Of a stretch of DNA of 64,000 nt, positions 1-64,000 are shown piece after piece (position 1 is the stretch's first letter; every line of letters begins with the position of its first letter). The position numbers and the translations under genes are program-made. Source of the DNA: Gilliamella sp. ESL0443 (lineage in GTDB: Bacteria; Pseudomonadota; Gammaproteobacteria; Enterobacterales; Orbaceae); contig NZ_CP048263.1 of assembly GCF_019469165.1 (NCBI RefSeq), positions 1,054,001 to 1,118,000 of the forward strand. The letters are read 5' to 3'. The notes beneath the pieces are model-generated. The model was not told the origin of the DNA. It saw nothing but the letters and a program-made list of their open reading frames with translations, and searched no databases.

Positions 1-2
1 TT

Positions 3-581
3 TTTGTCGAAGATGCCGTGTTATGTACGCCCTGTTGCGCCATTATTACTCGCCCTGGCGCGGTAAGCCGTCGTGCAGAAACAGAAATCATCGTTGATAC
101 TATTGAACGATTTTATCCTAATAATGTTGAACACATTACCGCCCCTGGCACTATTGAAGCGGGCGATATTATGATGGTTGAGAATCACTATTACATTGGT
201 TTATCCGCTCGTACCAATCAAGAAGGTGCCAATCAAATGATTGCTATCTTAGAAAAATACGGACTATCCGGTTCAGTGGTGACTTTAGAGAAAGTATTAC
301 ATCTAAAAACCGGACTTGCTTATTTGGAACACAATAATTTATTAGCTGCGGGTGAATTTATCACTAAGCCAGAATTTCAACATCTCAATATTATTGAAAT
401 ACCAGAAGAAGAGAGTTATGCCGCTAACTGTATCTGGGTTAATGAGCGAGTCATCATGCCGGCTGGTTATCCAATTACTAAAGCTAAAATTGAAGCGCTT
501 GGCTATCAAGTCATCGAAGTTGATACCTCAGAATATCGCAAAATTGATGGCGGAGTTAGTTGTATGTCATTGCGATTTTAA
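3..581 (+). CDS. Dimethylarginine dimethylaminohydrolase-like protein (5' end outside window)
   Basis: Only the C-terminal ~190 residues are in the window; the frame is open to base 3 and reads FVEDAVLCTPCCAII before the first possible GTG start at 18, so the true start lies upstream. Dimethylargininases of the amidinotransferase superfamily hydrolyse N-omega-methylated arginine, or sometimes other guanidino compounds, to citrulline and an amine. Visible family marks are FVED, TRPGAVSRRAE, the HLKTGLAYL segment with the catalytic His, and the terminal GGVSCMSLRF with the nucleophilic Cys. It is followed 37 bp later by a basic amino-acid antiporter on the same strand, which suggests uptake and breakdown of an arginine derivative. 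The exact substrate cannot be read from the sequence. Confidence 0.85.
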   Translation, partial: FVEDAVLCTPCCAIITRPGAVSRRAETEIIVDTIERFYPNNVEHITAPGTIEAGDIMMVENHYYIGLSARTNQEGANQMIAILEKYGLSGSVVTLEKVLHLKTGLAYLEHNNLLAAGEFITKPEFQHLNIIEIPEEESYAANCIWVNERVIMPAGYPITKAKIEALGYQVIEVDTSEYRKIDGGVSCMSLRF

Positions 582-618
582 TTAAAACTTAACTGAACAA
601 TTAAAATAAGAAAACGAT

Positions 619-2028
619 ATGAATATGCCAGTAAGAAAAAAGCTTGGCATACTCCCACTTACATTAATGGTAGTGGGCAGTATTGTCGGTAGTGGTATTT
701 TTAGCCTTCCTCAAAACATGGCCGAAGGGGCTGGAGCAGGTGCAATTTTAATTGCATGGGTAATAACCTTATTTGGCATGTTTATGCTTACGCGAATTTT
801 TCAGTATCTTTCAATTCGTTTTTACAAAATCAATGAAGGATTATATGGCTATGTTCGTGAAGGATTTGGTGATTATATTGGTTTTAATGCCGCTTGGGGC
901 TATTGGATATCGGCATGGATGTCATGTGGCAGCTATTTAGTTATCCTATTTAGCGCATTAGGTTCATTTGAGTGCTTCAATTATTTTGGTAATGGCACAA
1001 CTATTCCCGCTGTGATTGCTGGACTTATATTCTTATGGATTATCCATTTTTTTGTCATAAAAGGCATCTATCAAGCATTCTTACTTAATTGTTTAGTCAC
1101 ATTAGCTAAAATTGTGCCTATTTGTTTATTTATTGTTTGTGTCGTTTTAGCGTTTAAAGTTGATACTTTCAATATGGACTTTTGGGGGACACCTCAATTA
1201 GGAACCATCCTCAGTCAAGTAAAACATACCATGCTTTATACCGTATGGGTTTATTTAGGGATTGAAAGTGCAACAGTTTATGCCGCTCGAGCTAAAAATA
1301 TAATTAGTATAAGTCGAGCCACCTTTTTTGGTTTTGCTATTACCAGTCTATTATTAGTCTGTGTTTCGGTACTATCTTTAGGGATCGTCCCACAACACGA
1401 ACTAGCACAAATGAAAAATCCATCCATGGCCTTAGTGATTGAACATGTTGTAGGTAGTTGGGGAGCTAAATGTATCAACATTGGTTTGATTGTGTCGGTC
1501 AGTGGTGGACTATTGTCTTGGTTAATGTTAGCGGCTGAAATGCTGTTCCTTTCTGGCCAAGGAAATCAACATACCGTACCTAGTTGTTTCGGTAAACTTA
1601 ATAAAAACAGTACACCCGCTAATGCATTGTGGTTAACAACGAGTTTAATTAGTGTACTTATGATTTTGGCACATTTTTATCAATCGGGTTACAACACCTT
1701 AATTCAGCTATCAACTTCAATGGTACTCATCCCCTATCTACTATCAGCATTATTCGTGTTTAAACTATCTATAAGGCAACGAAAAAAACATCTATTATTC
1801 ATCGGTACACTGGGTTCAATTTATGGATTCTGGTTAATCTATGCTGGTGGAGTTTCTTATTTATTACTATCCATGATCTTATATAGTGTTGGATTATTAT
1901 TCTACCTTTATGCAAGAAAACAAAGGCATCTATCATCTTTCAGTTATTTGCATGACAAAATTTATGCCATAACCATAGTTATACTAGCTATTATAGCGAT
2001 AATATACTTCTACATTATTCCGCAATAA
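619..2028 (+). CDS. APC-family basic amino acid antiporter (ArcD/arginine:ornithine type)
   Basis: A 469-residue polytopic membrane protein. The N-terminus GSIVGSGIFSLPQNMAEG is the substrate-binding loop of the APC basic amino-acid/polyamine antiporter group, and about twelve hydrophobic segments follow. Members exchange arginine for ornithine, lysine for cadaverine and similar pairs. The dimethylargininase-like gene immediately upstream on the same strand makes arginine or a methylarginine derivative a reasonable substrate, with citrulline or ornithine as counter-substrate; this is inference. The ATG at 619 follows AATAAGAAAACGAT, which lacks a strong ribosome-binding site. It converges with trmN6, 11 bp away, with no clear terminator hairpin between them. 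Confidence 0.8.
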   Translation: MNMPVRKKLGILPLTLMVVGSIVGSGIFSLPQNMAEGAGAGAILIAWVITLFGMFMLTRIFQYLSIRFYKINEGLYGYVREGFGDYIGFNAAWGYWISAWMSCGSYLVILFSALGSFECFNYFGNGTTIPAVIAGLIFLWIIHFFVIKGIYQAFLLNCLVTLAKIVPICLFIVCVVLAFKVDTFNMDFWGTPQLGTILSQVKHTMLYTVWVYLGIESATVYAARAKNIISISRATFFGFAITSLLLVCVSVLSLGIVPQHELAQMKNPSMALVIEHVVGSWGAKCINIGLIVSVSGGLLSWLMLAAEMLFLSGQGNQHTVPSCFGKLNKNSTPANALWLTTSLISVLMILAHFYQSGYNTLIQLSTSMVLIPYLLSALFVFKLSIRQRKKHLLFIGTLGSIYGFWLIYAGGVSYLLLSMILYSVGLLFYLYARKQRHLSSFSYLHDKIYAITIVILAIIAIIYFYIIPQ

Positions 2029-2039
2029 CCAAAAAGGCA

Positions 2040-2786
2040 TTATTTACGAAACAGATAAAAATCAGCCAATAATTCTCTAAATGGTTGAGAATACCTCCCA
2101 TGGTCATCGCGCATACACAATGATTGACTAAGGAAATTATCATTTTGATGAAATGAAAAGGCCATCAGTGCCAACGAAAAATCCTTATCAGCTGAATATT
2201 TTACTTGCATTTCACTGCATAAAAATAACCTATTTAACTCGCATAACTGTTTAAATTTATCTGCAACATGATAAGGTAATACTAAACAAAATAATCCATT
2301 TGATTTTAATAAACGAATTACCGCATCAATAAGTTGCTGATAGTTTAAACTCTCGGTATAACGAGCCAACTGACGTTCTGTATTTCGACATTCGACTGCT
2401 GATTGGAAATAAGGTGGATTAGTTATAATCAAATCATAACAAGCATTATCATCTATTCTAAATTGATTAACATTGATATTTAATGCTCGGATCGTTTGAA
2501 AATTAGCATTTAAGCTATTTTGCTGACATTGCATAATCGCTTGCGGATCAATGTCGATCGCATCAATTTGACATGAATGGTTTTCTAAACGCTGGGCAAG
2601 CATCAATGCAATAACGCCACACCCAGTACCAATATCTAAAACATTTTGTATATCAGGTTTAATTGGTGCCCATGCACCTAACAAGCAACTATCCGTTGTC
2701 ACTTTCATGGGACTTTTATCATGGGCAACAAAAAAACGCTTAAAGGTAAATCCACCTTTTTTTAATGGTAGCTGATTATTTGGCAT
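2040..2786 (-). CDS. trmN6: tRNA1(Val) (adenine(37)-N6)-methyltransferase
   Basis: A 248-residue class I SAM-dependent methyltransferase, YfiC/TrmN6 family, which makes m6A37 in tRNA-Val. Motif I is [16 protein letters not shown], the acidic loop after beta-2 is [10 protein letters not shown], and motif IV is [10 protein letters not shown], the NPPY signature of N6-adenine methyltransferases. The open frame extends to 2927, but the N-terminus [15 protein letters not shown] is the usual family start, so the ATG at 2786 was chosen. This gives an 11-bp overlap with the end of nfi and likely translational coupling. Confidence in the family is high; the exact tRNA target rests on homology. Confidence 0.88.
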
Positions 2787-3447
2787 GACTAAACTTTCTA
2801 AATAATGGCTTATTGGACGCAATTGCATCAGCCCAACGAGTTGGCTCCGGCAAACGGTAACCGCGTAAACATTGTTTGACCCAATGTAATGCACTGTCCT
2901 GACTGATTCTATGCCCTGCGGAAACAAATAACGGATTACAATTATCTTTACTTTGTAAAACCCAGCCTATCTGTTCTTGCTTATCAAACAGAGGCGTTAC
3001 ATTTCCCGCTTTTTTCGATTGAGGCTCGAATTGTCCACATAATTTTCTTTTTGCTACACCAATCGTAGGTATATCGAGCAATAAACCTAAATGACTTGCA
3101 ATTCCTAATCGTCTGGGATGAGCAAAACCCTGCCCATCAACCAACAACAAATCAGGTTTGTGCTTAAGCTGTTGCCATGCTTTAAGCAATGCCGGATACT
3201 CCCGAAAAGACAAATATCCTGGAATATAAGGAAAATTTGTTTCCAATCGAGCAATATTATATTCAACCACTTCAAAATCAGGAAATGCCAATATCACAAT
3301 CGCAGCACGAGTTATCATGCCACCTTGTTCAAAACCGACATCCGCCCCACCAATCAATTTTATTGCTGGGTTAAAATCATCCACCAAGCTAACCTGATTG
3401 GCTAATTGCTGTTGTGAAAGTTTTAATTGTGCTAAATTAATAGACAT
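2776..3447 (-). CDS. nfi: Endonuclease V (deoxyinosine 3'-endonuclease)
   Basis: A 223-residue protein matching endonuclease V end to end. The enzyme nicks DNA at the second phosphodiester 3' of deoxyinosine and starts repair of deaminated adenine. The metal-binding residues are visible as Asp36 in GGADVGF, Glu83 in [11 protein letters not shown] and Asp104 in [16 protein letters not shown], one residue off the E. coli numbering; the PYIP wedge is intact. The gene is first of a two-gene unit with trmN6, whose ATG lies inside its last codons. It diverges from the yigZ-like gene with 54 bp between starts. Confidence 0.95.
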
Positions 3448-3501
3448 TTCAACTCTGCTGAGTATTATTAGTTACAATAAAATGATTTTACCAGAATAAG
3501 T

Positions 3502-4080
3502 ATGCCTTATACATTAGCAAATCCAACCGAATTAACCGAAGAAATAAAAAAAAGTCGCTTTATTGTCAACGCGGCACCCATTATAAATGCGGAGCAGGCT
3601 GCACAATTTATTGATAGCATTAGTGATCCAAATGCAACTCACAACTGTTGGGCATGGAAAATAGGACAACAATATCGTTTCAATGATGATGGAGAACCAA
3701 CCAGTACTGCTGGGCGCCCTATTCTATCGGCTATTGAAGGACAAGATTGCGATCAGGTCGTCGTTGTTGTGACTCGCTACTTTGGCGGAATTAAATTAGG
3801 TACAGGTGGACTAATCCGTGCTTATGGCGGCTCAGCAAGCCATTGCTTACAACAAGCTGAATTAATCGAACTTATTGCCAGAACAACCTTAGAGTTTCAC
3901 TGTTACTATAACGAGTGGCCTATCATAGAAAACCGGCTGAAGGAATTCGATGCAATTATTGAACAGCAAAATTTTGATGCAGAAGGTGTCACAGTTGGCA
4001 TCGCTATCACGCAAGACAATTTGCTCACACTTAAAAAGAATATTAGTGATATTACTCGCGGAAGAGTGATTATTGAATGA
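3502..4080 (+). CDS. yigZ: YigZ/IMPACT family protein (UPF0029)
   Basis: A 192-residue cytosolic protein of the YigZ/IMPACT family. The N-terminal UPF0029 domain carries the family marks KSRFIV, NATHNCWAW, FNDDGEPTSTAGRPIL and TRYFGGIKLGTGGLIRAYG. A C-terminal domain of ferredoxin-like type (DUF1949) follows. The biochemical role in bacteria is not settled; the eukaryotic relative IMPACT binds GCN1 in translational control, and bacterial structures suggest nucleic-acid binding. The gene stands alone, transcribed away from nfi. It is followed by a 263-bp gap whose only notable content is a copy of a genome-specific repeat at 4275. Confidence 0.92.
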   Translation: MPYTLANPTELTEEIKKSRFIVNAAPIINAEQAAQFIDSISDPNATHNCWAWKIGQQYRFNDDGEPTSTAGRPILSAIEGQDCDQVVVVVTRYFGGIKLGTGGLIRAYGGSASHCLQQAELIELIARTTLEFHCYYNEWPIIENRLKEFDAIIEQQNFDAEGVTVGIAITQDNLLTLKKNISDITRGRVIIE

Positions 4081-4274
4081 AATCTGAAAACTTTTTAAAT
4101 ACCTTCAATAACGTTAAATATACTCTTGATTGAAATGACTTCGAAATAGATAAGCATAAAAATAATTTAAATACTGCTTCAATCAATGCACTCAGCACGT
4201 TGGAAAATATACACTTAAAGTAGCGGGATGACGTTTAAAATTAATTTAAATGTTTTTAATCATTCAAAAAATGA

Positions 4275-4304
4275 CCTCAAAAACCCCGCTCCTCAACTTT
4301 TTTT
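4275..4304 (+). repeat. 30-bp intergenic repeat, copy 1
   Basis: Begins CCTCAAAAACCCCGCTCC and continues TCAACTTTTTTT. The same 30 bases occur without a mismatch at 7483-7512 and 21413-21442, always between genes, and degenerate copies lie at 21445-21470 and 38264-38280. The rest of the gap (4081-4343) shows nothing recognisable. Confidence 0.9.
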
Positions 4305-4343
4305 CTTTCCCCTTAAGGATAAATAATTGCTAGTGATAAATAG

Positions 4344-5132
4344 TTAATTATTAAACTCATATACACTACCGTCACCCCACGTGCCAATGTAATAACGGCT
4401 ATTATGATAAGCTAATGCAACAGCTTGAGATAAGTTCGAAACTAATGTCGTCACTTTTTTGCTTTGTACATCAATTTTTCGCACCATACCGGCACCATTA
4501 TCAACCACTGCTACTACATTTGGGGCAATTCGTACAATACCTACACCTGGGCGACTAAATTCGGCGCCGAGTTCCGTTTGAATACCATTTGGACTGATCA
4601 TAGTTAGACGTCCACTGTATTGAGAAACAACTAAACTATTATCCGCTAATTGAGTCACGCCAACTGGTGTAGTTAATCCACGAGCAACAATATTTTTTTG
4701 TTTTGTTTGAAGATCAAGCGAAACAATTTCACCTGTTGAACGATTAGTGATGAGTAATTGCCCCTGATTAGAAAAAGCGATTCCGGTAGGCGTATGATAA
4801 CCATCAGAAATTTTTTCTGATTTACCATCACGATTAATTTTTAAAATATAATCATCGCCATAAGATGAAACATACATATTATCTTTTGCATCAAACACTA
4901 TTCCAGCTGGTGATGATATACCCGAATAAAAAGTCTCTTTTTTACCATTAGCATTTATTTTCAAAACTGAATTATTTGACCAATCTGTCACATACATCTC
5001 CCCTTTACTATTAAATGCGATTCCTGTTGGAGCATTGAAGTCTGAGGAAATCTTTGTTAAACCTGCCATAGATGACCCTCCATAAAAACAGCAAAATATA
5101 AACATCGATATACGCAGTAAAAATTTTTTCAT
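4344..5132 (-). CDS. Exported NHL/SMP-30-like beta-propeller protein
   Basis: A 262-residue protein beginning with a Sec signal peptide: MKKFLLR, a hydrophobic core and a likely cleavage near SSMAG at residue 23. The mature part is a series of about 40-residue blade repeats with the recurrent pattern PTGIAFNSKGEMYVTDWSNN and PAGIVFDAKDNMYVSSYGDD, typical of NHL or Vgb-type propellers. Such proteins bind ligands or act as lactonases, but no catalytic set can be picked out here. It lies 25 bp downstream of the MFS transporter on the same strand and is probably co-transcribed, which suggests it handles or binds the transported compound outside the cytoplasm. Specific function unknown. Confidence 0.75.
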   Translation of the reverse strand: MKKFLLRISMFIFCCFYGGSSMAGLTKISSDFNAPTGIAFNSKGEMYVTDWSNNSVLKINANGKKETFYSGISSPAGIVFDAKDNMYVSSYGDDYILKINRDGKSEKISDGYHTPTGIAFSNQGQLLITNRSTGEIVSLDLQTKQKNIVARGLTTPVGVTQLADNSLVVSQYSGRLTMISPNGIQTELGAEFSRPGVGIVRIAPNVVAVVDNGAGMVRKIDVQSKKVTTLVSNLSQAVALAYHNSRYYIGTWGDGSVYEFNN

Positions 5133-5157
5133 TATTAATTTCCTTATTTATAACACA

Positions 5158-6360
5158 TTAATTTTTGATACTATTTCTAATTAATCGAATCGCAATTAAC
5201 GCTAGAATTAAATTAACGATAGACAAAAAGACACAAAGTATTATGGCGCCAATCCAAGCTTTGTTTTGATAAACAATACCGAGTAAATAAGTACCAATAC
5301 TACCGCCAGCCAAACAAGCAAGAAGATATAAAGACGAAATAGCACCTCTAGAACTAATTGGTACAATTTTATTTAGCATTGCAATAACTAATGGTTGAAT
5401 ACCAAAAACGAATAGGAATAAACAAAAAATGCCTAATCCAATAACATATAATGATGAGCTAAATCCGATAGTGACAATCGACATACATACAGCTAACAGA
5501 CAGATAATGAATAAGTATTTTTCATTGATGACTTGAGTTAACTTACCAGTGATCATGCTACCGACTACCGCACTTAAACCAGCAAAATTCAACCAACCTA
5601 AAACGGTTGAAGATAAGTAAAAAGGTGCGCCTTTCAAATAAAAAGTGAGTAAAGAAGATATTCCAAGATAAACAAAAAATAGTAAAAAACCGATTACTAA
5701 AAAAATAACGACAGTTTTATCTAGAAATAATTTAAGTGCAGATAAATACGTACCTATCAAACTGGTTGTTGGAGATTGATTTGTTGTTTGCTTTATACCA
5801 AAAGGAACAAAAAGACATGCTACAATGATTAATCCCGCATAAATGATAAAAGCAATCTGCCAAGACCAAAAATCAGTTAACATCGCAATCACACTTCGGC
5901 TAAAAATGATGCCAACAATTGAAGCTGAAATCATAATTCCCATTGCTTGTGGTAACTTATGATTTGGCGTGTTTTTAGCGGTATAAGCGAACAGAGCTGC
6001 AGGAACAGCAGCTGCAAAAAAGCCTATTAATGACATAACAACCAAATATAAATTAAAACAATCAATGATCACCGATAAAATAAGACAACAAATAGTTCCA
6101 ATACTACCAATCAGAACTAATAACTTTGTTGAAACGTTATCCGAGAGTGGACCATAAATAAAAAAAGAAATGGCATAAAAAAAACAAGATAAACTAAACA
6201 CATTTCTCGCTTCTAAAATATCAATATGATAACTTTTTGATATTTCTTGAAAGATAAGTTGACTTATATAAACCGAGCCGACTAATAGCACAATTAAAAT
6301 TGCTGATAAAATTAGACTGGATTTTTTCTGTATTGTTTCTTCTTTTAACATAGATTTCAT
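5158..6360 (-). CDS. MFS transporter (drug/solute efflux type)
   Basis: A 400-residue major facilitator superfamily protein with about twelve membrane segments. The loop between helices 2 and 3 reads FFIYGPLSDNVSTK, the MFS motif A region, and an internal pseudo-repeat starts near residue 210. The pattern is like the AraJ/YgaY/YnfM group of efflux carriers; the substrate cannot be inferred. A second ATG (MLKEET) lies three codons in. The gene is divergent from a LysR regulator, with an inverted repeat and a repeated half-site in the 207-bp shared control region. The beta-propeller gene follows in the same direction. Confidence 0.85.
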   Translation of the reverse strand: MKSMLKEETIQKKSSLILSAILIVLLVGSVYISQLIFQEISKSYHIDILEARNVFSLSCFFYAISFFIYGPLSDNVSTKLLVLIGSIGTICCLILSVIIDCFNLYLVVMSLIGFFAAAVPAALFAYTAKNTPNHKLPQAMGIMISASIVGIIFSRSVIAMLTDFWSWQIAFIIYAGLIIVACLFVPFGIKQTTNQSPTTSLIGTYLSALKLFLDKTVVIFLVIGFLLFFVYLGISSLLTFYLKGAPFYLSSTVLGWLNFAGLSAVVGSMITGKLTQVINEKYLFIICLLAVCMSIVTIGFSSSLYVIGLGIFCLFLFVFGIQPLVIAMLNKIVPISSRGAISSLYLLACLAGGSIGTYLLGIVYQNKAWIGAIILCVFLSIVNLILALIAIRLIRNSIKN

Positions 6361-6427
6361 AATAAAGATTGATTAGTTTTCAAGAAGACTATCTGACAAA
6401 TAGCTAATTTAAAAATACATATTTTGT

Positions 6428-6444
6428 TATACGAAAATCGTATA
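6428..6444. promoter_or_regulatory. Inverted repeat, probable LysR operator
   Basis: TATACGA-AAA-TCGTATA is a perfect 7-bp inverted repeat between the divergent MFS and LysR genes. The half-site TATACGA recurs at 6516-6522, closer to the LysR start. Two related sites in a divergent control region is the classical arrangement for a LysR-type activator that also represses itself. Binding is inferred, not shown. Confidence 0.6.
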
Positions 6445-6567
6445 GAAAAAAATGATGATTAGCAAAAGATGTAAAACTCATTCATAATAACTAAATGATT
6501 ATCGTGCTAAAAAACTATACGACGATTTGGACACCAAACTAATTCATGTATTAAGAACTGTGTAATT

Positions 6568-7476
6568 ATGGACATTTACAGCAAAAGATTACCGACTATT
6601 AAGCAATTACAATATTTCATTGCGGTCTGTGAAGAACTTAGTTTTACTGGCGCAGCCAAAAAACTTGGTATTAGCCAACCTCCTCTTTCAACTCAAATTA
6701 AAAATTTGGAAGAAACCCTACAAAGCACACTTTTTTTAAGAAACTCTCACAATATTGTATTAACCAATGAAGGCGTAATACTAAAATCTAAAGTAACACA
6801 ATTATTAAGTGATCTTTGTTCAATGGTTAAATCAACAAAGCATCTAGAAAAAGTTATTATAGGAACAACTAAAACCTTAAGTTTTGACTATATTCCTTAT
6901 TTCAAATCGTTTTTATCCAAATTTAGTGATGAAACAGAAATATATAAACATAACTATACCTCTAAAGAGCTAATACTAGAGTTACAAAAAGGCAATATTG
7001 ATTTTGCCTTTGTTTCCGACTATCCAACTAGAGATTTTAATGAAAACTCAATACTAATCTATCAAGAACCCATGACCTTAGTATTGCCAGCTCATCACCC
7101 ATGCAGTAAACAAGATAAAGTTAACCTTAATGATGTGATTGATTTACCACTGTTTTGGTTTAAACAACATTTAAATCCATTTTTTTACGACCAGTGTGAA
7201 AAGGTTTTCAATAGCTTAAACCACCCACTACATCGTCGTGCCGAACTTGCGGATAATTTATCTATGCTACTGGAAGTTGCATTAGGTAAAGCAATAATGC
7301 TTTTACCACAATCGATGACACAAGTGAAAGTCGATGGTGTTATCTATAAAAAGTTGATCAACAACCAAGATAAAAAATTAAAAATAAATATTTATCTGAT
7401 ATGGCGTAAAAACATTAAAACTTCAACTGTTAATCAAGCAATAATTGATTATTTTAATCAGCATAAAATCAGCTAA
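6568..7476 (+). CDS. LysR-family transcriptional regulator
   Basis: A 302-residue LysR-type regulator. The winged helix-turn-helix covers about residues 10-65 (LQYFIAVCEELSFTGAAKKL, then ISQPPLSTQIKNLE), and the rest is a two-lobed periplasmic-binding-protein-like effector domain. LysR proteins usually control the gene transcribed away from them, here the MFS transporter and its propeller partner. The inducer is unknown. The intergenic region carries the inverted repeat expected for such a regulator. The gene ends just before a copy of the 30-bp repeat. Confidence 0.88.
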   Translation: MDIYSKRLPTIKQLQYFIAVCEELSFTGAAKKLGISQPPLSTQIKNLEETLQSTLFLRNSHNIVLTNEGVILKSKVTQLLSDLCSMVKSTKHLEKVIIGTTKTLSFDYIPYFKSFLSKFSDETEIYKHNYTSKELILELQKGNIDFAFVSDYPTRDFNENSILIYQEPMTLVLPAHHPCSKQDKVNLNDVIDLPLFWFKQHLNPFFYDQCEKVFNSLNHPLHRRAELADNLSMLLEVALGKAIMLLPQSMTQVKVDGVIYKKLINNQDKKLKINIYLIWRKNIKTSTVNQAIIDYFNQHKIS

Positions 7477-7482
7477 ATTAAA

Positions 7483-7566
7483 CCTCAAAAACCCCGCTCC
7501 TCAACTTTTTTTGCTAATTTATTCATTATTGAAATGGTGTCAAAAATGTTGAGGAAAGGTTTTTTT
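7483..7566 (+). repeat. 30-bp repeat copy 2 with an inverted degenerate partner
   Basis: 7483-7512 is identical to the copy at 4275. At 7548-7566 a partial inverted copy, GTTGAGGAAAGGTTTTTTT, could pair with the first over about 19 positions with four mismatches, giving a long stem with a ~35-nt loop. It lies directly after the LysR stop codon and may also end transcription. Confidence 0.75.
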
Positions 7567-7679
7567 GGTAAATTCTTTTAAACTATTTTTCTTTTTTTAG
7601 CTATTAAATCGCCTTTGGTTGCTTGTACATAATAAAGCCATTACAATTATGCAAAACTAATCACTTTTCTTTTAACCTT

Positions 7680-8174
7680 ATGATTACTTACACAGATGCA
7701 ACTTTAGATGATTTGCCTTTTATCGTGGATGTATATAATTCAACAATTGCTAGTCGCCAAGTTACAGCTGATTTACAGCCGGTGTCTGTTGAAAGTCGTT
7801 TAGCGTGGTTTGATCAGCATAATCCACAAAAACGCCCACTTTGGTTAATCAAATATCAAAATCAATCTTGTGGTTGGGTGAGCTTATCATCATTTTATGG
7901 TCGCCCGGCTTACGATAAAACGGTTGAAATTAGTTTATACATTCATCAAGATTTTAGAGGGAAGAAAATCGGCCAAGCCACAGTGACACAAATTGAATCA
8001 TTTGCAAAAAAAGTCGGTATTCAATCCATACTTAGCTATGTTTTTGGACACAATACGCCTAGCATAAAACTATTTGAAAAACTTCATTATCAACATTGGG
8101 CACTACTCCCCAAAATTGCCGAACTTGATGGCGTCAAACGTGATTTAGTTATTTTGGGTAAGCATCTGGATTAA
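7680..8174 (+). CDS. GNAT N-acetyltransferase (phosphinothricin acetyltransferase/MnaT-like)
   Basis: A 164-residue GNAT-fold acetyltransferase. The N-terminal DATLDDLPFIVDVYN and the VEISLYIHQDFRGKKIGQA segment, which carries the acetyl-CoA pyrophosphate loop (Q/R-x-x-G-x-G/A-like), match the MnaT/YncA and bar/pat group. This group acetylates small amines such as methionine sulfone, methionine sulfoximine or phosphinothricin. The open frame reaches a TTG at 7623, but the ATG at 7680 gives the usual family N-terminus. No strong ribosome-binding site precedes either start. Substrate unknown; the gene appears monocistronic. Confidence 0.8.
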   Translation: MITYTDATLDDLPFIVDVYNSTIASRQVTADLQPVSVESRLAWFDQHNPQKRPLWLIKYQNQSCGWVSLSSFYGRPAYDKTVEISLYIHQDFRGKKIGQATVTQIESFAKKVGIQSILSYVFGHNTPSIKLFEKLHYQHWALLPKIAELDGVKRDLVILGKHLD

Positions 8175-8229
8175 CACATTTATCTAACTTAGTTATGATT
8201 TATTTTTTTTCAAAAGGGATACTCCACAC

Positions 8230-8955
8230 ATGAGCAATCTAAGAAATCTTCAATATTTATTTCAACAAGCAAAGATTACGAGTATTTTAGTTCTGCTTAA
8301 TGTTGCATGGTTTGTTATTTCTCATCTACTTGATTCTCGTGGTTTTTCAACATATATGGAAAACGCCTTCTTGATTGACTGGGGTGCTGATGTTGCTCAG
8401 TTAACTTTTTCTGGTGAATATTGGCGTTTATTTACCAATATCTTTGTACATGCAGGATTAGCTCATCTTGCTATGAATATGTTAGCATTATGGAGTGTTG
8501 GGATTGTTTTAGAACGATTAATCCCACCATTTTCTTTTATTGGTATCTACTTATTGTCCGGCTTATTTGGTAGCTTAGCGAGTGACGTTTCAACCATTCG
8601 TCATAGTGTTATTAGTTGTGGTGCTTCGGGGGCTATCTTAGGTATTATCACTGCACTGCTTGCTTATTCGCTCATCAATCGTACCGATCTGCAAGAGATG
8701 CCTATCAAGTCTATTGTAATCAGTTTATTTCTGACTCTGGGATTAGGTTTGTTACCTTCTATTGACAATATGGCGCACATTGGTGGTGCGATTACAGGGT
8801 TTATTCTAGGTGGGATAGTTACGGTATGTTTGAAAAAATTTCGCTATCAAAGCAATATTTACACTCTATTAATCTTAATCCTCTTTGCGGCATCGTGTTT
8901 GCTGTTATATTCAATTTATCAATATTATAAAACAACATATGGTTTTAATTATTAA
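8230..8955 (+). CDS. Rhomboid-family intramembrane serine protease
   Basis: A 241-residue inner-membrane protein with six to seven hydrophobic segments. The catalytic Ser133 sits in CGASGAILG and the catalytic His183 in MAHIGGAITG. The oxyanion/HxxxN region reads HAGLAHLAMNM. Rhomboids cleave transmembrane helices of substrate proteins within the bilayer. It lacks the extra N-terminal cytosolic domain of E. coli GlpG, and no glpE or glpR gene is near. Ends 1 bp before a strong hairpin terminator shared with lolE. Native substrates unknown. Confidence 0.92.
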   Translation: MSNLRNLQYLFQQAKITSILVLLNVAWFVISHLLDSRGFSTYMENAFLIDWGADVAQLTFSGEYWRLFTNIFVHAGLAHLAMNMLALWSVGIVLERLIPPFSFIGIYLLSGLFGSLASDVSTIRHSVISCGASGAILGIITALLAYSLINRTDLQEMPIKSIVISLFLTLGLGLLPSIDNMAHIGGAITGFILGGIVTVCLKKFRYQSNIYTLLILILFAASCLLLYSIYQYYKTTYGFNY

Positions 8956-8956
8956 A

Positions 8957-8995
8957 AATAAAGGCGCAAATTGAACTTTACGCCTTTATTATTTT
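8957..8995. terminator. Bidirectional rho-independent terminator
   Basis: AATAAAGGCG (8957-8966) pairs with CGCCTTTATT (8981-8990) around a 14-nt loop and is followed by ATTTTAT. It separates the convergent rhomboid and lolE genes; the A-rich 5' arm gives a U-rich tail in either direction. Confidence 0.85.
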
Positions 8996-9005
8996 ATCTG
9001 ATTTA

Positions 9006-10244
9006 TTAATAACTACTTAGCACTCGAGCCGGATCAATTTTATACGCTCTTCGAGCTGGGTAATAGCTGGCAATCAAACTTAATAACATTGCTGTAATAA
9101 ATACAATGACAACATCAAATAAATGAATTTCAGATGGTAAAAAATCAACAAAATAGATGTTGCTATTTAAGATTTTATGTCCCATCATCGACTCAAAAAC
9201 ACCCATTATGTTTGAAAGTTGCCATGAAACGATAACGCCAAGCACCACGCCAATCACACTACCAATCAAACCTGAAATTACACCATACCAAATAAAAATA
9301 CGTTTTATAAGATTATTGGTTGCGCCAAGTGTTTTAAGAATAGCGATATCTCGTTGCTTATCTTTAACTGCAATAACTAGCGTCGATACTATATTAAAAC
9401 AAGCAACGCCAATTACGACAATCATCGCTAAATACATAATTTGTCGAATCATTTGAATATCACGATACATAAATCCAAATGTACGTTCCCAACTATTAAA
9501 ATCGAGATTCTCTTCAAGATTCAACGTTGCCTGGCCAATAATATCACTAGCTTGATAAACATTATCTACATTGATCATCAATCCTGTGACACTGTCACCA
9601 ATATTGAGTAGCTTTTGTGAATCAGTTAAAGGTAATAAAGCCATATTGTTACTCAATGAACCACTAAGATCTAAAATACCATGTACTTGTAAACGAACTC
9701 GACGAGGTGGTTTAAGTTGTTCTGGATTGTTTGAAACCGGAATAAGCAAAGAAACCCACTGCCCTTCTTGAACTGCAAGTGATTTAGCTAAACCGGCACC
9801 TAAAATGATTTGTTGATTATCGGCTTTAAAATCTTGCCATTTATTATTAAGTACATAATTAGGTAATGCACTTATCTTCTTTTCTTGTTCTGGGTCAAGC
9901 CCTTGCACTTCAACCGCACCAAGCTTGCTACCATTTTCAATCAATCCCGTAAAACTAACAAACGGCATGGCAGATACAATACGTTTATTTTCTTGCAGTT
10001 CAGTTTGAATATGTTCCCAATTTTCCAAATTGCCCATATGAGAATAAACTTGTCCATGAGGCACGACCGATAAAACTCGATCATTCAATTCACGCTCAAA
10101 ACCATTCATGGCACTTAAGCCAATGATCAGCGCAGCAATACCTATAGCAATGCTCAGAGTTGAAATAATTGATATCAACGAAACCATACCGCTTTTACGG
10201 CGTCCTTTACGGAATTTTATGGCTGTGATTAATGATAAATTCAT
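9006..10244 (-). CDS. lolE: Lipoprotein-releasing ABC transporter permease LolE
   Basis: A 412-residue FtsX-type permease with one N-terminal membrane helix, a large periplasmic domain (about residues 50-260) and three C-terminal helices. It begins NLSLITAIKFRKGRRKSG and ends with YPARRAYKIDPARVLSSY, both typical of LolC/LolE. With LolC and two LolD subunits it extracts outer-membrane lipoproteins from the inner membrane and hands them to LolA. Third in lolC-lolD-lolE, 13 bp after lolD. Its coding sequence contains a perfect match to the MatP-binding consensus (9586-9598). Confidence 0.93.
   Translation of the reverse strand: MNLSLITAIKFRKGRRKSGMVSLISIISTLSIAIGIAALIIGLSAMNGFERELNDRVLSVVPHGQVYSHMGNLENWEHIQTELQENKRIVSAMPFVSFTGLIENGSKLGAVEVQGLDPEQEKKISALPNYVLNNKWQDFKADNQQIILGAGLAKSLAVQEGQWVSLLIPVSNNPEQLKPPRRVRLQVHGILDLSGSLSNNMALLPLTDSQKLLNIGDSVTGLMINVDNVYQASDIIGQATLNLEENLDFNSWERTFGFMYRDIQMIRQIMYLAMIVVIGVACFNIVSTLVIAVKDKQRDIAILKTLGATNNLIKRIFIWYGVISGLIGSVIGVVLGVIVSWQLSNIMGVFESMMGHKILNSNIYFVDFLPSEIHLFDVVIVFITAMLLSLIASYYPARRAYKIDPARVLSSY
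9586..9598. other. matS site (MatP binding), perfect consensus match
   Basis: GTGACACTGTCAC fits the E. coli matS consensus GTGACRNYGTCAC at all positions. The site is inside lolE. A MatP gene lies in the same window (41011-41475) with a well conserved DNA-binding half, so the consensus is likely to be shared. A chance match cannot be excluded from one site. Confidence 0.6.
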
Positions 10245-10257
10245 AATCCATTTACCT

Positions 10258-10950
10258 TTATTTCACCGAATGAGACAACTGCCCATCACTCATAATCAAT
10301 TGATGATCGAGTTGATTTGCTAAAGCGAGATCATGCGTCACCACTAAAAAAGCCGTACCATGTTCACGATTAAGTTTTATCAGTAACTCAAAAATTGAAT
10401 CAGCTGTTGATTTATCTAAGTTACCCGTTGGTTCATCAGCCATCACGAGTGCAGGATTATTAATCAACGCTCGTCCTATCGCAACGCGTTGACGTTCACC
10501 ACCTGATAGTTCAGATGGACGATGATTAGCACGTTTAACTAGATTTACCGACTCTAACATCGCCATAGCACGTTTTTTAGCTTCGCTAGGTGATGTGCCT
10601 CCAATCAACAAAGGCATTGCTACATTTTCAAGCGCAGTAAAGTCAGGCAATAGATGGTGGAACTGATATACAAATCCAATTTCTTGGTTACGCAAATGTG
10701 CTTTTTCTTGTTCTGATAAGCGATTCAGTTGTTGAGATTTAAATGTGATTTCACCTGAAGTTGGTTTGTCTAATCCACCAAGCAAATGCAACAAAGTACT
10801 TTTACCTGAGCCAGAGCTACCAATAATTGCCAGCAATGATTTAGGATAGATATCAAACGAGACATCTTTTAATACCTCGGTCACCATTTTGCCTTCTTTA
10901 TAGGTTTTATAGAGATTTTTAGCTGAAAGAAGTGGCTGTGAATTATTCAT
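10258..10950 (-). CDS. lolD: Lipoprotein-releasing ABC transporter ATPase LolD
   Basis: A 230-residue ABC ATPase. Walker A is GSSGSGKST, the signature is [15 protein letters not shown] and Walker B is [12 protein letters not shown], followed by the H-loop VVTHD. It powers LolCE-mediated release of lipoproteins. The frame extends further upstream, but the ATG at 10950 ([15 protein letters not shown]) gives the family length and overlaps the lolC stop by 8 bp, consistent with translational coupling. Confidence 0.95.
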
Positions 10951-12154
10951 AACGTAAAGCCTCGGCTGGTTGGATATTGGCTGCACGATATGCAGGATAA
11001 ATAGTTGAAATTAGCGATAACATAAGTAATCCGAAAATAATAAATATAATTTGTGCAGGTTCAACTAGCGTTGGTAATTCAATACCAGCAAAGGATAAAC
11101 CAAGCACCGACATCAACTCATTTAAATATGAGGCAAGTAACAAACCAATGGCGCTACCTAATAAAGTTCCAATGACACCTGAACTAGCACCTTGAATAAT
11201 AAAAATCAGCATAATCTTAAAGCGTGATAAACCCTGCGTTTTTAATATGGCCACCTCGCCTTGTTTTTCCATAACTAACAAGCTAAGCGAAGTAATAATG
11301 TTAAATGCCGCGACAATTACAATTAAACTAATCAACAGCCCCATCACATTTTTTTCCATCTTAATAGCTTGGAACAGCTCACCTCGTTTTGCTCGCCAAT
11401 CGGTAAACACCAAGTCTTCAGGTAATGGATTTTTTGTTACAGATGAAATTTCAAGTGGATGAGCTAAAAATAGACGCCAGCCACTAATATTATTAGCAGG
11501 ATAACGTAATAAATTTCTAGCATCAGTTTGATTGATATAAATTAACGCTTGATTGATATCATGATTAACGGAAAACAACCCGCTCACGGTAAATAAACGT
11601 TGGGAAGGAATACGCCCTACTGGTGTAATCTGACTGGCATCGGTGACCATCAAGCGAATCTTATCACCAACTATCACCCCTAATTGATCGGCTAACGTCT
11701 GCCCTAATATTACATTATAGCTACCCGCCTGTAAGGTATCGATTGAACCAGCATAAACATAATCTTCAATCGGATCGTGGTCGTCAACAGTAATCCCCAT
11801 TAAGGTGCTAACCGTGATACTTTGTTGGCTTTGTAAAACCACATCACCGGTAATAATCGGCGTTATCCGCTCAACACCTTGGATATTTTCAAATTGCGAT
11901 GAAGTGATAATACTAGAATCAATTTTACCTGTTTTAGAGGTAATTTGTGCTTGAGGAAAAAACTTTAAGATACTATTTTGCATCTGCTCTTCCAGCCCAT
12001 TCATTACCGACAATACCACAATTAAACCGATAGAACCAAGCATAATTCCAATCATAGATAGCCAGGAAACAAAGCGGCCAAAACCATCGTTTTTTTGCCC
12101 ATATACATAGCGTAAACCAATATAAAATACTAATGGACGAAATATCTTTGACAT
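10943..12154 (-). CDS. lolC: Lipoprotein-releasing ABC transporter permease LolC
   Basis: A 403-residue FtsX-type permease. The start at 12154 gives [19 protein letters not shown], matching E. coli LolC; the 30 extra codons of the longer frame are not family-like. The segment [20 protein letters not shown] is the first membrane helix, followed by a periplasmic domain that docks LolA and three C-terminal helices ending [20 protein letters not shown]. First gene of lolCDE, divergent from mfd with 144 bp between starts. Confidence 0.94.
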
Positions 12155-12298
12155 AATAGTTATTAAATACCTGAAGTTTTCAATCAACTTTTTAAATTTT
12201 AGTTGCTTATCATACAGGATTAAACAGTTATAGAAAACAACCATATAATTACGTTATAATATCACGATAACTTTGTCGCAATTATCTATTATTCCAAC

Positions 12299-15200
12299 AT
12301 GCCTAATAATATTTCTAGCATCATTCCTAAAAAATCAGGTGAAGTTAAACAAGTTGGTCAACTTGTCGGTTCTTCATTATCTCAATTTTGTGCGCAAGTC
12401 ATTGACGCACATGATGGTTTAGTGGTGATTGTTACAGATGATATGCAACAAACAACTCGTCTCCATGAAGAGCTAAAACAATTTTCACACTATCCGTCGA
12501 TCTTCTTCCCCGATTGGGAAACGCTTCCTTATGATAGCTTCTCACCGCACCAAGATATCGTGTCAGAACGATTATCTTGCCTTTATAATCTAGGGCATTT
12601 GACCAAAGGTGCATTAATCTTACCAATTAATACGCTTATGCAAAAAGTTTGCCCGCAGAACTATTTAGGTGGGCATGTCTTTATGATGAAAAAAGGCTTA
12701 GCCATAAGTCGGGAAAATCTACGCTTGCAACTTGAAAATGCGGGTTATCGTTCAGTTAGTCAAGTCATGGAACATGGTGAATATGCTACTCGCGGAGCAT
12801 TATTTGATATCTATCCGATGGGCAGTGAAAGTCCTTACCGCATTGATTTCTTTGATGATGAAATAGACAGCATTCGTACCTTTGATGTCGAAACTCAACG
12901 GACTCTCGATGAAATTACCGAAATTCAACTACTACCTGCTCATGAGTTTCCTTTTGATAAAACATCAATAGAATTGTTTAGAAGCCAATGGCGAGAGAGA
13001 TTTGAAGTAAGGTTAGATCCTGAAAGTATCTACCAACAAGTCAGTAAAAATATTTTACCAACCGGTATTGAGTATTGGCAGGCATTATTCTTTACTGAAC
13101 CGCTCACGCCACTATTTAGCTATTTTTTATCTAATACACTGATCATTAACACTGCTAACATCGAACAGTTTGCTAATAAATATTGGCAAGATATTACTCA
13201 GCGTTATGAGAGCCGAAAAGTCGATCCTATGCGACCGCTTTTAGAACCAACAATTATTTGGTCAAAAACCGATGAAATCTTTGCTCATTTCAAACACTAT
13301 CCACGAATTACGGTTTCACGCGCTCAAATCACTGAATCGAACAAAAGTATTAATTTACCATTTAGTTTACTGCCTGAAATAGCTATACAGATTCAGCAGA
13401 AAAATCCCTATTCACATTTTGAACAATTTACTCAAAATTTTAATGGCAGGATTATTTTTTCAGTCGAATCGGAAGGTCGAAAAGATGCATTGCTAGAAAT
13501 ATTAGGCCGTATAAGAATACATCCAACCACCATCACTCAACTTAGCCAACAATCGGATAACCGTTATTGTTTAATGATTGGTGCTAGCGAACAAGGTTTT
13601 ATCGATCATCAACAAAATTTGGCCTTTATTACTGAAAACGAATTATTGGGCCGTCGAGTTATTCGCCGTAAGAAAGAGAGCAAGCAGGCAATTAATACTG
13701 ACAGTTTAATCCGTAGTTTAGCAGAATTAACACCAGGTAAGCCTGTTGTACATCTTGAGCATGGTGTTGGTCGCTACGCTGGTTTAACCACATTAGAAAC
13801 AGGTGGTATTACTGCTGAATACCTTATTTTACTTTATGCCAATGATACTAAACTCTATGTACCCGTTTCATCGCTAAATTTAATTAGCCGTTATTCAGGT
13901 GGTGATGAAGAAAATGCTCCACTCAATAAATTAGGAACTGATGCATGGAGTAAAGCTAGACAAAAAGCTGCCGAAAAAGTACGAGATGTTGCAGCTGAAT
14001 TGTTAGATATTTATGCTGAACGCGAAAGTAAGCCAGGCTTCGAATTCAAACAAGATCGTGAACAATACGAGCTGTTTTGCCAAGCTTTTCCTTACCAAGA
14101 AACGGAAGATCAGCAAAATGCCATTGGTGCTGTTATTGGTGACATGTGCTCACCTTATGCTATGGACCGATTAGTTTGTGGTGATGTTGGTTTTGGTAAA
14201 ACCGAAGTGGCAATTCGTGCTGCATTTTTAGCGGTGATAAATCATAAACAAACCGCAGTTTTAGTCCCGACTACTTTACTTGCACAGCAACATTATGAAA
14301 GTTTTTGTGATAGATTTGCCAATTGGCCAATACGCATCGAAAGTTTGTCACGATTTAAAACCGCTAAACAGCAACAAGCTATAATTCAAGAACTCGCTGA
14401 AGGTAAAATCGATATTGTTATTGGCACCCATAAACTTTTACAAGAAGATGTAAAATGGAAAGATTTAGGGCTTTTAATTGTTGATGAAGAACATCGCTTT
14501 GGTGTTCGCCAAAAAGAGCGTATTAAAGCGATGCGAGCCAATATCGACATATTAACCTTAACGGCTACCCCTATTCCTCGAACGCTAAATATGGCAATGA
14601 GTGGTATGCGTGATCTCTCAATTATCGCTACACCACCTGCTCGCCGATTAGCGGTAAAAACCTTTCTTCGAGAATATGATAACTTAGTTATTCGTGAAGC
14701 CATCTTGCGTGAAATTTTGCGTGGTGGTCAAATTTATTACTTACACAATGACGTATCAGATATTGAAAATGTGGCTGAAAAGTTAGCTGAATTGGTACCT
14801 GAAGCACGAATTGCAGTTGGTCATGGGCAGATGCATGAACGCGATTTAGAGCGCGTAATGAATGACTTTCATCATCAACGATTCAACTTATTGGTGTGTA
14901 CTACCATTGTCGAAACCGGAATCGACATCCCTAATGCCAACACCATTATTATTGAAAGAGCCGATAAATTTGGTTTAGCACAATTACATCAATTGCGTGG
15001 TCGAGTTGGACGCTCATATCACCAAGCTTACGCTTATTTATTAACACCACACCCTAAATTACTAAGTAAAGATGCTAAAAAACGTCTTGATGCTATCGCT
15101 ACATTAGAGGACTTAGGTGCTGGTTTTGCTTTAGCTACACATGATCTTGAAATCCGTGGTGCAGGCGAATTATTAGGCAGTGATCAAAGTGGGCAGATTG

Positions 15201-15748
15201 AAACAATTGGTTTTAACCTTTATATCGAATTACTTGATGATGCCGTTAAATCTCTTAAGGAAGGCAAAGAACCGACTCTTGAATCATTACTCAATAATCA
15301 ACAGACCGAAGTTGAGTTACGATTACCAACGTTGATTCCTGATGATTTCATCCCCGATGTCAATACTCGATTGTCACTATATAAGCGAATTGCAAGTATC
15401 GAAAGTTTAGATGAATTAACCGATATTCAAGTCGAAATGCGCGATCGCTTTGGTCAGCTACCTGATCCGGTACTTTTTTTATTAGAAACAACGAAAATCC
15501 GTTATCAAGCACAAAAATTAGGTATTACAAAAATTGAATTTGGTGAAAAAGGTGGTTTTATTGAGTTTGGATCTAACAACAAAATTTCAGTTGATTATTT
15601 AATTGAAACAATTCAAAAATCACCAAAAAATTATCGCTTGGAAGGAACAAATCGATTAAAATTACTCAAAGCTGATTTAGAGCGCATTGAACGCATTGAT
15701 TATATTAAAAGTTTATTAGCTGATTTTGCTGAACATCAAGAAAAATAG
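12299..15748 (+). CDS. mfd: Transcription-repair coupling factor Mfd
   Basis: A 1149-residue protein, full family length. It displaces RNA polymerase stalled at lesions and recruits UvrA. The N-terminal UvrB-like region reads YPSIFFPDWETLPYD. The RNA polymerase-interacting CarD-like domain begins near residue 475 (PVVHLEHGVGRYAGL). The RecG-like motor has Walker A GDVGFGKTE near 628, the DEEH box near 728, and TATPIPRTLNMAMSGMRDLS. The C-terminal autoinhibitory domain starts near 1000 (LRLPTLIPDDFIPDVNTRLS). The ATG at 12299 has only a weak ribosome-binding site. The YdgA-like pair follows 25 bp downstream. Confidence 0.97.
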   Translation: MPNNISSIIPKKSGEVKQVGQLVGSSLSQFCAQVIDAHDGLVVIVTDDMQQTTRLHEELKQFSHYPSIFFPDWETLPYDSFSPHQDIVSERLSCLYNLGHLTKGALILPINTLMQKVCPQNYLGGHVFMMKKGLAISRENLRLQLENAGYRSVSQVMEHGEYATRGALFDIYPMGSESPYRIDFFDDEIDSIRTFDVETQRTLDEITEIQLLPAHEFPFDKTSIELFRSQWRERFEVRLDPESIYQQVSKNILPTGIEYWQALFFTEPLTPLFSYFLSNTLIINTANIEQFANKYWQDITQRYESRKVDPMRPLLEPTIIWSKTDEIFAHFKHYPRITVSRAQITESNKSINLPFSLLPEIAIQIQQKNPYSHFEQFTQNFNGRIIFSVESEGRKDALLEILGRIRIHPTTITQLSQQSDNRYCLMIGASEQGFIDHQQNLAFITENELLGRRVIRRKKESKQAINTDSLIRSLAELTPGKPVVHLEHGVGRYAGLTTLETGGITAEYLILLYANDTKLYVPVSSLNLISRYSGGDEENAPLNKLGTDAWSKARQKAAEKVRDVAAELLDIYAERESKPGFEFKQDREQYELFCQAFPYQETEDQQNAIGAVIGDMCSPYAMDRLVCGDVGFGKTEVAIRAAFLAVINHKQTAVLVPTTLLAQQHYESFCDRFANWPIRIESLSRFKTAKQQQAIIQELAEGKIDIVIGTHKLLQEDVKWKDLGLLIVDEEHRFGVRQKERIKAMRANIDILTLTATPIPRTLNMAMSGMRDLSIIATPPARRLAVKTFLREYDNLVIREAILREILRGGQIYYLHNDVSDIENVAEKLAELVPEARIAVGHGQMHERDLERVMNDFHHQRFNLLVCTTIVETGIDIPNANTIIIERADKFGLAQLHQLRGRVGRSYHQAYAYLLTPHPKLLSKDAKKRLDAIATLEDLGAGFALATHDLEIRGAGELLGSDQSGQIETIGFNLYIELLDDAVKSLKEGKEPTLESLLNNQQTEVELRLPTLIPDDFIPDVNTRLSLYKRIASIESLDELTDIQVEMRDRFGQLPDPVLFLLETTKIRYQAQKLGITKIEFGEKGGFIEFGSNNKISVDYLIETIQKSPKNYRLEGTNRLKLLKADLERIERIDYIKSLLADFAEHQEK

Positions 15749-15773
15749 CTCGAAATATACAGGAACATAAGAA

Positions 15774-17306
15774 TTGAAAAAAACAATATTAACTATTATT
15801 ACTATTGCTATATTAACCATTATTACTATTGCTATATTAGGCTATATTTGTATAGCATGGCATACAGGTATCGTAATAGAAAAGGAACTATACAATACGT
15901 TACCCGAAACCGTTGCAAAATTTAACAATGCGCAAAATATCTTTAAGTTAAACATTTCCCATTCTAATCATGAAAGACATCTGTTTTCAACCAAAACACA
16001 CATCTATATGACGTTAACACCCAAAGATGGAAGTTCAGAGGATGTATTAACGTTAGCTGATAAAGATTTTACTATTCATCATGGACCATTCCCAATTGCA
16101 GCTTTAAAACAAGGTATATTTTCACCACAACAGGCTTGGATTGATTATGAAATCAGCCAAGAAGCTAAATCTGCGTTATGGGAAGCTATGGGAAATCAAC
16201 CATTTATTACTGGCTACATTAGTTTGGATTATAGTAATAATCTGATCATGAAACTTTTTAGTCGAAAATTTAGTGAAAAAAGGGAGTTCGAAACTAATAT
16301 TAATCTTGAATACGAATTAGGTAATGGTAGTTTTACATTTATTAGTAATAATGATTCCCCTATACCTTCGATAACGCTGGATTTAGATAGATTTCACACC
16401 AAAAAAGCTAATGTATATTTCACTTTAGATAAGCTTCACATTGAGTTTGCTGGCGAAAAACAATCAACAAATACTCATTATTTATTGAGTTTAGATTCTT
16501 TAAATACAAATCTAAGAGATGCTTTTTTCAATCCTGATTATGACTTTACTAAGTCCGATAATGACACTTTCTTAATAAACAATCTAAAAGTAGATAGCAC
16601 TATTGATTCCAATAATCAAAATATAACCTTACAAGCTAACCTCGATAAGTTTACCTTAATTCCTGAGTCAGACGATAAACGACCTGCTATAAAAGTAAAT
16701 AAAATTTCAGTCAATCAGAAAGTTAATTTTGGTGATAGCCGTACTCTAAATGGCTTTTTTAGCGGTAGTATTGATTCGATCTTATATGGACAACAAGAGT
16801 TAGGAAAAGCAGAAATAAATATTGATTATCAAGGGTTAGATAAGGCGGAATTTGGTGCAGCGTTTATCGATGAAGATACTCAATATAATCAACCTATCAA
16901 TAGTCGATTTGAGTTAAAAAAATTAAATTTACATAATGATAATGGTGACATCAATATCAAAGGTTTACTTGATGTTACTAATCTTAATAAAATTTATATA
17001 ATTAACGATCCGTTAGATAACATCAATAACTTTACATTACACGTGAACGCCCCACTTAACGTACTAGCGCGTACATTTGCTCAATATTATTCTCCTAATA
17101 ATAGTGGTATAACAGAGGATCAATTTAATAAATCTAAAAAAATAGTCCAAGACATATTGGCACATATGTCTAATGATTCGCCATTATTTACCTTTAGTAA
17201 AGACGGAGAGCAAGGTTTATTTATTGATATACTTCAAGATAGCAATGATGTTAATATTAATGGAAAAATTTATAATAAAAGTGATGTATTGGAACTATTA
17301 AAATAA
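15774..17306 (+). CDS. YdgA-family DUF945 protein (paralog 1)
   Basis: A 510-residue protein starting at a TTG codon preceded by AGGAACATAAGAA. It has one N-terminal membrane helix followed by GYICIAWHTGIVIEKEL and a long beta-rich extracytoplasmic domain, the DUF945/YdgA architecture. The conserved block HHGPFPIAALKQGIFSPQQAW recurs almost unchanged in the next gene, showing tandem duplication. E. coli YdgA is an inner-membrane-anchored periplasmic protein of unclear role. Odd feature: the membrane helix contains an in-frame 24-bp tandem duplication giving ILTIITIA twice. At 25 bp after mfd it may be read from the same transcript. Confidence 0.8.
   Translation: MKKTILTIITIAILTIITIAILGYICIAWHTGIVIEKELYNTLPETVAKFNNAQNIFKLNISHSNHERHLFSTKTHIYMTLTPKDGSSEDVLTLADKDFTIHHGPFPIAALKQGIFSPQQAWIDYEISQEAKSALWEAMGNQPFITGYISLDYSNNLIMKLFSRKFSEKREFETNINLEYELGNGSFTFISNNDSPIPSITLDLDRFHTKKANVYFTLDKLHIEFAGEKQSTNTHYLLSLDSLNTNLRDAFFNPDYDFTKSDNDTFLINNLKVDSTIDSNNQNITLQANLDKFTLIPESDDKRPAIKVNKISVNQKVNFGDSRTLNGFFSGSIDSILYGQQELGKAEINIDYQGLDKAEFGAAFIDEDTQYNQPINSRFELKKLNLHNDNGDINIKGLLDVTNLNKIYIINDPLDNINNFTLHVNAPLNVLARTFAQYYSPNNSGITEDQFNKSKKIVQDILAHMSNDSPLFTFSKDGEQGLFIDILQDSNDVNINGKIYNKSDVLELLK
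15786..15833 (+). repeat. 24-bp tandem duplication inside a membrane-anchor codon run
   Basis: Two 24-bp units (15786-15809 and 15810-15833) differ at one base (ACT/ACC). Each encodes ILTIITIA, lengthening the N-terminal hydrophobic helix of the DUF945 protein by eight residues compared with its paralog. Confidence 0.9.
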
Positions 17307-17410
17307 TAATGAATTAAAACCCAATTAGTCTTAAACCCGAAGTAAAAAGCAGTAAAAATTATTAATTTTAGAAAAGTAACTAACAAGTAATAGAAATTAA
17401 GAGAGTAAAA

Positions 17411-18790
17411 ATGAAGAAAACAAAATTAGCAGTTGGTGTTATTGCAATATTAGGTTTGGGGTATGTTGGTACTGCATGGTATACCGGAAATGTAATTGAA
17501 AATGGTCTTGATGGCACATTAAAAAATTTAACCCAAAAAGTTAATAGTTTACAAGATAATTTTAATGTACAAATCACGCATACAAATGACGAAAAAAGCC
17601 TTTTCTCAACTAAAACACACATAAAAATAGCTGTAATTAAGGACTCAAAAACAGTTGTATTATACGATGATGATGTGATTATTCATCATGGTCCTTTTCC
17701 AATTGAAGCGTTAAAAAATGGCGTATTCACACCACAACAAGCTTGGGTTGAATTTCAAAATAGTGAACAATTTAATCCTGATTTATGGAAAAAAGCGGGC
17801 AATCAGCCATTTATGAAAGGTCATATAAGCCTGTCTTACTCTGACTTCATAGACTATAACATATCAACTCAACCAATTGTACTTGATTTGAAAGATATCG
17901 GAGTTGAAGATGCTGATGGTAAACTTGATCTTGGTGAGATAAATTGGCGTGCTTCAGGAAACATTAATTTTGTTGCCCCATCAATTTCGATTGAAGCAAG
18001 TAAAATTAATTATCAACATGATGCAGATAATCAATTAAAAATAACCAATTTAAAAGTTGTTAACGATGCAGATTTTCAAAATAAATATACTTTAAATGCT
18101 AGCGTTGATGATTTCTATTTTAATTTTGAATCGGCCAGAGATACACCAGAAATTTCTCTGAAAAATTTAGCTTGGAATTATGTGTTAGAAGCAAAAGAGA
18201 GTGGCTTAAATGGTGATTTTGCATTCAAGATTGGTTCATTTAAATATGGTAAACAAGACATAGGTAATGGTTCGTTTGAATTTGATTTTGAAGGATTAGA
18301 TAAATCTTTTTTAGAAATTTACCCAGAAGCAGCGCCGTTTTTAGCTAAAATTAAACATAGTTCACCTAATACCAAAATAAACATCAAAAAAGTCAATTGG
18401 CACAATGCAGTCGGTGATTTTAACTACAGCGCATTTTTTGATGTTTCTGATTTCACTATAATGTCAAGTTTCAGATTGGCTCAAAATATCGATCAACTTA
18501 ACCAATTTAAAGTAAATCTTGATGCACCATACAAAGTTATAGCACGTATTAAGACTCAATTTGATAATCCAGAAAATGAAAATATTTCTGAACAACAATT
18601 TGAGTCTGATGCTAAACAAATGCAATTCATCGTTGAAAGATCTTTCAATAGATCTCCATATCCAGCAATTTTATTTAAAAAAGGAGATGTGGAAGGTATA
18701 TTCACTGAAATTGAATACACTAAACAAAGTGGTCAATTCAACCTTAATGGCAAAAAAATGAGTTTTCAAGAGCTTCAAAACCATTTTTAA
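17411..18790 (+). CDS. YdgA-family DUF945 protein (paralog 2)
   Basis: A 459-residue paralog of the preceding protein. The N-terminus is MKKTKLAVGVIAILGLGYVG, a single membrane anchor without the duplication seen in paralog 1, followed by TAWYTGNVIENGL. The HHGPFPIEALKNGVFTPQQAW block near residues 95-115 is shared. The rest is predicted to be a beta-rich periplasmic domain. It has its own ribosome-binding site (AAGAGAG at ~17399) and sits 104 bp after paralog 1. A hairpin follows at 18815. Function unknown beyond family membership. Confidence 0.82.
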   Translation: MKKTKLAVGVIAILGLGYVGTAWYTGNVIENGLDGTLKNLTQKVNSLQDNFNVQITHTNDEKSLFSTKTHIKIAVIKDSKTVVLYDDDVIIHHGPFPIEALKNGVFTPQQAWVEFQNSEQFNPDLWKKAGNQPFMKGHISLSYSDFIDYNISTQPIVLDLKDIGVEDADGKLDLGEINWRASGNINFVAPSISIEASKINYQHDADNQLKITNLKVVNDADFQNKYTLNASVDDFYFNFESARDTPEISLKNLAWNYVLEAKESGLNGDFAFKIGSFKYGKQDIGNGSFEFDFEGLDKSFLEIYPEAAPFLAKIKHSSPNTKINIKKVNWHNAVGDFNYSAFFDVSDFTIMSSFRLAQNIDQLNQFKVNLDAPYKVIARIKTQFDNPENENISEQQFESDAKQMQFIVERSFNRSPYPAILFKKGDVEGIFTEIEYTKQSGQFNLNGKKMSFQELQNHF

Positions 18791-18814
18791 AAGTTAAACT
18801 CTTTATCACTAATT

Positions 18815-18839
18815 TATCCCGCCACCTTTTGGCGGGATA
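18815..18839 (+). terminator. Hairpin after DUF945 pair, probable terminator
   Basis: TATCCCGCCA-CCTTT-TGGCGGGATA is a perfect 10-bp stem with a 5-nt loop, 24 bp after the stop codon. A U tract is missing on the 3' side (GCTTCAATAA), so it may act as an RNA-stabilising stem rather than an efficient intrinsic terminator. Confidence 0.6.
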
Positions 18840-18878
18840 GCTTCAATAAACAATTTATTTGTAAATCCGATACATATT

Positions 18879-18899
18879 ATTTGATTAGTTATATCAAAT
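18879..18899. promoter_or_regulatory. Inverted repeat upstream of mmuP
   Basis: ATTTGAT-N7-ATCAAAT, a perfect 7-bp inverted repeat, lies about 105 bp before mmuP. No MetJ-type AGACGTCT box was found nearby, so control by a different regulator is possible. AT-rich palindromes arise easily by chance. Confidence 0.3.
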
Positions 18900-19003
18900 C
18901 ACAAAATGAAGTATTTGTTTAAACAATGATAGATGAATATTTAAATCATAATTCAACTTACTTAGAATTATGAATTCTTTTACTTTAACTGAAAATAAAT
19001 TTT

Positions 19004-20395
19004 ATGAATAAACATTCTTCTGTTAGTAATGAAAATCAATTTAAACGCACCATGAAAACTCGGCATTTAATTATGCTATCTTTAGGTGGTGTAATTGGGA
19101 CCGGTCTATTTTTTAATACCGGTTATATTATTGCCACTGCTGGCGCAATTGGTGCAATCATTGCCTATTTAATTGGCGCATTAGTCGTTTATCTTGTCAT
19201 GTTATGTTTAGGTGAACTTGCTGTGGCTATGCCTGAAACGGGTGCCTTTCATACCTATGCATCTCGATTTATCAGCCCTGCTACAGGCTATACGGTAGCC
19301 TGGCTTTATTGGTTAACTTGGACTGTCGCATTAGGCTCAAGCTTTACCGCTGCCGGATTGTGTATGCAATACTGGTTCCCGCATGTCCCTGTATGGCAGT
19401 GGTGTTTAGTTTTTTGCTTAGTCATTTTTATGTTGAATATAATTACTGCACAATTTTTTGCCGAAAGTGAGTTTTGGTTTTCGATAATAAAAGTCATCAC
19501 TATCGTAGTATTTATCATTGCCGGAAGCGCAGCTATTTTTGGCATAATTCCGATGAAAAATGATATGCCAGCTCCATTTTTACATAATATTACCGAGTAT
19601 GGCTGGTTCCCTAATGGTATTACGCCAATAATTATGACCATGGTATCAGTTAATTTTGCTTTTTCTGGAACCGAACTTATTGGTATAGCTGCTGGTGAAA
19701 CCCATCAGCCTGAGAAATCGATTCCATTAGCGATTAAAACCACTATTTTCAGATTAATCATCTTTTTCGTCGGTACAATTTTTGTATTAGCAGCGCTACT
19801 TCCAATGGAGCAAGCTGGTGTAATCAAAAGTCCATTTGTTGAAGTGTTCGAAAGTATTGGTATCCCCTATTCGGCTGATATTATGAATTTTGTTATTTTA
19901 ACCGCTATTCTATCTGCCGCTAATTCTGGACTATATGCTTCTGGTCGGATGTTATGGTCATTATCCAATCAAGGCACATTACCTAAATACTTTAGTAAAC
20001 TAAATAAAAAAGGTATTCCAACCACAGCTATTGCCGTTAGTATGATTGGCGGTTTATTAGCGCTGTTTTCTAGTGTCATCGCCCCAGATACGGTGTTTGT
20101 CGGCCTAACCGCGATTTCTGGATTTGCTGTGGTGGCGGTTTGGTTAAGTATTTGTGCTTCTCATTACTTTTTTAGAAAACAACTTTCATCTTCTGACATT
20201 GAAGGTCTCAAATATAAAGCACCTTTATACCCATTAGTACCAATTTTAGGCTTTATTCTATGCTTAGTTGCTTGTGTTGGTTTGGCATTCGATCCAGAAC
20301 AGCGCATCGCGCTTTATTGTGGTATTCCATTTGTGGTGTTTTGCTATATTGCCTATCATGTTACCCGAGCTTATCAACAACGAGTAAACCGATAA
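19004..20395 (+). CDS. mmuP: S-methylmethionine permease
   Basis: A 463-residue APC-family permease with about twelve membrane segments. It tracks E. coli MmuP closely through [40 protein letters not shown] and [17 protein letters not shown] to [19 protein letters not shown]. It imports S-methylmethionine, a plant-derived methyl donor. Its TAA stop shares one base with the mmuM ATG (TAATG), indicating tight translational coupling. The pair lets the cell make methionine from homocysteine and imported S-methylmethionine. Confidence 0.94.
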
Positions 20396-21321
20396 TGTTT
20401 AATCCAATATCATTCAACCAAAATATCATAATTGACGGTGCTTTAGCTAGTGAGTTACAGCGCCGTGGCTGTGATCTTAATGATAGTTTGTGGTCAGCCA
20501 AAGTATTAATAGAACAACCCGATCTGATTAGGCAAGTTCATTATGACTACTTTAAAGCTGGTGCAGATTGTGCAACCACAGCCAGCTATCAGGCATCACC
20601 TTTAGGGTTCGCTAAAAAAGGGATATCTTTAGATGAATCTATAAAGCTTATCAAAAAAAGTGTCGAGCTGGCTCAACAAGCAAAAGAGCAATATTTAACT
20701 CAGATTGGTAAAAATAAACCACTATTTATAGCTGGTTCAGTTGGTCCTTATGGTGCTTATTTAGCTGATGGTTCAGAATACACAGGCAACTACCAATTAA
20801 GTGAAGAAGAATTTATCGAGTTTCATCAGATCCGAATACAAGCACTAATCGATGCAAAAGCCCATATCCTAGCTTGCGAAACCTTACCCAATTTTGCTGA
20901 AATTAAAGCGCTTGTTAAAGTACTGAAACAGTATCCAACAATGACAGCATGGTTCTCATTTACCTTAAAAGATGCTAATCACCTTAGCGATGGCACTCCA
21001 TTAAAAGAAGTGATCGATTATCTAAATAACGTTGATCAAGTGGTTAGTGTTGGTATTAATTGCATTGCCTTAGAAGAAGTAACTGCCGCATTAACCGTAT
21101 TACAAACCTTAACTAGAAAACCTTTGATTGTTTATCCAAACTCAGGTGAACAGTATGATCCAACTACCAAACAATGGCATAAAACTCACCAACACAACTG
21201 TACTTTCAAAAACCAATTACCAACTTGGTTAAAATTAGGTGCTAAATTGATTGGCGGATGCTGCCAAACTACACCTAAAGATATTGCTGAAATTGCTGAC
21301 TATTTAAAAAGCATTAAATAG
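20395..21321 (+). CDS. mmuM: Homocysteine S-methyltransferase
   Basis: A 308-residue zinc enzyme that transfers a methyl group from S-methylmethionine (or SAM) to homocysteine, giving two methionines. Start at 20395 yields [20 protein letters not shown], the family N-terminus; the longer frame runs through the end of mmuP and is rejected. The zinc ligands are the Cys in VGINCIALEEV and the two in GGCCQTTPKDI. The barrel segments DGALASELQRRG and AGSVGPYGAYLADGSEY are typical. Coupled to mmuP through a 1-bp overlap. Confidence 0.95.
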   Translation: MFNPISFNQNIIIDGALASELQRRGCDLNDSLWSAKVLIEQPDLIRQVHYDYFKAGADCATTASYQASPLGFAKKGISLDESIKLIKKSVELAQQAKEQYLTQIGKNKPLFIAGSVGPYGAYLADGSEYTGNYQLSEEEFIEFHQIRIQALIDAKAHILACETLPNFAEIKALVKVLKQYPTMTAWFSFTLKDANHLSDGTPLKEVIDYLNNVDQVVSVGINCIALEEVTAALTVLQTLTRKPLIVYPNSGEQYDPTTKQWHKTHQHNCTFKNQLPTWLKLGAKLIGGCCQTTPKDIAEIADYLKSIK

Positions 21322-21412
21322 TGATTCAATCTGTAAGGAATAAAATCGCTGTTAATTGAATAAATAAATTAATGGCGGTTTAACTTTTTAAGAGCTATTT
21401 GCATTCTCATCC

Positions 21413-21470
21413 CCTCAAAAACCCCGCTCCTCAACTTTTTTTGAATCAAAAAACCCCGTTCCTCAAAATT
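21413..21470 (+). repeat. 30-bp repeat copy 3 plus a degenerate tandem copy
   Basis: 21413-21442 is identical to the copies at 4275 and 7483. It is followed at once by a second, degenerate unit (21445-21470) reading TCAAAAAACCCCGTTCCTCA. They sit between the convergent mmuM gene and the SIS-domain gene. The remaining gap, to 21591, has no recognisable gene. Confidence 0.85.
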
Positions 21471-21591
21471 TTATAAAAATATTAAATGCTATAATGTTAA
21501 CTATCCCATATAGTGTAGATGCAATGGACTTGCCTCCAAAAGCATCCATCACTAATTTAGGTTTGAGACTTGGAGTTTTTAAGATTCAATG

Positions 21592-22128
21592 CTATTCAAT
21601 ATTGGCATGTCGATTTTTCATTGATTCTGGCGTTTGATTTAAATCGTCCATTAGACTATAAATGATGCTGTCATAAGTCAGCAGAGATAGTTGTTCAAAG
21701 GTACTGCCCATAGGTTGATTTAATTGAACAACATTGATTGGAATTGCAACAATGTTATCAGCTAGTTTTGCTAAACTTGAGTTGTTGTTGGTGGTAAATA
21801 GGATTATTTTAACACCGATTGCTTTTGCTTGATTAGCATAAGCAATAAGACTTTTAGTTTCCCCAGAATTAGATCCTAAAATCAATAAATCGCCAACATT
21901 TGCTTTAGGTTTGCTGATTTCAGTTATTAAACTCACATTTAAACCTAAATGCATTAATCGATTAGCAAAGGCACTAATCATTAATCCTGAACGGCCGGTT
22001 CCAGCTAAAAAAATATGTTTTGCGGAAATAATAGCATTTTTAAATTCCTGAAGTTGATCTTCATTTAAATTGACTTCCTGCGCCGATATTTCTGTCAATA
22101 TATTGCTAAGAACATTTTTGATTTTCAC
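21592..22128 (-). CDS. SIS-domain sugar-phosphate isomerase (6-phospho-3-hexuloisomerase type)
   Basis: A 178-residue single SIS domain. IFLAGTGRSGLMISAFANRL and LLILGSNSGETKSLIAYANQ are the two phosphosugar-binding loops, arranged as in 6-phospho-3-hexuloisomerase (HxlB/PHI), which interconverts 3-hexulose-6-phosphate and fructose-6-phosphate. The late segment MGSTFEQLSLL is also family-like. It is last in a three-gene unit after a ribulose-phosphate-epimerase-like gene (10 bp gap). No hexulose-phosphate synthase is present, so the ketose phosphate it acts on is probably supplied by the epimerase rather than by formaldehyde fixation. Exact substrate unknown. Confidence 0.8.
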   Translation of the reverse strand: MKIKNVLSNILTEISAQEVNLNEDQLQEFKNAIISAKHIFLAGTGRSGLMISAFANRLMHLGLNVSLITEISKPKANVGDLLILGSNSGETKSLIAYANQAKAIGVKIILFTTNNNSSLAKLADNIVAIPINVVQLNQPMGSTFEQLSLLTYDSIIYSLMDDLNQTPESMKNRHANIE

Positions 22129-22138
22129 TATTTTATTC

Positions 22139-22789
22139 CTATTTTATTGCCATTTTTAATTTTTCTATATTGCTTTCTATAGCATTATTTTTAAAGATGA
22201 ATCCACCCGATACAATGCTATTTGCCCCAGCGGCAATGCATGGTGATATAGTTTGGTCAGTAATATTGCCATCAACTTGGATGTCGTAATGATAATTACC
22301 TTTTTGCTTTTCACGGGTTAATTGTTCAATTTTTTTTAAGGTAAAAGGTAAAAAGTTTTCTTTTTTTTGACCCGGATTAACAGTCATAACTAATACTAAA
22401 TCGATAAAAGGTAATAATAATTTTAGGTTTTCAACCGGTGTGCTTGGATTTATAGCTATTCCAGCTTTGATATTGTTACTTTTTATTTTGTTGATAATGA
22501 ATGAGTGATGGGCCGTTGCTTCGTAATGAAAGGTGATGATATCAGCTTTAGCATCAATAAAATCTGCTATGGCTAACTCAGGCTTCTCAACCATAAGATG
22601 ACAATCTAAAATAAAATCAGTATGTGTTTTTAAATTTTTGACAAAGCTTGCATTAAAACCGAGATTTGGTACATAGTGATTATCCATCACGTCAATATGT
22701 AATTGACGAATACCCAATAATTTAAATTTTTCCAAGTTTTCTTTAATCTGATAAAGATCAGAATTAAATAGTGATGGGGACAGTATCAT
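22139..22789 (-). CDS. Ribulose-phosphate/allulose-phosphate 3-epimerase family protein
   Basis: A 216-residue TIM barrel of the Rpe/AlsE family. Metal-binding and catalytic segments are visible as LHIDVMDNHYVPN, CHLMVEKP, ITFHYEA, VMTVNPGQ and IQVDGNIT, with a GANSIVSGG phosphate-binding loop near the C-terminus. Family members epimerise C3 of ketose phosphates such as ribulose-5-phosphate or allulose-6-phosphate. The divergence from housekeeping Rpe and the neighbouring PHI-like isomerase favour a specialised hexulose-phosphate route ending at fructose-6-phosphate; this is inference. It lies between the isomerase and yjbQ-like genes with 10- and 14-bp gaps. Confidence 0.82.
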   Translation of the reverse strand: MILSPSLFNSDLYQIKENLEKFKLLGIRQLHIDVMDNHYVPNLGFNASFVKNLKTHTDFILDCHLMVEKPELAIADFIDAKADIITFHYEATAHHSFIINKIKSNNIKAGIAINPSTPVENLKLLLPFIDLVLVMTVNPGQKKENFLPFTLKKIEQLTREKQKGNYHYDIQVDGNITDQTISPCIAAGANSIVSGGFIFKNNAIESNIEKLKMAIK

Positions 22790-22803
22790 AATATTCCCTC
22801 TTA

Positions 22804-23298
22804 TTAACAGCCCATTAACATAAAATTGACATTGCGTATTCGTTCACGTAACGCATCCCAGTCAACAAAATAGATTTTTCCTAATTGCCCTAATAGTGGC
22901 AAACCATCTTTAATAATCAACACCAATGAGAAATGACCAAAAAGTGATGATTTGATATGAGCATCAGTATTTAACATAACCCATTTTTCTGCTGGATAAT
23001 TGGGATCACTAAGTCCTAAACCAAATTCAACATGCTTTGGACCAGGGCTGTTGTACTGATTTTCACTAGTCATGCGCGGTACAATTTTTTCTAAGGTATT
23101 GTTGATATCGACATGAAGAAACTCATCACCAAAAAAATTAGTGTCATGCATACACTCTTCAAAAAATAGTGAGCAAGTTGTATGTGTGGTAGCTATGGTT
23201 AACTGACCATTTTGGATATTGGATTGCTTAACAAATTGATTTAATTCTTCAGTAATATCATGGTAAAGTAGTTTAAGTAATTTGATCTGTCTTTCCAT
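22804..23298 (-). CDS. YjbQ family protein (UPF0047)
   Basis: A 164-residue protein of the YjbQ/UPF0047 family. Visible marks are ATTHTTCSLFFEEC with a probable metal/active-site His and Cys, HVEFGLGLSDP, and the core LNTDAHIKSSLFGHFSLVLI. Bacterial members can show weak thiamine-phosphate synthase activity when over-produced, but the native role is unknown. It is slightly longer than E. coli YjbQ and less like it in the middle part. As first gene of the unit with an epimerase and a SIS isomerase it probably acts on a phosphorylated sugar-related compound; inference only. Confidence 0.8.
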   Translation of the reverse strand: MERQIKLLKLLYHDITEELNQFVKQSNIQNGQLTIATTHTTCSLFFEECMHDTNFFGDEFLHVDINNTLEKIVPRMTSENQYNSPGPKHVEFGLGLSDPNYPAEKWVMLNTDAHIKSSLFGHFSLVLIIKDGLPLLGQLGKIYFVDWDALRERIRNVNFMLMGC

Positions 23299-23383
23299 TA
23301 CTCAACTCCTTTTTCTGTATGTAATACCTTCATGATGATTTAAAGTATAGTTAGATAAATAAATAAGACGATTACATTTTTTT

Positions 23384-23397
23384 CCAGATTAATCTGG
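23384..23397. promoter_or_regulatory. Perfect 14-bp palindrome upstream of the sugar-phosphate operon
   Basis: CCAGATTAATCTGG, symmetrical at every base, lies 86 bp upstream of the yjbQ-like start codon in otherwise AT-rich DNA. Its size suits a dimeric repressor of GntR, DeoR or RpiR type. No regulator gene is adjacent. Confidence 0.5.
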
Positions 23398-23678
23398 AAT
23401 CCAATGTGATAATAAACAATGTTGAAAAGTCTGAGTGCCTAAATAGCAATCTTAAAGTGGGGTATTTTTCTTAATCTAGATGATTATAAAGGTCTTAATA
23501 ATGAGGTAATACATTTAGTCATTTGACATGAAATTACTATTTTATACTTCTTTTTAATGAATAAATTAAGAATGATGATTATTTGGATGATTCATTTCAG
23601 ATAGTAAAGCATACCTTTAATATTTTCATCTTATTAAATAGCTGAGTTTATTTTATATAAAGAGATAAATGTTTGTAA

Positions 23679-23697
23679 TAACTTATGTTATAAGTTA
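23679..23697. promoter_or_regulatory. Inverted repeat in the 505-bp gap before ribE
   Basis: TAACTTAT-GTT-ATAAGTTA is a perfect 8-bp inverted repeat. The gap 23299-23803 is very AT-rich and shows no conserved reading frame. Apart from this element and the palindrome at 23384 I see nothing in it. It may be an operator or, as a weak stem, part of the ribE 3' end. Confidence 0.3.
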
Positions 23698-23803
23698 ATT
23701 CAATAATAATGGTTTGATGCTTTTAATAGTTTGCTTTTATTTCAATAAAAAGTATATTATTTTGCAATAAACCATTATCAAATAATCTTTTGTGCTCAAT
23801 CAT

Positions 23804-24406
23804 TTATTTTGCTAATACGCGTTCAACCGTATCGACAATAGCTTGAGTTTGTGAATCAATTTCGATATTAACACTATCCCCTACTTTTTTGGTATCCAGA
23901 GTAGTAATCGATAAGGTTTCTGGGATCAGGTGAATGTTAAAATGGTTATCTTTAACCTCACCAACGGTTAAACTTGCGCCGTCTATACCAATAAAGCCTT
24001 TATATAGCACATATTTCATAAATTTTTCAGGCATAGCTAAGGTCATTTGACAGTTGGTAGCTGTTTTTTGGATATCGATAATGGTTGCAGTACAAGAGAC
24101 ATGTCCAGACATTACATGCCCGCCAATTTCATCACCATATTTAGCACTTCGTTCAATATTAACAAAGTCATTTTGCTTCTTATTGCCGAGAGTAGTTAAA
24201 GCAAGGGTTTCTTGCATAATGTCAAAGGTTACGCAATCATTTTCAATTCCGGTTACAGTTAAGCAACAGCCATCATTTGCTATTGATGCTCCGATTTCAA
24301 TATTATTTGTTAAGTTGTGTGGAAGTTTGACTTTATAGGTTCTTAATTTGTCTCGATCTGTGATACAAATAATCTGACCAACACCTTGTACAATTCCTGT
24401 AAACAT
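23804..24406 (-). CDS. ribE: Riboflavin synthase alpha chain
   Basis: A 200-residue enzyme with two similar lumazine-binding beta-barrels. It dismutates two 6,7-dimethyl-8-ribityllumazine molecules to riboflavin. The N-terminus MFTGIVQGVGQI, the GASIANDGCCLTV motif of the first barrel and FIGIDGASLTVGEV of the second are diagnostic. An ATG two codons earlier (24412) is possible, but AAAGG lies 8 nt before the ATG at 24406 and only 2 nt before the other. No FMN riboswitch was recognised in the short upstream region. The symbol follows E. coli use (also ribC). Confidence 0.94.
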   Translation of the reverse strand: MFTGIVQGVGQIICITDRDKLRTYKVKLPHNLTNNIEIGASIANDGCCLTVTGIENDCVTFDIMQETLALTTLGNKKQNDFVNIERSAKYGDEIGGHVMSGHVSCTATIIDIQKTATNCQMTLAMPEKFMKYVLYKGFIGIDGASLTVGEVKDNHFNIHLIPETLSITTLDTKKVGDSVNIEIDSQTQAIVDTVERVLAK

Positions 24407-24583
24407 TATCATAACCTTTATATTTAATCATTTAGCTAAATATTTTAGCGCAAACCAGTAAAAAATAATAACGATTGAAATCGAATATTTAATAAATGAA
24501 TGATTTTATCTTCAAAAAGATATCCAATTGGATGCTCTACTGATATGATCGGATTTAATTTATGGTTTAAAGGTTGCCCATTT

Positions 24584-24961
24584 ATGTTGAAACTTATTTT
24601 AGCTATTTCAATCGGTTCAGTTTTCGGAGGATTGCTTCGCTGGTTCTTATCGTTAAAATTAAATGTCATTGTTTTTGCTATTCCTTTAGGTACATTATTT
24701 TCTAATTTGATCGCTGGTTATATTATTGGTTTTGCAATTGCTTTTTTTAATCATGCAAATCTTTCTTCTGAGTGGCGATTGCTGATAATTACAGGTTTTT
24801 GTGGTGGGTTATCTACTTTTTCAACGTTTTCGGCTGAAATTGTTAACTTTCTTCAAGAAGGTCGTATTGGTTGGGGATTAGCGACCATTGCAGTTCATGT
24901 TACTGGCTCAGTTTTAATGACATTTTTAGGCTTTTTTACCTATCAATTTTTTCGTTCATGA
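24584..24961 (+). CDS. crcB: Fluoride efflux channel CrcB/Fluc
   Basis: A 125-residue protein with four membrane helices. [24 protein letters not shown] and the pore-lining [13 protein letters not shown] are the Fluc hallmarks. CrcB dimers are dual-topology fluoride channels that keep cytosolic fluoride low. The frame opens at 24500, but [16 protein letters not shown] at 24584 gives the normal family start. A fluoride riboswitch was looked for upstream and not convincingly found. Confidence 0.93.
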
Positions 24962-25036
24962 AGGTATATTAATCCAAAACAATATAAAAAATGATCACAA
25001 ATAGTATTTACAACCTAAAATTACTGTATTAATATA

Positions 25037-25056
25037 CACTGTATATGTAAACAGTA
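25037..25056 (+). promoter_or_regulatory. LexA (SOS) box upstream of sulA
   Basis: CACTGTATATGTAAACAGTA has the CTGT-N8-ACAG core and AT-rich centre of the enterobacterial LexA box. It ends 11 bp before the sulA ATG, so bound LexA would block expression. This position supports the SulA call. Confidence 0.9.
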
Positions 25057-25067
25057 TTGAGGTTTTT

Positions 25068-25466
25068 ATGCTTATTGAACATTCTTCACCACAACTTATG
25101 GCTATCAATTTTGAAACACCCTTTCAACAGGTGTTACAACAACAGCGACCTTTATTACGTTCATTTAATAAAGAGAAAAAATGGCAATTATGGCTATCAG
25201 ATCGTCCGATGCTAAAACGATCATGGGTAAATACTGCTGGGCTTGATAAAGGAAAAGTTGTTCATCTAGCTAATTTGAATAATGAAAATTTAGTATCTAC
25301 TATTGAGAAAGCATTACAAAGTAAAACCTGTAGTTATGTAGTTGCATGTGTTAATGATCTTAATGAGCAAGATAAACTGCGTTTACAACAAGCCGTTTTA
25401 ACTAGCAATACCTGTTTGTTTTTAGTTCACGATGAACAAAACCAACAACCAATTCAATACCATTAA
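25068..25466 (+). CDS. sulA: SOS-induced cell division inhibitor SulA
   Basis: A 132-residue cytosolic protein. It resembles SulA in the central block LWLSDRPMLKRSWVNTAGL-DKGKVVHL and in the following Rossmann-like half ending CLFLVHDEQ. SulA binds FtsZ subunits and blocks Z-ring formation after DNA damage; Lon normally degrades it. It is shorter than the E. coli protein, mostly at the N-terminus. The LexA box at 25037-25056 is strong independent support. A hairpin terminator follows at 25507. Confidence 0.88.
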   Translation: MLIEHSSPQLMAINFETPFQQVLQQQRPLLRSFNKEKKWQLWLSDRPMLKRSWVNTAGLDKGKVVHLANLNNENLVSTIEKALQSKTCSYVVACVNDLNEQDKLRLQQAVLTSNTCLFLVHDEQNQQPIQYH

Positions 25467-25506
25467 AAAAATATCTGTTTCTAAAATTTATAGTTATAAA
25501 AGAAAG

Positions 25507-25533
25507 ACACTGTCTAATATGGCAGTGTTTTTA
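25507..25533 (+). terminator. Rho-independent terminator after sulA
   Basis: ACACTG (25507-25512) pairs with CAGTGT (25523-25528) around a 10-nt loop, followed by TTTTTAATG. It lies 40 bp after the sulA stop. Confidence 0.75.
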
Positions 25534-25580
25534 ATGATTTTTCGTTTTAAAAACTTAGAAAGGAATAGGAAAAAAACACG

Positions 25581-26204
25581 TTAAGTGTTAGCATCATTTT
25601 TCGCTTGATTAATGATAGCGTTAGCTATCCATTGAGAAAGCGATATAATATATGAATCATCTAAATTCCAAACATCTTTTAAAACCGTTATTTGCGAACC
25701 ACAGATGATTGATATGGTATAAATGACTTTATTATATTGCTCTTCACTAAGCTGTGATTGTAACGGTTGTAATAATTTCGAAATTACCTCTTTACGATTT
25801 TCCCGTACTCGTTTTGTTGTATTAGGTGCTAATTTAGAACGCTCATTCGCCCATTGTTGCAAAGATAATCGCATCGTCGCTCTTATAGCACCTTCATGTT
25901 TTATCATTTCAGTATAAGCAAACGATATGAATTCATTAACTCTTTGGTTTATATTTTGTTCGTCTGTATGCCATTGTAAAATAGGATCAAGTGAACGATT
26001 AACTACAGCCGATATCAGATCATTTTGTGTTGGAAAATAGCGATAAGCAGTCGATCTTGAGATTCCTGATTTATCAGCTAACTCAGTAATCGTAGGTTCA
26101 ATTCCATTTTCTAATGAGTCCAAAGCAATCTCTAATAGTCGCTCATAATTCTTTTTTTTAAGACTTGTAAAGTTGTTCAAAGAACTAGTTTCAGATTTGT
26201 TCAT
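25581..26204 (-). CDS. TetR-family transcriptional regulator
   Basis: A 207-residue TetR-type repressor. The helix-turn-helix lies near residues 37-57 (ITELADKSGISRSTAYRYFP), and the helical C-terminal domain would bind an unknown ligand. It is divergent from a doxX gene. The 415-bp space between them holds two TGAGA/TCTCA palindromes, one near each gene, so it probably represses both itself and doxX. The inducing signal is unknown. Confidence 0.88.
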   Translation of the reverse strand: MNKSETSSLNNFTSLKKKNYERLLEIALDSLENGIEPTITELADKSGISRSTAYRYFPTQNDLISAVVNRSLDPILQWHTDEQNINQRVNEFISFAYTEMIKHEGAIRATMRLSLQQWANERSKLAPNTTKRVRENRKEVISKLLQPLQSQLSEEQYNKVIYTISIICGSQITVLKDVWNLDDSYIISLSQWIANAIINQAKNDANT

Positions 26205-26286
26205 AACAGTGTTTTTTGACTTATATTAATTTTACGCCATTTATTTCATTTTAAATAATAAATTATTAATTGTGAAATATTTTAAA

Positions 26287-26310
26287 AAAATGAGACTAAA
26301 GTCTCATTTT
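26287..26310. promoter_or_regulatory. Palindrome near tetR start, probable operator
   Basis: AAAATGAGACT-AA-AGTCTCATTTT is a perfect 11-bp inverted repeat 83 bp upstream of tetR. Its TGAGA/TCTCA arms recur in the palindrome at 26524, which favours an operator. Its T-rich 3' flank means it could also serve as a terminator. A TATAAT hexamer follows at 26316-26321 on the plus strand. Confidence 0.5.
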
Positions 26311-26415
26311 TGATATATAATGTTACCCAATAAAATTTGAATGTTTAGAAACATAATTTAGGCAAACAAATTTAAATACCAATTCTATTCGACACCAACA
26401 ATAAGTAAGTAATAC

Positions 26416-26437
26416 CGGTGCGACATTAGTCGCACCG
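26416..26437 (+). terminator. GC-rich hairpin in the tetR-doxX gap
   Basis: CGGTGCGAC-ATTA-GTCGCACCG is a perfect 9-bp stem with a 4-nt loop, followed by CTATTTTATC. No annotated gene ends here, so it may close a short non-coding transcript started near 26328, or mark a leader structure. It is the most GC-rich stretch of the gap. Confidence 0.55.
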
Positions 26438-26523
26438 CTATTTTATCGCAATTAATAGTACTAATTCATATTGATAAGAAGAACTTTAATTTTTTTAATG
26501 TTCCTTTACTATTGATTGTTAAC

Positions 26524-26540
26524 TGTGAGACAATCTCACA
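26524..26540. promoter_or_regulatory. Palindromic operator upstream of doxX
   Basis: TGTGAGA-CAA-TCTCACA is a perfect inverted repeat with 7-bp arms, 79 bp before the doxX ATG. It shares TGAGA/TCTCA arms with the palindrome at 26287. The TetR protein encoded next door is the obvious candidate to bind both. Confidence 0.65.
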
Positions 26541-26619
26541 TGCAGTATCCTATGTTTCAAATAAGTAATAGATATATAAGATTTTTATTATTTTGTTAAC
26601 TTAATATAGGAAACACACA

Positions 26620-27036
26620 ATGAAAGAATATCAAACTGATGTAGCTGCTTTCGTATTACGAATTGCTTTAGGTATGATGTTTTTAGCCCATGGTTTTACT
26701 AAATTACTTGTTCTAACACCAGAAGGTACCGCAGAGTATTTTCACACTCTTGGTTTTCCTGGGTTCTTTTCTTATATTGTAATCGTTTTTGAAATTGGTG
26801 GCGGTGCATTGTTGCTATTAGGTATTCTAACTCGCGCTGTTGCATTGATAGCCTTTTTTCAATTAGCAATAATAACTATTGTGCATTGGGCTAATGGTTG
26901 GTCATTTACTAATCCAGGTGGTGGTTGGGAATATCCAGCATTTATGTCTTTAACTGCTTTTAGTCTTTCATTGCTTGGAACCGGCAGATTTAGTGTTCTA
27001 TCTGGTAAAAAATATCCACAAATTATCGAGTCATAA
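26620..27036 (+). CDS. DoxX family membrane protein
   Basis: A 138-residue inner-membrane protein with four helices. LRIALGMMFLAHGFTKLL and VFEIGGGALLLLGILTRAVA are the DoxX/YphA core. Members have been linked to thiol or oxidative-stress defence and to quinone-dependent redox chemistry, but no clear reaction is established. The ribosome-binding site AGGAAAC precedes the ATG. It is probably controlled by the divergent TetR protein through the palindrome at 26524. Confidence 0.88.
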   Translation: MKEYQTDVAAFVLRIALGMMFLAHGFTKLLVLTPEGTAEYFHTLGFPGFFSYIVIVFEIGGGALLLLGILTRAVALIAFFQLAIITIVHWANGWSFTNPGGGWEYPAFMSLTAFSLSLLGTGRFSVLSGKKYPQIIES

Positions 27037-27050
27037 TATGTTAAATTTCT

Positions 27051-27082
27051 AGGAAAGGTAAAATGATTACCTTTCCTCTAAT
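27051..27082 (+). terminator. Terminator after doxX
   Basis: AGGAAAGGTAA (27051-27061) pairs with TTACCTTTCCT (27067-27077) around a 5-nt loop, followed by CTAATTTTG. The rest of the gap to 27401 is AT-rich and shows nothing recognisable. Confidence 0.8.
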
Positions 27083-27401
27083 TTTGATTTATCCCTTAAA
27101 TAAATAGTTCAATCTAGTTTTAATAATGGCTTATTTTTCCTATCGATATTGTTTATTACTCTTCCCTATCTTAACATTCAAATAATTATATTTTATTTAA
27201 ACCAGTTATGTTTATATGATCTATTTTATTAAACATATTACGTTACAATTTTTTGATTGTTTATTTATTGATAATAAGAAAACTATAATATGTATATTCT
27301 GGGTAAATTTATCTAAGCATTGAAAGCTTTATCTGAAATCAATCCTTAAAATATAAACTAACATCAATCGGCAAGTAATTTGAAACTATTTAACTAAAGT
27401 C

Positions 27402-28565
27402 TCAATCCACCATATCTTGCTTGTTACTTAGACTCTCAATAAAATCTTCAACTACTAAAGCGGCTTTTTGAGCACCTTCTAAATATTTATCAATGAACTC
27501 TTGGTTGTAAATGGGTTCCTCTCCATAATTGGCTTTATTATCATGATTAATAAATTCATAGTGAAGTGATACTTTAAAATCCCCTTTATATTCGTAAATA
27601 TAATGACATCCTAAATCTTTATCAATTGAACATTTAATTACTAATGGTTCAGATTGAATAGGTAACCAATTTGGTTGGGGAACAATTAGAATATTTTCAT
27701 TTGTAAATTTATATAATTCTATATTATTGTCAAATTGATTACTCTCTATAAATTTATTATAACAATAATCACAGTTTTCTTTACTTTTTGCATACTCTAA
27801 GTTTTCTTGAAATATTTTAAATGAACTGTCATCAGAGCTATTCTTATTAGTTCTAAAAAAATCAATATCTAAATTGTTAAATTGTAAATTTTCATTTTTT
27901 ATATTATTGCAATAGGCAGTTAATGCTTTGGATGTTGGATGAAGGCAAATATCACTCGAGTCAATTCTAATATCACTAATTTTATCAATTTTATGAGCTA
28001 CATCATTAGAAAACTTCTCGCAAAATTTTCTTTCTGAAACATTAGCACTATTATATCCTTCAATAACCCAAAATGGTGAATATTTAGAATTAGGATAAAT
28101 ACGTAAGATTGTATCTTTTGACAGTTCAACTAAACGGCCATTTTTTTTACACTCGCTACTTGGTCTATTTTCTAAATACTTAGTCACGCCAGGTACTATG
28201 ATTAAATAAGTCGGCCAAAAGAAAGTACAAAATAATGGTAATAATATATAACTGAATAGAGAAGCCAATTTATGTCTTGAACCAAAATATTTTTTCGTTT
28301 CTGATTGGCAAAAACGAATGATAAGCGGAAAAACAATAGCTGAAAGAAAAAATACAAAAAACTCTAAATTAGCATTGATTGAAATATAAACAGTTAAAGC
28401 CAAAATTATAGTTGCTAGAATTGCTCTAATAATTCGATTCATTCTTACAAAGATAGTTATGAATGAAAAAACATAAAAGAAATAAAAGATTGGCAACAAG
28501 AATAATAATATAATAACCTCTCTTGCTACATGATGCACATCAATGGATTGAAACATGTAAAACAC
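27402..28565 (-). CDS. Uncharacterised membrane protein with a Cys-containing soluble domain
   Basis: A 387-residue protein I do not recognise. The first ~125 residues contain three or four hydrophobic segments (for example IILLFLLPIFYFFYVFSF), then a charged linker. The remaining ~260 residues look soluble and hold a CDYCYNKF motif and several further cysteines that could form disulfides if the domain is periplasmic. Charge is low and Asn/Asp/Ser content high. No operon partner: the neighbours are doxX and an isochorismatase gene, 365 and 132 bp away. Its AT-richness and lack of recognisable motifs suggest lineage-specific or acquired DNA. Confidence 0.6.
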   Translation of the reverse strand: MFYMFQSIDVHHVAREVIILLFLLPIFYFFYVFSFITIFVRMNRIIRAILATIILALTVYISINANLEFFVFFLSAIVFPLIIRFCQSETKKYFGSRHKLASLFSYILLPLFCTFFWPTYLIIVPGVTKYLENRPSSECKKNGRLVELSKDTILRIYPNSKYSPFWVIEGYNSANVSERKFCEKFSNDVAHKIDKISDIRIDSSDICLHPTSKALTAYCNNIKNENLQFNNLDIDFFRTNKNSSDDSSFKIFQENLEYAKSKENCDYCYNKFIESNQFDNNIELYKFTNENILIVPQPNWLPIQSEPLVIKCSIDKDLGCHYIYEYKGDFKVSLHYEFINHDNKANYGEEPIYNQEFIDKYLEGAQKAALVVEDFIESLSNKQDMVD

Positions 28566-28697
28566 CTATAAAATACTAATTAATATTAAATTATTTTTAA
28601 TTAGCCAGTATTATCACAGATAAATATTAATGTCAAAAATAAGAATATTTACTTCAATTATTAAAGTTTAAAATAGTGTTTTATTTATTTCACTTCA

Positions 28698-29249
28698 TTA
28701 AATTTTTTGTATAAATGATTCACATTTCTTTACTGTTGCAAATCGCATTAATGCAGACATAAAACTATCATGAACTATTTGTGAAGCAATTATATTGCCA
28801 TTAAAGTTAAGATCACGAGTAGTACAAGCATCATGAATCAAAATTGGTTGATAATTTAGTTCAAACGCACAGCGAGTGGTGGAATCAACACACATGTGAC
28901 TCATCATTCCACAAATCACTAATTGTGATATACCTAATTGCTCTAACGTCTGTTGTAAATGAGTTTGGTAAAAGCTATTTGGATATGCTTTTTGAACAAT
29001 AAATTCATTATGCTCTTCAAGAGGAAGTAATTTAGAATGTAACTGACTTCCGTAGCTATTTTTTACAAAAAAAGCGGCATTAACATCTTGATTAACGTGC
29101 TGTATATAAATAATCGGTAATTGCTTTTGGCGGAAATAATGTTGTAACTTTAAAGTATATTGTAACGTTTGTTCAGTATTATTTAACGGATATTTTCCCT
29201 GAGGGAAATAATCATTTTGTACATCAATAATCATTAATGCTTGCCTCAT
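28698..29249 (-). CDS. Isochorismatase-family cysteine hydrolase
   Basis: A 183-residue cysteine hydrolase. The catalytic triad is visible as Asp9 (MIIDVQNDYF), Lys87 (FIVQKAYPNSF) and Cys120 (VICGMMSHMCVDSTTRCA). The family includes nicotinamidases, isochorismatases and many small amidases. This one resembles the stand-alone YcaC/EntB-like hydrolases, and the substrate cannot be deduced. It is divergent from an Lrp/AsnC-type regulator with ~107 bp between starts, a layout that suggests local control. Confidence 0.87.
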   Translation of the reverse strand: MRQALMIIDVQNDYFPQGKYPLNNTEQTLQYTLKLQHYFRQKQLPIIYIQHVNQDVNAAFFVKNSYGSQLHSKLLPLEEHNEFIVQKAYPNSFYQTHLQQTLEQLGISQLVICGMMSHMCVDSTTRCAFELNYQPILIHDACTTRDLNFNGNIIASQIVHDSFMSALMRFATVKKCESFIQKI

Positions 29250-29355
29250 TTTGCTCTCCTTTATAATGTTTTATGTTATTATTCTGCAGGTATTAACTTT
29301 TAAATAACATAGTAAGTTGAAGGAATTAACAGCAGTTCGCTTTCAAAATGAAAAT

Positions 29356-29748
29356 ATGGATAAAAAAGATCGCGCTATATTAAATGAGTTAAAAGAGAAT
29401 AGTCGTCAACCTTGGCGAGAGATTGGAGAGAAGGTATTCTTGTCAAGCCAAGCAGTTGGTCAACGTGTGCAAGAGTTATTAAATAATCATATTATCGAAA
29501 AATTCACCATTAAAGAACAAAAATCTCAATTACAATTTATTACTATTTATATGAATTCAAATCAATTTGAATCATTTGAAAAGTTAGTAAAATCTTTTGA
29601 TGAGGTTTCCGAATTTTACAAAATTACTGGTGATGGTTGTTATATGATGGTCTGCCACTTTGAAAATAATAGTCTAGAGAACTTCTTAAATAAAATTGCT
29701 GATTATAGTCGTTACAAGGTCAGCCATAAGTTAAAACAAATCTTATAA
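29356..29748 (+). CDS. Lrp/AsnC-family transcriptional regulator
   Basis: About 130 residues from the ATG at 29356 (MDKKDRAILNELKENSRQPW), giving the typical Lrp N-terminal helix-turn-helix. A TTG at 29317 would add 13 residues and cannot be excluded. The C-terminal RAM domain (ITIYMNSNQFESFEKLV, then YKITGDGCYMMVCHFEN) would bind a small ligand. It diverges from the isochorismatase-family gene, which is its likely target. Slightly shorter than classical Lrp. Confidence 0.85.
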   Translation: MDKKDRAILNELKENSRQPWREIGEKVFLSSQAVGQRVQELLNNHIIEKFTIKEQKSQLQFITIYMNSNQFESFEKLVKSFDEVSEFYKITGDGCYMMVCHFENNSLENFLNKIADYSRYKVSHKLKQIL

Positions 29749-29851
29749 TTAATCGTAAAAATAAATGATTAAATATTTATATTTGATAAGTCATTATTGT
29801 TAATAATAATCGCTTGCTTACAATTTATTTTAATAAATTAACAAAAAGCTA

Positions 29852-29878
29852 TTGCTCATTAATCGTTTCTGTTATATT
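29852..29878 (+). promoter_or_regulatory. Probable his operon promoter
   Basis: TATATT at 29873-29878 is preceded by TG at 29870-29871, giving an extended -10 element. TTGCTC at 29852-29857 is a possible -35 with a short 15-bp spacer, which the extended -10 would compensate. The hisL start is 36 bp downstream. Confidence 0.5.
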
Positions 29879-29913
29879 TTGTACAACAGTTAAATTTAAA
29901 GGTTTTATTTTTT

Positions 29914-29961
29914 ATGAATTGTTTTTGTATGACTAAACACCATCATCACCATCATTCCTGA
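29914..29961 (+). CDS. hisL: his operon leader peptide
   Basis: A 15-codon open frame reads MNCFCMTKHHHHHHS. Six consecutive His codons (CAC CAT CAT CAC CAT CAT) are the classical attenuation sensor: when charged tRNA-His is scarce the ribosome stalls here and an anti-terminator forms. The AAAGG at 29898-29902 is a plausible ribosome-binding site. The terminator follows at 30029, and hisG starts 136 bp after the peptide stop. Confidence 0.93.
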   Translation: MNCFCMTKHHHHHHS

Positions 29962-29984
29962 ATAGTCTTCGGGCGATTGGTGCT

Positions 29985-30062
29985 GGAAGACAAATGGTCT
30001 TCCGGTGATTTCGCAAAAGCAAATAGAGAACCCTCGGAAGATCAAACTTCCGAGGGTTTTTT
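29985..30062 (+). terminator. his attenuator: pause/anti-terminator stem and rho-independent terminator
   Basis: GGAAGAC (29985-29991) can pair with GTCTTCC (29997-30003). The terminator stem is AACCCTCGGAAG (30029-30040) with CTTCCGAGGGTT (30047-30058), a 12-bp stem with a 6-nt loop followed by TTTTTT. GTCTTCC upstream can also pair with GGAAG of the terminator 5' arm, a route to the alternative fold. Together with hisL this is a complete attenuation region. Confidence 0.9.
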
Positions 30063-30097
30063 GTTTGTGGTTAATAATTTTATTTAGGGAGAATAAC

Positions 30098-30997
30098 ATG
30101 TTGGATAATTCACGTTTACGTATAGCAATGCAAAAATCAGGACGTTTAAGTGATGAGTCAAAAAAATTACTAGCTCAGTGTGGTATCAAAATTAATCTAC
30201 AAGAGCAACGTCTAATTGCTTTCGCTGAAAATATGCCAATTGATATTTTACGCGTTCGTGATGACGATATACCAGGCCTTGTGATTGATGGCGTAGTTGA
30301 TATTGGTATTGTGGGCGAAAATGTTTTAGAAGAAGAAGTTCTAGATAGGCAAGCTGAAGGTTATAATCCACAATATAAAAAATTACGTAGACTTGATTTT
30401 GGAGGATGTCGTTTATCTATTGCCGCCCCTCGTGACTTTAACTATACAGGTCCTGAGTGCTTAAATAATTTGCGTGTAGCAACAACTTATCCTCACCTAC
30501 TCCGCCGTTATCTCTCTCAATATAATGTAAGTTTTAAAACTTGTTTGCTTAATGGTTCTGTTGAAGTGGCTCCTCGAGCTGGTTTAGCTGATGTAATTTG
30601 TGATTTGGTATCAAGTGGTGCAACTCTTGAGGCCAATGGTTTACAAGAAATAGAAGTCATTTATAAATCTAAAGCATGCTTAATTCAACGTGAAGGTGAA
30701 ATGTCCTGCACTAAACAAGCCTTAATCGATAAAGTGATGACTCGAATTCAAGGTGTAATTCAAGCTCGTGAATCTAAATATATTATGCTTCACGCTCCAA
30801 CAGCAGTTTTAGATCAAGTTGTTTCGCTATTACCTGGTGCAGAAAATCCAACTATTTTACCATTAACTGGTGAACAAAATCGGGTAGCATTACACATGGT
30901 TAGTACTGAGTCATTATTCTGGGAAACCATGGAAAAACTAAAAGCATTAGGTGCTAGTTCAATCCTTGTATTACCAATTGAAAAAATGATGGAGTAA
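30098..30997 (+). CDS. hisG: ATP phosphoribosyltransferase (long form)
   Basis: A 299-residue long-form HisG that catalyses the first committed step, joining ATP and PRPP; histidine inhibits it through the C-terminal regulatory domain. The ATG at 30098 is preceded by AGGGAGAATAAC and starts [17 protein letters not shown], matching the E. coli length exactly; the frame upstream runs through the attenuator and is not used. The PRPP loop region reads [14 protein letters not shown]. First structural gene of hisGDCBHAF(IE). Confidence 0.96.
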
Positions 30998-31001
30998 TCA
31001 A

Positions 31002-32300
31002 ATGAAGCTTTCTTATTGGCAAAATTGTTCTAAAGAACAGCAAGCAGAATTATTAACTCGCCCGGCAATTGCTGCCTCAGATTCTATTAGCCAAGTGGTT
31101 AAAGATATTTTGACACAGGTTAAACAAAATGGTGACCTAGCCCTCAACGCATTGAGTAATAAATATGATAAAACTCAAACCAATCAAATTAAATTAACGG
31201 AAGATGAGATAAAAACAGCAACTAGTCGTGTCAAATCGGATTTAAAACAGGCAATGCAATTGGCTGTAAGCAATATTGAAAAATTTCATCAGGCACAAGT
31301 AAGACAGACCATAACAGTTGAAACTATGCCAGGTATTCAATGCCAATCAGTGACCAGACCTATTGATTCAGTTGGTCTTTATATACCTGGTGGTTCTGCT
31401 CCTTTATTATCGACTGTTTTAATGTTGGCTATTCCAGCCAAAATTGCTGGTTGTCGTAAAGTGATTTTATGCTCACCTCCCCCAATTGCTGATGAAATTT
31501 TATATGCTGCCGATCTTTGTGGTGTAACAGAAATCTATCAACTAGGTGGCGCACAAGCGATTGCTGCAATGGCATTAGGTACCGAATCAGTTCCCAAAGT
31601 CGATAAAATATTTGGCCCGGGTAATGCTTATGTTACTGAAGCCAAACGTCAAGTAAGTCAACGTCTTGATGGCGCAGCTATTGATATGCCAGCAGGCCCT
31701 TCTGAAGTATTGGTCATCGCCGATAGTTCTGCTAATCCATCTTTTATAGCTGCTGATTTACTTTCTCAAGCTGAACATGGACCGGATTCACAAGTGGTAC
31801 TACTTACTCCTGATGAGAAGATTGCACAGGAAGTTTCGATTGAGGTTGATAAACAACTTATGCAACTATCGCGCCAAGATATTGCTGAAAAAGCGTTGAA
31901 AGAAAGCCGACTTATAGTAACCAACGATTTAGAAGAATGTGTAGATATCAGCAATCGTTATGGGCCTGAGCATTTAATTATTCAAACTAAAAATGCCGAT
32001 CAACTGGTTGATAAAATTAATAGTGCCGGTTCAATATTTATCGGTGATTGGTCACCAGAATCGGCTGGCGATTATGCATCAGGTACAAATCATGTATTAC
32101 CTACTTATGGTTATACCTCAACTTATTCAAGCCTCGGGTTACCAGATTTTCAAAAACGGATGACTGTACAAAAATTAACGCCTGATGGATTGAAAGCGAT
32201 AGGTACAGCAGTTGAGCTAATGGCACAAGCTGAGCAACTGACTGCACACAAAAATGCGGTAACGATTCGCTTAGCTAAACTTAATGCTGATAATAAATAA
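31002..32300 (+). CDS. hisD: Histidinol dehydrogenase
   Basis: A 432-residue zinc enzyme that oxidises L-histidinol to histidine in two NAD-dependent steps. Characteristic segments are [61 protein letters not shown] and GPEHLIIQT, which contribute the zinc and active-site His/Glu residues. It starts 4 bp after the hisG stop, inside the operon. Confidence 0.97.
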
Positions 32301-32303
32301 TAG

Positions 32304-33371
<1,068 letters not shown>

Positions 33372-33379
33372 GAGCAAGT

Positions 33380-34447
33380 ATGTTACAAAAATATTTATTT
33401 ATCGATCGTGACGGAACATTAATTGTTGAACCTCCTATCGATTTTCAAGTTGATAGTTTTGAAAAACTTGAATTTGAACCCAATGTGATACCCGCATTAC
33501 TTAAATTACAAGTTGCTGGTTATAAATTAGTTATGGTGACCAATCAAGATGGTTTAGGCACCAGCAGCTATCCACAAGCCAAATTTGATGGCCCTCATAA
33601 CTTAATGATGCAAATATTTGAATCACAAGGCGTCAGATTTGAAGAAGTTTTAATTTGTCCACATTTTCCTGAGGACAATTGTGAGTGCCGTAAACCTAAA
33701 CTAAAACTGGTTCTTCCTTATTTAATGAATGGCAACTTAGACAAACAAAATAGCTATGTAATTGGTGACAGGGTCACTGATATCCAGCTTGCAGAAAATA
33801 TGCAAATAAAAGGGTTACGTTATGATCCAGTAAATCTTAATTGGAACGAAATAGCTCAACGTTTAACCACAGCAGATCGTTATGCAAAAGTCGAAAGAAA
33901 CACCAAAGAGACTAAGATTTTAGTTGAGGTTTGGTTAGATAGGCAAGGTGGTAGCCAAATTAATACAGGTATTGGTTTTTTTGACCATATGCTCGATCAA
34001 ATTGCTATTCATGGTGGCATTAAACTCAATATCCAAGTTGAAGGTGATCTTCATGTTGATGATCATCACACCATTGAAGATACAGGCCTTGCTTTAGGTG
34101 AAGCGCTAAAACAAGCTCTTGGAGATAAACGTGGAATCACGCGCTATGCATCAGTTATTCCAATGGATGAATGTTTAGCAAAATGTGCAATAGATATTTC
34201 TGGTCGCCCTTACCTTGTATTTTCGGCACAATTTAGTGATCCTAAAGTTGGAGATATGAGTACACAAATGGTAGAACATTTCTTCTACTCTTTAACTTAT
34301 GCTATGGGGATCACCTTACATATTGAAACATCAGGAAATAATGATCATCATAGAATCGAGAGCTTATTTAAAGCGTTTGCTCGAACACTTAAACAAGCAA
34401 TTAAAATTGAAAGTGATAGATTACCTAGTTCGAAAGGAGTGCTATAG
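33380..34447 (+). CDS. hisB: Bifunctional histidinol-phosphatase / imidazoleglycerol-phosphate dehydratase
   Basis: A 355-residue fusion. The N-terminal HAD phosphatase (about residues 1-165) has the nucleophile pair Asp9/Asp11 in FIDRDGTLI and a zinc loop [15 protein letters not shown]. The C-terminal dehydratase has [35 protein letters not shown] and [19 protein letters not shown] with the manganese-binding histidines. The fused form is typical of gammaproteobacteria. It abuts hisH directly. A one-mismatch matS-like sequence lies inside at 33765. Confidence 0.97.
33765..33777. other. matS-like sequence (one mismatch)
   Basis: GTGACAGGGTCAC keeps both GTGAC/GTCAC arms of the matS consensus; the central Y position is G. 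It is inside hisB coding sequence (GDRVTD codons), so coding constraint may explain it. Confidence 0.3.
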
Positions 34448-36541
<2,094 letters not shown>

Positions 36542-36548
<7 letters not shown>

Positions 36549-37168
36549 CTCAACATTCCCAAATACAGATAGATACAAAATCACTTGATTGGCAAAAAGT
36601 CGATAATTTAATGCCAGTTATTATTCAGCATTATATTTCTGGTGAAGTGCTCATGCTGGGTTATATGAATCAGGAAGCTTTAGCTCAAACCCTAAATAGC
36701 GGAAAAGTAACGTTTTATTCTCGAACTAAACAACGTTTATGGATCAAAGGCGAAACCTCAGGCAACTTTTTAAACGTGGTTAATATCTCAACCGATTGTG
36801 ATAACGATACGCTGTTAATTTTAGTCAATCCGATTGGACCAACTTGTCATACTGGAACAAACAGCTGCTTTAAGAATTCTAAAACTGAATGGGGCTTTCT
36901 ATACGATTTAGAACAATTACTTGGCTCTCGTAAGCAAGCTGATCCTAACACCTCTTATACTGCAAAACTCTATCATGATGGTACTAAGCGTATTGCTCAG
37001 AAAGTCGGAGAAGAAGGTGTAGAAACCGCCCTTGCTGCCACTGTACGAGATAAAGAAGAATTGAAAAATGAATCGGCAGATTTGATTTACCATCTATTAG
37101 TCTTACTACAGGATCAAAATCTATCACTCCAAGATGTGATTGGCATTTTAAAAGCTAGACATAAATAA
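36542..37168 (+). CDS. hisI: Bifunctional phosphoribosyl-AMP cyclohydrolase / phosphoribosyl-ATP pyrophosphatase
   Basis: A 208-residue HisIE fusion catalysing the second and third steps. The N-terminal cyclohydrolase half has [29 protein letters not shown] and the zinc ligands in [13 protein letters not shown] and GPTCHTG. The C-terminal pyrophosphatase half starts near 113 and has [20 protein letters not shown] and [13 protein letters not shown]. Last gene of the operon, followed by a strong terminator. Confidence 0.96.
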
Positions 37169-37175
37169 TATTAAA

Positions 37176-37218
37176 AAGAAACCAAGCGAGGCACAATCTT
37201 TGAGCTTGGTTTCTTAAA
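37176..37218 (+). terminator. his operon terminator
   Basis: AAGAAACCAAGC (37176-37187) pairs with GCTTGGTTTCTT (37204-37215) around a 16-nt loop. The A-rich 5' arm and T-rich 3' arm suit termination from both sides, including cysB. Confidence 0.85.
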
Positions 37219-37243
37219 ATACATTTCAAAATGACCTATCGGT

Positions 37244-38215
37244 TTATCTAACAGGTAATTTAACTCCATTAAACATAGCTTGCACTGCTACATTGTTTTC
37301 ACAAAGACTAATTTTATCTATAGTTTGTCTATTTAAATGTGGAGAAAATTGACTAATAAAATCATACATATAATTACGCAAGAACAGAGATCGTGCGAAG
37401 ACGATATAAGTTGTACTGTAAGGGAATATATGGCCGGCATTTAGCACCACAAATTCACAATCTGAACTTTCATCAACCGCCATTTTAGCCACAATGCCAA
37501 CACCAACACCTAATTTGACATAGGTTTTAATCAAATCAGCATCAGTAGTGCTAAATACAATATTTGGGACTTGATTAGCTTTAATAAATGCCTGATTAAG
37601 ATCGGAACCATCATTAGAAAAATCATAACTAACTAATGGATATTTAGATAGCTCATCAATTGTAACTAAACTGCTTTTAGCTAAAGGGTGATCTTTCATG
37701 ACAATGACAGCTTGGTTCCAATGATAACAAGGTAATGCAATCATATCATCACTAAGATCTGATAAATCGGTCACGATAGCAAAATCAGCTTGTCCAGTTT
37801 GTACTTGCATCAGGCATTGAGGAGATGACCCTTGTTCCATATGAAGAGTGATACTCGGGTACTGTTGCATAAATTGTTGGATAACAAGAGGTAAAGTATA
37901 ACGAGCTTGAGTATAAGTGGTTGTTATCCTTAATGAGCCTTGATTTGGTTGACTAAACTCTTTAGCTAAAATTTTAATATCTTGTGCTTTATTTAAAATT
38001 TCACGGGCTAAAGCTATAATCTGCTCACCAACTGGTGTAACTTCTGAAAGATGTTTACCTACACGGGTAAAGATTTGTACATTTAGCTCATCTTCCAATA
38101 ATTTAATCTGCTTACTTATTCCAGGTTGAGAGGTATAAAGTTTTTCAGAGGTAAGCGATACATTGAGATCATTATTAACAACCTCAACAATATAACGCAG
38201 CTGTTGCAACTTCAT
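37244..38215 (-). CDS. cysB: CysB, LysR-family regulator of cysteine biosynthesis
   Basis: A 323-residue LysR-type activator, one residue shorter than E. coli CysB. The N-terminus MKLQQLRYIVEVVNNDLNVS and helix-turn-helix LYTSQPGISKQIKLLEDEL are nearly the enterobacterial sequence. The effector domain (TTTYTQARYTLPLVIQQF) binds N-acetylserine or O-acetylserine and controls sulfur assimilation genes. The frame extends to 38299, but the ATG at 38215 is clearly the family start. Degenerate copies of the local repeat lie just upstream. Confidence 0.94.
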   Translation of the reverse strand: MKLQQLRYIVEVVNNDLNVSLTSEKLYTSQPGISKQIKLLEDELNVQIFTRVGKHLSEVTPVGEQIIALAREILNKAQDIKILAKEFSQPNQGSLRITTTYTQARYTLPLVIQQFMQQYPSITLHMEQGSSPQCLMQVQTGQADFAIVTDLSDLSDDMIALPCYHWNQAVIVMKDHPLAKSSLVTIDELSKYPLVSYDFSNDGSDLNQAFIKANQVPNIVFSTTDADLIKTYVKLGVGVGIVAKMAVDESSDCEFVVLNAGHIFPYSTTYIVFARSLFLRNYMYDFISQFSPHLNRQTIDKISLCENNVAVQAMFNGVKLPVR

Positions 38216-38239
38216 GACAAAGGCTCCTTTAACTATATA

Positions 38240-38280
38240 CCTTTCCCTTTTCTCAAAAAAAACTTGAGGAAAGGGGTTTA
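38240..38280 (-). repeat. Degenerate copy of the 30-bp repeat family, forming a hairpin
   Basis: On the minus strand this reads AAACCCCTTTCCTCAAG followed by TTTTTTTT, close to the repeat at 4275. CCTTTCCCTTTTCTCAA at 38240-38256 and TTGAGGAAAGG at 38264-38274 form an imperfect stem with a short loop. It lies in the leader of cysB. Confidence 0.6.
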
Positions 38281-38380
38281 TTAAGGTAATTCCCTTCACA
38301 CCTTATCACATAAACGGCTTTTTATATTAAACAGCTACTGAACCTGAGCTATTCTTTATAAAATGATTAAGTGTTATTAC

Positions 38381-40981
38381 CTATTTTTTACTATTAACCC
38401 ATTTACCATGAACATATTGCATGACCCAACCAGTAGATTTGCCGTTAACTTCAGAAGTAACATACTGTTCTTTATTCTTTCGGCTATAACGAACAATACT
38501 TGGATTACCATTTGGATCATGGCTTGGTGCTTCAGTTAAATAAATAAATTTTTCTGGTAAACGATATTTAAAGCGTTGTAACTCTTCAACTAATGGTGCA
38601 CGAGTTTCCCGTGATTTTGGGAAATTATGCGCTGCTAAAAATATACCTGATGCACCATCTCTAAGGACAAAATGTGCATCTGATTTAGTACATTGTAATT
38701 CAGGCAAATCAACTGGATCTTCTTTAGGAGGAGCCACATCACCATTTTTCAAGATTTTACGTGTATTTTTACAATCTTGATTAGTACAGCCCATATAGAG
38801 TCCAAAACGACCTGATTTAAGGTGCATTTCTGATCCACATTTTTCACATTCGATAATGGGCCCATCATAACTTTTTACTTTAAATGTACCCTTTTCAACC
38901 AAAGAACCATCACAAATAGGATTATTACCACAAATATGCAGCTTACGCTCATTATCAAGCAGATAGCTATCCATAGCGGTATGACATTTAGGGCAACGTT
39001 TAAGTGCTCTTAAAGCGTTGGTTTCAGCTGTTTCAGCTTCTTCCAAAATGTTTAAGGTTTCATGTTCTGGAATTAAGTTAATTGTCTGCTTACAACGCTC
39101 TTTTGGCGGTAATGCATAACCAGAACAAGCTAAAAACACGCCGGTTCCTGCAGTTTTAATCCCCATTTCACGACCACAATTAGGACATTTAATTTCTGGT
39201 GTTAAAACTAAAGGATTTAATTGCATTCCACCATGATCTGGATCTTGTTCAGCGATTTCAAGATGCTGGCTAAAATCTTCAAAAAATTGATCTAAAACTT
39301 CGCGCCATTCTTGTTTTTTATTAGCGATCTCATCAAGTGCATGTTCCATACGAGCGGTAAAATCATAACTCATAAGATCATTAAAATTTTCACTTAATCT
39401 ATCGGTAACAATTTCACCAATTTTTTCTGCGTAAAAACGACGATTATCTAATCGTACATATCCACGATCTTGAATAGTTGAAATGATCGTTGCATAAGTA
39501 GAAGGACGACCAATTTCTCGTTTTTCCAACTCTTTTACTAAAGAAGCTTCATTGTAACGAGCGGGTGGTTTAGTAAAGTGTTGATCTGGATTTAAGCTAA
39601 GTAACTCTAAAATATCTTTGACAGATACAGCAGGTAACATTTTATCTTCATTGTTTTTACTCAACTGAGATTGTACTTTTGTCCAACCATCAAAACGTAA
39701 AGTACGACCTTTTGCTTTTAAAGTAAAATCCCCAGCTTTAACAGTAACAGTAATTGAGTTATATTCAGCTGATGTCATTTGACAAGCAACAAATTGACGC
39801 CAAATTAATTGATACAACTTAACAGCATCAACTTCAACATCACTCAAACTTGTAGCTTGTATATTAACATCTGAAGGACGAATAGCTTCGTGTGCTTCTT
39901 GTGAGTTTTTCTTACTGGTATAAACATTCGGTGATTTTGGTAGATATTTATCACCATAATTTTCACCGATATAATCTCGGACCATCGTTAATGCATCTTG
40001 ACTCAAATTTGTAGAGTCGGTACGCATATAAGTAATATAACCTGCCTCGTATAAACGCTGTGCTAACATCATTGTCTTTTTCACCCCGAAGCCAAGGCGA
40101 GTACTTGCAGCTTGTTGTAAAGTCGACGTAATAAATGGCGCAGTTGGATTACTTTTAGTTGGCTTTTCTTCAATATTAGTTACTTGATATTGTTTATTAT
40201 TTAGCTCTGCTAAAGCAATATCAATAGCAACTCGATCTTTCGGTTCAAACGCATCATCTTTATAATGCGTAACTTGCATCGTTAGTTTTTCTTGATTAGC
40301 TGTTTTTAAGTCAGCATAGAGCTCCCAATACTCTTCAGGAATAAAGGCATGGATTTCACGTTCACGTTCAACAACTAATCGTACCGCAACGGATTGGACT
40401 CGACCAGCTGACAAACCTCTTGCTACTTTTTTCCAAAGTAATGGCGACACCATAAAACCAACTACGCGGTCCATAAATCGGCGTGCCTGCTGAGCATTAA
40501 CACGATCCATATCAAGCATAGCAGGATGCTTAAACGCATTTTGAATCGCAGTTTTAGTGATTTCATTAAATACAACACGTCGATATTTATCATCATCACC
40601 ACCAATAACATCTTTTAGATGCCACGCGATGGCTTCCCCTTCTCTATCCAAGTCGGTTGCGAGATAAATCATATCAGCATCTTTGGCTAACTTTTTAAGC
40701 TCATCAACTACCCGCTCTTTACCGGGTAAAATTTCATAATGAGCCTTCCAACCATTATAAGGATCGACACTCATACGATCGACTAAGATCTGCTTTTCAG
40801 ATCGTTTTACTTTCTTCTCGGCTTTATCTTTACTGGTTTTTTCATTGCGGTGGCTACTACCACTAACTGGAAGATCTCGAATATGCCCTACGCTTGATTT
40901 AACCACGAAATCTTTGCCAAGATATTTATTAATTGTTTTTGCTTTTGCTGGTGATTCCACAATAACAAGGGATTTTCCCAT
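38381..40981 (-). CDS. topA: DNA topoisomerase I
   Basis: An 866-residue type IA topoisomerase that relaxes negative supercoils. The TOPRIM domain starts [20 protein letters not shown] and has [15 protein letters not shown]. The catalytic tyrosine is Tyr318 in [14 protein letters not shown]. Three C-terminal CxxC zinc ribbons are visible ([19 protein letters not shown] with [16 protein letters not shown] with CTNQDC), then zinc-free ribbon-like segments. Downstream of matP in the same direction, 29 bp apart; topA and cysB are also neighbours in E. coli. Confidence 0.97.
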
Positions 40982-41010
40982 AATTAAACCTATTTATCCT
41001 GTAGTTTAAG

Positions 41011-41475
41011 TTATTTACTGTCTAAATTAACATCAAGTAATGACAGTAAATCATCTTTAATTGTCGACACTTTACTTGCATACTGCTCTTTTTGCTCTGC
41101 ATCTTCAATTAATTGTGTAATTGTTTGTGACAACGTACATCCCCGGCGTTTAGCTAAATTAGCTAATCTTTGCCAGACTAGAAATTCTAAATCAATAGAC
41201 TTTTTACGTGTATTTTGCTGCTCGGCATTAAAATGTCGTTTTCGTCGCGCCCGAATGGTTTGCTTCATGCGGTTATCTAAATCGGGATTTAAATGCTGCT
41301 TAATCCAATCAACGACGGCTGTCGGTTTATGTTCTAATAACAATAGTTCATTTACGGCTTGTTGAGCTGCACTCTTTTCAACATAACGAGTGATAGGCTC
41401 CCCTTCTAAATGTCTTTTTACTAAATAGTGCCACTTCCAACCGCATTCAAGGTTTTCTAATTGTTGATATTTCAT
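41011..41475 (-). CDS. matP: Ter macrodomain organiser MatP
   Basis: A 154-residue DNA-binding protein. [20 protein letters not shown], then [20 protein letters not shown], then [20 protein letters not shown] follow E. coli MatP very closely. The four-helix bundle and ribbon-helix-helix bind matS sites, and the C-terminal coiled coil bridges them, condensing the Ter region and linking it to ZapB. The ATG at 41475 gives the family start; the 20 extra codons of the longer frame are rejected. A matS-like sequence lies 12 bp upstream of the start. Confidence 0.96.
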
Positions 41476-41486
41476 AAGCTCACCTT

Positions 41487-41499
41487 GTGACGCTGTAAC
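41487..41499. other. matS-like sequence just upstream of matP (one mismatch)
   Basis: GTGACGCTGTAAC agrees with GTGACRNYGTCAC except A for C at position 11. It ends 11 bp before the matP start codon, in the mRNA leader, where bound MatP could affect its own expression. Confidence 0.4.
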
Positions 41500-41624
41500 T
41501 AAATATGTTAGTTGTAGCATAATCTTGACACACAATAAAGAAAATTATTGCATTTGACAAATTTTTTATAAATCTGCTATCGTTCGCCTATCATTTTGAA
41601 CTTCTACTTAAGGAATTACAAATA

Positions 41625-43307
41625 ATGGCAAAAGCCGATGTTATTTATATTAATGGTTACATTTACACTGCAGACGAGCATGATACCGTTTGTGAAGCGC
41701 TTGCAATTAAAAATGGCTATATTATTGCAACTGGTACCACACAAGAGATAAATAACTCCCAATATGTTGATAATTGTACAATAATTCATGATCTACTAGG
41801 TAAAACAATGATGCCTGGCATAATTGATGCTCATCTACATACCTTTTGGGGCGGTATGCAATTATCATCATGTAATTTAAATTATCAAAGTTTAACTGTT
41901 GATACTACCTTAGCCATTATTCAAGAATATTTAGATAATGATTCCGCAGACAATAGTAAAAATTGGTTACAAGTTCGTGGCTGGTTGCGCCAAGAAGTGT
42001 TACCAATCGGAACCGACATTACCCGCTTTGATCTTGATAAACTTAATACCACGCGCCCCGTAATTCTGTTTTCAAATGATTGTCATACGCTTGTTGCAAA
42101 TAGCATTGCTTTAGAAAAATTTGGACTTGACCGTAATACGCCAGAGCCTTCTGATGGAAAAATTGGACGCACTGAAGATGGCGAATTAAACGGTATATTA
42201 GAAGATGCCCCTGCTATGCGCGCGTTTGACAGCATCTCTAAAATTACCGATGAACAAGCAGTAAACATAGCTAAATTATCACAAACTGAATTAAATAAGC
42301 AAGGTGTAACGTCAGTTATGGATGCACGCATCACTGAAACACAAGCCGATGCATTTCTAAAATTACAACAACAAGATCAGCTCTCAATACGTTTATTTGG
42401 TGCACGTGAATTACCACCTGATGATGTCGGTACTATTGAGGATATTCCTGCTGTTATTGATCGCGTTAAACAATTTGCTAAGCGTTATGATGATAAAAAC
42501 TGGCAACCTAAGCCAGGTATAAAAGTATCGCATACCAAATTATTTGTCGATGGAGTGATGCAAGCACCATTAATGACAGCTCGCTTACTAAAACCTTATC
42601 AATTAGAAAATGAAAAAGATCGCCTCGGTGATCTATATTATTCAACAGAGATGTTAGATGCATTAATACTCGAATCATCTAAAGCTGGATTTCATCCTCA
42701 CATGCATACTGTTGGCGAAGGAGCAATTGAAGTTGTTCTTAACGCGATTGAAAAAATGCGAAAAACACTACCAGATGCGGATATTCGTCCAAGTACTGCA
42801 CATAATGAACTCAGTGCAATGCATCAATTTGCTCGTTATAAACAATTGAAAACCAGTGTAGTATTTTCATTCCAATGGGCTGGCTGTAGCTCAGCAATGG
42901 TAGAACAATACGAAACCTTATTTGGTGCCGAACGCTATAATGGTTTAGAAGCCCACGGTCAGTATATAGATGCTGGAGTCACTTGTGCGTTTGGTAGCGA
43001 TTGGCCAATTGATCCACTTAATGAATGGTATGATTTCCAAATCGCCATGACCAGACAAATTGATGCACAGCACCCTCGTTTAAATAGTGACCGCAATTTA
43101 ACAGCGACCGAAGTCCTACGCTGTGCAACAATTGGCGCCGCTTATGTGTTAAAACAAGATGATTATATAGGCTCTATCGAAAAAGGAAAATTTGCAGATT
43201 TAATTATTTTAGATCGTAATCCATTTACCATTCCAGCAACGGATATTCAAAATGTCAAAGTATTAACGACGATTGTTGGAGGGAAAACAGTTTATCAACA
43301 CGCCTAA
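41625..43307 (+). CDS. Amidohydrolase-family metal-dependent hydrolase (YtcJ type)
   Basis: A 560-residue member of the Amidohydro_3 group (YtcJ/N-substituted formamide deformylase-like). The N-terminal composite beta-domain is followed by MPGIIDAHLHTFWGG with the metal-binding HxH, FVDGVMQ, HMHTVGEGAIEVVL, FGSDWPIDPLNEWYD with the late metal Asp, and GSIEKGKFADLIILDRNPF. Substrates of this group are mostly unknown amides or cyclic compounds. No signal peptide, so cytosolic. It stands alone between the divergent matP gene and a convergent PTS operon. Ribosome-binding site AAGGAATT precedes the ATG. Confidence 0.88.
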   Translation: MAKADVIYINGYIYTADEHDTVCEALAIKNGYIIATGTTQEINNSQYVDNCTIIHDLLGKTMMPGIIDAHLHTFWGGMQLSSCNLNYQSLTVDTTLAIIQEYLDNDSADNSKNWLQVRGWLRQEVLPIGTDITRFDLDKLNTTRPVILFSNDCHTLVANSIALEKFGLDRNTPEPSDGKIGRTEDGELNGILEDAPAMRAFDSISKITDEQAVNIAKLSQTELNKQGVTSVMDARITETQADAFLKLQQQDQLSIRLFGARELPPDDVGTIEDIPAVIDRVKQFAKRYDDKNWQPKPGIKVSHTKLFVDGVMQAPLMTARLLKPYQLENEKDRLGDLYYSTEMLDALILESSKAGFHPHMHTVGEGAIEVVLNAIEKMRKTLPDADIRPSTAHNELSAMHQFARYKQLKTSVVFSFQWAGCSSAMVEQYETLFGAERYNGLEAHGQYIDAGVTCAFGSDWPIDPLNEWYDFQIAMTRQIDAQHPRLNSDRNLTATEVLRCATIGAAYVLKQDDYIGSIEKGKFADLIILDRNPFTIPATDIQNVKVLTTIVGGKTVYQHA

Positions 43308-43324
43308 TAATCGTTAAAAAATTT

Positions 43325-43356
43325 ATTACCCCGCCTATTAGTCGGGGTAATTTTTC
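43325..43356. terminator. Bidirectional rho-independent terminator
   Basis: ATTACCCCG (43325-43333) pairs with CGGGGTAAT (43343-43351), 9-nt loop, followed by TTTTC. On the minus strand the tail is AATTTTTT. It serves the convergent amidohydrolase gene and PTS operon. Confidence 0.9.
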
Positions 43357-43361
43357 AATGA

Positions 43362-44768
43362 TTAATCAGCATCAACAATAACATCGCCTTCCACTGCTGG
43401 TTTTCGAGAAAAATGTAAAATCGCAGCAATAATAAATGCTCCGATAAACATATCAATGACATACCATAATGCACCTTTGGTTACACCACCTAACGCAACT
43501 AAACCACCAAATGCAACTAATGAATCAATACCATTAATCATGCCTAGCATTCCCGCAACTGCTGTACCAACAACGATCGCAATAATAACGCGTTTTGGAT
43601 CTTTAGCCGCAAATGGAATCGCCCCTTCTGTAATACCAGCTAGGGATAAAAAGAACGCAGTAATACCAAACTCTTTTTCTTCCTTAGTATATTTAGAGCG
43701 AGACACAATTAAAGAAGAAATAGCCAATCCTAAAGGAGGAATTGCACAGCACATACGAAATACACCATTAGGACCGTAAACACCTTCTGCCATAGCTGCT
43801 AATGTAAAGGCTGTAGCTGCTTTACTACATGGTCCGCCCATATCTAGCGCTGCAAGAACACCAATTCCTATACCTAAAAATGCCGCGTTAACTTCAGACA
43901 TGCCTTTTAAAGTTTCGACCATCGCTTTTACAAACCAATCTAGCGGATATGACAAGCCATAAATATAAATAGGAGCCATAACTAATAAGGTCACAGTTGG
44001 AATAATCATAACCGGCATAACCGAGGCAATAACTGGATGGACTTTAACTGTTTTAAACCATTTTACAAAATAACCAATTAAAACACCGAAAATCATAGCA
44101 CCAATAAAGCCTGTACTTACATGATTAGCACCAATTGGATTATTTACTACATACCCCATAATAAATGCTGGAGCTAAAGCGGCATTTCCACCAATCGAAT
44201 AAGCCATATATGCCGCAAGAACAGGTACCATCATTGCAAAGCCATAAAACGCAACTTGCTGTAAATCGGCAAAGAATTGATTACTTGGTAAAATAGTGTC
44301 ACCAGTTACATGACCTGTCATTAACACTATTGAAAAAAGAATACCTGAAGCAATAATAACTGGTAAAAATTTACTGATACCGGTATTTAATGACCTAAAT
44401 ATTTCTTTTCCAATACTCTCCTTAACTTCTTTTTTTGATGATAGTGCTTCAGCATTGTTAAAAATATTAACCGTGTTTTTAACCGCTTCACCGGTGCTGA
44501 CCTTAATCACATTTTTAAAAGGTTCTAACCTTTCAGCATTATCAATAGAAATATCTGTTGCTAACAAAATCACATCAGCACTTTTTAAATCTTGTTCTGT
44601 TAAAACATTATCAATCCCTGCTGCGCCTTGTGTTTCGACCTTACAATCCCATCCTCGTTTTTTAGCTTCATTTTCAATTTTTTGTTTAGCAATATAAGTA
44701 TGAGCCATACCCGCTGTACAGGCACATATGGCCACAATTTTTTTATTTTTTAGCGATTCTTTACTCAT
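43362..44768 (-). CDS. Fructose-family PTS permease, EIIBC
   Basis: A 468-residue PTS permease. The N-terminal IIB domain (about 1-105) has VAICACTAGMAHTYIA with phospho-accepting Cys17. The IIC domain follows from about residue 130 with around ten membrane segments and conserved DMGGPCSKAATAF, PPLGLAI and ITEGAIPFAAKDP. Family: fructose/2-O-alpha-mannosylglycerate type. It overlaps the IIA gene by 8 bp. No 1-phosphofructokinase or other sugar gene is adjacent, so the substrate is open. Confidence 0.9.
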   Translation of the reverse strand: MSKESLKNKKIVAICACTAGMAHTYIAKQKIENEAKKRGWDCKVETQGAAGIDNVLTEQDLKSADVILLATDISIDNAERLEPFKNVIKVSTGEAVKNTVNIFNNAEALSSKKEVKESIGKEIFRSLNTGISKFLPVIIASGILFSIVLMTGHVTGDTILPSNQFFADLQQVAFYGFAMMVPVLAAYMAYSIGGNAALAPAFIMGYVVNNPIGANHVSTGFIGAMIFGVLIGYFVKWFKTVKVHPVIASVMPVMIIPTVTLLVMAPIYIYGLSYPLDWFVKAMVETLKGMSEVNAAFLGIGIGVLAALDMGGPCSKAATAFTLAAMAEGVYGPNGVFRMCCAIPPLGLAISSLIVSRSKYTKEEKEFGITAFFLSLAGITEGAIPFAAKDPKRVIIAIVVGTAVAGMLGMINGIDSLVAFGGLVALGGVTKGALWYVIDMFIGAFIIAAILHFSRKPAVEGDVIVDAD

Positions 44769-45195
44769 ATAAACCTCGGATTAATTTTGCTACAGTTTGA
44801 ATATCACTATTTAAAAGTTCTTCAATAAAATCATCATCAGCCAAATTAGATGCCAATTTAGCAATTATTGTCAAATGCTCTTTATCCGCATTTTCTGGAG
44901 CGCCAATCATTACCACTAACTTAACTTTATTTTCATTATTCCAAATTACTCCTGGATTATACTTACCGACAACAATAAATGGTGTTTTTACTGCGCTACT
45001 TTTAGCATGAGGCAAAGCAATATCTGTTAGTACATCTGTATCCATTTCTTTTTCATGATTCATAACATCTTGGAAAAATTGTGTGACATTGTTTAAATAC
45101 TCGTTACTGTTTTCTGCCATTAATTTGACCACTAATGATTTATCTTGAGCAAGATTATCAGTTAGTTCGACGGGAATAACCGGAATTAAAGCCAT
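44761..45195 (-). CDS. Fructose-family PTS EIIA component
   Basis: A 144-residue IIA(Fru) domain. Phospho-accepting His63 is in DIALPHAKSSAVKTPFI. GVIWNNENKVKLVVMIGAPE and HLTIIAKLASNLADDDF are typical of the family. It passes phosphate from HPr to the IIB domain of the next gene, with which it overlaps 8 bp. Upstream is a 724-bp gap containing a decayed reading frame on the same strand, perhaps a lost third member of the operon. Confidence 0.9.
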   Translation of the reverse strand: MALIPVIPVELTDNLAQDKSLVVKLMAENSNEYLNNVTQFFQDVMNHEKEMDTDVLTDIALPHAKSSAVKTPFIVVGKYNPGVIWNNENKVKLVVMIGAPENADKEHLTIIAKLASNLADDDFIEELLNSDIQTVAKLIRGLYE

Positions 45196-45520
45196 AAATA
45201 TGTCCTCTTGATAATTATTTAGTATAAAATTTTAGTAAAATAAAGATATACAAAACAAATATATAACGTTCATTTTTTATTTACACTTAATTTTTTGATT
45301 AAATAATTTGATCTTGCTCACAAATATGAAATATTTAAAATTTATTGATGATTAAAGTAATCATTACTTTCAATAGCAAATTATCACACCGAATAAAACT
45401 AGTTGATAAAAATTAACTGCTGAGCAGCAACCAATTATTGCGTTATAAAAGAAGTAAAAATTCTAGATGTTGAGAATAACATTCTAAAAATCTCACATGT
45501 ACTTAACCAATTATCAAATA

Positions 45521-45808
45521 TTAAGATAACATGCTGGCTTTTAAAATTTGTGCTGCATTGAAAAGTAAAGCTTGCATTCGAATTGCATAATCAAAGATTT
45601 ATAAATCAGTGAAATATGGAGTAATATTATTACAATTTAAAGCATCATCAAGGGTTTAAGCAATCATTTGTTTTCAGCAGATAATAATACTTGAACGTTT
45701 AAAAGAATAATCTTCAAGTTTATTAAGCTTTACATTCAACTCTGATGCAGCAAAATTTTTAATAGGGGAAAAGCAATCTAATAAATAACTTGCTTGAAAT
45801 ACTGACAG
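45521..45808 (-). pseudogene. Decayed protein-coding remnant upstream of the PTS operon
   Basis: In one continuous minus-strand frame the translation is protein-like but broken by several in-frame stops: LSVFQASYLLDCFSPIKNFA..., a stop after SSIIIC, a stop after KQMIA, TLDDALNCNNITPYFTDL, stop, then IFDYAIRMQALLFNAAQILK. The helical, hydrophobic-patterned pieces in the same frame suggest a former gene ended by nonsense mutations. I do not recognise the family. The rest of the 45196-45919 gap holds nothing else I can identify. Confidence 0.4.
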
Positions 45809-45919
45809 TTAGAAATTAATACAATAATTTCAAGTTTCTTAAGGAAGGTCTGTTTTTTATTTAGATATAAACTTTAAAATCAACTTATTTTAAAAAACAT
45901 TAACTTGTTGACTGATTGA

Positions 45920-46804
45920 ATGTTTACCTTATACTATGCGCAATTGTTTACCGGCAGTACAAAAATGTTCAACTCCTCAAATCTTCTTAATTGTGTACTC
46001 TTTCCAATCGTTAAGCCTAATTATTCAAAATTAAAATGCCAATTAGAAAATAAAGTGATTGTCATTACCGGCGCTAGCTATGGAATTGGTGAAAGTCTGG
46101 TTAATCTTTTAGCCAATATTCAATGTCATCTTATTTTAGTCGCTAGAACACATGATAAATTAATAAATATACAGCAGTCATTAGCTCACAAAAAAGCTAA
46201 GATTGATATATTTTCGGTTGATTTGCGCGAATCGGAACAATTGGATAATTTAATTACTAATTTACAGCGACACTCTGTTGATATCTTAATCAATAATGCT
46301 GGCAAATCAATTTGTCGGTCAATACTGCAATCATTATCACGTATGCATGATTTTGATAGAACGATGAAGTTAAATTATTATGCACCGGTCAAACTCTGCT
46401 TGGCGTTAATTCCCCAATTACAGCGTAATCAAGGGCAAATTATTAATGTTTCTGCCATAAACGTACTTTTAGCCCCAACGGCTAATTGGGCTGCTTATCA
46501 AGCCTCAAAAACGGCCTTTGACCAATGGTTAAGCTGTGCAAGGCCAGAATTGGAAAATCAGAAAATCAATGTTTCAACAGCTTATTTATCTCTTGTTAAA
46601 ACACGAATGATTGAACCTACTAAGATTTATAAGAGATTTCCTGCCTTACAAGCTGATAAAGCTGCAGCCATAATCTGTCGTTTATTACAAACAAAAAAAC
46701 ATCAATATAAACCATGGTGGACCATTATAGTTCAACTTGCCTCATTATTTTTTAATAATATTTGGGTTAAATTGAACCGTTATTTTTTGAAGAAAACGCT
46801 ATGA
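45920..46804 (+). CDS. Short-chain dehydrogenase/reductase
   Basis: A 294-residue SDR. The NAD(P) motif is VIVITGASYGIGESL, the structural motif is LINNAGKS, and the catalytic residues are Ser in IINVSAINV and Tyr/Lys in AAYQASKTAFDQW. A hydrophobic C-terminal stretch (WWTIIVQLASLFFNNIW) suggests membrane association, as in SDRs acting on lipids. The start could also be the ATG at 45965; neither has a good ribosome-binding site. It overlaps the acyl-CoA ligase gene by 4 bp (ATGA), so the two are coupled. Confidence 0.85.
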   Translation: MFTLYYAQLFTGSTKMFNSSNLLNCVLFPIVKPNYSKLKCQLENKVIVITGASYGIGESLVNLLANIQCHLILVARTHDKLINIQQSLAHKKAKIDIFSVDLRESEQLDNLITNLQRHSVDILINNAGKSICRSILQSLSRMHDFDRTMKLNYYAPVKLCLALIPQLQRNQGQIINVSAINVLLAPTANWAAYQASKTAFDQWLSCARPELENQKINVSTAYLSLVKTRMIEPTKIYKRFPALQADKAAAIICRLLQTKKHQYKPWWTIIVQLASLFFNNIWVKLNRYFLKKTL

Positions 46805-48330
46805 TAAAACTTATTAAAGCGCTATATAAAAAGAAATTATTAACTTTACTAGGCATTTGGCACTTATTAAATAGCGTTCATATTGTTGGTATCAATTTAA
46901 TGGCGTTGCTTTATGTTCGTCAAAAGCTTTCTCCTAACCAAATTGCTATCGATGAGAATGGCACTGGCACTGATTATCGCACTCTTTTTAATCAATCTCA
47001 GCACCTTGCCAAACAATTAGCGATTAATTTTAAAATAAAGCGTCATCAAAAAGTCGCTATTATAGCGCACAACCACCTACTCTTAGTTCACACTTTATTT
47101 GCAATGACAAGATTAGGCGTTGATGTTTATCTTATCAATACTGAACTGTCGACAAATCAACTTAAGTCCATTCACGAAAATGTCGGTTTTGACTGGATAA
47201 TTCATGATCCAGAAATAGAGTGTTTATCAAATGTAAAAAGCTTACCCATTTATCATGAAAGCCTTATGTCAATTCACTCTCTATTAGCTTCAACGTCAAC
47301 AATTGATGTAAAAATTAAAACGACCCACTTCTCAAAAATTACAGTTTTAACGAGTGGTACAACAGGACGTTTTAAATTAGCAGAACGCAACAGTAAGGCA
47401 CAAAATTTTATTAGTCCATTTTGTCAACTACTGGTGAAACTAAATCTTTTCCGTTATCAAAAAATCTATATTGCAACGCCTATTTATCATGGGTTTGGTA
47501 TGGCAAGTTTATGTATAGCTGTGTTATTAGGTGCGACAATGTTTTTAACAAAAAAATTTGATAGTCAAAAAGCATGCAGGTTAATTGCTAGTAACCAAAT
47601 AGAGGTGGTCACACTTGTTCCTTTAATGTTAAATAGGATGCTGAAATGCTCTAAACATCAACTCACTAGTTTAAAATGTATTATTACCGGAGGCGCGCCA
47701 ATTACAGCAATATTAGTTGATCAAGTCATTGCTACACTTGGAAAGATATTATTCAATTTGTATGGTACATCAGAAGCAGGCGTTTGCATGATTGCCTCGC
47801 CTGATGCTCTCTCTATCAAGCCAGAAACCATTGGTAAACCGCTGAGAGGATTATCAACAAAATTACAGAAGCAAAACAATGAATCACAAAAACACCATGA
47901 GCTGTTTATTAAATGTGCTTGGTCAACTGTAGGCAACCATTGGGTTTCAACAGGAGATTTAGTCTATCAAGATGCTGACGGTTATTACTTTTTAGCAGGT
48001 CGCGTTGATGATATGATTGTTTCAGGTGGTGAAAATGTTTATCCATATGAACTTGAACACTGCTTATCAACTCATCCGGAAATTAATGATGTAACAGTGA
48101 TAAGTGTGCCGGATGAAGAATTCGGGCAAAGATTGGTCGTCTTTATTGTTTTAAATCCTAATACCGAACAATCCGAAACTAAAATACAGGACTGGCTTAA
48201 ATCAAAAATAGCCCGTTATCAGATGCCCAAAAAAATCATTTTTATAGAAGAACTACCTATGACAAGTATTGGAAAAATAAACCGTAAAAAATTACAAAAG
48301 CTATTTTTTAATCATTTAAGTAATGCATAA
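46801..48330 (+). CDS. AMP-binding acyl-CoA synthetase-like protein
   Basis: A 509-residue ANL-superfamily enzyme. The P-loop reads TVLTSGTTGRFKLAERN, with Phe in place of the usual Pro. YGTSEAGVCM, STGDLVYQDADGYYFLAGR with DDMIVSGGENVYPYELE, and the C-terminal catalytic lysine in MTSIGKINRKKL are all present. It should activate a carboxylic acid as an acyl-adenylate and probably pass it to CoA. Coupled to the SDR gene by a 4-bp overlap. Together they may activate and reduce or modify a fatty or aryl acid; no carrier protein or thioesterase is adjacent. Confidence 0.87.
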   Translation: MIKLIKALYKKKLLTLLGIWHLLNSVHIVGINLMALLYVRQKLSPNQIAIDENGTGTDYRTLFNQSQHLAKQLAINFKIKRHQKVAIIAHNHLLLVHTLFAMTRLGVDVYLINTELSTNQLKSIHENVGFDWIIHDPEIECLSNVKSLPIYHESLMSIHSLLASTSTIDVKIKTTHFSKITVLTSGTTGRFKLAERNSKAQNFISPFCQLLVKLNLFRYQKIYIATPIYHGFGMASLCIAVLLGATMFLTKKFDSQKACRLIASNQIEVVTLVPLMLNRMLKCSKHQLTSLKCIITGGAPITAILVDQVIATLGKILFNLYGTSEAGVCMIASPDALSIKPETIGKPLRGLSTKLQKQNNESQKHHELFIKCAWSTVGNHWVSTGDLVYQDADGYYFLAGRVDDMIVSGGENVYPYELEHCLSTHPEINDVTVISVPDEEFGQRLVVFIVLNPNTEQSETKIQDWLKSKIARYQMPKKIIFIEELPMTSIGKINRKKLQKLFFNHLSNA

Positions 48331-48509
48331 CATTTAGTTAGCAATAAATGAACTGTTGTCCATTATTATATTCTAATAAAAATTTTTCTTAGAAAGGTAT
48401 TATGAATTTGTAGGCGGCGCTATTTAACCTCTACTTTGAGTTACTCTTCTTGAAAAATAAGCCTGAAAAGTTGACTGGTTTATTTCTAGTTTTCAGTATT
48501 TATTTATGG

Positions 48510-48953
48510 TTAACGTCCTAAAAAAATATCTTTACTGGATCTAGAACTCTCATCTTTAATTTGTTTCTTCTTTTCTATTAAATAGTTATTTGCTTTGATA
48601 TATATATCTTTATCGCATTCAATGTTTAAGATTAATTTATTATTACTTTTATTTATGACGAGAAAATGATTATCCTTATAATCAAAAATAATATTTTCTA
48701 CCGATGTAGCGCCTTTATTAAAATTAGATAAATTATAATAATATCTGAAAGTTACATATTGTTTTGAGATATGAATATAACCATACTCTTTTTCATCAAC
48801 TTTAGCAAAAATTTTTAATGTTAAAGAATCCTCATCTTCAATTTTATCATATTTATAGGATTTTATATAAAACTTAGGGCTAGTAAATGAGCACGTAAAT
48901 AACAAAGATATTATTAAAAAAGTTATAACTGAAATTACCTTAAAGATTTTCAT
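48510..48953 (-). CDS. Small secreted/membrane-anchored protein, candidate immunity protein
   Basis: A 147-residue protein I do not recognise. It has an N-terminal hydrophobic segment (ISVITFLIISLLFTCSF) that could be a signal peptide or anchor, then a Lys/Tyr/Asn-rich domain predicted to be beta-rich. It starts 17 bp after a stop codon ending the decayed small gene at 48971 and follows an Rhs toxin remnant on the same strand, the position where polymorphic-toxin immunity genes usually lie. AGCAGG precedes the ATG. Its role is inferred from context only. Confidence 0.55.
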   Translation of the reverse strand: MKIFKVISVITFLIISLLFTCSFTSPKFYIKSYKYDKIEDEDSLTLKIFAKVDEKEYGYIHISKQYVTFRYYYNLSNFNKGATSVENIIFDYKDNHFLVINKSNNKLILNIECDKDIYIKANNYLIEKKKQIKDESSRSSKDIFLGR

Positions 48954-48970
48954 ATCATTATACCTGCTGC

Positions 48971-49165
48971 TTAAGATGCACTATACATAGAACTTGCACA
49001 TTGTCTTTTGAGCAAATTATATCCTTTTGTTGTATTTACCACATCATAATTATCAACATACATTTTTAAAATTAGACATTTGCATATCATCTACAACAAA
49101 ACTTGTTCCTTTGAGACTAACGAACGAGAAAAACAAAACTTGAATTAAAAGAAAAATTTTTCCAT
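48971..49165 (-). pseudogene. Frameshifted small secreted-protein gene
   Basis: From the ATG at 49165 the frame stops after six codons (MEKFFF), but a one-base shift continues as FLLIQVLFFSFVSLKGTSFV, a signal-peptide-like run, then VDDMQMSNFKNVC. A further shift gives MYVDNYDVVNTTKGYNLLK to a TAA at 48971. The pieces look like one ~65-residue secreted protein broken by two frameshifts. It lies between the Rhs toxin stub and the intact 48510 gene, so it may be a dead immunity gene. Confidence 0.45.
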
Positions 49166-49170
49166 TATGC

Positions 49171-49536
49171 CTATCCCTCTATTTTTAAATTTAAATCTTC
49201 TGGTGCTATGAAGATAGTTTCTTTGAAACCAACGCTTTTAGATGCTCCAACCAGAACTTTCTTTATTATCTTTTTCAACTCACCAATACCCATCCTAATT
49301 AATATATCCATAGCTTTTCTAGATATTAAAAGACCGTCCCCGAAGGGATTAACGAGAGTATTATAATCATGCGTATAAGCATGAACTTTGGTTATCTTCC
49401 TTTTAGTTTTATGGGATCTTGGCTTATATTGGTTCCGGTATTACTGTCGTAATATCGGAACCGATTAGATAAGCAGAAGCGTTGAAACTTTAAAAGGATT
49501 ATGCATTACCATTCTAACACGAGCTGCTTTACTCAT
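49171..49536 (-). pseudogene. Decayed Rhs protein end with toxin stub
   Basis: Three minus-strand frames carry successive pieces of an Rhs core C-terminus: MHNPFKV (49510 region), then LSNRFRYYDSNTGTNISQDP with IKLKG, then after a frameshift KVHAYTHDYNTLVNPFGDGL. These match the Rhs pattern NPF..., NRFRYYDPxTGRFISQDPIGL, and YxYTHDPNTWVDPFGL that ends the conserved core. After it, ISRKAMDILIRMGIGELKK and about 30 more residues form the start of a variable toxin domain, ending at a TAG (49171). The upstream core is absent. The remaining gap to 49604 shares only its last ~15 bp with the Sel1 gene flanks. Confidence 0.7.
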
Positions 49537-49604
49537 TCCGTCAGTTTAAAAATCAGCACTGGCGAGATATCAACACCATATATCTCCTTATATAGAAATA
49601 ATGT

Positions 49605-50096
49605 TTATTTCATTCCTTTATTAAGGATATAGCAACTTTCTTTAAATTTTAGCTCACAAGCTTGTTCAAAATACTTTTTAGCTAACTCGCTATTTTTTTC
49701 AATACCATCACCTTTATAATACATAACGCCTAAATCATGCATTGCTTCAGTGTTACCATTATCTACAGATTTTTTATACCAAAATAGTGCTTTCTCTTTA
49801 TCGACTTCGACTCCCTCACCTTCTTCATACATGCGTGATAAACCATATTGCGCAATAGAAACCCCTTGTTCCGCTGCCTGAGTAAGCCAATATAGCGCTT
49901 TTTCAGTATTTTCTTCGACGCCGTCGCCGTTGTAATACATAAATGCTAAATTAAACTGAGCATCTTTATCTCCCTGCTCAGCCTCAGTGTTACAAGCAAT
50001 AAAAACTTTATCAAAAGCTTTTTGTTCAAAATAGTTAGCGCAATTATTAGCGTAATCCGTCGTCGATAATAATGCTGTTAATACAACATATACCAA
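49605..50096 (-). CDS. Sel1-repeat protein, short copy with altered N-terminus
   Basis: A 163-residue Sel1-like repeat protein with about three repeats (GDKDAQFNLAFMYYNGDGVE, then KALYWLTQAAEQGVSIAQYG) and the family C-terminal block ending ACELKFKESCYILNKGMK. Its start MVYVVLTALLSTTDYA lacks the MKK of the other copies: the 5' end has been fused into the truncated preceding gene, so its start codon lies inside that gene (19-bp overlap). The shortened n-region may weaken secretion. Probably translated only by coupling to the upstream gene. Confidence 0.8.
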   Translation of the reverse strand: MVYVVLTALLSTTDYANNCANYFEQKAFDKVFIACNTEAEQGDKDAQFNLAFMYYNGDGVEENTEKALYWLTQAAEQGVSIAQYGLSRMYEEGEGVEVDKEKALFWYKKSVDNGNTEAMHDLGVMYYKGDGIEKNSELAKKYFEQACELKFKESCYILNKGMK

Positions 50097-50689
50097 TATA
50101 GCGCTTTTTCTTTATTTCCTTCATGATCAAACATCCAGGCTAAACCACTGTGCTGCGCATAAACAAACCCTTGTTTAGTAGCTTTAGTGTACCAATAGAG
50201 CACTTTTTTTCTATTTTTATCGAAATTGAACGACCGCCCTAATTCATATTGAGCAACAATAAATCCTTGCTCTGCTGCTTTAGTGAGCCATTTTTCACGT
50301 TCAAACCTATTGGATAAATCATATTGCGCTTGAACAGATCCGGCTTCCGCTGCTTGAGTGAGCCAATAGAGTGCTTTTTCTTTGTTTTCCTCGACTTCCT
50401 CACCTTCTTCATACATGCGTGATAAACCATATTGCGCAATAGAAACCCCTTGTTCCGCTGCCTGAGTAAGCCAATATAGTGCTTTTTCAGTATTTTCTTC
50501 GACACCGTAGCCGTTGTAATACATAAATGCTAAATTAAACTGAGCATCTTTATCTCCCTGCTCAGCCTCAGTGTTACAAGCAATAAAAGCTTTATCAAAA
50601 CCTTTTTGTTCGAAATAGGTAGCGCAATGATTAGCGTAAGCCGTCGTCGATAATAATGCTGTTAATACAACAAATAGTACTTTTTTCAT
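50078..50689 (-). CDS. Sel1-repeat protein, C-terminally truncated copy
   Basis: A 203-residue secreted Sel1-repeat protein. The signal peptide MKKVLFVVLTALLSTTAYA is followed by NHCATYFEQKGFDKAFIACN and about five helix-turn-helix repeats. It lacks the ~60-residue C-terminal block found in all its sisters and ends in YWYMLY where it runs into the 5' end of the next copy. A deletion between two repeat genes at about 50087 explains both. Sel1 repeats are protein-interaction scaffolds. Whether this product is stable is unknown. Confidence 0.8.
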   Translation of the reverse strand: MKKVLFVVLTALLSTTAYANHCATYFEQKGFDKAFIACNTEAEQGDKDAQFNLAFMYYNGYGVEENTEKALYWLTQAAEQGVSIAQYGLSRMYEEGEEVEENKEKALYWLTQAAEAGSVQAQYDLSNRFEREKWLTKAAEQGFIVAQYELGRSFNFDKNRKKVLYWYTKATKQGFVYAQHSGLAWMFDHEGNKEKALYWYMLY

Positions 50690-50945
50690 TAGTTTTCCTT
50701 AAATTCCTAAAAATAATAATAATTTTTTTATTTTGCCTGCTGGCAAGAAAAGAACAAAAATACGCTTACTATCTATTACTTGTTAACAATGTACTTTTAA
50801 ATCGCTTATCGGTATATGCAGTTGATAAAATGACTAACACGCCAACCCAATATCTTGAGCCGTATTAAAATGTCACTGTTAAGCTAATTTATATCAAAAA
50901 AGTGATTGTGTTAACAGAAGAAATAACATTTTGAGTCTATATAAA

Positions 50946-50983
50946 AAAAGAACTGCCTTAATATATGAGGCAGTTCTTTTAAC
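50946..50983 (-). terminator. Terminator of the 51017 Sel1 gene
   Basis: AAAAGAACTGCC (50946-50957) pairs with GGCAGTTCTTTT (50969-50980), with an A/T-rich flank that gives a U tract on the minus strand. A near-identical element follows the next copy at 52459. Confidence 0.85.
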
Positions 50984-51016
50984 ATGTTTCTAATTTGCAT
51001 GACTTATGAATAATGT

Positions 51017-52216
51017 TTATTTGATTCCTTTGTGAAGGATATCGCAACTTTCTTTAAATTTTAACTCACAAGCTTGTTCAAAATACTTTTTAGCTAACTC
51101 GCTATTTTTTTCAATACCATCACCTTTATAATACATAACGCCCAAATCATGCATTGCTTCAGTGTTACCATTATCTACAGATTTTTTATACCAAAATAGT
51201 GCTTTTTCTTTATCGACTTCGATCTCGTATCCTTTGTCATACATATGTGCTAAACGATATTGTGTTTGACTAAGCTCTTTTTTCATTGCGTTACTGAGCC
51301 AATATACCGTTTTATCTTTATTAACTTCGAGACCGTCTCCTTTGTCATACATTTCTGCTAAATCATATTGCGCTTGAGCAATTCCATATTCTGGTACATC
51401 GCTTTTTCTAGGTAACCTCTTACGTAGTTCTGCTATAACATCGTCACTTTCATTATTCAAAACTGCTAAATAATACTGCGCCTCAACATATCCTTTTTTT
51501 ACTGCTTTCGTGTACCAATATACTGCTTTCTCTTTATTGACCTCAACACTGTCTCCTTTATCATATCTCTTTGCTAACTCGAATTGCGCCCAACCATCCC
51601 CTCGTTCCGCAGCTTTTGTATACCAATACACCGCTTTTTCTTGATTGACTTCGACACCGAGCCCATAGTTATAAATGTTTGCTAATCCAATTTGTGCAGA
51701 AATAAGCCCCTGTTGCTCAGCTTTAGTATACCAATATAGCGATTTTTCTTTATTACCATGTTGCCCTAAATCATATTGCGCAACAACAAATCCTTGCTCT
51801 GCTGCTTTAGTGAGCCATTTTTCACGTTCAAACCTTTCGGATAAATCATATTGTGCTTGAACAGATCCGGCTTCCGCTGCTTGAGTGAGCCAATATAGTG
51901 CTTTTTCTCTGTTTTCCTCGACTCCCTCACCTTCTTCATACATGCGTGATAAACCATATTGCGCAACAGAAACCCCTTGTTCCGCTGCCTGAGTAAGCCA
52001 ATTTAGTGCTTTTTCTGTATTTTTTTCGACGCCGTCGCCGTTGTAATACATAAATGCTAAATTAAACTGAGCATCTTTATCTCCCTGCTCAGCCTCAGTG
52101 TTACAAGCAATTAACGCTTGAGCAAAGTCTTTTTGTTCGAAATAGGTGGCGCAATTATTAGCGTAAGCCGTCGTCGATAATAATGCTGTTAATACAACAA
52201 ATTGTACTTTCTTCAT
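51017..52216 (-). CDS. Secreted Sel1-repeat protein
   Basis: A 399-residue protein. Signal peptide MKKVQFVVLTALLSTTAYA is followed by NNCATYFEQKDFAQALIACN, then roughly nine Sel1-like repeats of the form A..GLA.IYNYGLGVEVNQEKAVYWYTKAAERG, and the shared C-terminal block KALFWYKKSVDNGNTEAMHD to KESCDILHKGIK. The two central Cys of the C-terminal block and the Cys pair at the mature N-terminus (NNCATY, ACNTEA) could form disulfides in the periplasm. It is a tandem paralog of its neighbours with nearly copied flanks. The partner is unknown; SLR proteins include adaptor and T6SS immunity proteins elsewhere. Confidence 0.9.
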   Translation of the reverse strand: MKKVQFVVLTALLSTTAYANNCATYFEQKDFAQALIACNTEAEQGDKDAQFNLAFMYYNGDGVEKNTEKALNWLTQAAEQGVSVAQYGLSRMYEEGEGVEENREKALYWLTQAAEAGSVQAQYDLSERFEREKWLTKAAEQGFVVAQYDLGQHGNKEKSLYWYTKAEQQGLISAQIGLANIYNYGLGVEVNQEKAVYWYTKAAERGDGWAQFELAKRYDKGDSVEVNKEKAVYWYTKAVKKGYVEAQYYLAVLNNESDDVIAELRKRLPRKSDVPEYGIAQAQYDLAEMYDKGDGLEVNKDKTVYWLSNAMKKELSQTQYRLAHMYDKGYEIEVDKEKALFWYKKSVDNGNTEAMHDLGVMYYKGDGIEKNSELAKKYFEQACELKFKESCDILHKGIK

Positions 52217-52529
52217 TAGTTTTCCTTAATTTCCTTAAATATAATAATTTTTTTATTTTGTCTGCTGGCAAAAATACGCTTACTATCTATTACTCGTTAA
52301 CAATGTACTTTTAAATGACTTATGGGATATGGAGTTGATAAAATGGTTAACACGCCAACCAAATATCTTTAGCCGTTTTAAAAAGTCACTGTTAAGCTAA
52401 TTTATATCAAAAAAGTGATTGTGTTAACAGAAGAAATAACATTTTGAGTCTATATAAAAAAAGAACTGCCTTAATATGTGAGGCAGTTCTTTTAACATGT
52501 TTCTAATTTGCCTGACTTATGAATAATGT
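52217..52529 (-). repeat. Duplicated spacer between Sel1-repeat genes
   Basis: The spacers 50690-51016, 52217-52529 and 54159-54469, and part of 55964-56100, are near-copies. Each carries, on the minus strand, a TTGCCAGCAGACAAAAT-like block, AAATTATTATATTTAAGG, a GGAAAACTA ribosome-binding region before the ATG, and a distal terminator hairpin. Each gene thus has its own control unit, and duplication units span gene plus spacer. No other gene is seen in these gaps. Confidence 0.8.
52459..52496 (-). terminator. Terminator of the 52530 Sel1 gene
   Basis: AAAAGAACTGCC (52459-52470) with GGCAGTTCTTTT (52482-52493), the same stem as at 50946 with one loop change. Confidence 0.85.
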
Positions 52530-54158
52530 TTATTTGATTCCTTTGTGAAGGATATCGCAACTTTCTTTAAATTTTAGCTCACAAGCTTGTTCAAAATACT
52601 TTTTAGCTAACTCGCTATTTTTTTCAATACCATCACCTTTATAATACATAACGCCCAAATCATGCATTGCTTCAGTGTTACCATTATCTACAGATTTTTT
52701 ATACCAAAATAGTGCTTTTTCTTTATCGGATTCGATACCGTCACCTTGGTCATACATACGTGCTAACTCATATTGCGCAGCAGTATGCTCTTCTTGCGCA
52801 TCACCATCCCATAGTTCAGCGACTTTTGTGTACCAATATAATGCTTTCCTTTTATCAACTTTGACCCCATCACCTTCAGCATATATACTTGCCAAAGAAT
52901 ATTGCGCCCCAACAAACCCTTCTTCCTCTCCTTGAGCTTGAGAAAACCAATATGACGCTTTTTCCTGATTGACTTCGACACCATCTCCTTGGTCATACAT
53001 ATATGCTAACTCTAATTGCGCAGAAATATCCCCTTCTTCAGCTGCTTTTGTGTACCAATATAATGCTTTACTTTTATTAGGTTTGACCCTATTGCCTTCG
53101 GCATACATATGTGCCAAATCAGATTGCGCTTCAACAACCCCATATTCTTGTCTTTCTCCTTGAGCTTTAGCTCGAGAGTACCAATATCGTGCTTTTTCTT
53201 TATTGACTTCGATACCCTCACCTTGGTCATACCTATATGCTAACTCTAATTGCGCAGAAATATACTTTCCTTCCGCTAATTTGGTATACCAATATAGCGC
53301 TTTTTCTTTATTGATTTCGCCATCTATACCTTGGTCATACATAAGAGCTAACTCATATTCTCCATCAGCAAGTCCTTCTTCCACTTCTTCAACTTTAGAG
53401 TACCAATATGCTGCTTTTTCTTTATTGATTTCGACACCCTTACCTTGGTCATACATATATGCTAACTCAAATTGCGCAAATTCATACCCCAGTTCCGCTG
53501 CTTGAGTGTACAAATAGAGGGCTTTTTCTTTATCGACTTCGACACCATCTCCTATTTCATACATACGTGCTAAATGATATTGCGCCTCACTAAGCCCATG
53601 TTCCATTGCTTTAGTAAACCAATAGAGGGCTTTTTCTTTATTTTTTTCGACACCGTCACCTCTATAATAAAGAAGCGCTAAATCATTTTCCGCCTTATCA
53701 AACCCATGTTCTGCTGCTTGAGTGAGCCAATATAGCGATTTTTCTTTATTGACTTCAATACCGTTATCGTCAACATACATAAGTGCTAACTGATATTGCG
53801 CCTCAAGAAATCCTTGTTCCGCTGCTTTTGTGAACCAATAGAGTGCTTTATCTTTATCAATACCGACACCATACCCATTGTTATACGTCTGTGCTAAATC
53901 ATATTGCGCCTTAACATGGCCTTGTTCCCCTGCTTCTGCGTACCAATAGAGTGCTTTTTCTTTATTGTCGGCACCTATACGTTCGTCATATATAAGTGCT
54001 AAATTATACTGAGCTTCCCTATCTCCTTGATCAGCCTCAGTGTTACAAGCAATAAACGCTTGATCAAAATTGTTTTGTTCATAATAGGTCGCGCAATTAT
54101 TAGCGTAAGCCGTCGTCGATAATAATGTTGTTAATACAACAAATTGTACTTTTTTCAT
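52530..54158 (-). CDS. Secreted Sel1-repeat protein, longest copy
   Basis: A 542-residue secreted protein: signal peptide MKKVQFVVLTTLLSTTAYA, NNCATYYEQNNFDQAFIACN, then about twelve Sel1-like repeats such as AQYDLAQTYNNGYGVGIDKD, several with insertions (for example ARYWYSRAKAQGERQEYGVV). It ends with the shared C-terminal block identical to that of the 51017 copy (KALFWYKKSVDNGNTEAMHD to ILHKGIK). Identical ends with diverged middles point to gene conversion of the termini or recombination through them. Own promoter region and terminator. Function unknown. Confidence 0.9.
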   Translation of the reverse strand: MKKVQFVVLTTLLSTTAYANNCATYYEQNNFDQAFIACNTEADQGDREAQYNLALIYDERIGADNKEKALYWYAEAGEQGHVKAQYDLAQTYNNGYGVGIDKDKALYWFTKAAEQGFLEAQYQLALMYVDDNGIEVNKEKSLYWLTQAAEHGFDKAENDLALLYYRGDGVEKNKEKALYWFTKAMEHGLSEAQYHLARMYEIGDGVEVDKEKALYLYTQAAELGYEFAQFELAYMYDQGKGVEINKEKAAYWYSKVEEVEEGLADGEYELALMYDQGIDGEINKEKALYWYTKLAEGKYISAQLELAYRYDQGEGIEVNKEKARYWYSRAKAQGERQEYGVVEAQSDLAHMYAEGNRVKPNKSKALYWYTKAAEEGDISAQLELAYMYDQGDGVEVNQEKASYWFSQAQGEEEGFVGAQYSLASIYAEGDGVKVDKRKALYWYTKVAELWDGDAQEEHTAAQYELARMYDQGDGIESDKEKALFWYKKSVDNGNTEAMHDLGVMYYKGDGIEKNSELAKKYFEQACELKFKESCDILHKGIK

Positions 54159-54412
54159 TAGTTTTCCTTAATTTCCTTAAATATAATAATTTTTTTATTT
54201 TGTCTGCTGGCAAAAATAGAACAAAATACGCTTACTATCTATTACTCGTTAACAATGTACTTTTAAATCGTTTATCGGTATATGGAGTTAATAAAATGTT
54301 ATCATATCAACCAAATATCTTGGGCCTAATTAAAAAGTCACTGTTAAATCAATCTATATCAAAAAAGATTGGGATAACAGAATCAATGACATTTTGAGTC
54401 TGTATAAAAAAT

Positions 54413-54431
54413 TGTCTTAATATATAAGACA
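54413..54431 (-). terminator. Terminator of the 54470 Sel1 gene
   Basis: TGTCTTA (54413-54419) pairs with TAAGACA (54425-54431). Read on the minus strand it is followed by ATTTTTTATAC. It is a divergent version of the terminators at 50946 and 52459. Confidence 0.75.
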
Positions 54432-54469
54432 TTTTTAGCATATATATTTTCAATATGAATTAATCGTGT

Positions 54470-55963
54470 TTATTTAAGGGAATTATAATCATCACATCCT
54501 TTATCAAAACCAAGCGAACAAGCTTGCTTAAAATACCTTTTTGCTAACGCTATATCTTTTTTTACTCCGTCTCCGTGGTGATACATAAGTCCTAAATTAT
54601 ATTGCGCTTCACTATACCCTTGTTCCGCTGCTTTTGTGTACCAATATAATGCTTTCTTTTTATCAACTTTGACCCCATCACCTTCAGCATAAATACTTGC
54701 CAAATAATATTGATCTACCATAAACTCATCTTCCTCTTCTTGAGCTAGAGATAGAACTTGAGCTTGAGAATACCAATATAGTACTTTTTCTTTATTAACT
54801 TCGACACCAACTCCTTGGTCATACAAATAGGCTAACTCTAATTGCGCAGAGATATCCCCTTGTTCCGCCGCTTTGGTGTACCAATATAGTGCTTTTTCTT
54901 TATTGATTTGGACCCGATCTCCTTGGTCATACATACGTGCTAAATTATATTGCTCATCACCATTTCCTTGTTTGGTAGCTTTAGTATACCAATCTAGCGA
55001 TTTTTCTTTATTGACTTCAACACCATCTCCTTGGTCATAGATATATGCTAACTCTAACTGCGCAAAAATATGACCTTGTTCCGCTGCTTGGGTGTACCAA
55101 CTCCGTACTTTTTCTTTATTGTTTTCGACACCATCTCCGACTTCATACATACGTGCTAAATTGTATTGCGCGTCACCATCCCCTTGTTTGGCGGCTTTGG
55201 TATACCAATATAGCGCTTTTTCTTTATTGACCTCGACACCATCTCCGACTTCATACAAACGTGCTAAATTAAATTGCGCATAACTAGCGCCTTGCTCAGC
55301 GGCTTTAGTATACCAATATAATGTTTTTTCGATATTTCTTTCGAGACCTTCCCCTTTGTAATACATAAGGCCTAAATTATATTGCGCGTCACCATACCCT
55401 TGTTTGGCGGCTTTAGTAAACCAATATAGGGCTTTTTCTTTATTGACTTCGACACCGAATCCTCTGTTATACATAGCCCCTAAATTAAATTGTGCATTAC
55501 TAAGACCTTGTTCAGCGGCTTTAGTATACCAATATAATTCTTTTTCAATATTTTGTACGACGCCTTCCCCATTACCATACATAACCCCTAAATTATATTG
55601 CGCTTCACTATGCCCTTGTTCAGCGGCTTTAGTATACCAATATAGTGCTTTCTCTTTATTGACTTCGATATCCCATCCTATGTAATAATTATATGCTAAA
55701 TCAAATTGCGCTTGAGCAAATCCAGCTTCCGCTGCTTTTGTTTCCCAATATAGTCCTTTTTCAATATTTTCTTCAACGCCATCGCCGTTGTAAAACATTA
55801 GTGCTAAATTATACTGAGCTTCCCTATCTCCCTGCTTAGCCTCAGTATTACAAGCAATAAAAGCTTTATCAAAATCTTTTTGTTCATAATAGGTAGCACA
55901 ATGATTAGCGTAAACCGTCGTCGAGAATAATGCAGTTAATGCAACAAGGGGGATGTTTTTCAT
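54470..55963 (-). CDS. Secreted Sel1-repeat protein, most divergent copy
   Basis: A 497-residue protein from the ATG at 55963 (MKNIPLVALTALFSTTVYA), which has AGGGAA just upstream; the longer frame to 56017 adds no signal-like sequence. After NHCATYYEQKDFDKAFIACN come about eleven well ordered Sel1 repeats (AQYNLGVMYGNGEGVVQNIE and similar). The C-terminal block differs from its sisters: GDGVKKDIALAKRYFKQACS, then LGFDKGCDDYNSLK. Its regular repeats and own end suggest it is nearest to the ancestral gene of the array. It is the promoter-proximal, first copy on this strand. Confidence 0.9.
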   Translation of the reverse strand: MKNIPLVALTALFSTTVYANHCATYYEQKDFDKAFIACNTEAKQGDREAQYNLALMFYNGDGVEENIEKGLYWETKAAEAGFAQAQFDLAYNYYIGWDIEVNKEKALYWYTKAAEQGHSEAQYNLGVMYGNGEGVVQNIEKELYWYTKAAEQGLSNAQFNLGAMYNRGFGVEVNKEKALYWFTKAAKQGYGDAQYNLGLMYYKGEGLERNIEKTLYWYTKAAEQGASYAQFNLARLYEVGDGVEVNKEKALYWYTKAAKQGDGDAQYNLARMYEVGDGVENNKEKVRSWYTQAAEQGHIFAQLELAYIYDQGDGVEVNKEKSLDWYTKATKQGNGDEQYNLARMYDQGDRVQINKEKALYWYTKAAEQGDISAQLELAYLYDQGVGVEVNKEKVLYWYSQAQVLSLAQEEEDEFMVDQYYLASIYAEGDGVKVDKKKALYWYTKAAEQGYSEAQYNLGLMYHHGDGVKKDIALAKRYFKQACSLGFDKGCDDYNSLK

Positions 55964-56445
55964 AAGTTCCCTAAATTTCCTTAAATATAATAATTTTTTT
56001 ATTTTGCCTACTGACAAGAAAAGAATAGGCTTACTCTCTATTACTTTTTAACAATGTACTTTATGCGTATGTGGAGTTGAAAAAATTGTTAACACGCCAA
56101 TTATTGGATCACATAAAAATGTCACTATTATTAGAAAAGTATTTAACCATAATATTCCTATAAATATATTTTCTCATTACTTTATATCAAATCCTTAATA
56201 TTTCCCTTTCTTCAGAAATTAAAAATGCGATTTATTTTTATAGGCAAATAACCTTGGTTTAATCTATTTTTATTCTTATTCATAATAGAGAGCTTAACCT
56301 AAATATAAATCACTTTCTTTGAGTCTAAAAAATCTATTTTTATTAAGAATTGTTCAGAAATAATTCATATTAAATGGTTAAATCCAGAATTTACTAAATT
56401 AAATGTCAATATAATAAAAATTAGCTTGCATAATTATGATAATGT

Positions 56446-56512
56446 GGCAGAATTCCCTGCCGCTTCAAGCGGGTAAAAGGCAAAACTATACTTAGTAGTT
56501 TTTTATTGTTTT
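56446..56512 (+). promoter_or_regulatory. Structured leader with attenuator-like hairpins before puuP-like gene
   Basis: GGCAG-N6-CTGCC (56446-56461) overlaps a second possible stem CCGC-TTCAA-GCGG (56460-56472), so the two are mutually exclusive. Then AAAACTA (56482-56488) pairs with TAGTTTT (56496-56502), followed by a T-rich run to 56512, like a weak intrinsic terminator. The GAGGAG ribosome-binding site lies at 56521. No known riboswitch class was recognised. The wider gap 55964-56538 shows nothing else beyond part of the Sel1 spacer. Confidence 0.5.
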
Positions 56513-56538
56513 TTGGGACAGAGGAGCAAAAATAAATC

Positions 56539-57921
56539 ATGTCCGCAATAAAAATGAAACGAGTTTTAACCACACCTGCATTAATTGCATTTGGTTTAGC
56601 TTATATGGTTCCTTTAGGGATCTTTACCACTTATGGGGAAGTTACCGTTGTCAGTAATGGACACTTACCTATAGCCTACATCATCACCCTTGCCATGATC
56701 TTTTTCACAGCATTGAGTTACTGCCGAATGGCAAATAAACTCCCTATTGCTGGTTCGGCGTATACCTATGTACAACGAACTTTTGGTGGAAAAGTTGGTT
56801 TCTTAGTTGGTTGGGCACAAATTCTTGATTACCTATTTTTACCAATATTAAATTATTTGGTTTTAGGAATATATCTACATGAGCACTTTGAGAATATTCC
56901 AGCCTATGTATTTGTATTAGTATCGATTATGGGTGTCAGTATATTAAATTATCTTGGAATCAAGTTAATCAATTGGGCCAATATCACTTTAAATTTATTT
57001 CAAGCGTTATTTATCGTATTGTTTATTATTATAACTTTAATAAATGTTGATTTAACACCTGAAGCGATGCTCAAACCAATATCTGTTACACCAGATGACT
57101 TTAGTGGTTTATTTTCTGGAGCCGCCATATTATGCCTTGCATTTTTAGGTTTTGATGCAATAGCGACACTGGCTGAAGAATCAAATGAAGCGAAAAAAAC
57201 CTTACCAAGAGCTATTATTGGCACCGTACTTATTGCTGGTTGTATATTCCTAGTTGTTTCCTATTGTGCGCATTTAGCGTATCCGCAATGGACTGATTTT
57301 GTTGATAATAGAGATACAGCGAGTTTGGATGTAATGCATAGAGTTGATAGCATAAGTCATTTAAGCGATATTTTCGGCAAGTATGGAGATAATTTTATTT
57401 ATAATTTCTTCCAAACAGCATATCTAACAGGTGTATTTGCCTCAACCATGACAGCCCAAACTAGCGTTTCTCGAATTTTTTATGCTATGGGACGTGAAGG
57501 TGTATTACCTAAAAGAATCTTCTATAGAATTCATCCACGTTTTAGAACACCTTACTTATCAATAATTTTTGTTTCTATTTTTTCATTATTCTCTTTGGTT
57601 CTTGATTTAACCTTAGTGATATCGATGATAAGTTTTGGTGCATTAGTCGCTTTTACCTTTGTCAACCTATGCGTTATCAAAAGCTACTTAGGTGGTGAAA
57701 CCAAGAAAACAGTGTTGATGCTATTAAAATATGGACTAATGCCTGCAATTGGTTTACTACTTTCGTTGTGGCTATGGACTAGCCTTGAATCGACAGCAAT
57801 GATGGTTGGATTGATTTGGTTGGCTTTTGGATTCTGTTATTTACTTTATTTAACTCGATTTTTTACAACAACATTACCATCAATTGATCATTCGGAATTG
57901 GATTCAATTATCAAAGATTAG
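56539..57921 (+). CDS. APC-family putrescine/amino acid importer (PuuP-like)
   Basis: A 460-residue APC transporter with about twelve membrane helices. LTTPALIAFGLAYMVPLGIF, LPIAGSAYTYVQRTFGGKVG, ILDYLFLPILNYLV and FLGFDAIATLAEESNEAKKT match the PuuP/PlaP group of putrescine-proton symporters, though related carriers move other amines. No puuABCDE catabolic genes are adjacent. It is preceded by a structured leader and followed by a strong terminator, so it is a single-gene unit. Confidence 0.83.
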   Translation: MSAIKMKRVLTTPALIAFGLAYMVPLGIFTTYGEVTVVSNGHLPIAYIITLAMIFFTALSYCRMANKLPIAGSAYTYVQRTFGGKVGFLVGWAQILDYLFLPILNYLVLGIYLHEHFENIPAYVFVLVSIMGVSILNYLGIKLINWANITLNLFQALFIVLFIIITLINVDLTPEAMLKPISVTPDDFSGLFSGAAILCLAFLGFDAIATLAEESNEAKKTLPRAIIGTVLIAGCIFLVVSYCAHLAYPQWTDFVDNRDTASLDVMHRVDSISHLSDIFGKYGDNFIYNFFQTAYLTGVFASTMTAQTSVSRIFYAMGREGVLPKRIFYRIHPRFRTPYLSIIFVSIFSLFSLVLDLTLVISMISFGALVAFTFVNLCVIKSYLGGETKKTVLMLLKYGLMPAIGLLLSLWLWTSLESTAMMVGLIWLAFGFCYLLYLTRFFTTTLPSIDHSELDSIIKD

Positions 57922-57972
57922 ATAATTCTATTAGGTCTACTTAAAAGTATTTAGTTCATGCCCTTTAAAAAT

Positions 57973-58005
57973 AATCCCGTCGACCAAGGTCGACGGGATT
58001 TTTAT
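57973..58005. terminator. Strong rho-independent terminator
   Basis: AATCCCGTCGACC (57973-57985) pairs perfectly with GGTCGACGGGATT (57988-58000), separated by AA, followed by TTTTATTTTT. It separates the convergent importer and HPr genes and is A/T-flanked on both sides. Confidence 0.95.
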
Positions 58006-58041
58006 TTTTAAGTAATAAAACTTGATTAAAATCGCTTAAAA

Positions 58042-58305
58042 TTATTCACCAAAACCTGTAGCAAATAATTCACGGATTTCATCCATAGCTGCTTTTTCAT
58101 CTTCACCATCACAGATGATTTCAACAGTTGAACCACCTTTAACGCCAGCACCAAGTAAACCCATCATACTTTTTAATTTAATAGCTTTATCGTTATAAAC
58201 AAGTTCAATTGATGATTTATAACGACCAGCTAATTTAACAAGTGTCGTTACTGGGCGGGCATGTAAACCAGTTGAATTTTTTACTACCATTTGCTCTTTT
58301 AGCAT
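58042..58305 (-). CDS. HPr-like phosphocarrier protein, Firmicute-like Ser46 form
   Basis: An 87-residue HPr. Phospho-accepting His15 is in NSTGLHARPVTTLVKLA. The second signature is LKSMMGLLGAGVKGGSTVEI with Ser46 followed by MMG, as in HPr proteins of Gram-positive bacteria where HPrK phosphorylates this Ser. It differs clearly from enterobacterial PtsH. No ptsI or crr is adjacent, so it is an orphan. It could serve the fructose-type PTS in this window or be a regulatory carrier. Confidence 0.9.
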   Translation of the reverse strand: MLKEQMVVKNSTGLHARPVTTLVKLAGRYKSSIELVYNDKAIKLKSMMGLLGAGVKGGSTVEIICDGEDEKAAMDEIRELFATGFGE

Positions 58306-58452
58306 ATTATATGTCCTTACTTATATCTAACGTTAATACGATACCTGTATTTATATCATAAATTCATTTTTTTTGCTCTTTTTTAGCGTTAATTTTTGAA
58401 ATTTATTCATAACATTCTGATTATTAATAGCTGTTTATTAATAATACTAAAA

Positions 58453-59388
58453 TTACTCTACCCAGAAATATCTCACCACATGGAAAAAAATTGGAGCAGC
58501 AAAACAGATTGAATCGAAGCGATCAAGTATTCCTCCATGACCACCTATAAGCCTTCCCCAGTCTTTTACACCCCGATCACGTTTGATAGCAGACATCACT
58601 AATCCCCCAAAAAAGCCCAAGAGTGTAATCATTAGCGAAATTAAACCCGATTGCAGAAAAGTAAAAGGCGTGATCCAAAACATACATGCCCCAATAAAAC
58701 TGGCTGATAAAATACCGCCAACAAACCCTTCTATCGTTTTCGCTGGTGAGACATTTGGGCTAATTTTATGTTTTCCAAATAATTTTCCAAAAACGTATTG
58801 CAATACATCTGATAGCTGAACGACGAGTACTAGATAAGCGATTAACAACAGGTTACGACCTTGATAATTTTCGATGTCTAACACTAATAATGCTGGCACA
58901 CATGAAATACAATAAACCGTAATCATCAATCCCCATTGCACATCCGCTATTCTTTCTAAAAAATTTCGGGTCGATCCTGTAATTGTAGCAAATATTGCCA
59001 GGAACAAAAACGCATAAACTGGAATAAAGATACTGAATAGACCATACCAAGCATAAGCGACCAAAATATATTGCACAGGTAAAGCGATACCAAATGCAAA
59101 AATTAATGCAAAATAGTCGTAGCGATTAATCGGCGTTAAAATAAGAAATTCACGTAAAGCTAAGCCCGAAACAATAAAAAACAAAAATATCACTGCCAAT
59201 TGACCTAACCAAAAAGCTCCACCAATAATGGCTACCATCACCCACCATGCATTAATTCGAGCATTTAAATTATCAATACTGGGGGATTTGAAGCGGTATT
59301 TTAGAAGCTGACCAATTATCGATGCTACTAACAAAAACAAACCGATGCCCAAAAACAATAAAAATGTATCATATTGATAATGGGACAT
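58453..59388 (-). CDS. ynbB: CdsA-like CDP-diacylglycerol synthase (YnbB family)
   Basis: A 311-residue membrane protein with about eight helices. The CdsA signature is present: SAIKRDRGVKDWGRLI followed by GGHGGILDRFDS, holding the metal-binding Asp residues. The enzyme should convert phosphatidic acid and CTP to CDP-diacylglycerol. Its setting with a CDP-alcohol phosphatidyltransferase, phosphatase and hydrolase matches E. coli ynbABCD, so it is a second, specialised CdsA. Last gene of the minus-strand run, 38 bp after the small membrane protein gene. The order differs from E. coli, where ynbB follows ynbA. Confidence 0.85.
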   Translation of the reverse strand: MSHYQYDTFLLFLGIGLFLLVASIIGQLLKYRFKSPSIDNLNARINAWWVMVAIIGGAFWLGQLAVIFLFFIVSGLALREFLILTPINRYDYFALIFAFGIALPVQYILVAYAWYGLFSIFIPVYAFLFLAIFATITGSTRNFLERIADVQWGLMITVYCISCVPALLVLDIENYQGRNLLLIAYLVLVVQLSDVLQYVFGKLFGKHKISPNVSPAKTIEGFVGGILSASFIGACMFWITPFTFLQSGLISLMITLLGFFGGLVMSAIKRDRGVKDWGRLIGGHGGILDRFDSICFAAPIFFHVVRYFWVE

Positions 59389-59426
59389 CTTAATTCTCCT
59401 TGTGTGTAATGTTACAAAAAAATCCG

Positions 59427-59885
59427 TTAATTATTGATAATACCATTAATGACAGCAAAAACGATTAAACAATTTTGTAATAAAAATAAAATTATTTGGA
59501 ATCTTAACAGCGATAAAACTCCCTTTTGGCGATCATCCACTGTCCTTAATGTTGGAGCATTAATGAGTTTTAAATTGATTAACGCCTTATCCATCGCCAA
59601 CAACTCATTTTGCAAATGGTCTGAATGATTGGCTAAATATTCAAATAACTTTTTATCAAAAGCGACTCTTATAGCGTAATATTTACTTATTAAACCAAGG
59701 AGAAAAATAATCAAACAAAAAATGGTTAAAGCCCCTTCCCCAAAACTTATCAAAGCAACAAAAGCACCTAATACGGATAAAAGCATAGAATAAATATCAA
59801 TCTGTCTGCTAATTGATAAATAATGACAAAATATCTCCAAATCGGTTTTGCTAATACTATTTTGCAATGGGTCCGAACTTAACAT
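59427..59885 (-). CDS. Small membrane protein in the ynb-like operon
   Basis: A 152-residue protein I do not recognise. Two adjacent hydrophobic helices (YSMLLSVLGAFVALISF and ALTIFCLIIFLLGLI) and one at the C-terminus (FQIILFLLQNCLIVFAVI) flank a charged helical cytosolic part rich in Leu, Lys and Asp. It starts 7 bp before the ynbD stop, so it is translationally coupled to the lipid operon and likely belongs to the same process. I know of no counterpart in E. coli ynbABCD. Confidence 0.7.
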   Translation of the reverse strand: MLSSDPLQNSISKTDLEIFCHYLSISRQIDIYSMLLSVLGAFVALISFGEGALTIFCLIIFLLGLISKYYAIRVAFDKKLFEYLANHSDHLQNELLAMDKALINLKLINAPTLRTVDDRQKGVLSLLRFQIILFLLQNCLIVFAVINGIINN

Positions 59886-61183
59886 CTCCCTATCCCTTCT
59901 TTAATCGTTGAAAACCAATTGGATAAAATCAATTGTTGTTGGTTAGATATAACAATCGAATTCCGACAGGCTTTTACTTTGTTTATTGCTTCTTGTAAAT
60001 TATTGGCTCTTTTCGTCCATAATAACCACGCAATCACAGCGGTTGCACTTCTAGAATAACCTAAAGCACAACAAACTAATAATTTACCTTGTTGATGATA
60101 AAGTTCAATAGTTTTCGCGGCTTGTTGACACTCTTCCTGCGAAAGTGGGGTCATATCTAAAACGGGAATAAGAGTATATGCACCTTTAAAATGCCCAATT
60201 GGTAACTCGGCGCACAAATCTACCACGGAATTATAATGATTTTGCTTTAAGCTTTGACTGGATGGAATGCGGCCTAAATAAACTTCATCAACGATCAAAT
60301 CATCAGTTTGATGTCTGATTGTCCATATCCTTGAATTTAGCCACATAATGATAAAATATGGGAAAAAAAGCAAAATAACGGGAAGCTTAAAATGGCCATT
60401 TTGTTGTTTTTGAAAGTCTGATGAGAACAAATAATTAGCAGCAACCAATAACAAAGCACCTGCCAACCATAATAGAGCCCATACAGAATAATAGACAACA
60501 ACGGCCAGTGATAACAAGCTCAAACCAAAATAAATCAATGCCCAGCAATAGCTTGACGGTCGATGTTTTATCTGTTTTTCTCTCTTATCCGGCCATAACC
60601 AAATACAAAAACACCCAACCCATAATCCAGTTGGAATATCAAAAAAATGATGCTGCCAAGTGGTTAAAACTGAAAGTCCAATTAACAAGCACCAAATATG
60701 TAAAAGATAACGACTCAATCCACGAAAATAGTTAGCGTAAAACTGCCATAAAATAACTAATAACGTAATATGTAATGAAGGAGCTTGATTAAATGGCTTA
60801 TCAAATCCCATCAAAATATCAAACATCAATCCAAAAAATCCGTCCAAAGCCGGACGATCAAAATAGAATTTAAGTGGAAAAAGCAAAAAACAAATAATAC
60901 AAATGACTTGCGCCGTTAACAGCCGTAAACCAAGAGTCTTAAGAGATTGCCATGAAGATGTTAGTAAAATGGCAAAACCATACATGAGATCGATAGACCA
61001 ATAAGGAACAATCGTCCATGGCCAAAGTGGAATATTACGCTCCCAACTAAAAAACAGACTCGGTACCCCCTCACGTTGAGACGTAAACCAGTTAGCAAAA
61101 TTGTAACTAGTAAAAAAGAACACCGATAAACCGACTAACCATATACACTTATAAAAGTTAAGTCGGTTATATATTTTTAACAT
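59879..61183 (-). CDS. ynbD: PAP2/dual-specificity phosphatase fusion (YnbD-like)
   Basis: A 434-residue inner-membrane protein. The N-terminal ~290 residues form about eight helices with PAP2-like lipid phosphatase segments (FDRPALDGFFG, NQAPSLHITLLVIL, TTWQHHFFDIPTGLWVG). The C-terminal cytosolic part is a dual-specificity phosphatase with the CX5R loop CCALGYSRSATAVIAWLL. Such a fusion is typical of YnbD, which could dephosphorylate phosphatidyl-sugar or phosphatidylglycerol-phosphate-like products. ATG at 61183 lies 2 bp after the ynbC stop; the longer frame overlapping ynbC is rejected. Confidence 0.85.
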   Translation of the reverse strand: MLKIYNRLNFYKCIWLVGLSVFFFTSYNFANWFTSQREGVPSLFFSWERNIPLWPWTIVPYWSIDLMYGFAILLTSSWQSLKTLGLRLLTAQVICIICFLLFPLKFYFDRPALDGFFGLMFDILMGFDKPFNQAPSLHITLLVILWQFYANYFRGLSRYLLHIWCLLIGLSVLTTWQHHFFDIPTGLWVGCFCIWLWPDKREKQIKHRPSSYCWALIYFGLSLLSLAVVVYYSVWALLWLAGALLLVAANYLFSSDFQKQQNGHFKLPVILLFFPYFIIMWLNSRIWTIRHQTDDLIVDEVYLGRIPSSQSLKQNHYNSVVDLCAELPIGHFKGAYTLIPVLDMTPLSQEECQQAAKTIELYHQQGKLLVCCALGYSRSATAVIAWLLWTKRANNLQEAINKVKACRNSIVISNQQQLILSNWFSTIKEGIGRC

Positions 61184-61185
61184 AA

Positions 61186-62937
61186 TTAATTCGAATTTCG
61201 TTGTGCAAGCGAAACGGTAAAAATACCCCACTGATCTACCAACATGGTAACTTTAGTAAATCCAGCTTCCTCAACTAACTGATCCATCTCAAGCTGAGTC
61301 CGTCGTCGCATAATCCATGCTTTCCCTTCTCGATGAGAGGTTAAAGCTCTAGCAATAAATTCAAGTTGAGGATGCCAAGGTTGATTGGTATAAATTAAAT
61401 ATCCCCCTGCTGGAATCACATCGGACAATCCTAACAGAGATTCACGTAATAACTGATTATCATCAAACAATTCATATAAGCCTGAAACCACCGCTAAATT
61501 AGGTTTTGGAGAGAGTTGTGAAAGTTCATTACGACTAAATGCATCACCTTTTTCAAAACGGACAATATCACTTAAACCTTGTTGTTCTATGAGTATACGC
61601 CCATCACGAATATTGATATCACTATAATCACGTAATAAAACCGAATTTGGTTTATGGGCTATTTGATTAATCGTTTCTAGAATGTAGCGACCATGTCCTG
61701 CAGCTATATCAACAATGTTAACTTCATCAGATTGTAGCTTTTCAATAGTTTGCTTTAACAATTGCTCTAAATGGTTTTTGCGTTGTCGAATACCCCTCCA
61801 GCCAATAGATTGCAAATAGAGATAATCAAAAAATTGACCGAGTTTAGAGGAACCAGAAGGTTCATTTCGATAAACATAATCTAGTGTACTACCCGAATCA
61901 AATCCTGTTTCTAAGCCTAGCTTGATACCATCCGACATTTTACCAGCATGTTTTAAGGTCGCTCGGACACACTTCCAATACCATGACTTAATCCATCCAG
62001 AAGGCGGTAATGCTAATTTATCGGTTTCCATGCGAGTATAACCAACTCGATCAGCATTTGTTAATACCGGAACATTGGGTTGATTTGCAAAACAGCCTTG
62101 TATAAACCGCCTCGCCCTATCGATAGCCATATAACGATCTTTCTCGCCAAACGTATCGTGATAAAATTTTGGTAAGATATGGAACTCTTTTTGGTTTGTT
62201 CCCAAATTATCATAAAAAATTTTCTGCGGTTTACGACGCACCACAAAATCAGAGCCAGAAACGAGTAATTGAGTGGGAACAGTAATGGCGTTGGCATCTT
62301 TAACAATTCGATCTGATACCGCATAAAGATCAAGCAATAATCTAACTGAAATAGGTCGAGTAATTAATGAATCTTTATTAAAAGATTCAGCCCGACTAGT
62401 ATCATGCGTTAATAAATTCGGTTTGACATAACTATTTACGAAAAAATTTCCTTTTAGATTATACAGTAACTTAAGTCCTGGCACAGCTAATGGTACATAT
62501 AACTTAACGCTAAATGCGGGTGATCCTAAAACCAAGGCGCGAATATTTGGCACATAATCATGCACCCAAGCGCTTGCAATTACCGCCCCTACACTTTGAG
62601 CGATAATGGCAATATCTTGCATAGTCAAAGAGTATTCCTCAATGATATGCTTAATAAAACAATCAGCATCTTTAATTAGCGTGGCAAAATTGGGAGCATC
62701 ACCACGCTCACCTTCTGATTGACCGTTTCCTCTCGCATCCCAAGCAAAAATATGAAAGTCAGGTAAATCAAGTTCATCAGCCAAATGGGCTACTCGTCCA
62801 GAGTGTTCATGACCTCGATGAAAAAGTACAATTGCTTTTGAAGTCATTTGATCATTAGTCTCGACAGCTGGCCAATAACGATAGAATAATTGACAACCAT
62901 CATGACTAATAAATGTTTTTTGCTGCTGTTCACGCAT
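61186..62937 (-). CDS. ynbC: Alpha/beta hydrolase-methyltransferase fusion (YnbC-like)
   Basis: A 583-residue protein with two domains. Residues ~1-300 form a serine lipase-like hydrolase: FHRGHEHSGRVAHLADEL, AWDARGNGQSEG, and nucleophile loop IIAQSVGAVIAS, where Ala replaces the first Gly of GxSxG. Residues ~330-583 resemble a SAM-dependent methyltransferase (VNIVDIAAGHGRYILETINQ). E. coli YnbC has the same size and layout. In a lipid operon it might remodel acyl chains and methylate a head group; this is inference. It starts 3 bp downstream of ynbA. Confidence 0.85.
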   Translation of the reverse strand: MREQQQKTFISHDGCQLFYRYWPAVETNDQMTSKAIVLFHRGHEHSGRVAHLADELDLPDFHIFAWDARGNGQSEGERGDAPNFATLIKDADCFIKHIIEEYSLTMQDIAIIAQSVGAVIASAWVHDYVPNIRALVLGSPAFSVKLYVPLAVPGLKLLYNLKGNFFVNSYVKPNLLTHDTSRAESFNKDSLITRPISVRLLLDLYAVSDRIVKDANAITVPTQLLVSGSDFVVRRKPQKIFYDNLGTNQKEFHILPKFYHDTFGEKDRYMAIDRARRFIQGCFANQPNVPVLTNADRVGYTRMETDKLALPPSGWIKSWYWKCVRATLKHAGKMSDGIKLGLETGFDSGSTLDYVYRNEPSGSSKLGQFFDYLYLQSIGWRGIRQRKNHLEQLLKQTIEKLQSDEVNIVDIAAGHGRYILETINQIAHKPNSVLLRDYSDINIRDGRILIEQQGLSDIVRFEKGDAFSRNELSQLSPKPNLAVVSGLYELFDDNQLLRESLLGLSDVIPAGGYLIYTNQPWHPQLEFIARALTSHREGKAWIMRRRTQLEMDQLVEEAGFTKVTMLVDQWGIFTVSLAQRNSN

Positions 62938-62940
62938 AAG

Positions 62941-63558
62941 CTAATCCTTGATACTTGTTGATTCTTGCAATCCCTTTCTAACTCTATTAACTACCGTAAT
63001 TAATAACAAAAAGATAATTAGCCACAATACAGTATTAAGCCAATCAAGTGGTAACAAATAGGTAGAAATGCCTAAACTTATTAGGCTAAAAACAAAAGCC
63101 CGATCACTTTTACCCATGGGGCCATCATAACGTCGTGAGCTACCAATCATCACACCAAGTACTCCAACAAACTCAGTTAAAAAAGATAACAAAACGACTA
63201 AAATAACTAAACTGTTATTGACCTGATTCAATTGAGTAAAGATTAATAGTAATACAGAATCAGAAACCACATCACAAATCTCGTTTAAATAAGAACCAAG
63301 ATTAGATTTTTGGTTATATTCTCTTGCTAGCATACCATCAATCGCATTGAGTGCCATCCGAATAAACATCCATAATGGTATTAACAAAAATAACCATAGA
63401 TGATCTGCAAAATAACCAACGAACATAGCAACTAATATCGACCCAATACAAGCACCTATTGTCACCTGATTGGCAGTTATTTGTGAATCATAGAGCAACT
63501 TCACATAAGGACGAAGCAATGCTTGAAAGCGCGATTTTAATTGATAAATAGAAAACAT
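62941..63558 (-). CDS. ynbA: CDP-alcohol phosphatidyltransferase (YnbA-like)
   Basis: A 205-residue membrane protein with about six helices. The family signature DG-x2-AR-x8-G-x3-D-x3-D reads DGMLAREYNQ then KSNLGSYLNEICDVVSD; the first Asp of the last pair is Asn here, while the neighbouring catalytic Asp residues are kept. It would transfer phosphatidyl from CDP-diacylglycerol to an alcohol (glycerol phosphate, inositol phosphate or other). With ynbB, ynbC and ynbD it makes a coherent phospholipid pathway. The product is unknown. It follows the partial gene at 63579 by 20 bp. Confidence 0.87.
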   Translation of the reverse strand: MFSIYQLKSRFQALLRPYVKLLYDSQITANQVTIGACIGSILVAMFVGYFADHLWLFLLIPLWMFIRMALNAIDGMLAREYNQKSNLGSYLNEICDVVSDSVLLLIFTQLNQVNNSLVILVVLLSFLTEFVGVLGVMIGSSRRYDGPMGKSDRAFVFSLISLGISTYLLPLDWLNTVLWLIIFLLLITVVNRVRKGLQESTSIKD

Positions 63559-63578
63559 TTTCGTCCCTTAATACATAA

Positions 63579-64000
63579 TTAAACAATACGTTGTAATTGA
63601 GTATACTTTAATGAACTCACCATAAAATGCAAACGGTTAAGCACATTAACTTCACCTGCGCCATCATCAAAATCCAAATAAAGCAAATTAAGTTTTGGAT
63701 TAAGGTCACGCATACGTTTCTCTACCCCTTTTGAAACAACATGATTAGCAATACAGCCAAAAGGTTGTAGACTAATCACATTATTAATACCGTGTTGAGC
63801 AAAAGTCATAATACCAGCTGGAATTAACCAACCTTCACCATATTGATTAGCTAAACTAAGAATTTCTTTCGCTTTTGTCGCCATATCACGAATATTGTGG
63901 AATGGTTGATAATATTTAAATCCCGACAAAATCTGATTAGTTTGATCAATGTACTTCTGCGCTACTTTTTCAAAAAAGTGAACAAAATAAGCAACAAAAC
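63579..64000 (-). CDS. C-terminal part of a 2-hydroxyacyl-CoA dehydratase activase-like protein (5' end outside window)
   Basis: The frame is open to the window edge (FVAYFVHFFEKVAQKY precedes the first in-window start), so about 140 C-terminal residues are present. The segment ISLQPFGCIANHVVSKG, then LNLLYLDFDDGAGEVNVLNR is the end of the large BadF/DUF2229-type activase proteins, which carry iron-sulfur and ATPase domains and are linked to radical acyl-CoA dehydratases. The conserved Cys in PFGC is kept. It is only 20 bp upstream of ynbA on the same strand and may be co-transcribed with the lipid operon. Confidence 0.7.
   Translation of the reverse strand, partial: FVAYFVHFFEKVAQKYIDQTNQILSGFKYYQPFHNIRDMATKAKEILSLANQYGEGWLIPAGIMTFAQHGINNVISLQPFGCIANHVVSKGVEKRMRDLNPKLNLLYLDFDDGAGEVNVLNRLHFMVSSLKYTQLQRIV

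What the first reader, a model, noticed from the sequence alone, without database searches (positions are those of the whole stretch)
49605..55963. Array of five secreted Sel1-repeat genes with conserved ends and variable middles
All five share the signal peptide and first ~60 residues. The last ~60 residues are near-identical in three copies, while repeat number (about 3 to 12) and repeat sequence differ. Spacers, ribosome sites and terminators are copied too. This is what recombination through flanking identity would produce and suggests a family under diversifying selection, for example immunity, adhesion or partner-binding proteins. It sits directly against a toxin remnant.
Basis: partly seen in the sequence, partly recalled or inferred. 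Interest (0 to 1): 0.8.

Follow-up and report, generated by a model that had tools for sequence, protein, structure and literature searches.

The report
Horizontally acquired secreted Sel1-repeat gene array
A bacterium of a bee-gut genus carries a row of related genes for secreted, spring-shaped binding proteins whose ends stay fixed while the number and sequence of the middle repeats change; the row sits in a block of DNA shared with another species, and it resembles a gene family already described in Haemophilus more than a toxin-immunity locus.

Summary
Five Sel1-repeat ORFs lie at 49605-55963 with shared signal peptides, a shared C-end in three, similar spacers and copied terminators. Only A, B and C are intact; one out-of-frame deletion took the C-end of D and the start of E. 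In 35 of 47 related genes the ends carry a cysteine pair (C-x15-C after the signal peptide, C-x7-C at the C-end) around 1 to 25 repeats, so the conserved ends look like structural caps. The array sits in an 11.2-kb island (45208-56411) that a close relative lacks and a more distant congener has at the same site with 91-95% identity, against 71-80% for the flanks: it moved horizontally. The toxin remnant is real (Rhs core end, linked immunity-like gene) but does not explain the family: this genome has no detectable T6SS, 18 of 25 genome-site cases have no toxin neighbour visible by eye, and presence at the commonest site does not track T6SS. dN/dS is raised (0.2-1.3) but below 1 when pooled, so diversifying selection is not shown. 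The closest precedent is the tandem SlrV/Msf family of Haemophilus influenzae. Best reading: extracytoplasmic binding solenoids, partner unknown; new member of a known kind, unusually mobile.

The parts
54470..55963 (-). SLR gene A, 497 aa, signal peptide, 12 repeats, both cysteine caps; by its caps it groups with two genes of the G025 pepB-ppiA array
52530..54158 (-). SLR gene B, 542 aa, 13 repeats, both caps
51017..52216 (-). SLR gene C, 399 aa, 10 repeats, both caps; 91% aa identical to gene 1 of the G025 island, 82% to gene 5 of the G025 pepB-ppiA array
50078..50689 (-). SLR gene D, 203 aa, truncated: N-cap present, C-cap lost
49605..50096 (-). SLR ORF E, 163 aa, start region lost: begins in mid signal peptide inside the end of D, in another frame; C-cap present
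50078..50096 (-). D/E junction: deletion joining mid-repeat of D to mid-signal-peptide of E, frame not kept, little shared sequence at the joint
54159..54469 (-). spacer A-B with ribosome site before B; weaker terminator-like hairpin within 54390-54440
52217..52529 (-). spacer B-C; terminator hairpin 52462-52490 followed by a U run
50690..51016 (-). spacer C-D, 95% identical to B-C; terminator hairpin 50949-50977 followed by a U run
49171..49505 (-). Rhs remnant: core end (49392-49505) and an orphan C-terminal piece (49171-49440), in different frames
48510..48953 (-). 147-aa protein with an apparent N-terminal signal or membrane segment, no Pfam or NCBIfam family; its relatives lie close to DNA matching the remnant in G024, G018, G022 and G002, so probably the Rhs immunity gene
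45208..56411 (.). 11.2-kb island holding an SDR-like gene (45920-46804 +), an acyl-CoA ligase-like gene (46801-48330 +), the immunity-like gene, the Rhs remnant and the SLR array; 194 bp in its place in G020 (gene names by eye)
44761..45195 (-). left flank: PTS EIIA-like gene (by eye), next to the permease in 14 of 29 congener loci inspected
56539..57921 (+). right flank: amino-acid permease (by eye)

Best explanation
This is a horizontally acquired tandem array of SlrV/Msf-type secreted Sel1-repeat proteins. Shown by sequence: each intact gene is a cassette with its own ribosome site (B and C also with a clear terminator) encoding a signal peptide, an N-cap with a C-x15-C pair, a variable run of 36-aa Sel1 repeats and a C-cap with a C-x7-C pair; cassettes are copied, lost and broken, and whole repeats are gained or lost in frame; the array lies in a block shared with a congener of the G025 type. 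Inferred: the proteins fold in the periplasm or outside the cell as alpha-solenoids closed at both ends by disulfides; the caps are constrained by folding, while the repeats form a binding surface whose length and residues can change by recombination. Inferred and uncertain: the job is binding of other proteins at the cell envelope or host surface, as proposed for SlrV/Msf, Hcp and EsiB, and not neutralisation of the Rhs toxin next door. In this genome the array is partly decaying (D/E).
For: Cap rule: 35 of 47 SLR genes at the pepB-ppiA, island and prophage-type sites have both cysteine pairs, with 1 to 25 repeats between (counted). Of the 12 without, ten are truncated, split or cut at a contig end; two are not (G025_I 17226 and G036_III 15343, each with one N-cap cysteine lost). 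Model of C (mean pLDDT 82, pTM 0.58) is all helical hairpins with the two cysteine pairs in its first and last hairpins; best PDB fold matches are Sel1 proteins, including LceB, EsiB (4bwr) and HcpC. Island: empty site in G020, shared tract with G025; dS 0.04-0.14 in four island genes against 0.93, 1.52, 2.43 and saturated in four flank genes. Origin: by caps A groups with two genes, and B, C and E with two other genes plus the island gene, of G025, apart from G000's own pepB-ppiA genes; spacers agree. Precedent: H. influenzae slrV genes are tandem (0-5 per strain), have signal peptides, variable repeat number and in 54 of 55 a C-end with two cysteines, and sit at four loci (PMC4792463: abstract, passages, section 5 part 1, section 6).
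Against: No ligand, localisation or phenotype is known here; no signal-peptide predictor was run. Disulfides are inferred from spacing. The N-cap cysteine pair is absent from the f9-family genes and from the eamA-MATE genes, so the wider family is not one design. The island and prophage-type arrays sit beside toxin/immunity or phage genes, which fits other roles. Bees have no vertebrate macrophages or IgA (general knowledge), so the Haemophilus and E. coli functions cannot be carried over directly.
Confidence: 0.6

Rival explanations
1. Orphan immunity array: periplasmic SLR proteins neutralise effectors injected by T6SS-bearing neighbours (congeners, other gut bacteria), kept although this genome has no T6SS.
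For: Tandem SLR genes are immunity genes in studied systems: K. pneumoniae Sel1E protects against VgrG4, and five sel1 genes lie downstream of vgrG4, though Sel1D does not protect (PMC7108748 passages); PldB of P. aeruginosa has three immunity genes, PA5088-PA5086 (PMC6099711 passages), and PA5086 is rank 49 among the fold matches. Island arrays lie beside Rhs pieces in G000, G025 and G024; the G036 array has a PAAR-DUF4225 gene downstream. Orphan immunity genes are reported in Gilliamella, and G. apis lacks T6SS (PMC8125069 passages).
Against: No toxin neighbour seen by eye at the pepB-ppiA and eamA-MATE sites. SLR presence at pepB-ppiA does not track T6SS: 7 T6SS+ and 5 T6SS- with SLR, 13 and 5 without, p = 0.46 (30 of 35 genomes decided; six of those 'without' carry SLR arrays elsewhere). 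The nearest VgrG hit to a pepB-ppiA or island array in G001, G012, G024 and G025 is 77 kb away. PA5087 (5jkp) matches only weakly by sequence (E 7e-6).
Confidence: 0.25
2. Ordinary expansion of periplasmic SLR proteins with a general envelope role (chaperone or protease docking, signalling), where copy and repeat number drift because tandem repeats are unstable.
For: A steady site between pepB and a secreted prolyl isomerase in 12 genomes; pooled pN/pS below 1; broken copies at the island site in G000, G025 and G024.
Against: 18 of 30 decided genomes lack SLR genes at that site, so the role is dispensable or filled elsewhere; movement by island and presence in predicted viral contigs suggest selectable cargo; amino-acid change is faster than in flanking genes (28:5 against 8:27, p = 2.5e-7).
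Confidence: 0.2
3. Diversifying selection on repeat surfaces (antigen- or decoy-like variation).
For: One ortholog pair (G001/G012 gene 1) has 28 nonsynonymous and 5 synonymous changes, 24 of the 28 in the middle; positive selection is reported for H. pylori hcpG and hcpC (PMC3608669, abstract and outline).
Against: That ratio is not significantly above 1 (p = 0.82); the other pairs are 0.52, 0.22, 0.30 and 0.22, and one pair is identical; gene conversion between paralogs can also raise the ratio.
Confidence: 0.2
4. The SLR proteins are themselves injected or secreted effectors.
For: A Sel1-domain protein of Klebsiella is proposed as a T6SS effector because it is associated with T6SS and slows E. 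coli when expressed (PMC12469244 passages).
Against: Here the genes have Sec-type signal peptides by eye, and the genome has no T6SS match.
Confidence: 0.05

Closest known systems
SlrV / Msf family of Haemophilus influenzae (PMC4792463)
   Same: Secreted Sel1-repeat proteins in tandem, variable copy number and repeat number, conserved signal peptide and C-end with two cysteines, several chromosomal sites, remnants of lost genes
   Different: Here an added N-cap cysteine pair, many more repeats (up to 25 in capped genes, 29 at the eamA-MATE site), other chromosomal sites, island movement between species, arrays beside prophage tail genes, a bee-gut genus
Hcp proteins of Helicobacter pylori (HcpC, 1ouv)
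   Same: Secreted cysteine-bearing SLR paralogs; a closely spaced cysteine pair as in the C-cap (Hcp spacing recalled)
   Different: In Hcp disulfides link successive repeats (PMC3851747 passages); here A, B and C have cysteines in the caps only
EsiB / c5321 of E. coli (4bwr)
   Same: SLR solenoid of 11 repeats without inter-repeat disulfides and with probable capping helices (PMC3851747 passages); among the best sequence and fold matches
   Different: Not described as a tandem array in the passages seen; cap cysteines not checked
Sel1 immunity proteins of T6SS loci (K. pneumoniae Sel1E; P. aeruginosa PA5086-PA5088)
   Same: Tandem SLR paralogs, SLR fold
   Different: Those lie directly beside their effector gene; here no cognate effector was found and the genome has no T6SS match

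Membership tests
SlrV/Msf-type SLR family | 36-aa Sel1 repeats in variable number | tested here: met
   PF08238 in all five; 3 to 13 repeats
SlrV/Msf-type SLR family | N-terminal signal peptide | tested here: met
   Clear by eye in A-D; no predictor was run; E lacks its start
SlrV/Msf-type SLR family | Conserved C-end with two equidistant cysteines | tested here: met
   C-x7-C in A, B, C and E, not in truncated D; the same spacing in most SLR genes of the f9 family
SlrV/Msf-type SLR family | Tandem genes with copy number that varies between strains | tested here: inconclusive
   Varies between species: 0 to 5 at pepB-ppiA, 3 in G013 and at least 6 in L190 at the prophage-type site; no strain panel of one species
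SlrV/Msf-type SLR family | Invariant tyrosine at motif position 27 | not tested
   Register of the published motif not reconstructed
SlrV/Msf-type SLR family | Location at the prfA locus | tested here: not met
   Other sites here; the paper itself lists three further slrV loci, so not strictly defining
Hcp family | Disulfides linking successive repeats | tested here: not met
   A, B and C have four cysteines, all in the caps
T6SS SLR immunity protein | Gene directly beside its effector | tested here: not met
   Permease, not an effector, stands beyond A; downstream only an Rhs remnant with its own immunity-like gene; no VgrG or VipB match in the genome
T6SS SLR immunity protein | Neutralises a named effector | not testable with these tools
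   Needs a competition or co-expression test

The most novel reading that the evidence does not exclude
These bacteria use double-capped SLR solenoids as a swappable, mobile binding repertoire: cassettes move between chromosomal sites, genomic islands and prophages, and between species, and repeat-number changes retune the binding surface against changing partners (injected effectors, phages or host molecules), so that even a strain without T6SS gains protection in a T6SS-rich gut community.
Probability: 0.12. Interest if true: 0.8.

Novelty: new member of a known kind. Interest (0 to 1): 0.42.

Why it matters
It gives a case of the SlrV-type array outside the pathogens in which it was described, with a larger range of repeat number and with direct evidence of movement between species and of arrays beside prophage tail genes. 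Fixed caps around cysteine-poor middles make a natural series of solenoids from 1 to 25 repeats, useful for testing what repeat number does. It also warns against reading every SLR gene next to an Rhs fragment as an immunity gene.

Tried and rejected
Immunity by neighbourhood: tested by looking for Rhs cores (12 genomes, 8 with a match), VgrG (13 genomes, 10 with a match) and VipB (35 genomes, 24 with a match). The only steady toxin link is the island site. Diversifying selection: tested on six SLR ortholog pairs and flanking genes, three of the pairs pooled; the others were left out of the pool because of strong length difference, saturation or no change at all. Not shown. Phage origin of the window's own array: gene C finds no relative in viral contigs (3 stretches matched a pattern, none confirmed) and only distant ones in 16 phage records (all under 60% identity; the 12 listed are 29-35%); the prophage-type genes do occur in viral contigs. 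Known defence systems: PADLOC hits of A, B and C to PtuA cover about 50 residues of a 545-position model (E down to 1.6e-12), with weaker hits to another ATPase model and one weak hit of the 147-aa protein; I read these as shared repeat sequence or chance, not defence genes. Insertion signature: one search shows one 14-nt A/T-rich direct repeat inside the right border stretch and imperfect inverted repeats in the left one; the two borders were not compared with each other, so an attachment site is neither shown nor excluded. Assembly artefact at D/E: unlikely, because the joint has almost no shared sequence, but reads were not seen. Papers: no paper in the library holds both Gilliamella and Sel1; one holds Sel1 and 'bee gut' (listing only, an Acetobacteraceae study).

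Limits: one genome per species, so no strain panel. Family and Pasteurellaceae assignments are recalled, not looked up. Names of flanking genes (pepB, ppiA, EamA, MATE, permease, EIIA, SDR, ligase, prfA, ubiD) are by eye, without a family search. G032 and G034 were put in the prophage-type group by shared neighbours, not by phage genes. Regions L136-L148 were fetched and their ORFs computed, but only part of them was looked at. The motif count found nothing and the HMM build failed; both were redone.
Full report
What is there. On the minus strand, five ORFs with Sel1 repeats run A to E from 55963 to 49605. A, B and C are intact (497, 542 and 399 aa; 12, 13 and 10 repeats by an HMM from the window's own repeats). 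The first 60 residues are 62-90% identical across the five; the last 60 are 100% identical in B and C and 95% in E. A has its own version of the same C-end. The spacers are 84-95% identical, and two of them carry the same strong terminator hairpin. D ends in mid-repeat without a C-end. E begins in mid signal peptide, inside the end of D, in another frame. This is one deletion whose joint shows almost no shared sequence, so here the change did not go through long flanking identity.

Why the ends are conserved. One search lists the cysteines of 68 SLR rows from this and related genomes. At the pepB-ppiA, island and prophage-type sites there are 47 rows; 35 have a C-x15-C pair just after the signal peptide and a C-x7-C pair at the C-end, with 1 to 25 repeats between them. 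Ten of the other 12 are truncated, split or cut at a contig end; two are not (G025_I 17226 and G036_III 15343, each with one N-cap cysteine missing). The middle repeats of most have no cysteine, though a few do (for instance G013_III 8186 and G025_I 13814). The genes at the eamA-MATE site have no N-cap pair and at most a C-end pair. The AlphaFold model of C (mean pLDDT 82, pTM 0.58) is a run of helical hairpins with the cysteine pairs in the first and last hairpin. The best PDB matches are other Sel1 proteins, including LceB, EsiB and HcpC, and by sequence 6ok3 and EsiB. Query-normalised TM-scores are low (0.53 at best among the 50 listed), as may be expected for solenoids of different length and curvature.

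Where it came from. In G020, a close relative, the stretches matching window 40000-45207 and 56412-57947 (87.5 and 87.7% identity) lie 194 bp apart. The 11.2 kb between them in the window, with an SDR-like gene, an acyl-CoA ligase-like gene, a 147-aa gene, an Rhs remnant and the SLR array, is absent there. In 14 of 29 congener loci inspected the permease and the EIIA-like gene are neighbours; several others carry other genes there. G025 holds the block at the same site: 94.6% over 45666-49904 and 91.5% over 50154-52357, while flank pieces match at 71-80%. dS is 0.04-0.14 in four island genes and 0.93, 1.52, 2.43 and saturated in four flank genes. By their caps, A groups with two genes of the G025 pepB-ppiA array, and B, C and E with two others of that array and with the G025 island gene; the window genome's own two pepB-ppiA genes lie outside (quick tree, SH-aLRT 80-96 on these branches). 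The simplest account is that a pepB-ppiA array of a G025-like lineage seeded the island site, and that the island then moved into this genome.

How widespread and variable. ppiA was found in 33 of 35 genus genomes. I could inspect the site in 32 (30 loci plus L050 and L053; G027 was not inspected). SLR genes are there in 12, absent in 18 (in 13 of these the neighbour carries my pepB motif, in 5 it is another or cut ORF), undecided at contig ends in 2. Where whole, copy number is 1 to 5. Six congeners without SLR at pepB-ppiA have SLR genes at an eamA-MATE site instead (G003, G004, G006, G010, G021, G028; in G010 the contig ends before eamA). Arrays also lie beside prophage genes: in G013 next to tail genes and in G036 behind a tail-spike and a holin gene. 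Predicted viral contigs hold the G013 array (L189, two genes before the contig ends) and, in L190 and its identical twin L191, seven SLR ORFs, which make six genes if the split pair is one; in those 9 kb I saw no phage gene. Between G001 and G012 the second gene differs by exactly three repeats (108 aa). Relatives occur in 43 of 44 genomes of the family, but that search also counts other SLR genes.

Selection. C against its G025 ortholog gives dN/dS 0.52. G001/G012 gene 1 gives 1.29 and gene 2 gives 0.22, with pepB and ppiA at 0.08 each; G013/G014 gives 0.30, G024/G007 0.22, and G015/G033 are identical. Pooled over the first three pairs, pN/pS is 0.39 in caps and 0.58 in middles, both significantly below 1 (p = 0.008 and 0.017). 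More nonsynonymous change per site in middles than caps has p = 0.08; gene 2 of G001/G012 alone goes the other way. The excess of G001/G012 gene 1 over its neighbours is clear (28:5 against 8:27, p = 2.5e-7), but it is not above 1 (p = 0.82). So evolution is fast and loosely constrained; positive selection is possible in single genes and not shown.

The toxin next door. 49392-49505 reads as an Rhs core end (below cut-off), and the DNA there matches Rhs-core regions of this genome at 1040-1049 kb and of other genomes. The 147-aa gene has relatives in 6 of 35 genomes, this one included. In G024, G018, G022 and G002 they lie within about 0.6 kb of DNA that matches the remnant, and in the last three Rhs-core hits lie within 1 kb. 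It is probably the immunity gene of that Rhs tip. The SLR genes are a separate matter: G012, G013 and G025 have SLR arrays and no Rhs-core match at E <= 1e-5 (G025 does have this remnant by DNA), the window genome has no VipB and no VgrG match, and SLR at pepB-ppiA is not linked to T6SS (7/5 against 13/5, p = 0.46; 30 of 35 genomes; counted by hand). Of the 25 genome-site cases seen (12 pepB-ppiA, 6 eamA-MATE, 3 island, 4 prophage-type), the first 18 show no toxin neighbour by eye. Against my reading: at the island site SLR genes and Rhs DNA lie together in all three genomes that have it, and in G024 the broken SLR gene stands about 2.5 kb from a long Rhs region; in G036 a PAAR-DUF4225 gene lies downstream of the array.

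What is known. PMC4792463 (abstract, passages, section 5 part 1, section 6) describes in H. influenzae tandem secreted SLR genes, 0-5 per strain, with variable repeat number, a conserved C-end with two cysteines, four loci and remnants, and a role in macrophage survival. The window's array has the same design with an added N-cap. PMC7108748 (passages) shows that an SLR gene in a tandem row can be a T6SS immunity gene, PMC12469244 (passages) proposes a Sel1-domain protein as a T6SS effector, and PMC8125069 (passages) reports orphan immunity genes in Gilliamella and no T6SS in G. apis. I therefore keep immunity as the main rival.

Verdict. The finding is real, with corrected gene content and a structural reason for the conserved ends. 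The new parts are the island and its transfer between species, the double-cap rule with its exceptions, and the four kinds of site. The function is inferred only: extracytoplasmic binding, partner unknown.

Noticed in passing
L045, L175, L189, L190: SLR arrays beside prophage tail genes (G013) or a tail-spike and holin gene (G036), and in predicted viral contigs, one with seven SLR ORFs: possible phage-borne cargo of unknown function (PHROG 8741 matches one such protein).
   Followed up: partly
window 45920-48330: An SDR-like gene and an acyl-CoA ligase-like gene travel in the same island as the SLR array, 94.6% and 96.7% aa identical to those of G025.
   Followed up: partly
window 48510-48953: 147-aa protein without known family, close to Rhs-remnant-like DNA in four other genomes: candidate new Rhs immunity family.
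   Followed up: partly
L144 (G000:C1:1040357-1049076): Six Rhs-core matches in a genome without VipB or VgrG match: Rhs pieces kept without a T6SS.
   Followed up: no
L169, L171, L172, L181, L182, L183: A second steady home of SLR genes, between an EamA-type and a MATE-type gene, in congeners that lack SLR genes at pepB-ppiA; proteins up to 1090 aa.
   Followed up: partly
L175:17812-19712 and 4186-4849: PAAR-DUF4225 gene followed by two small membrane-protein genes; near-copies of the two small genes also stand upstream of the phage/SLR stretch, like a duplicated effector-immunity unit.
   Followed up: no
L038:6476-7549 and L043:6841-7902: A single secreted SLR gene (353-357 aa) without cysteines at its C-end, beside a ubiD-like gene, in this genome and in G025.
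   Followed up: no
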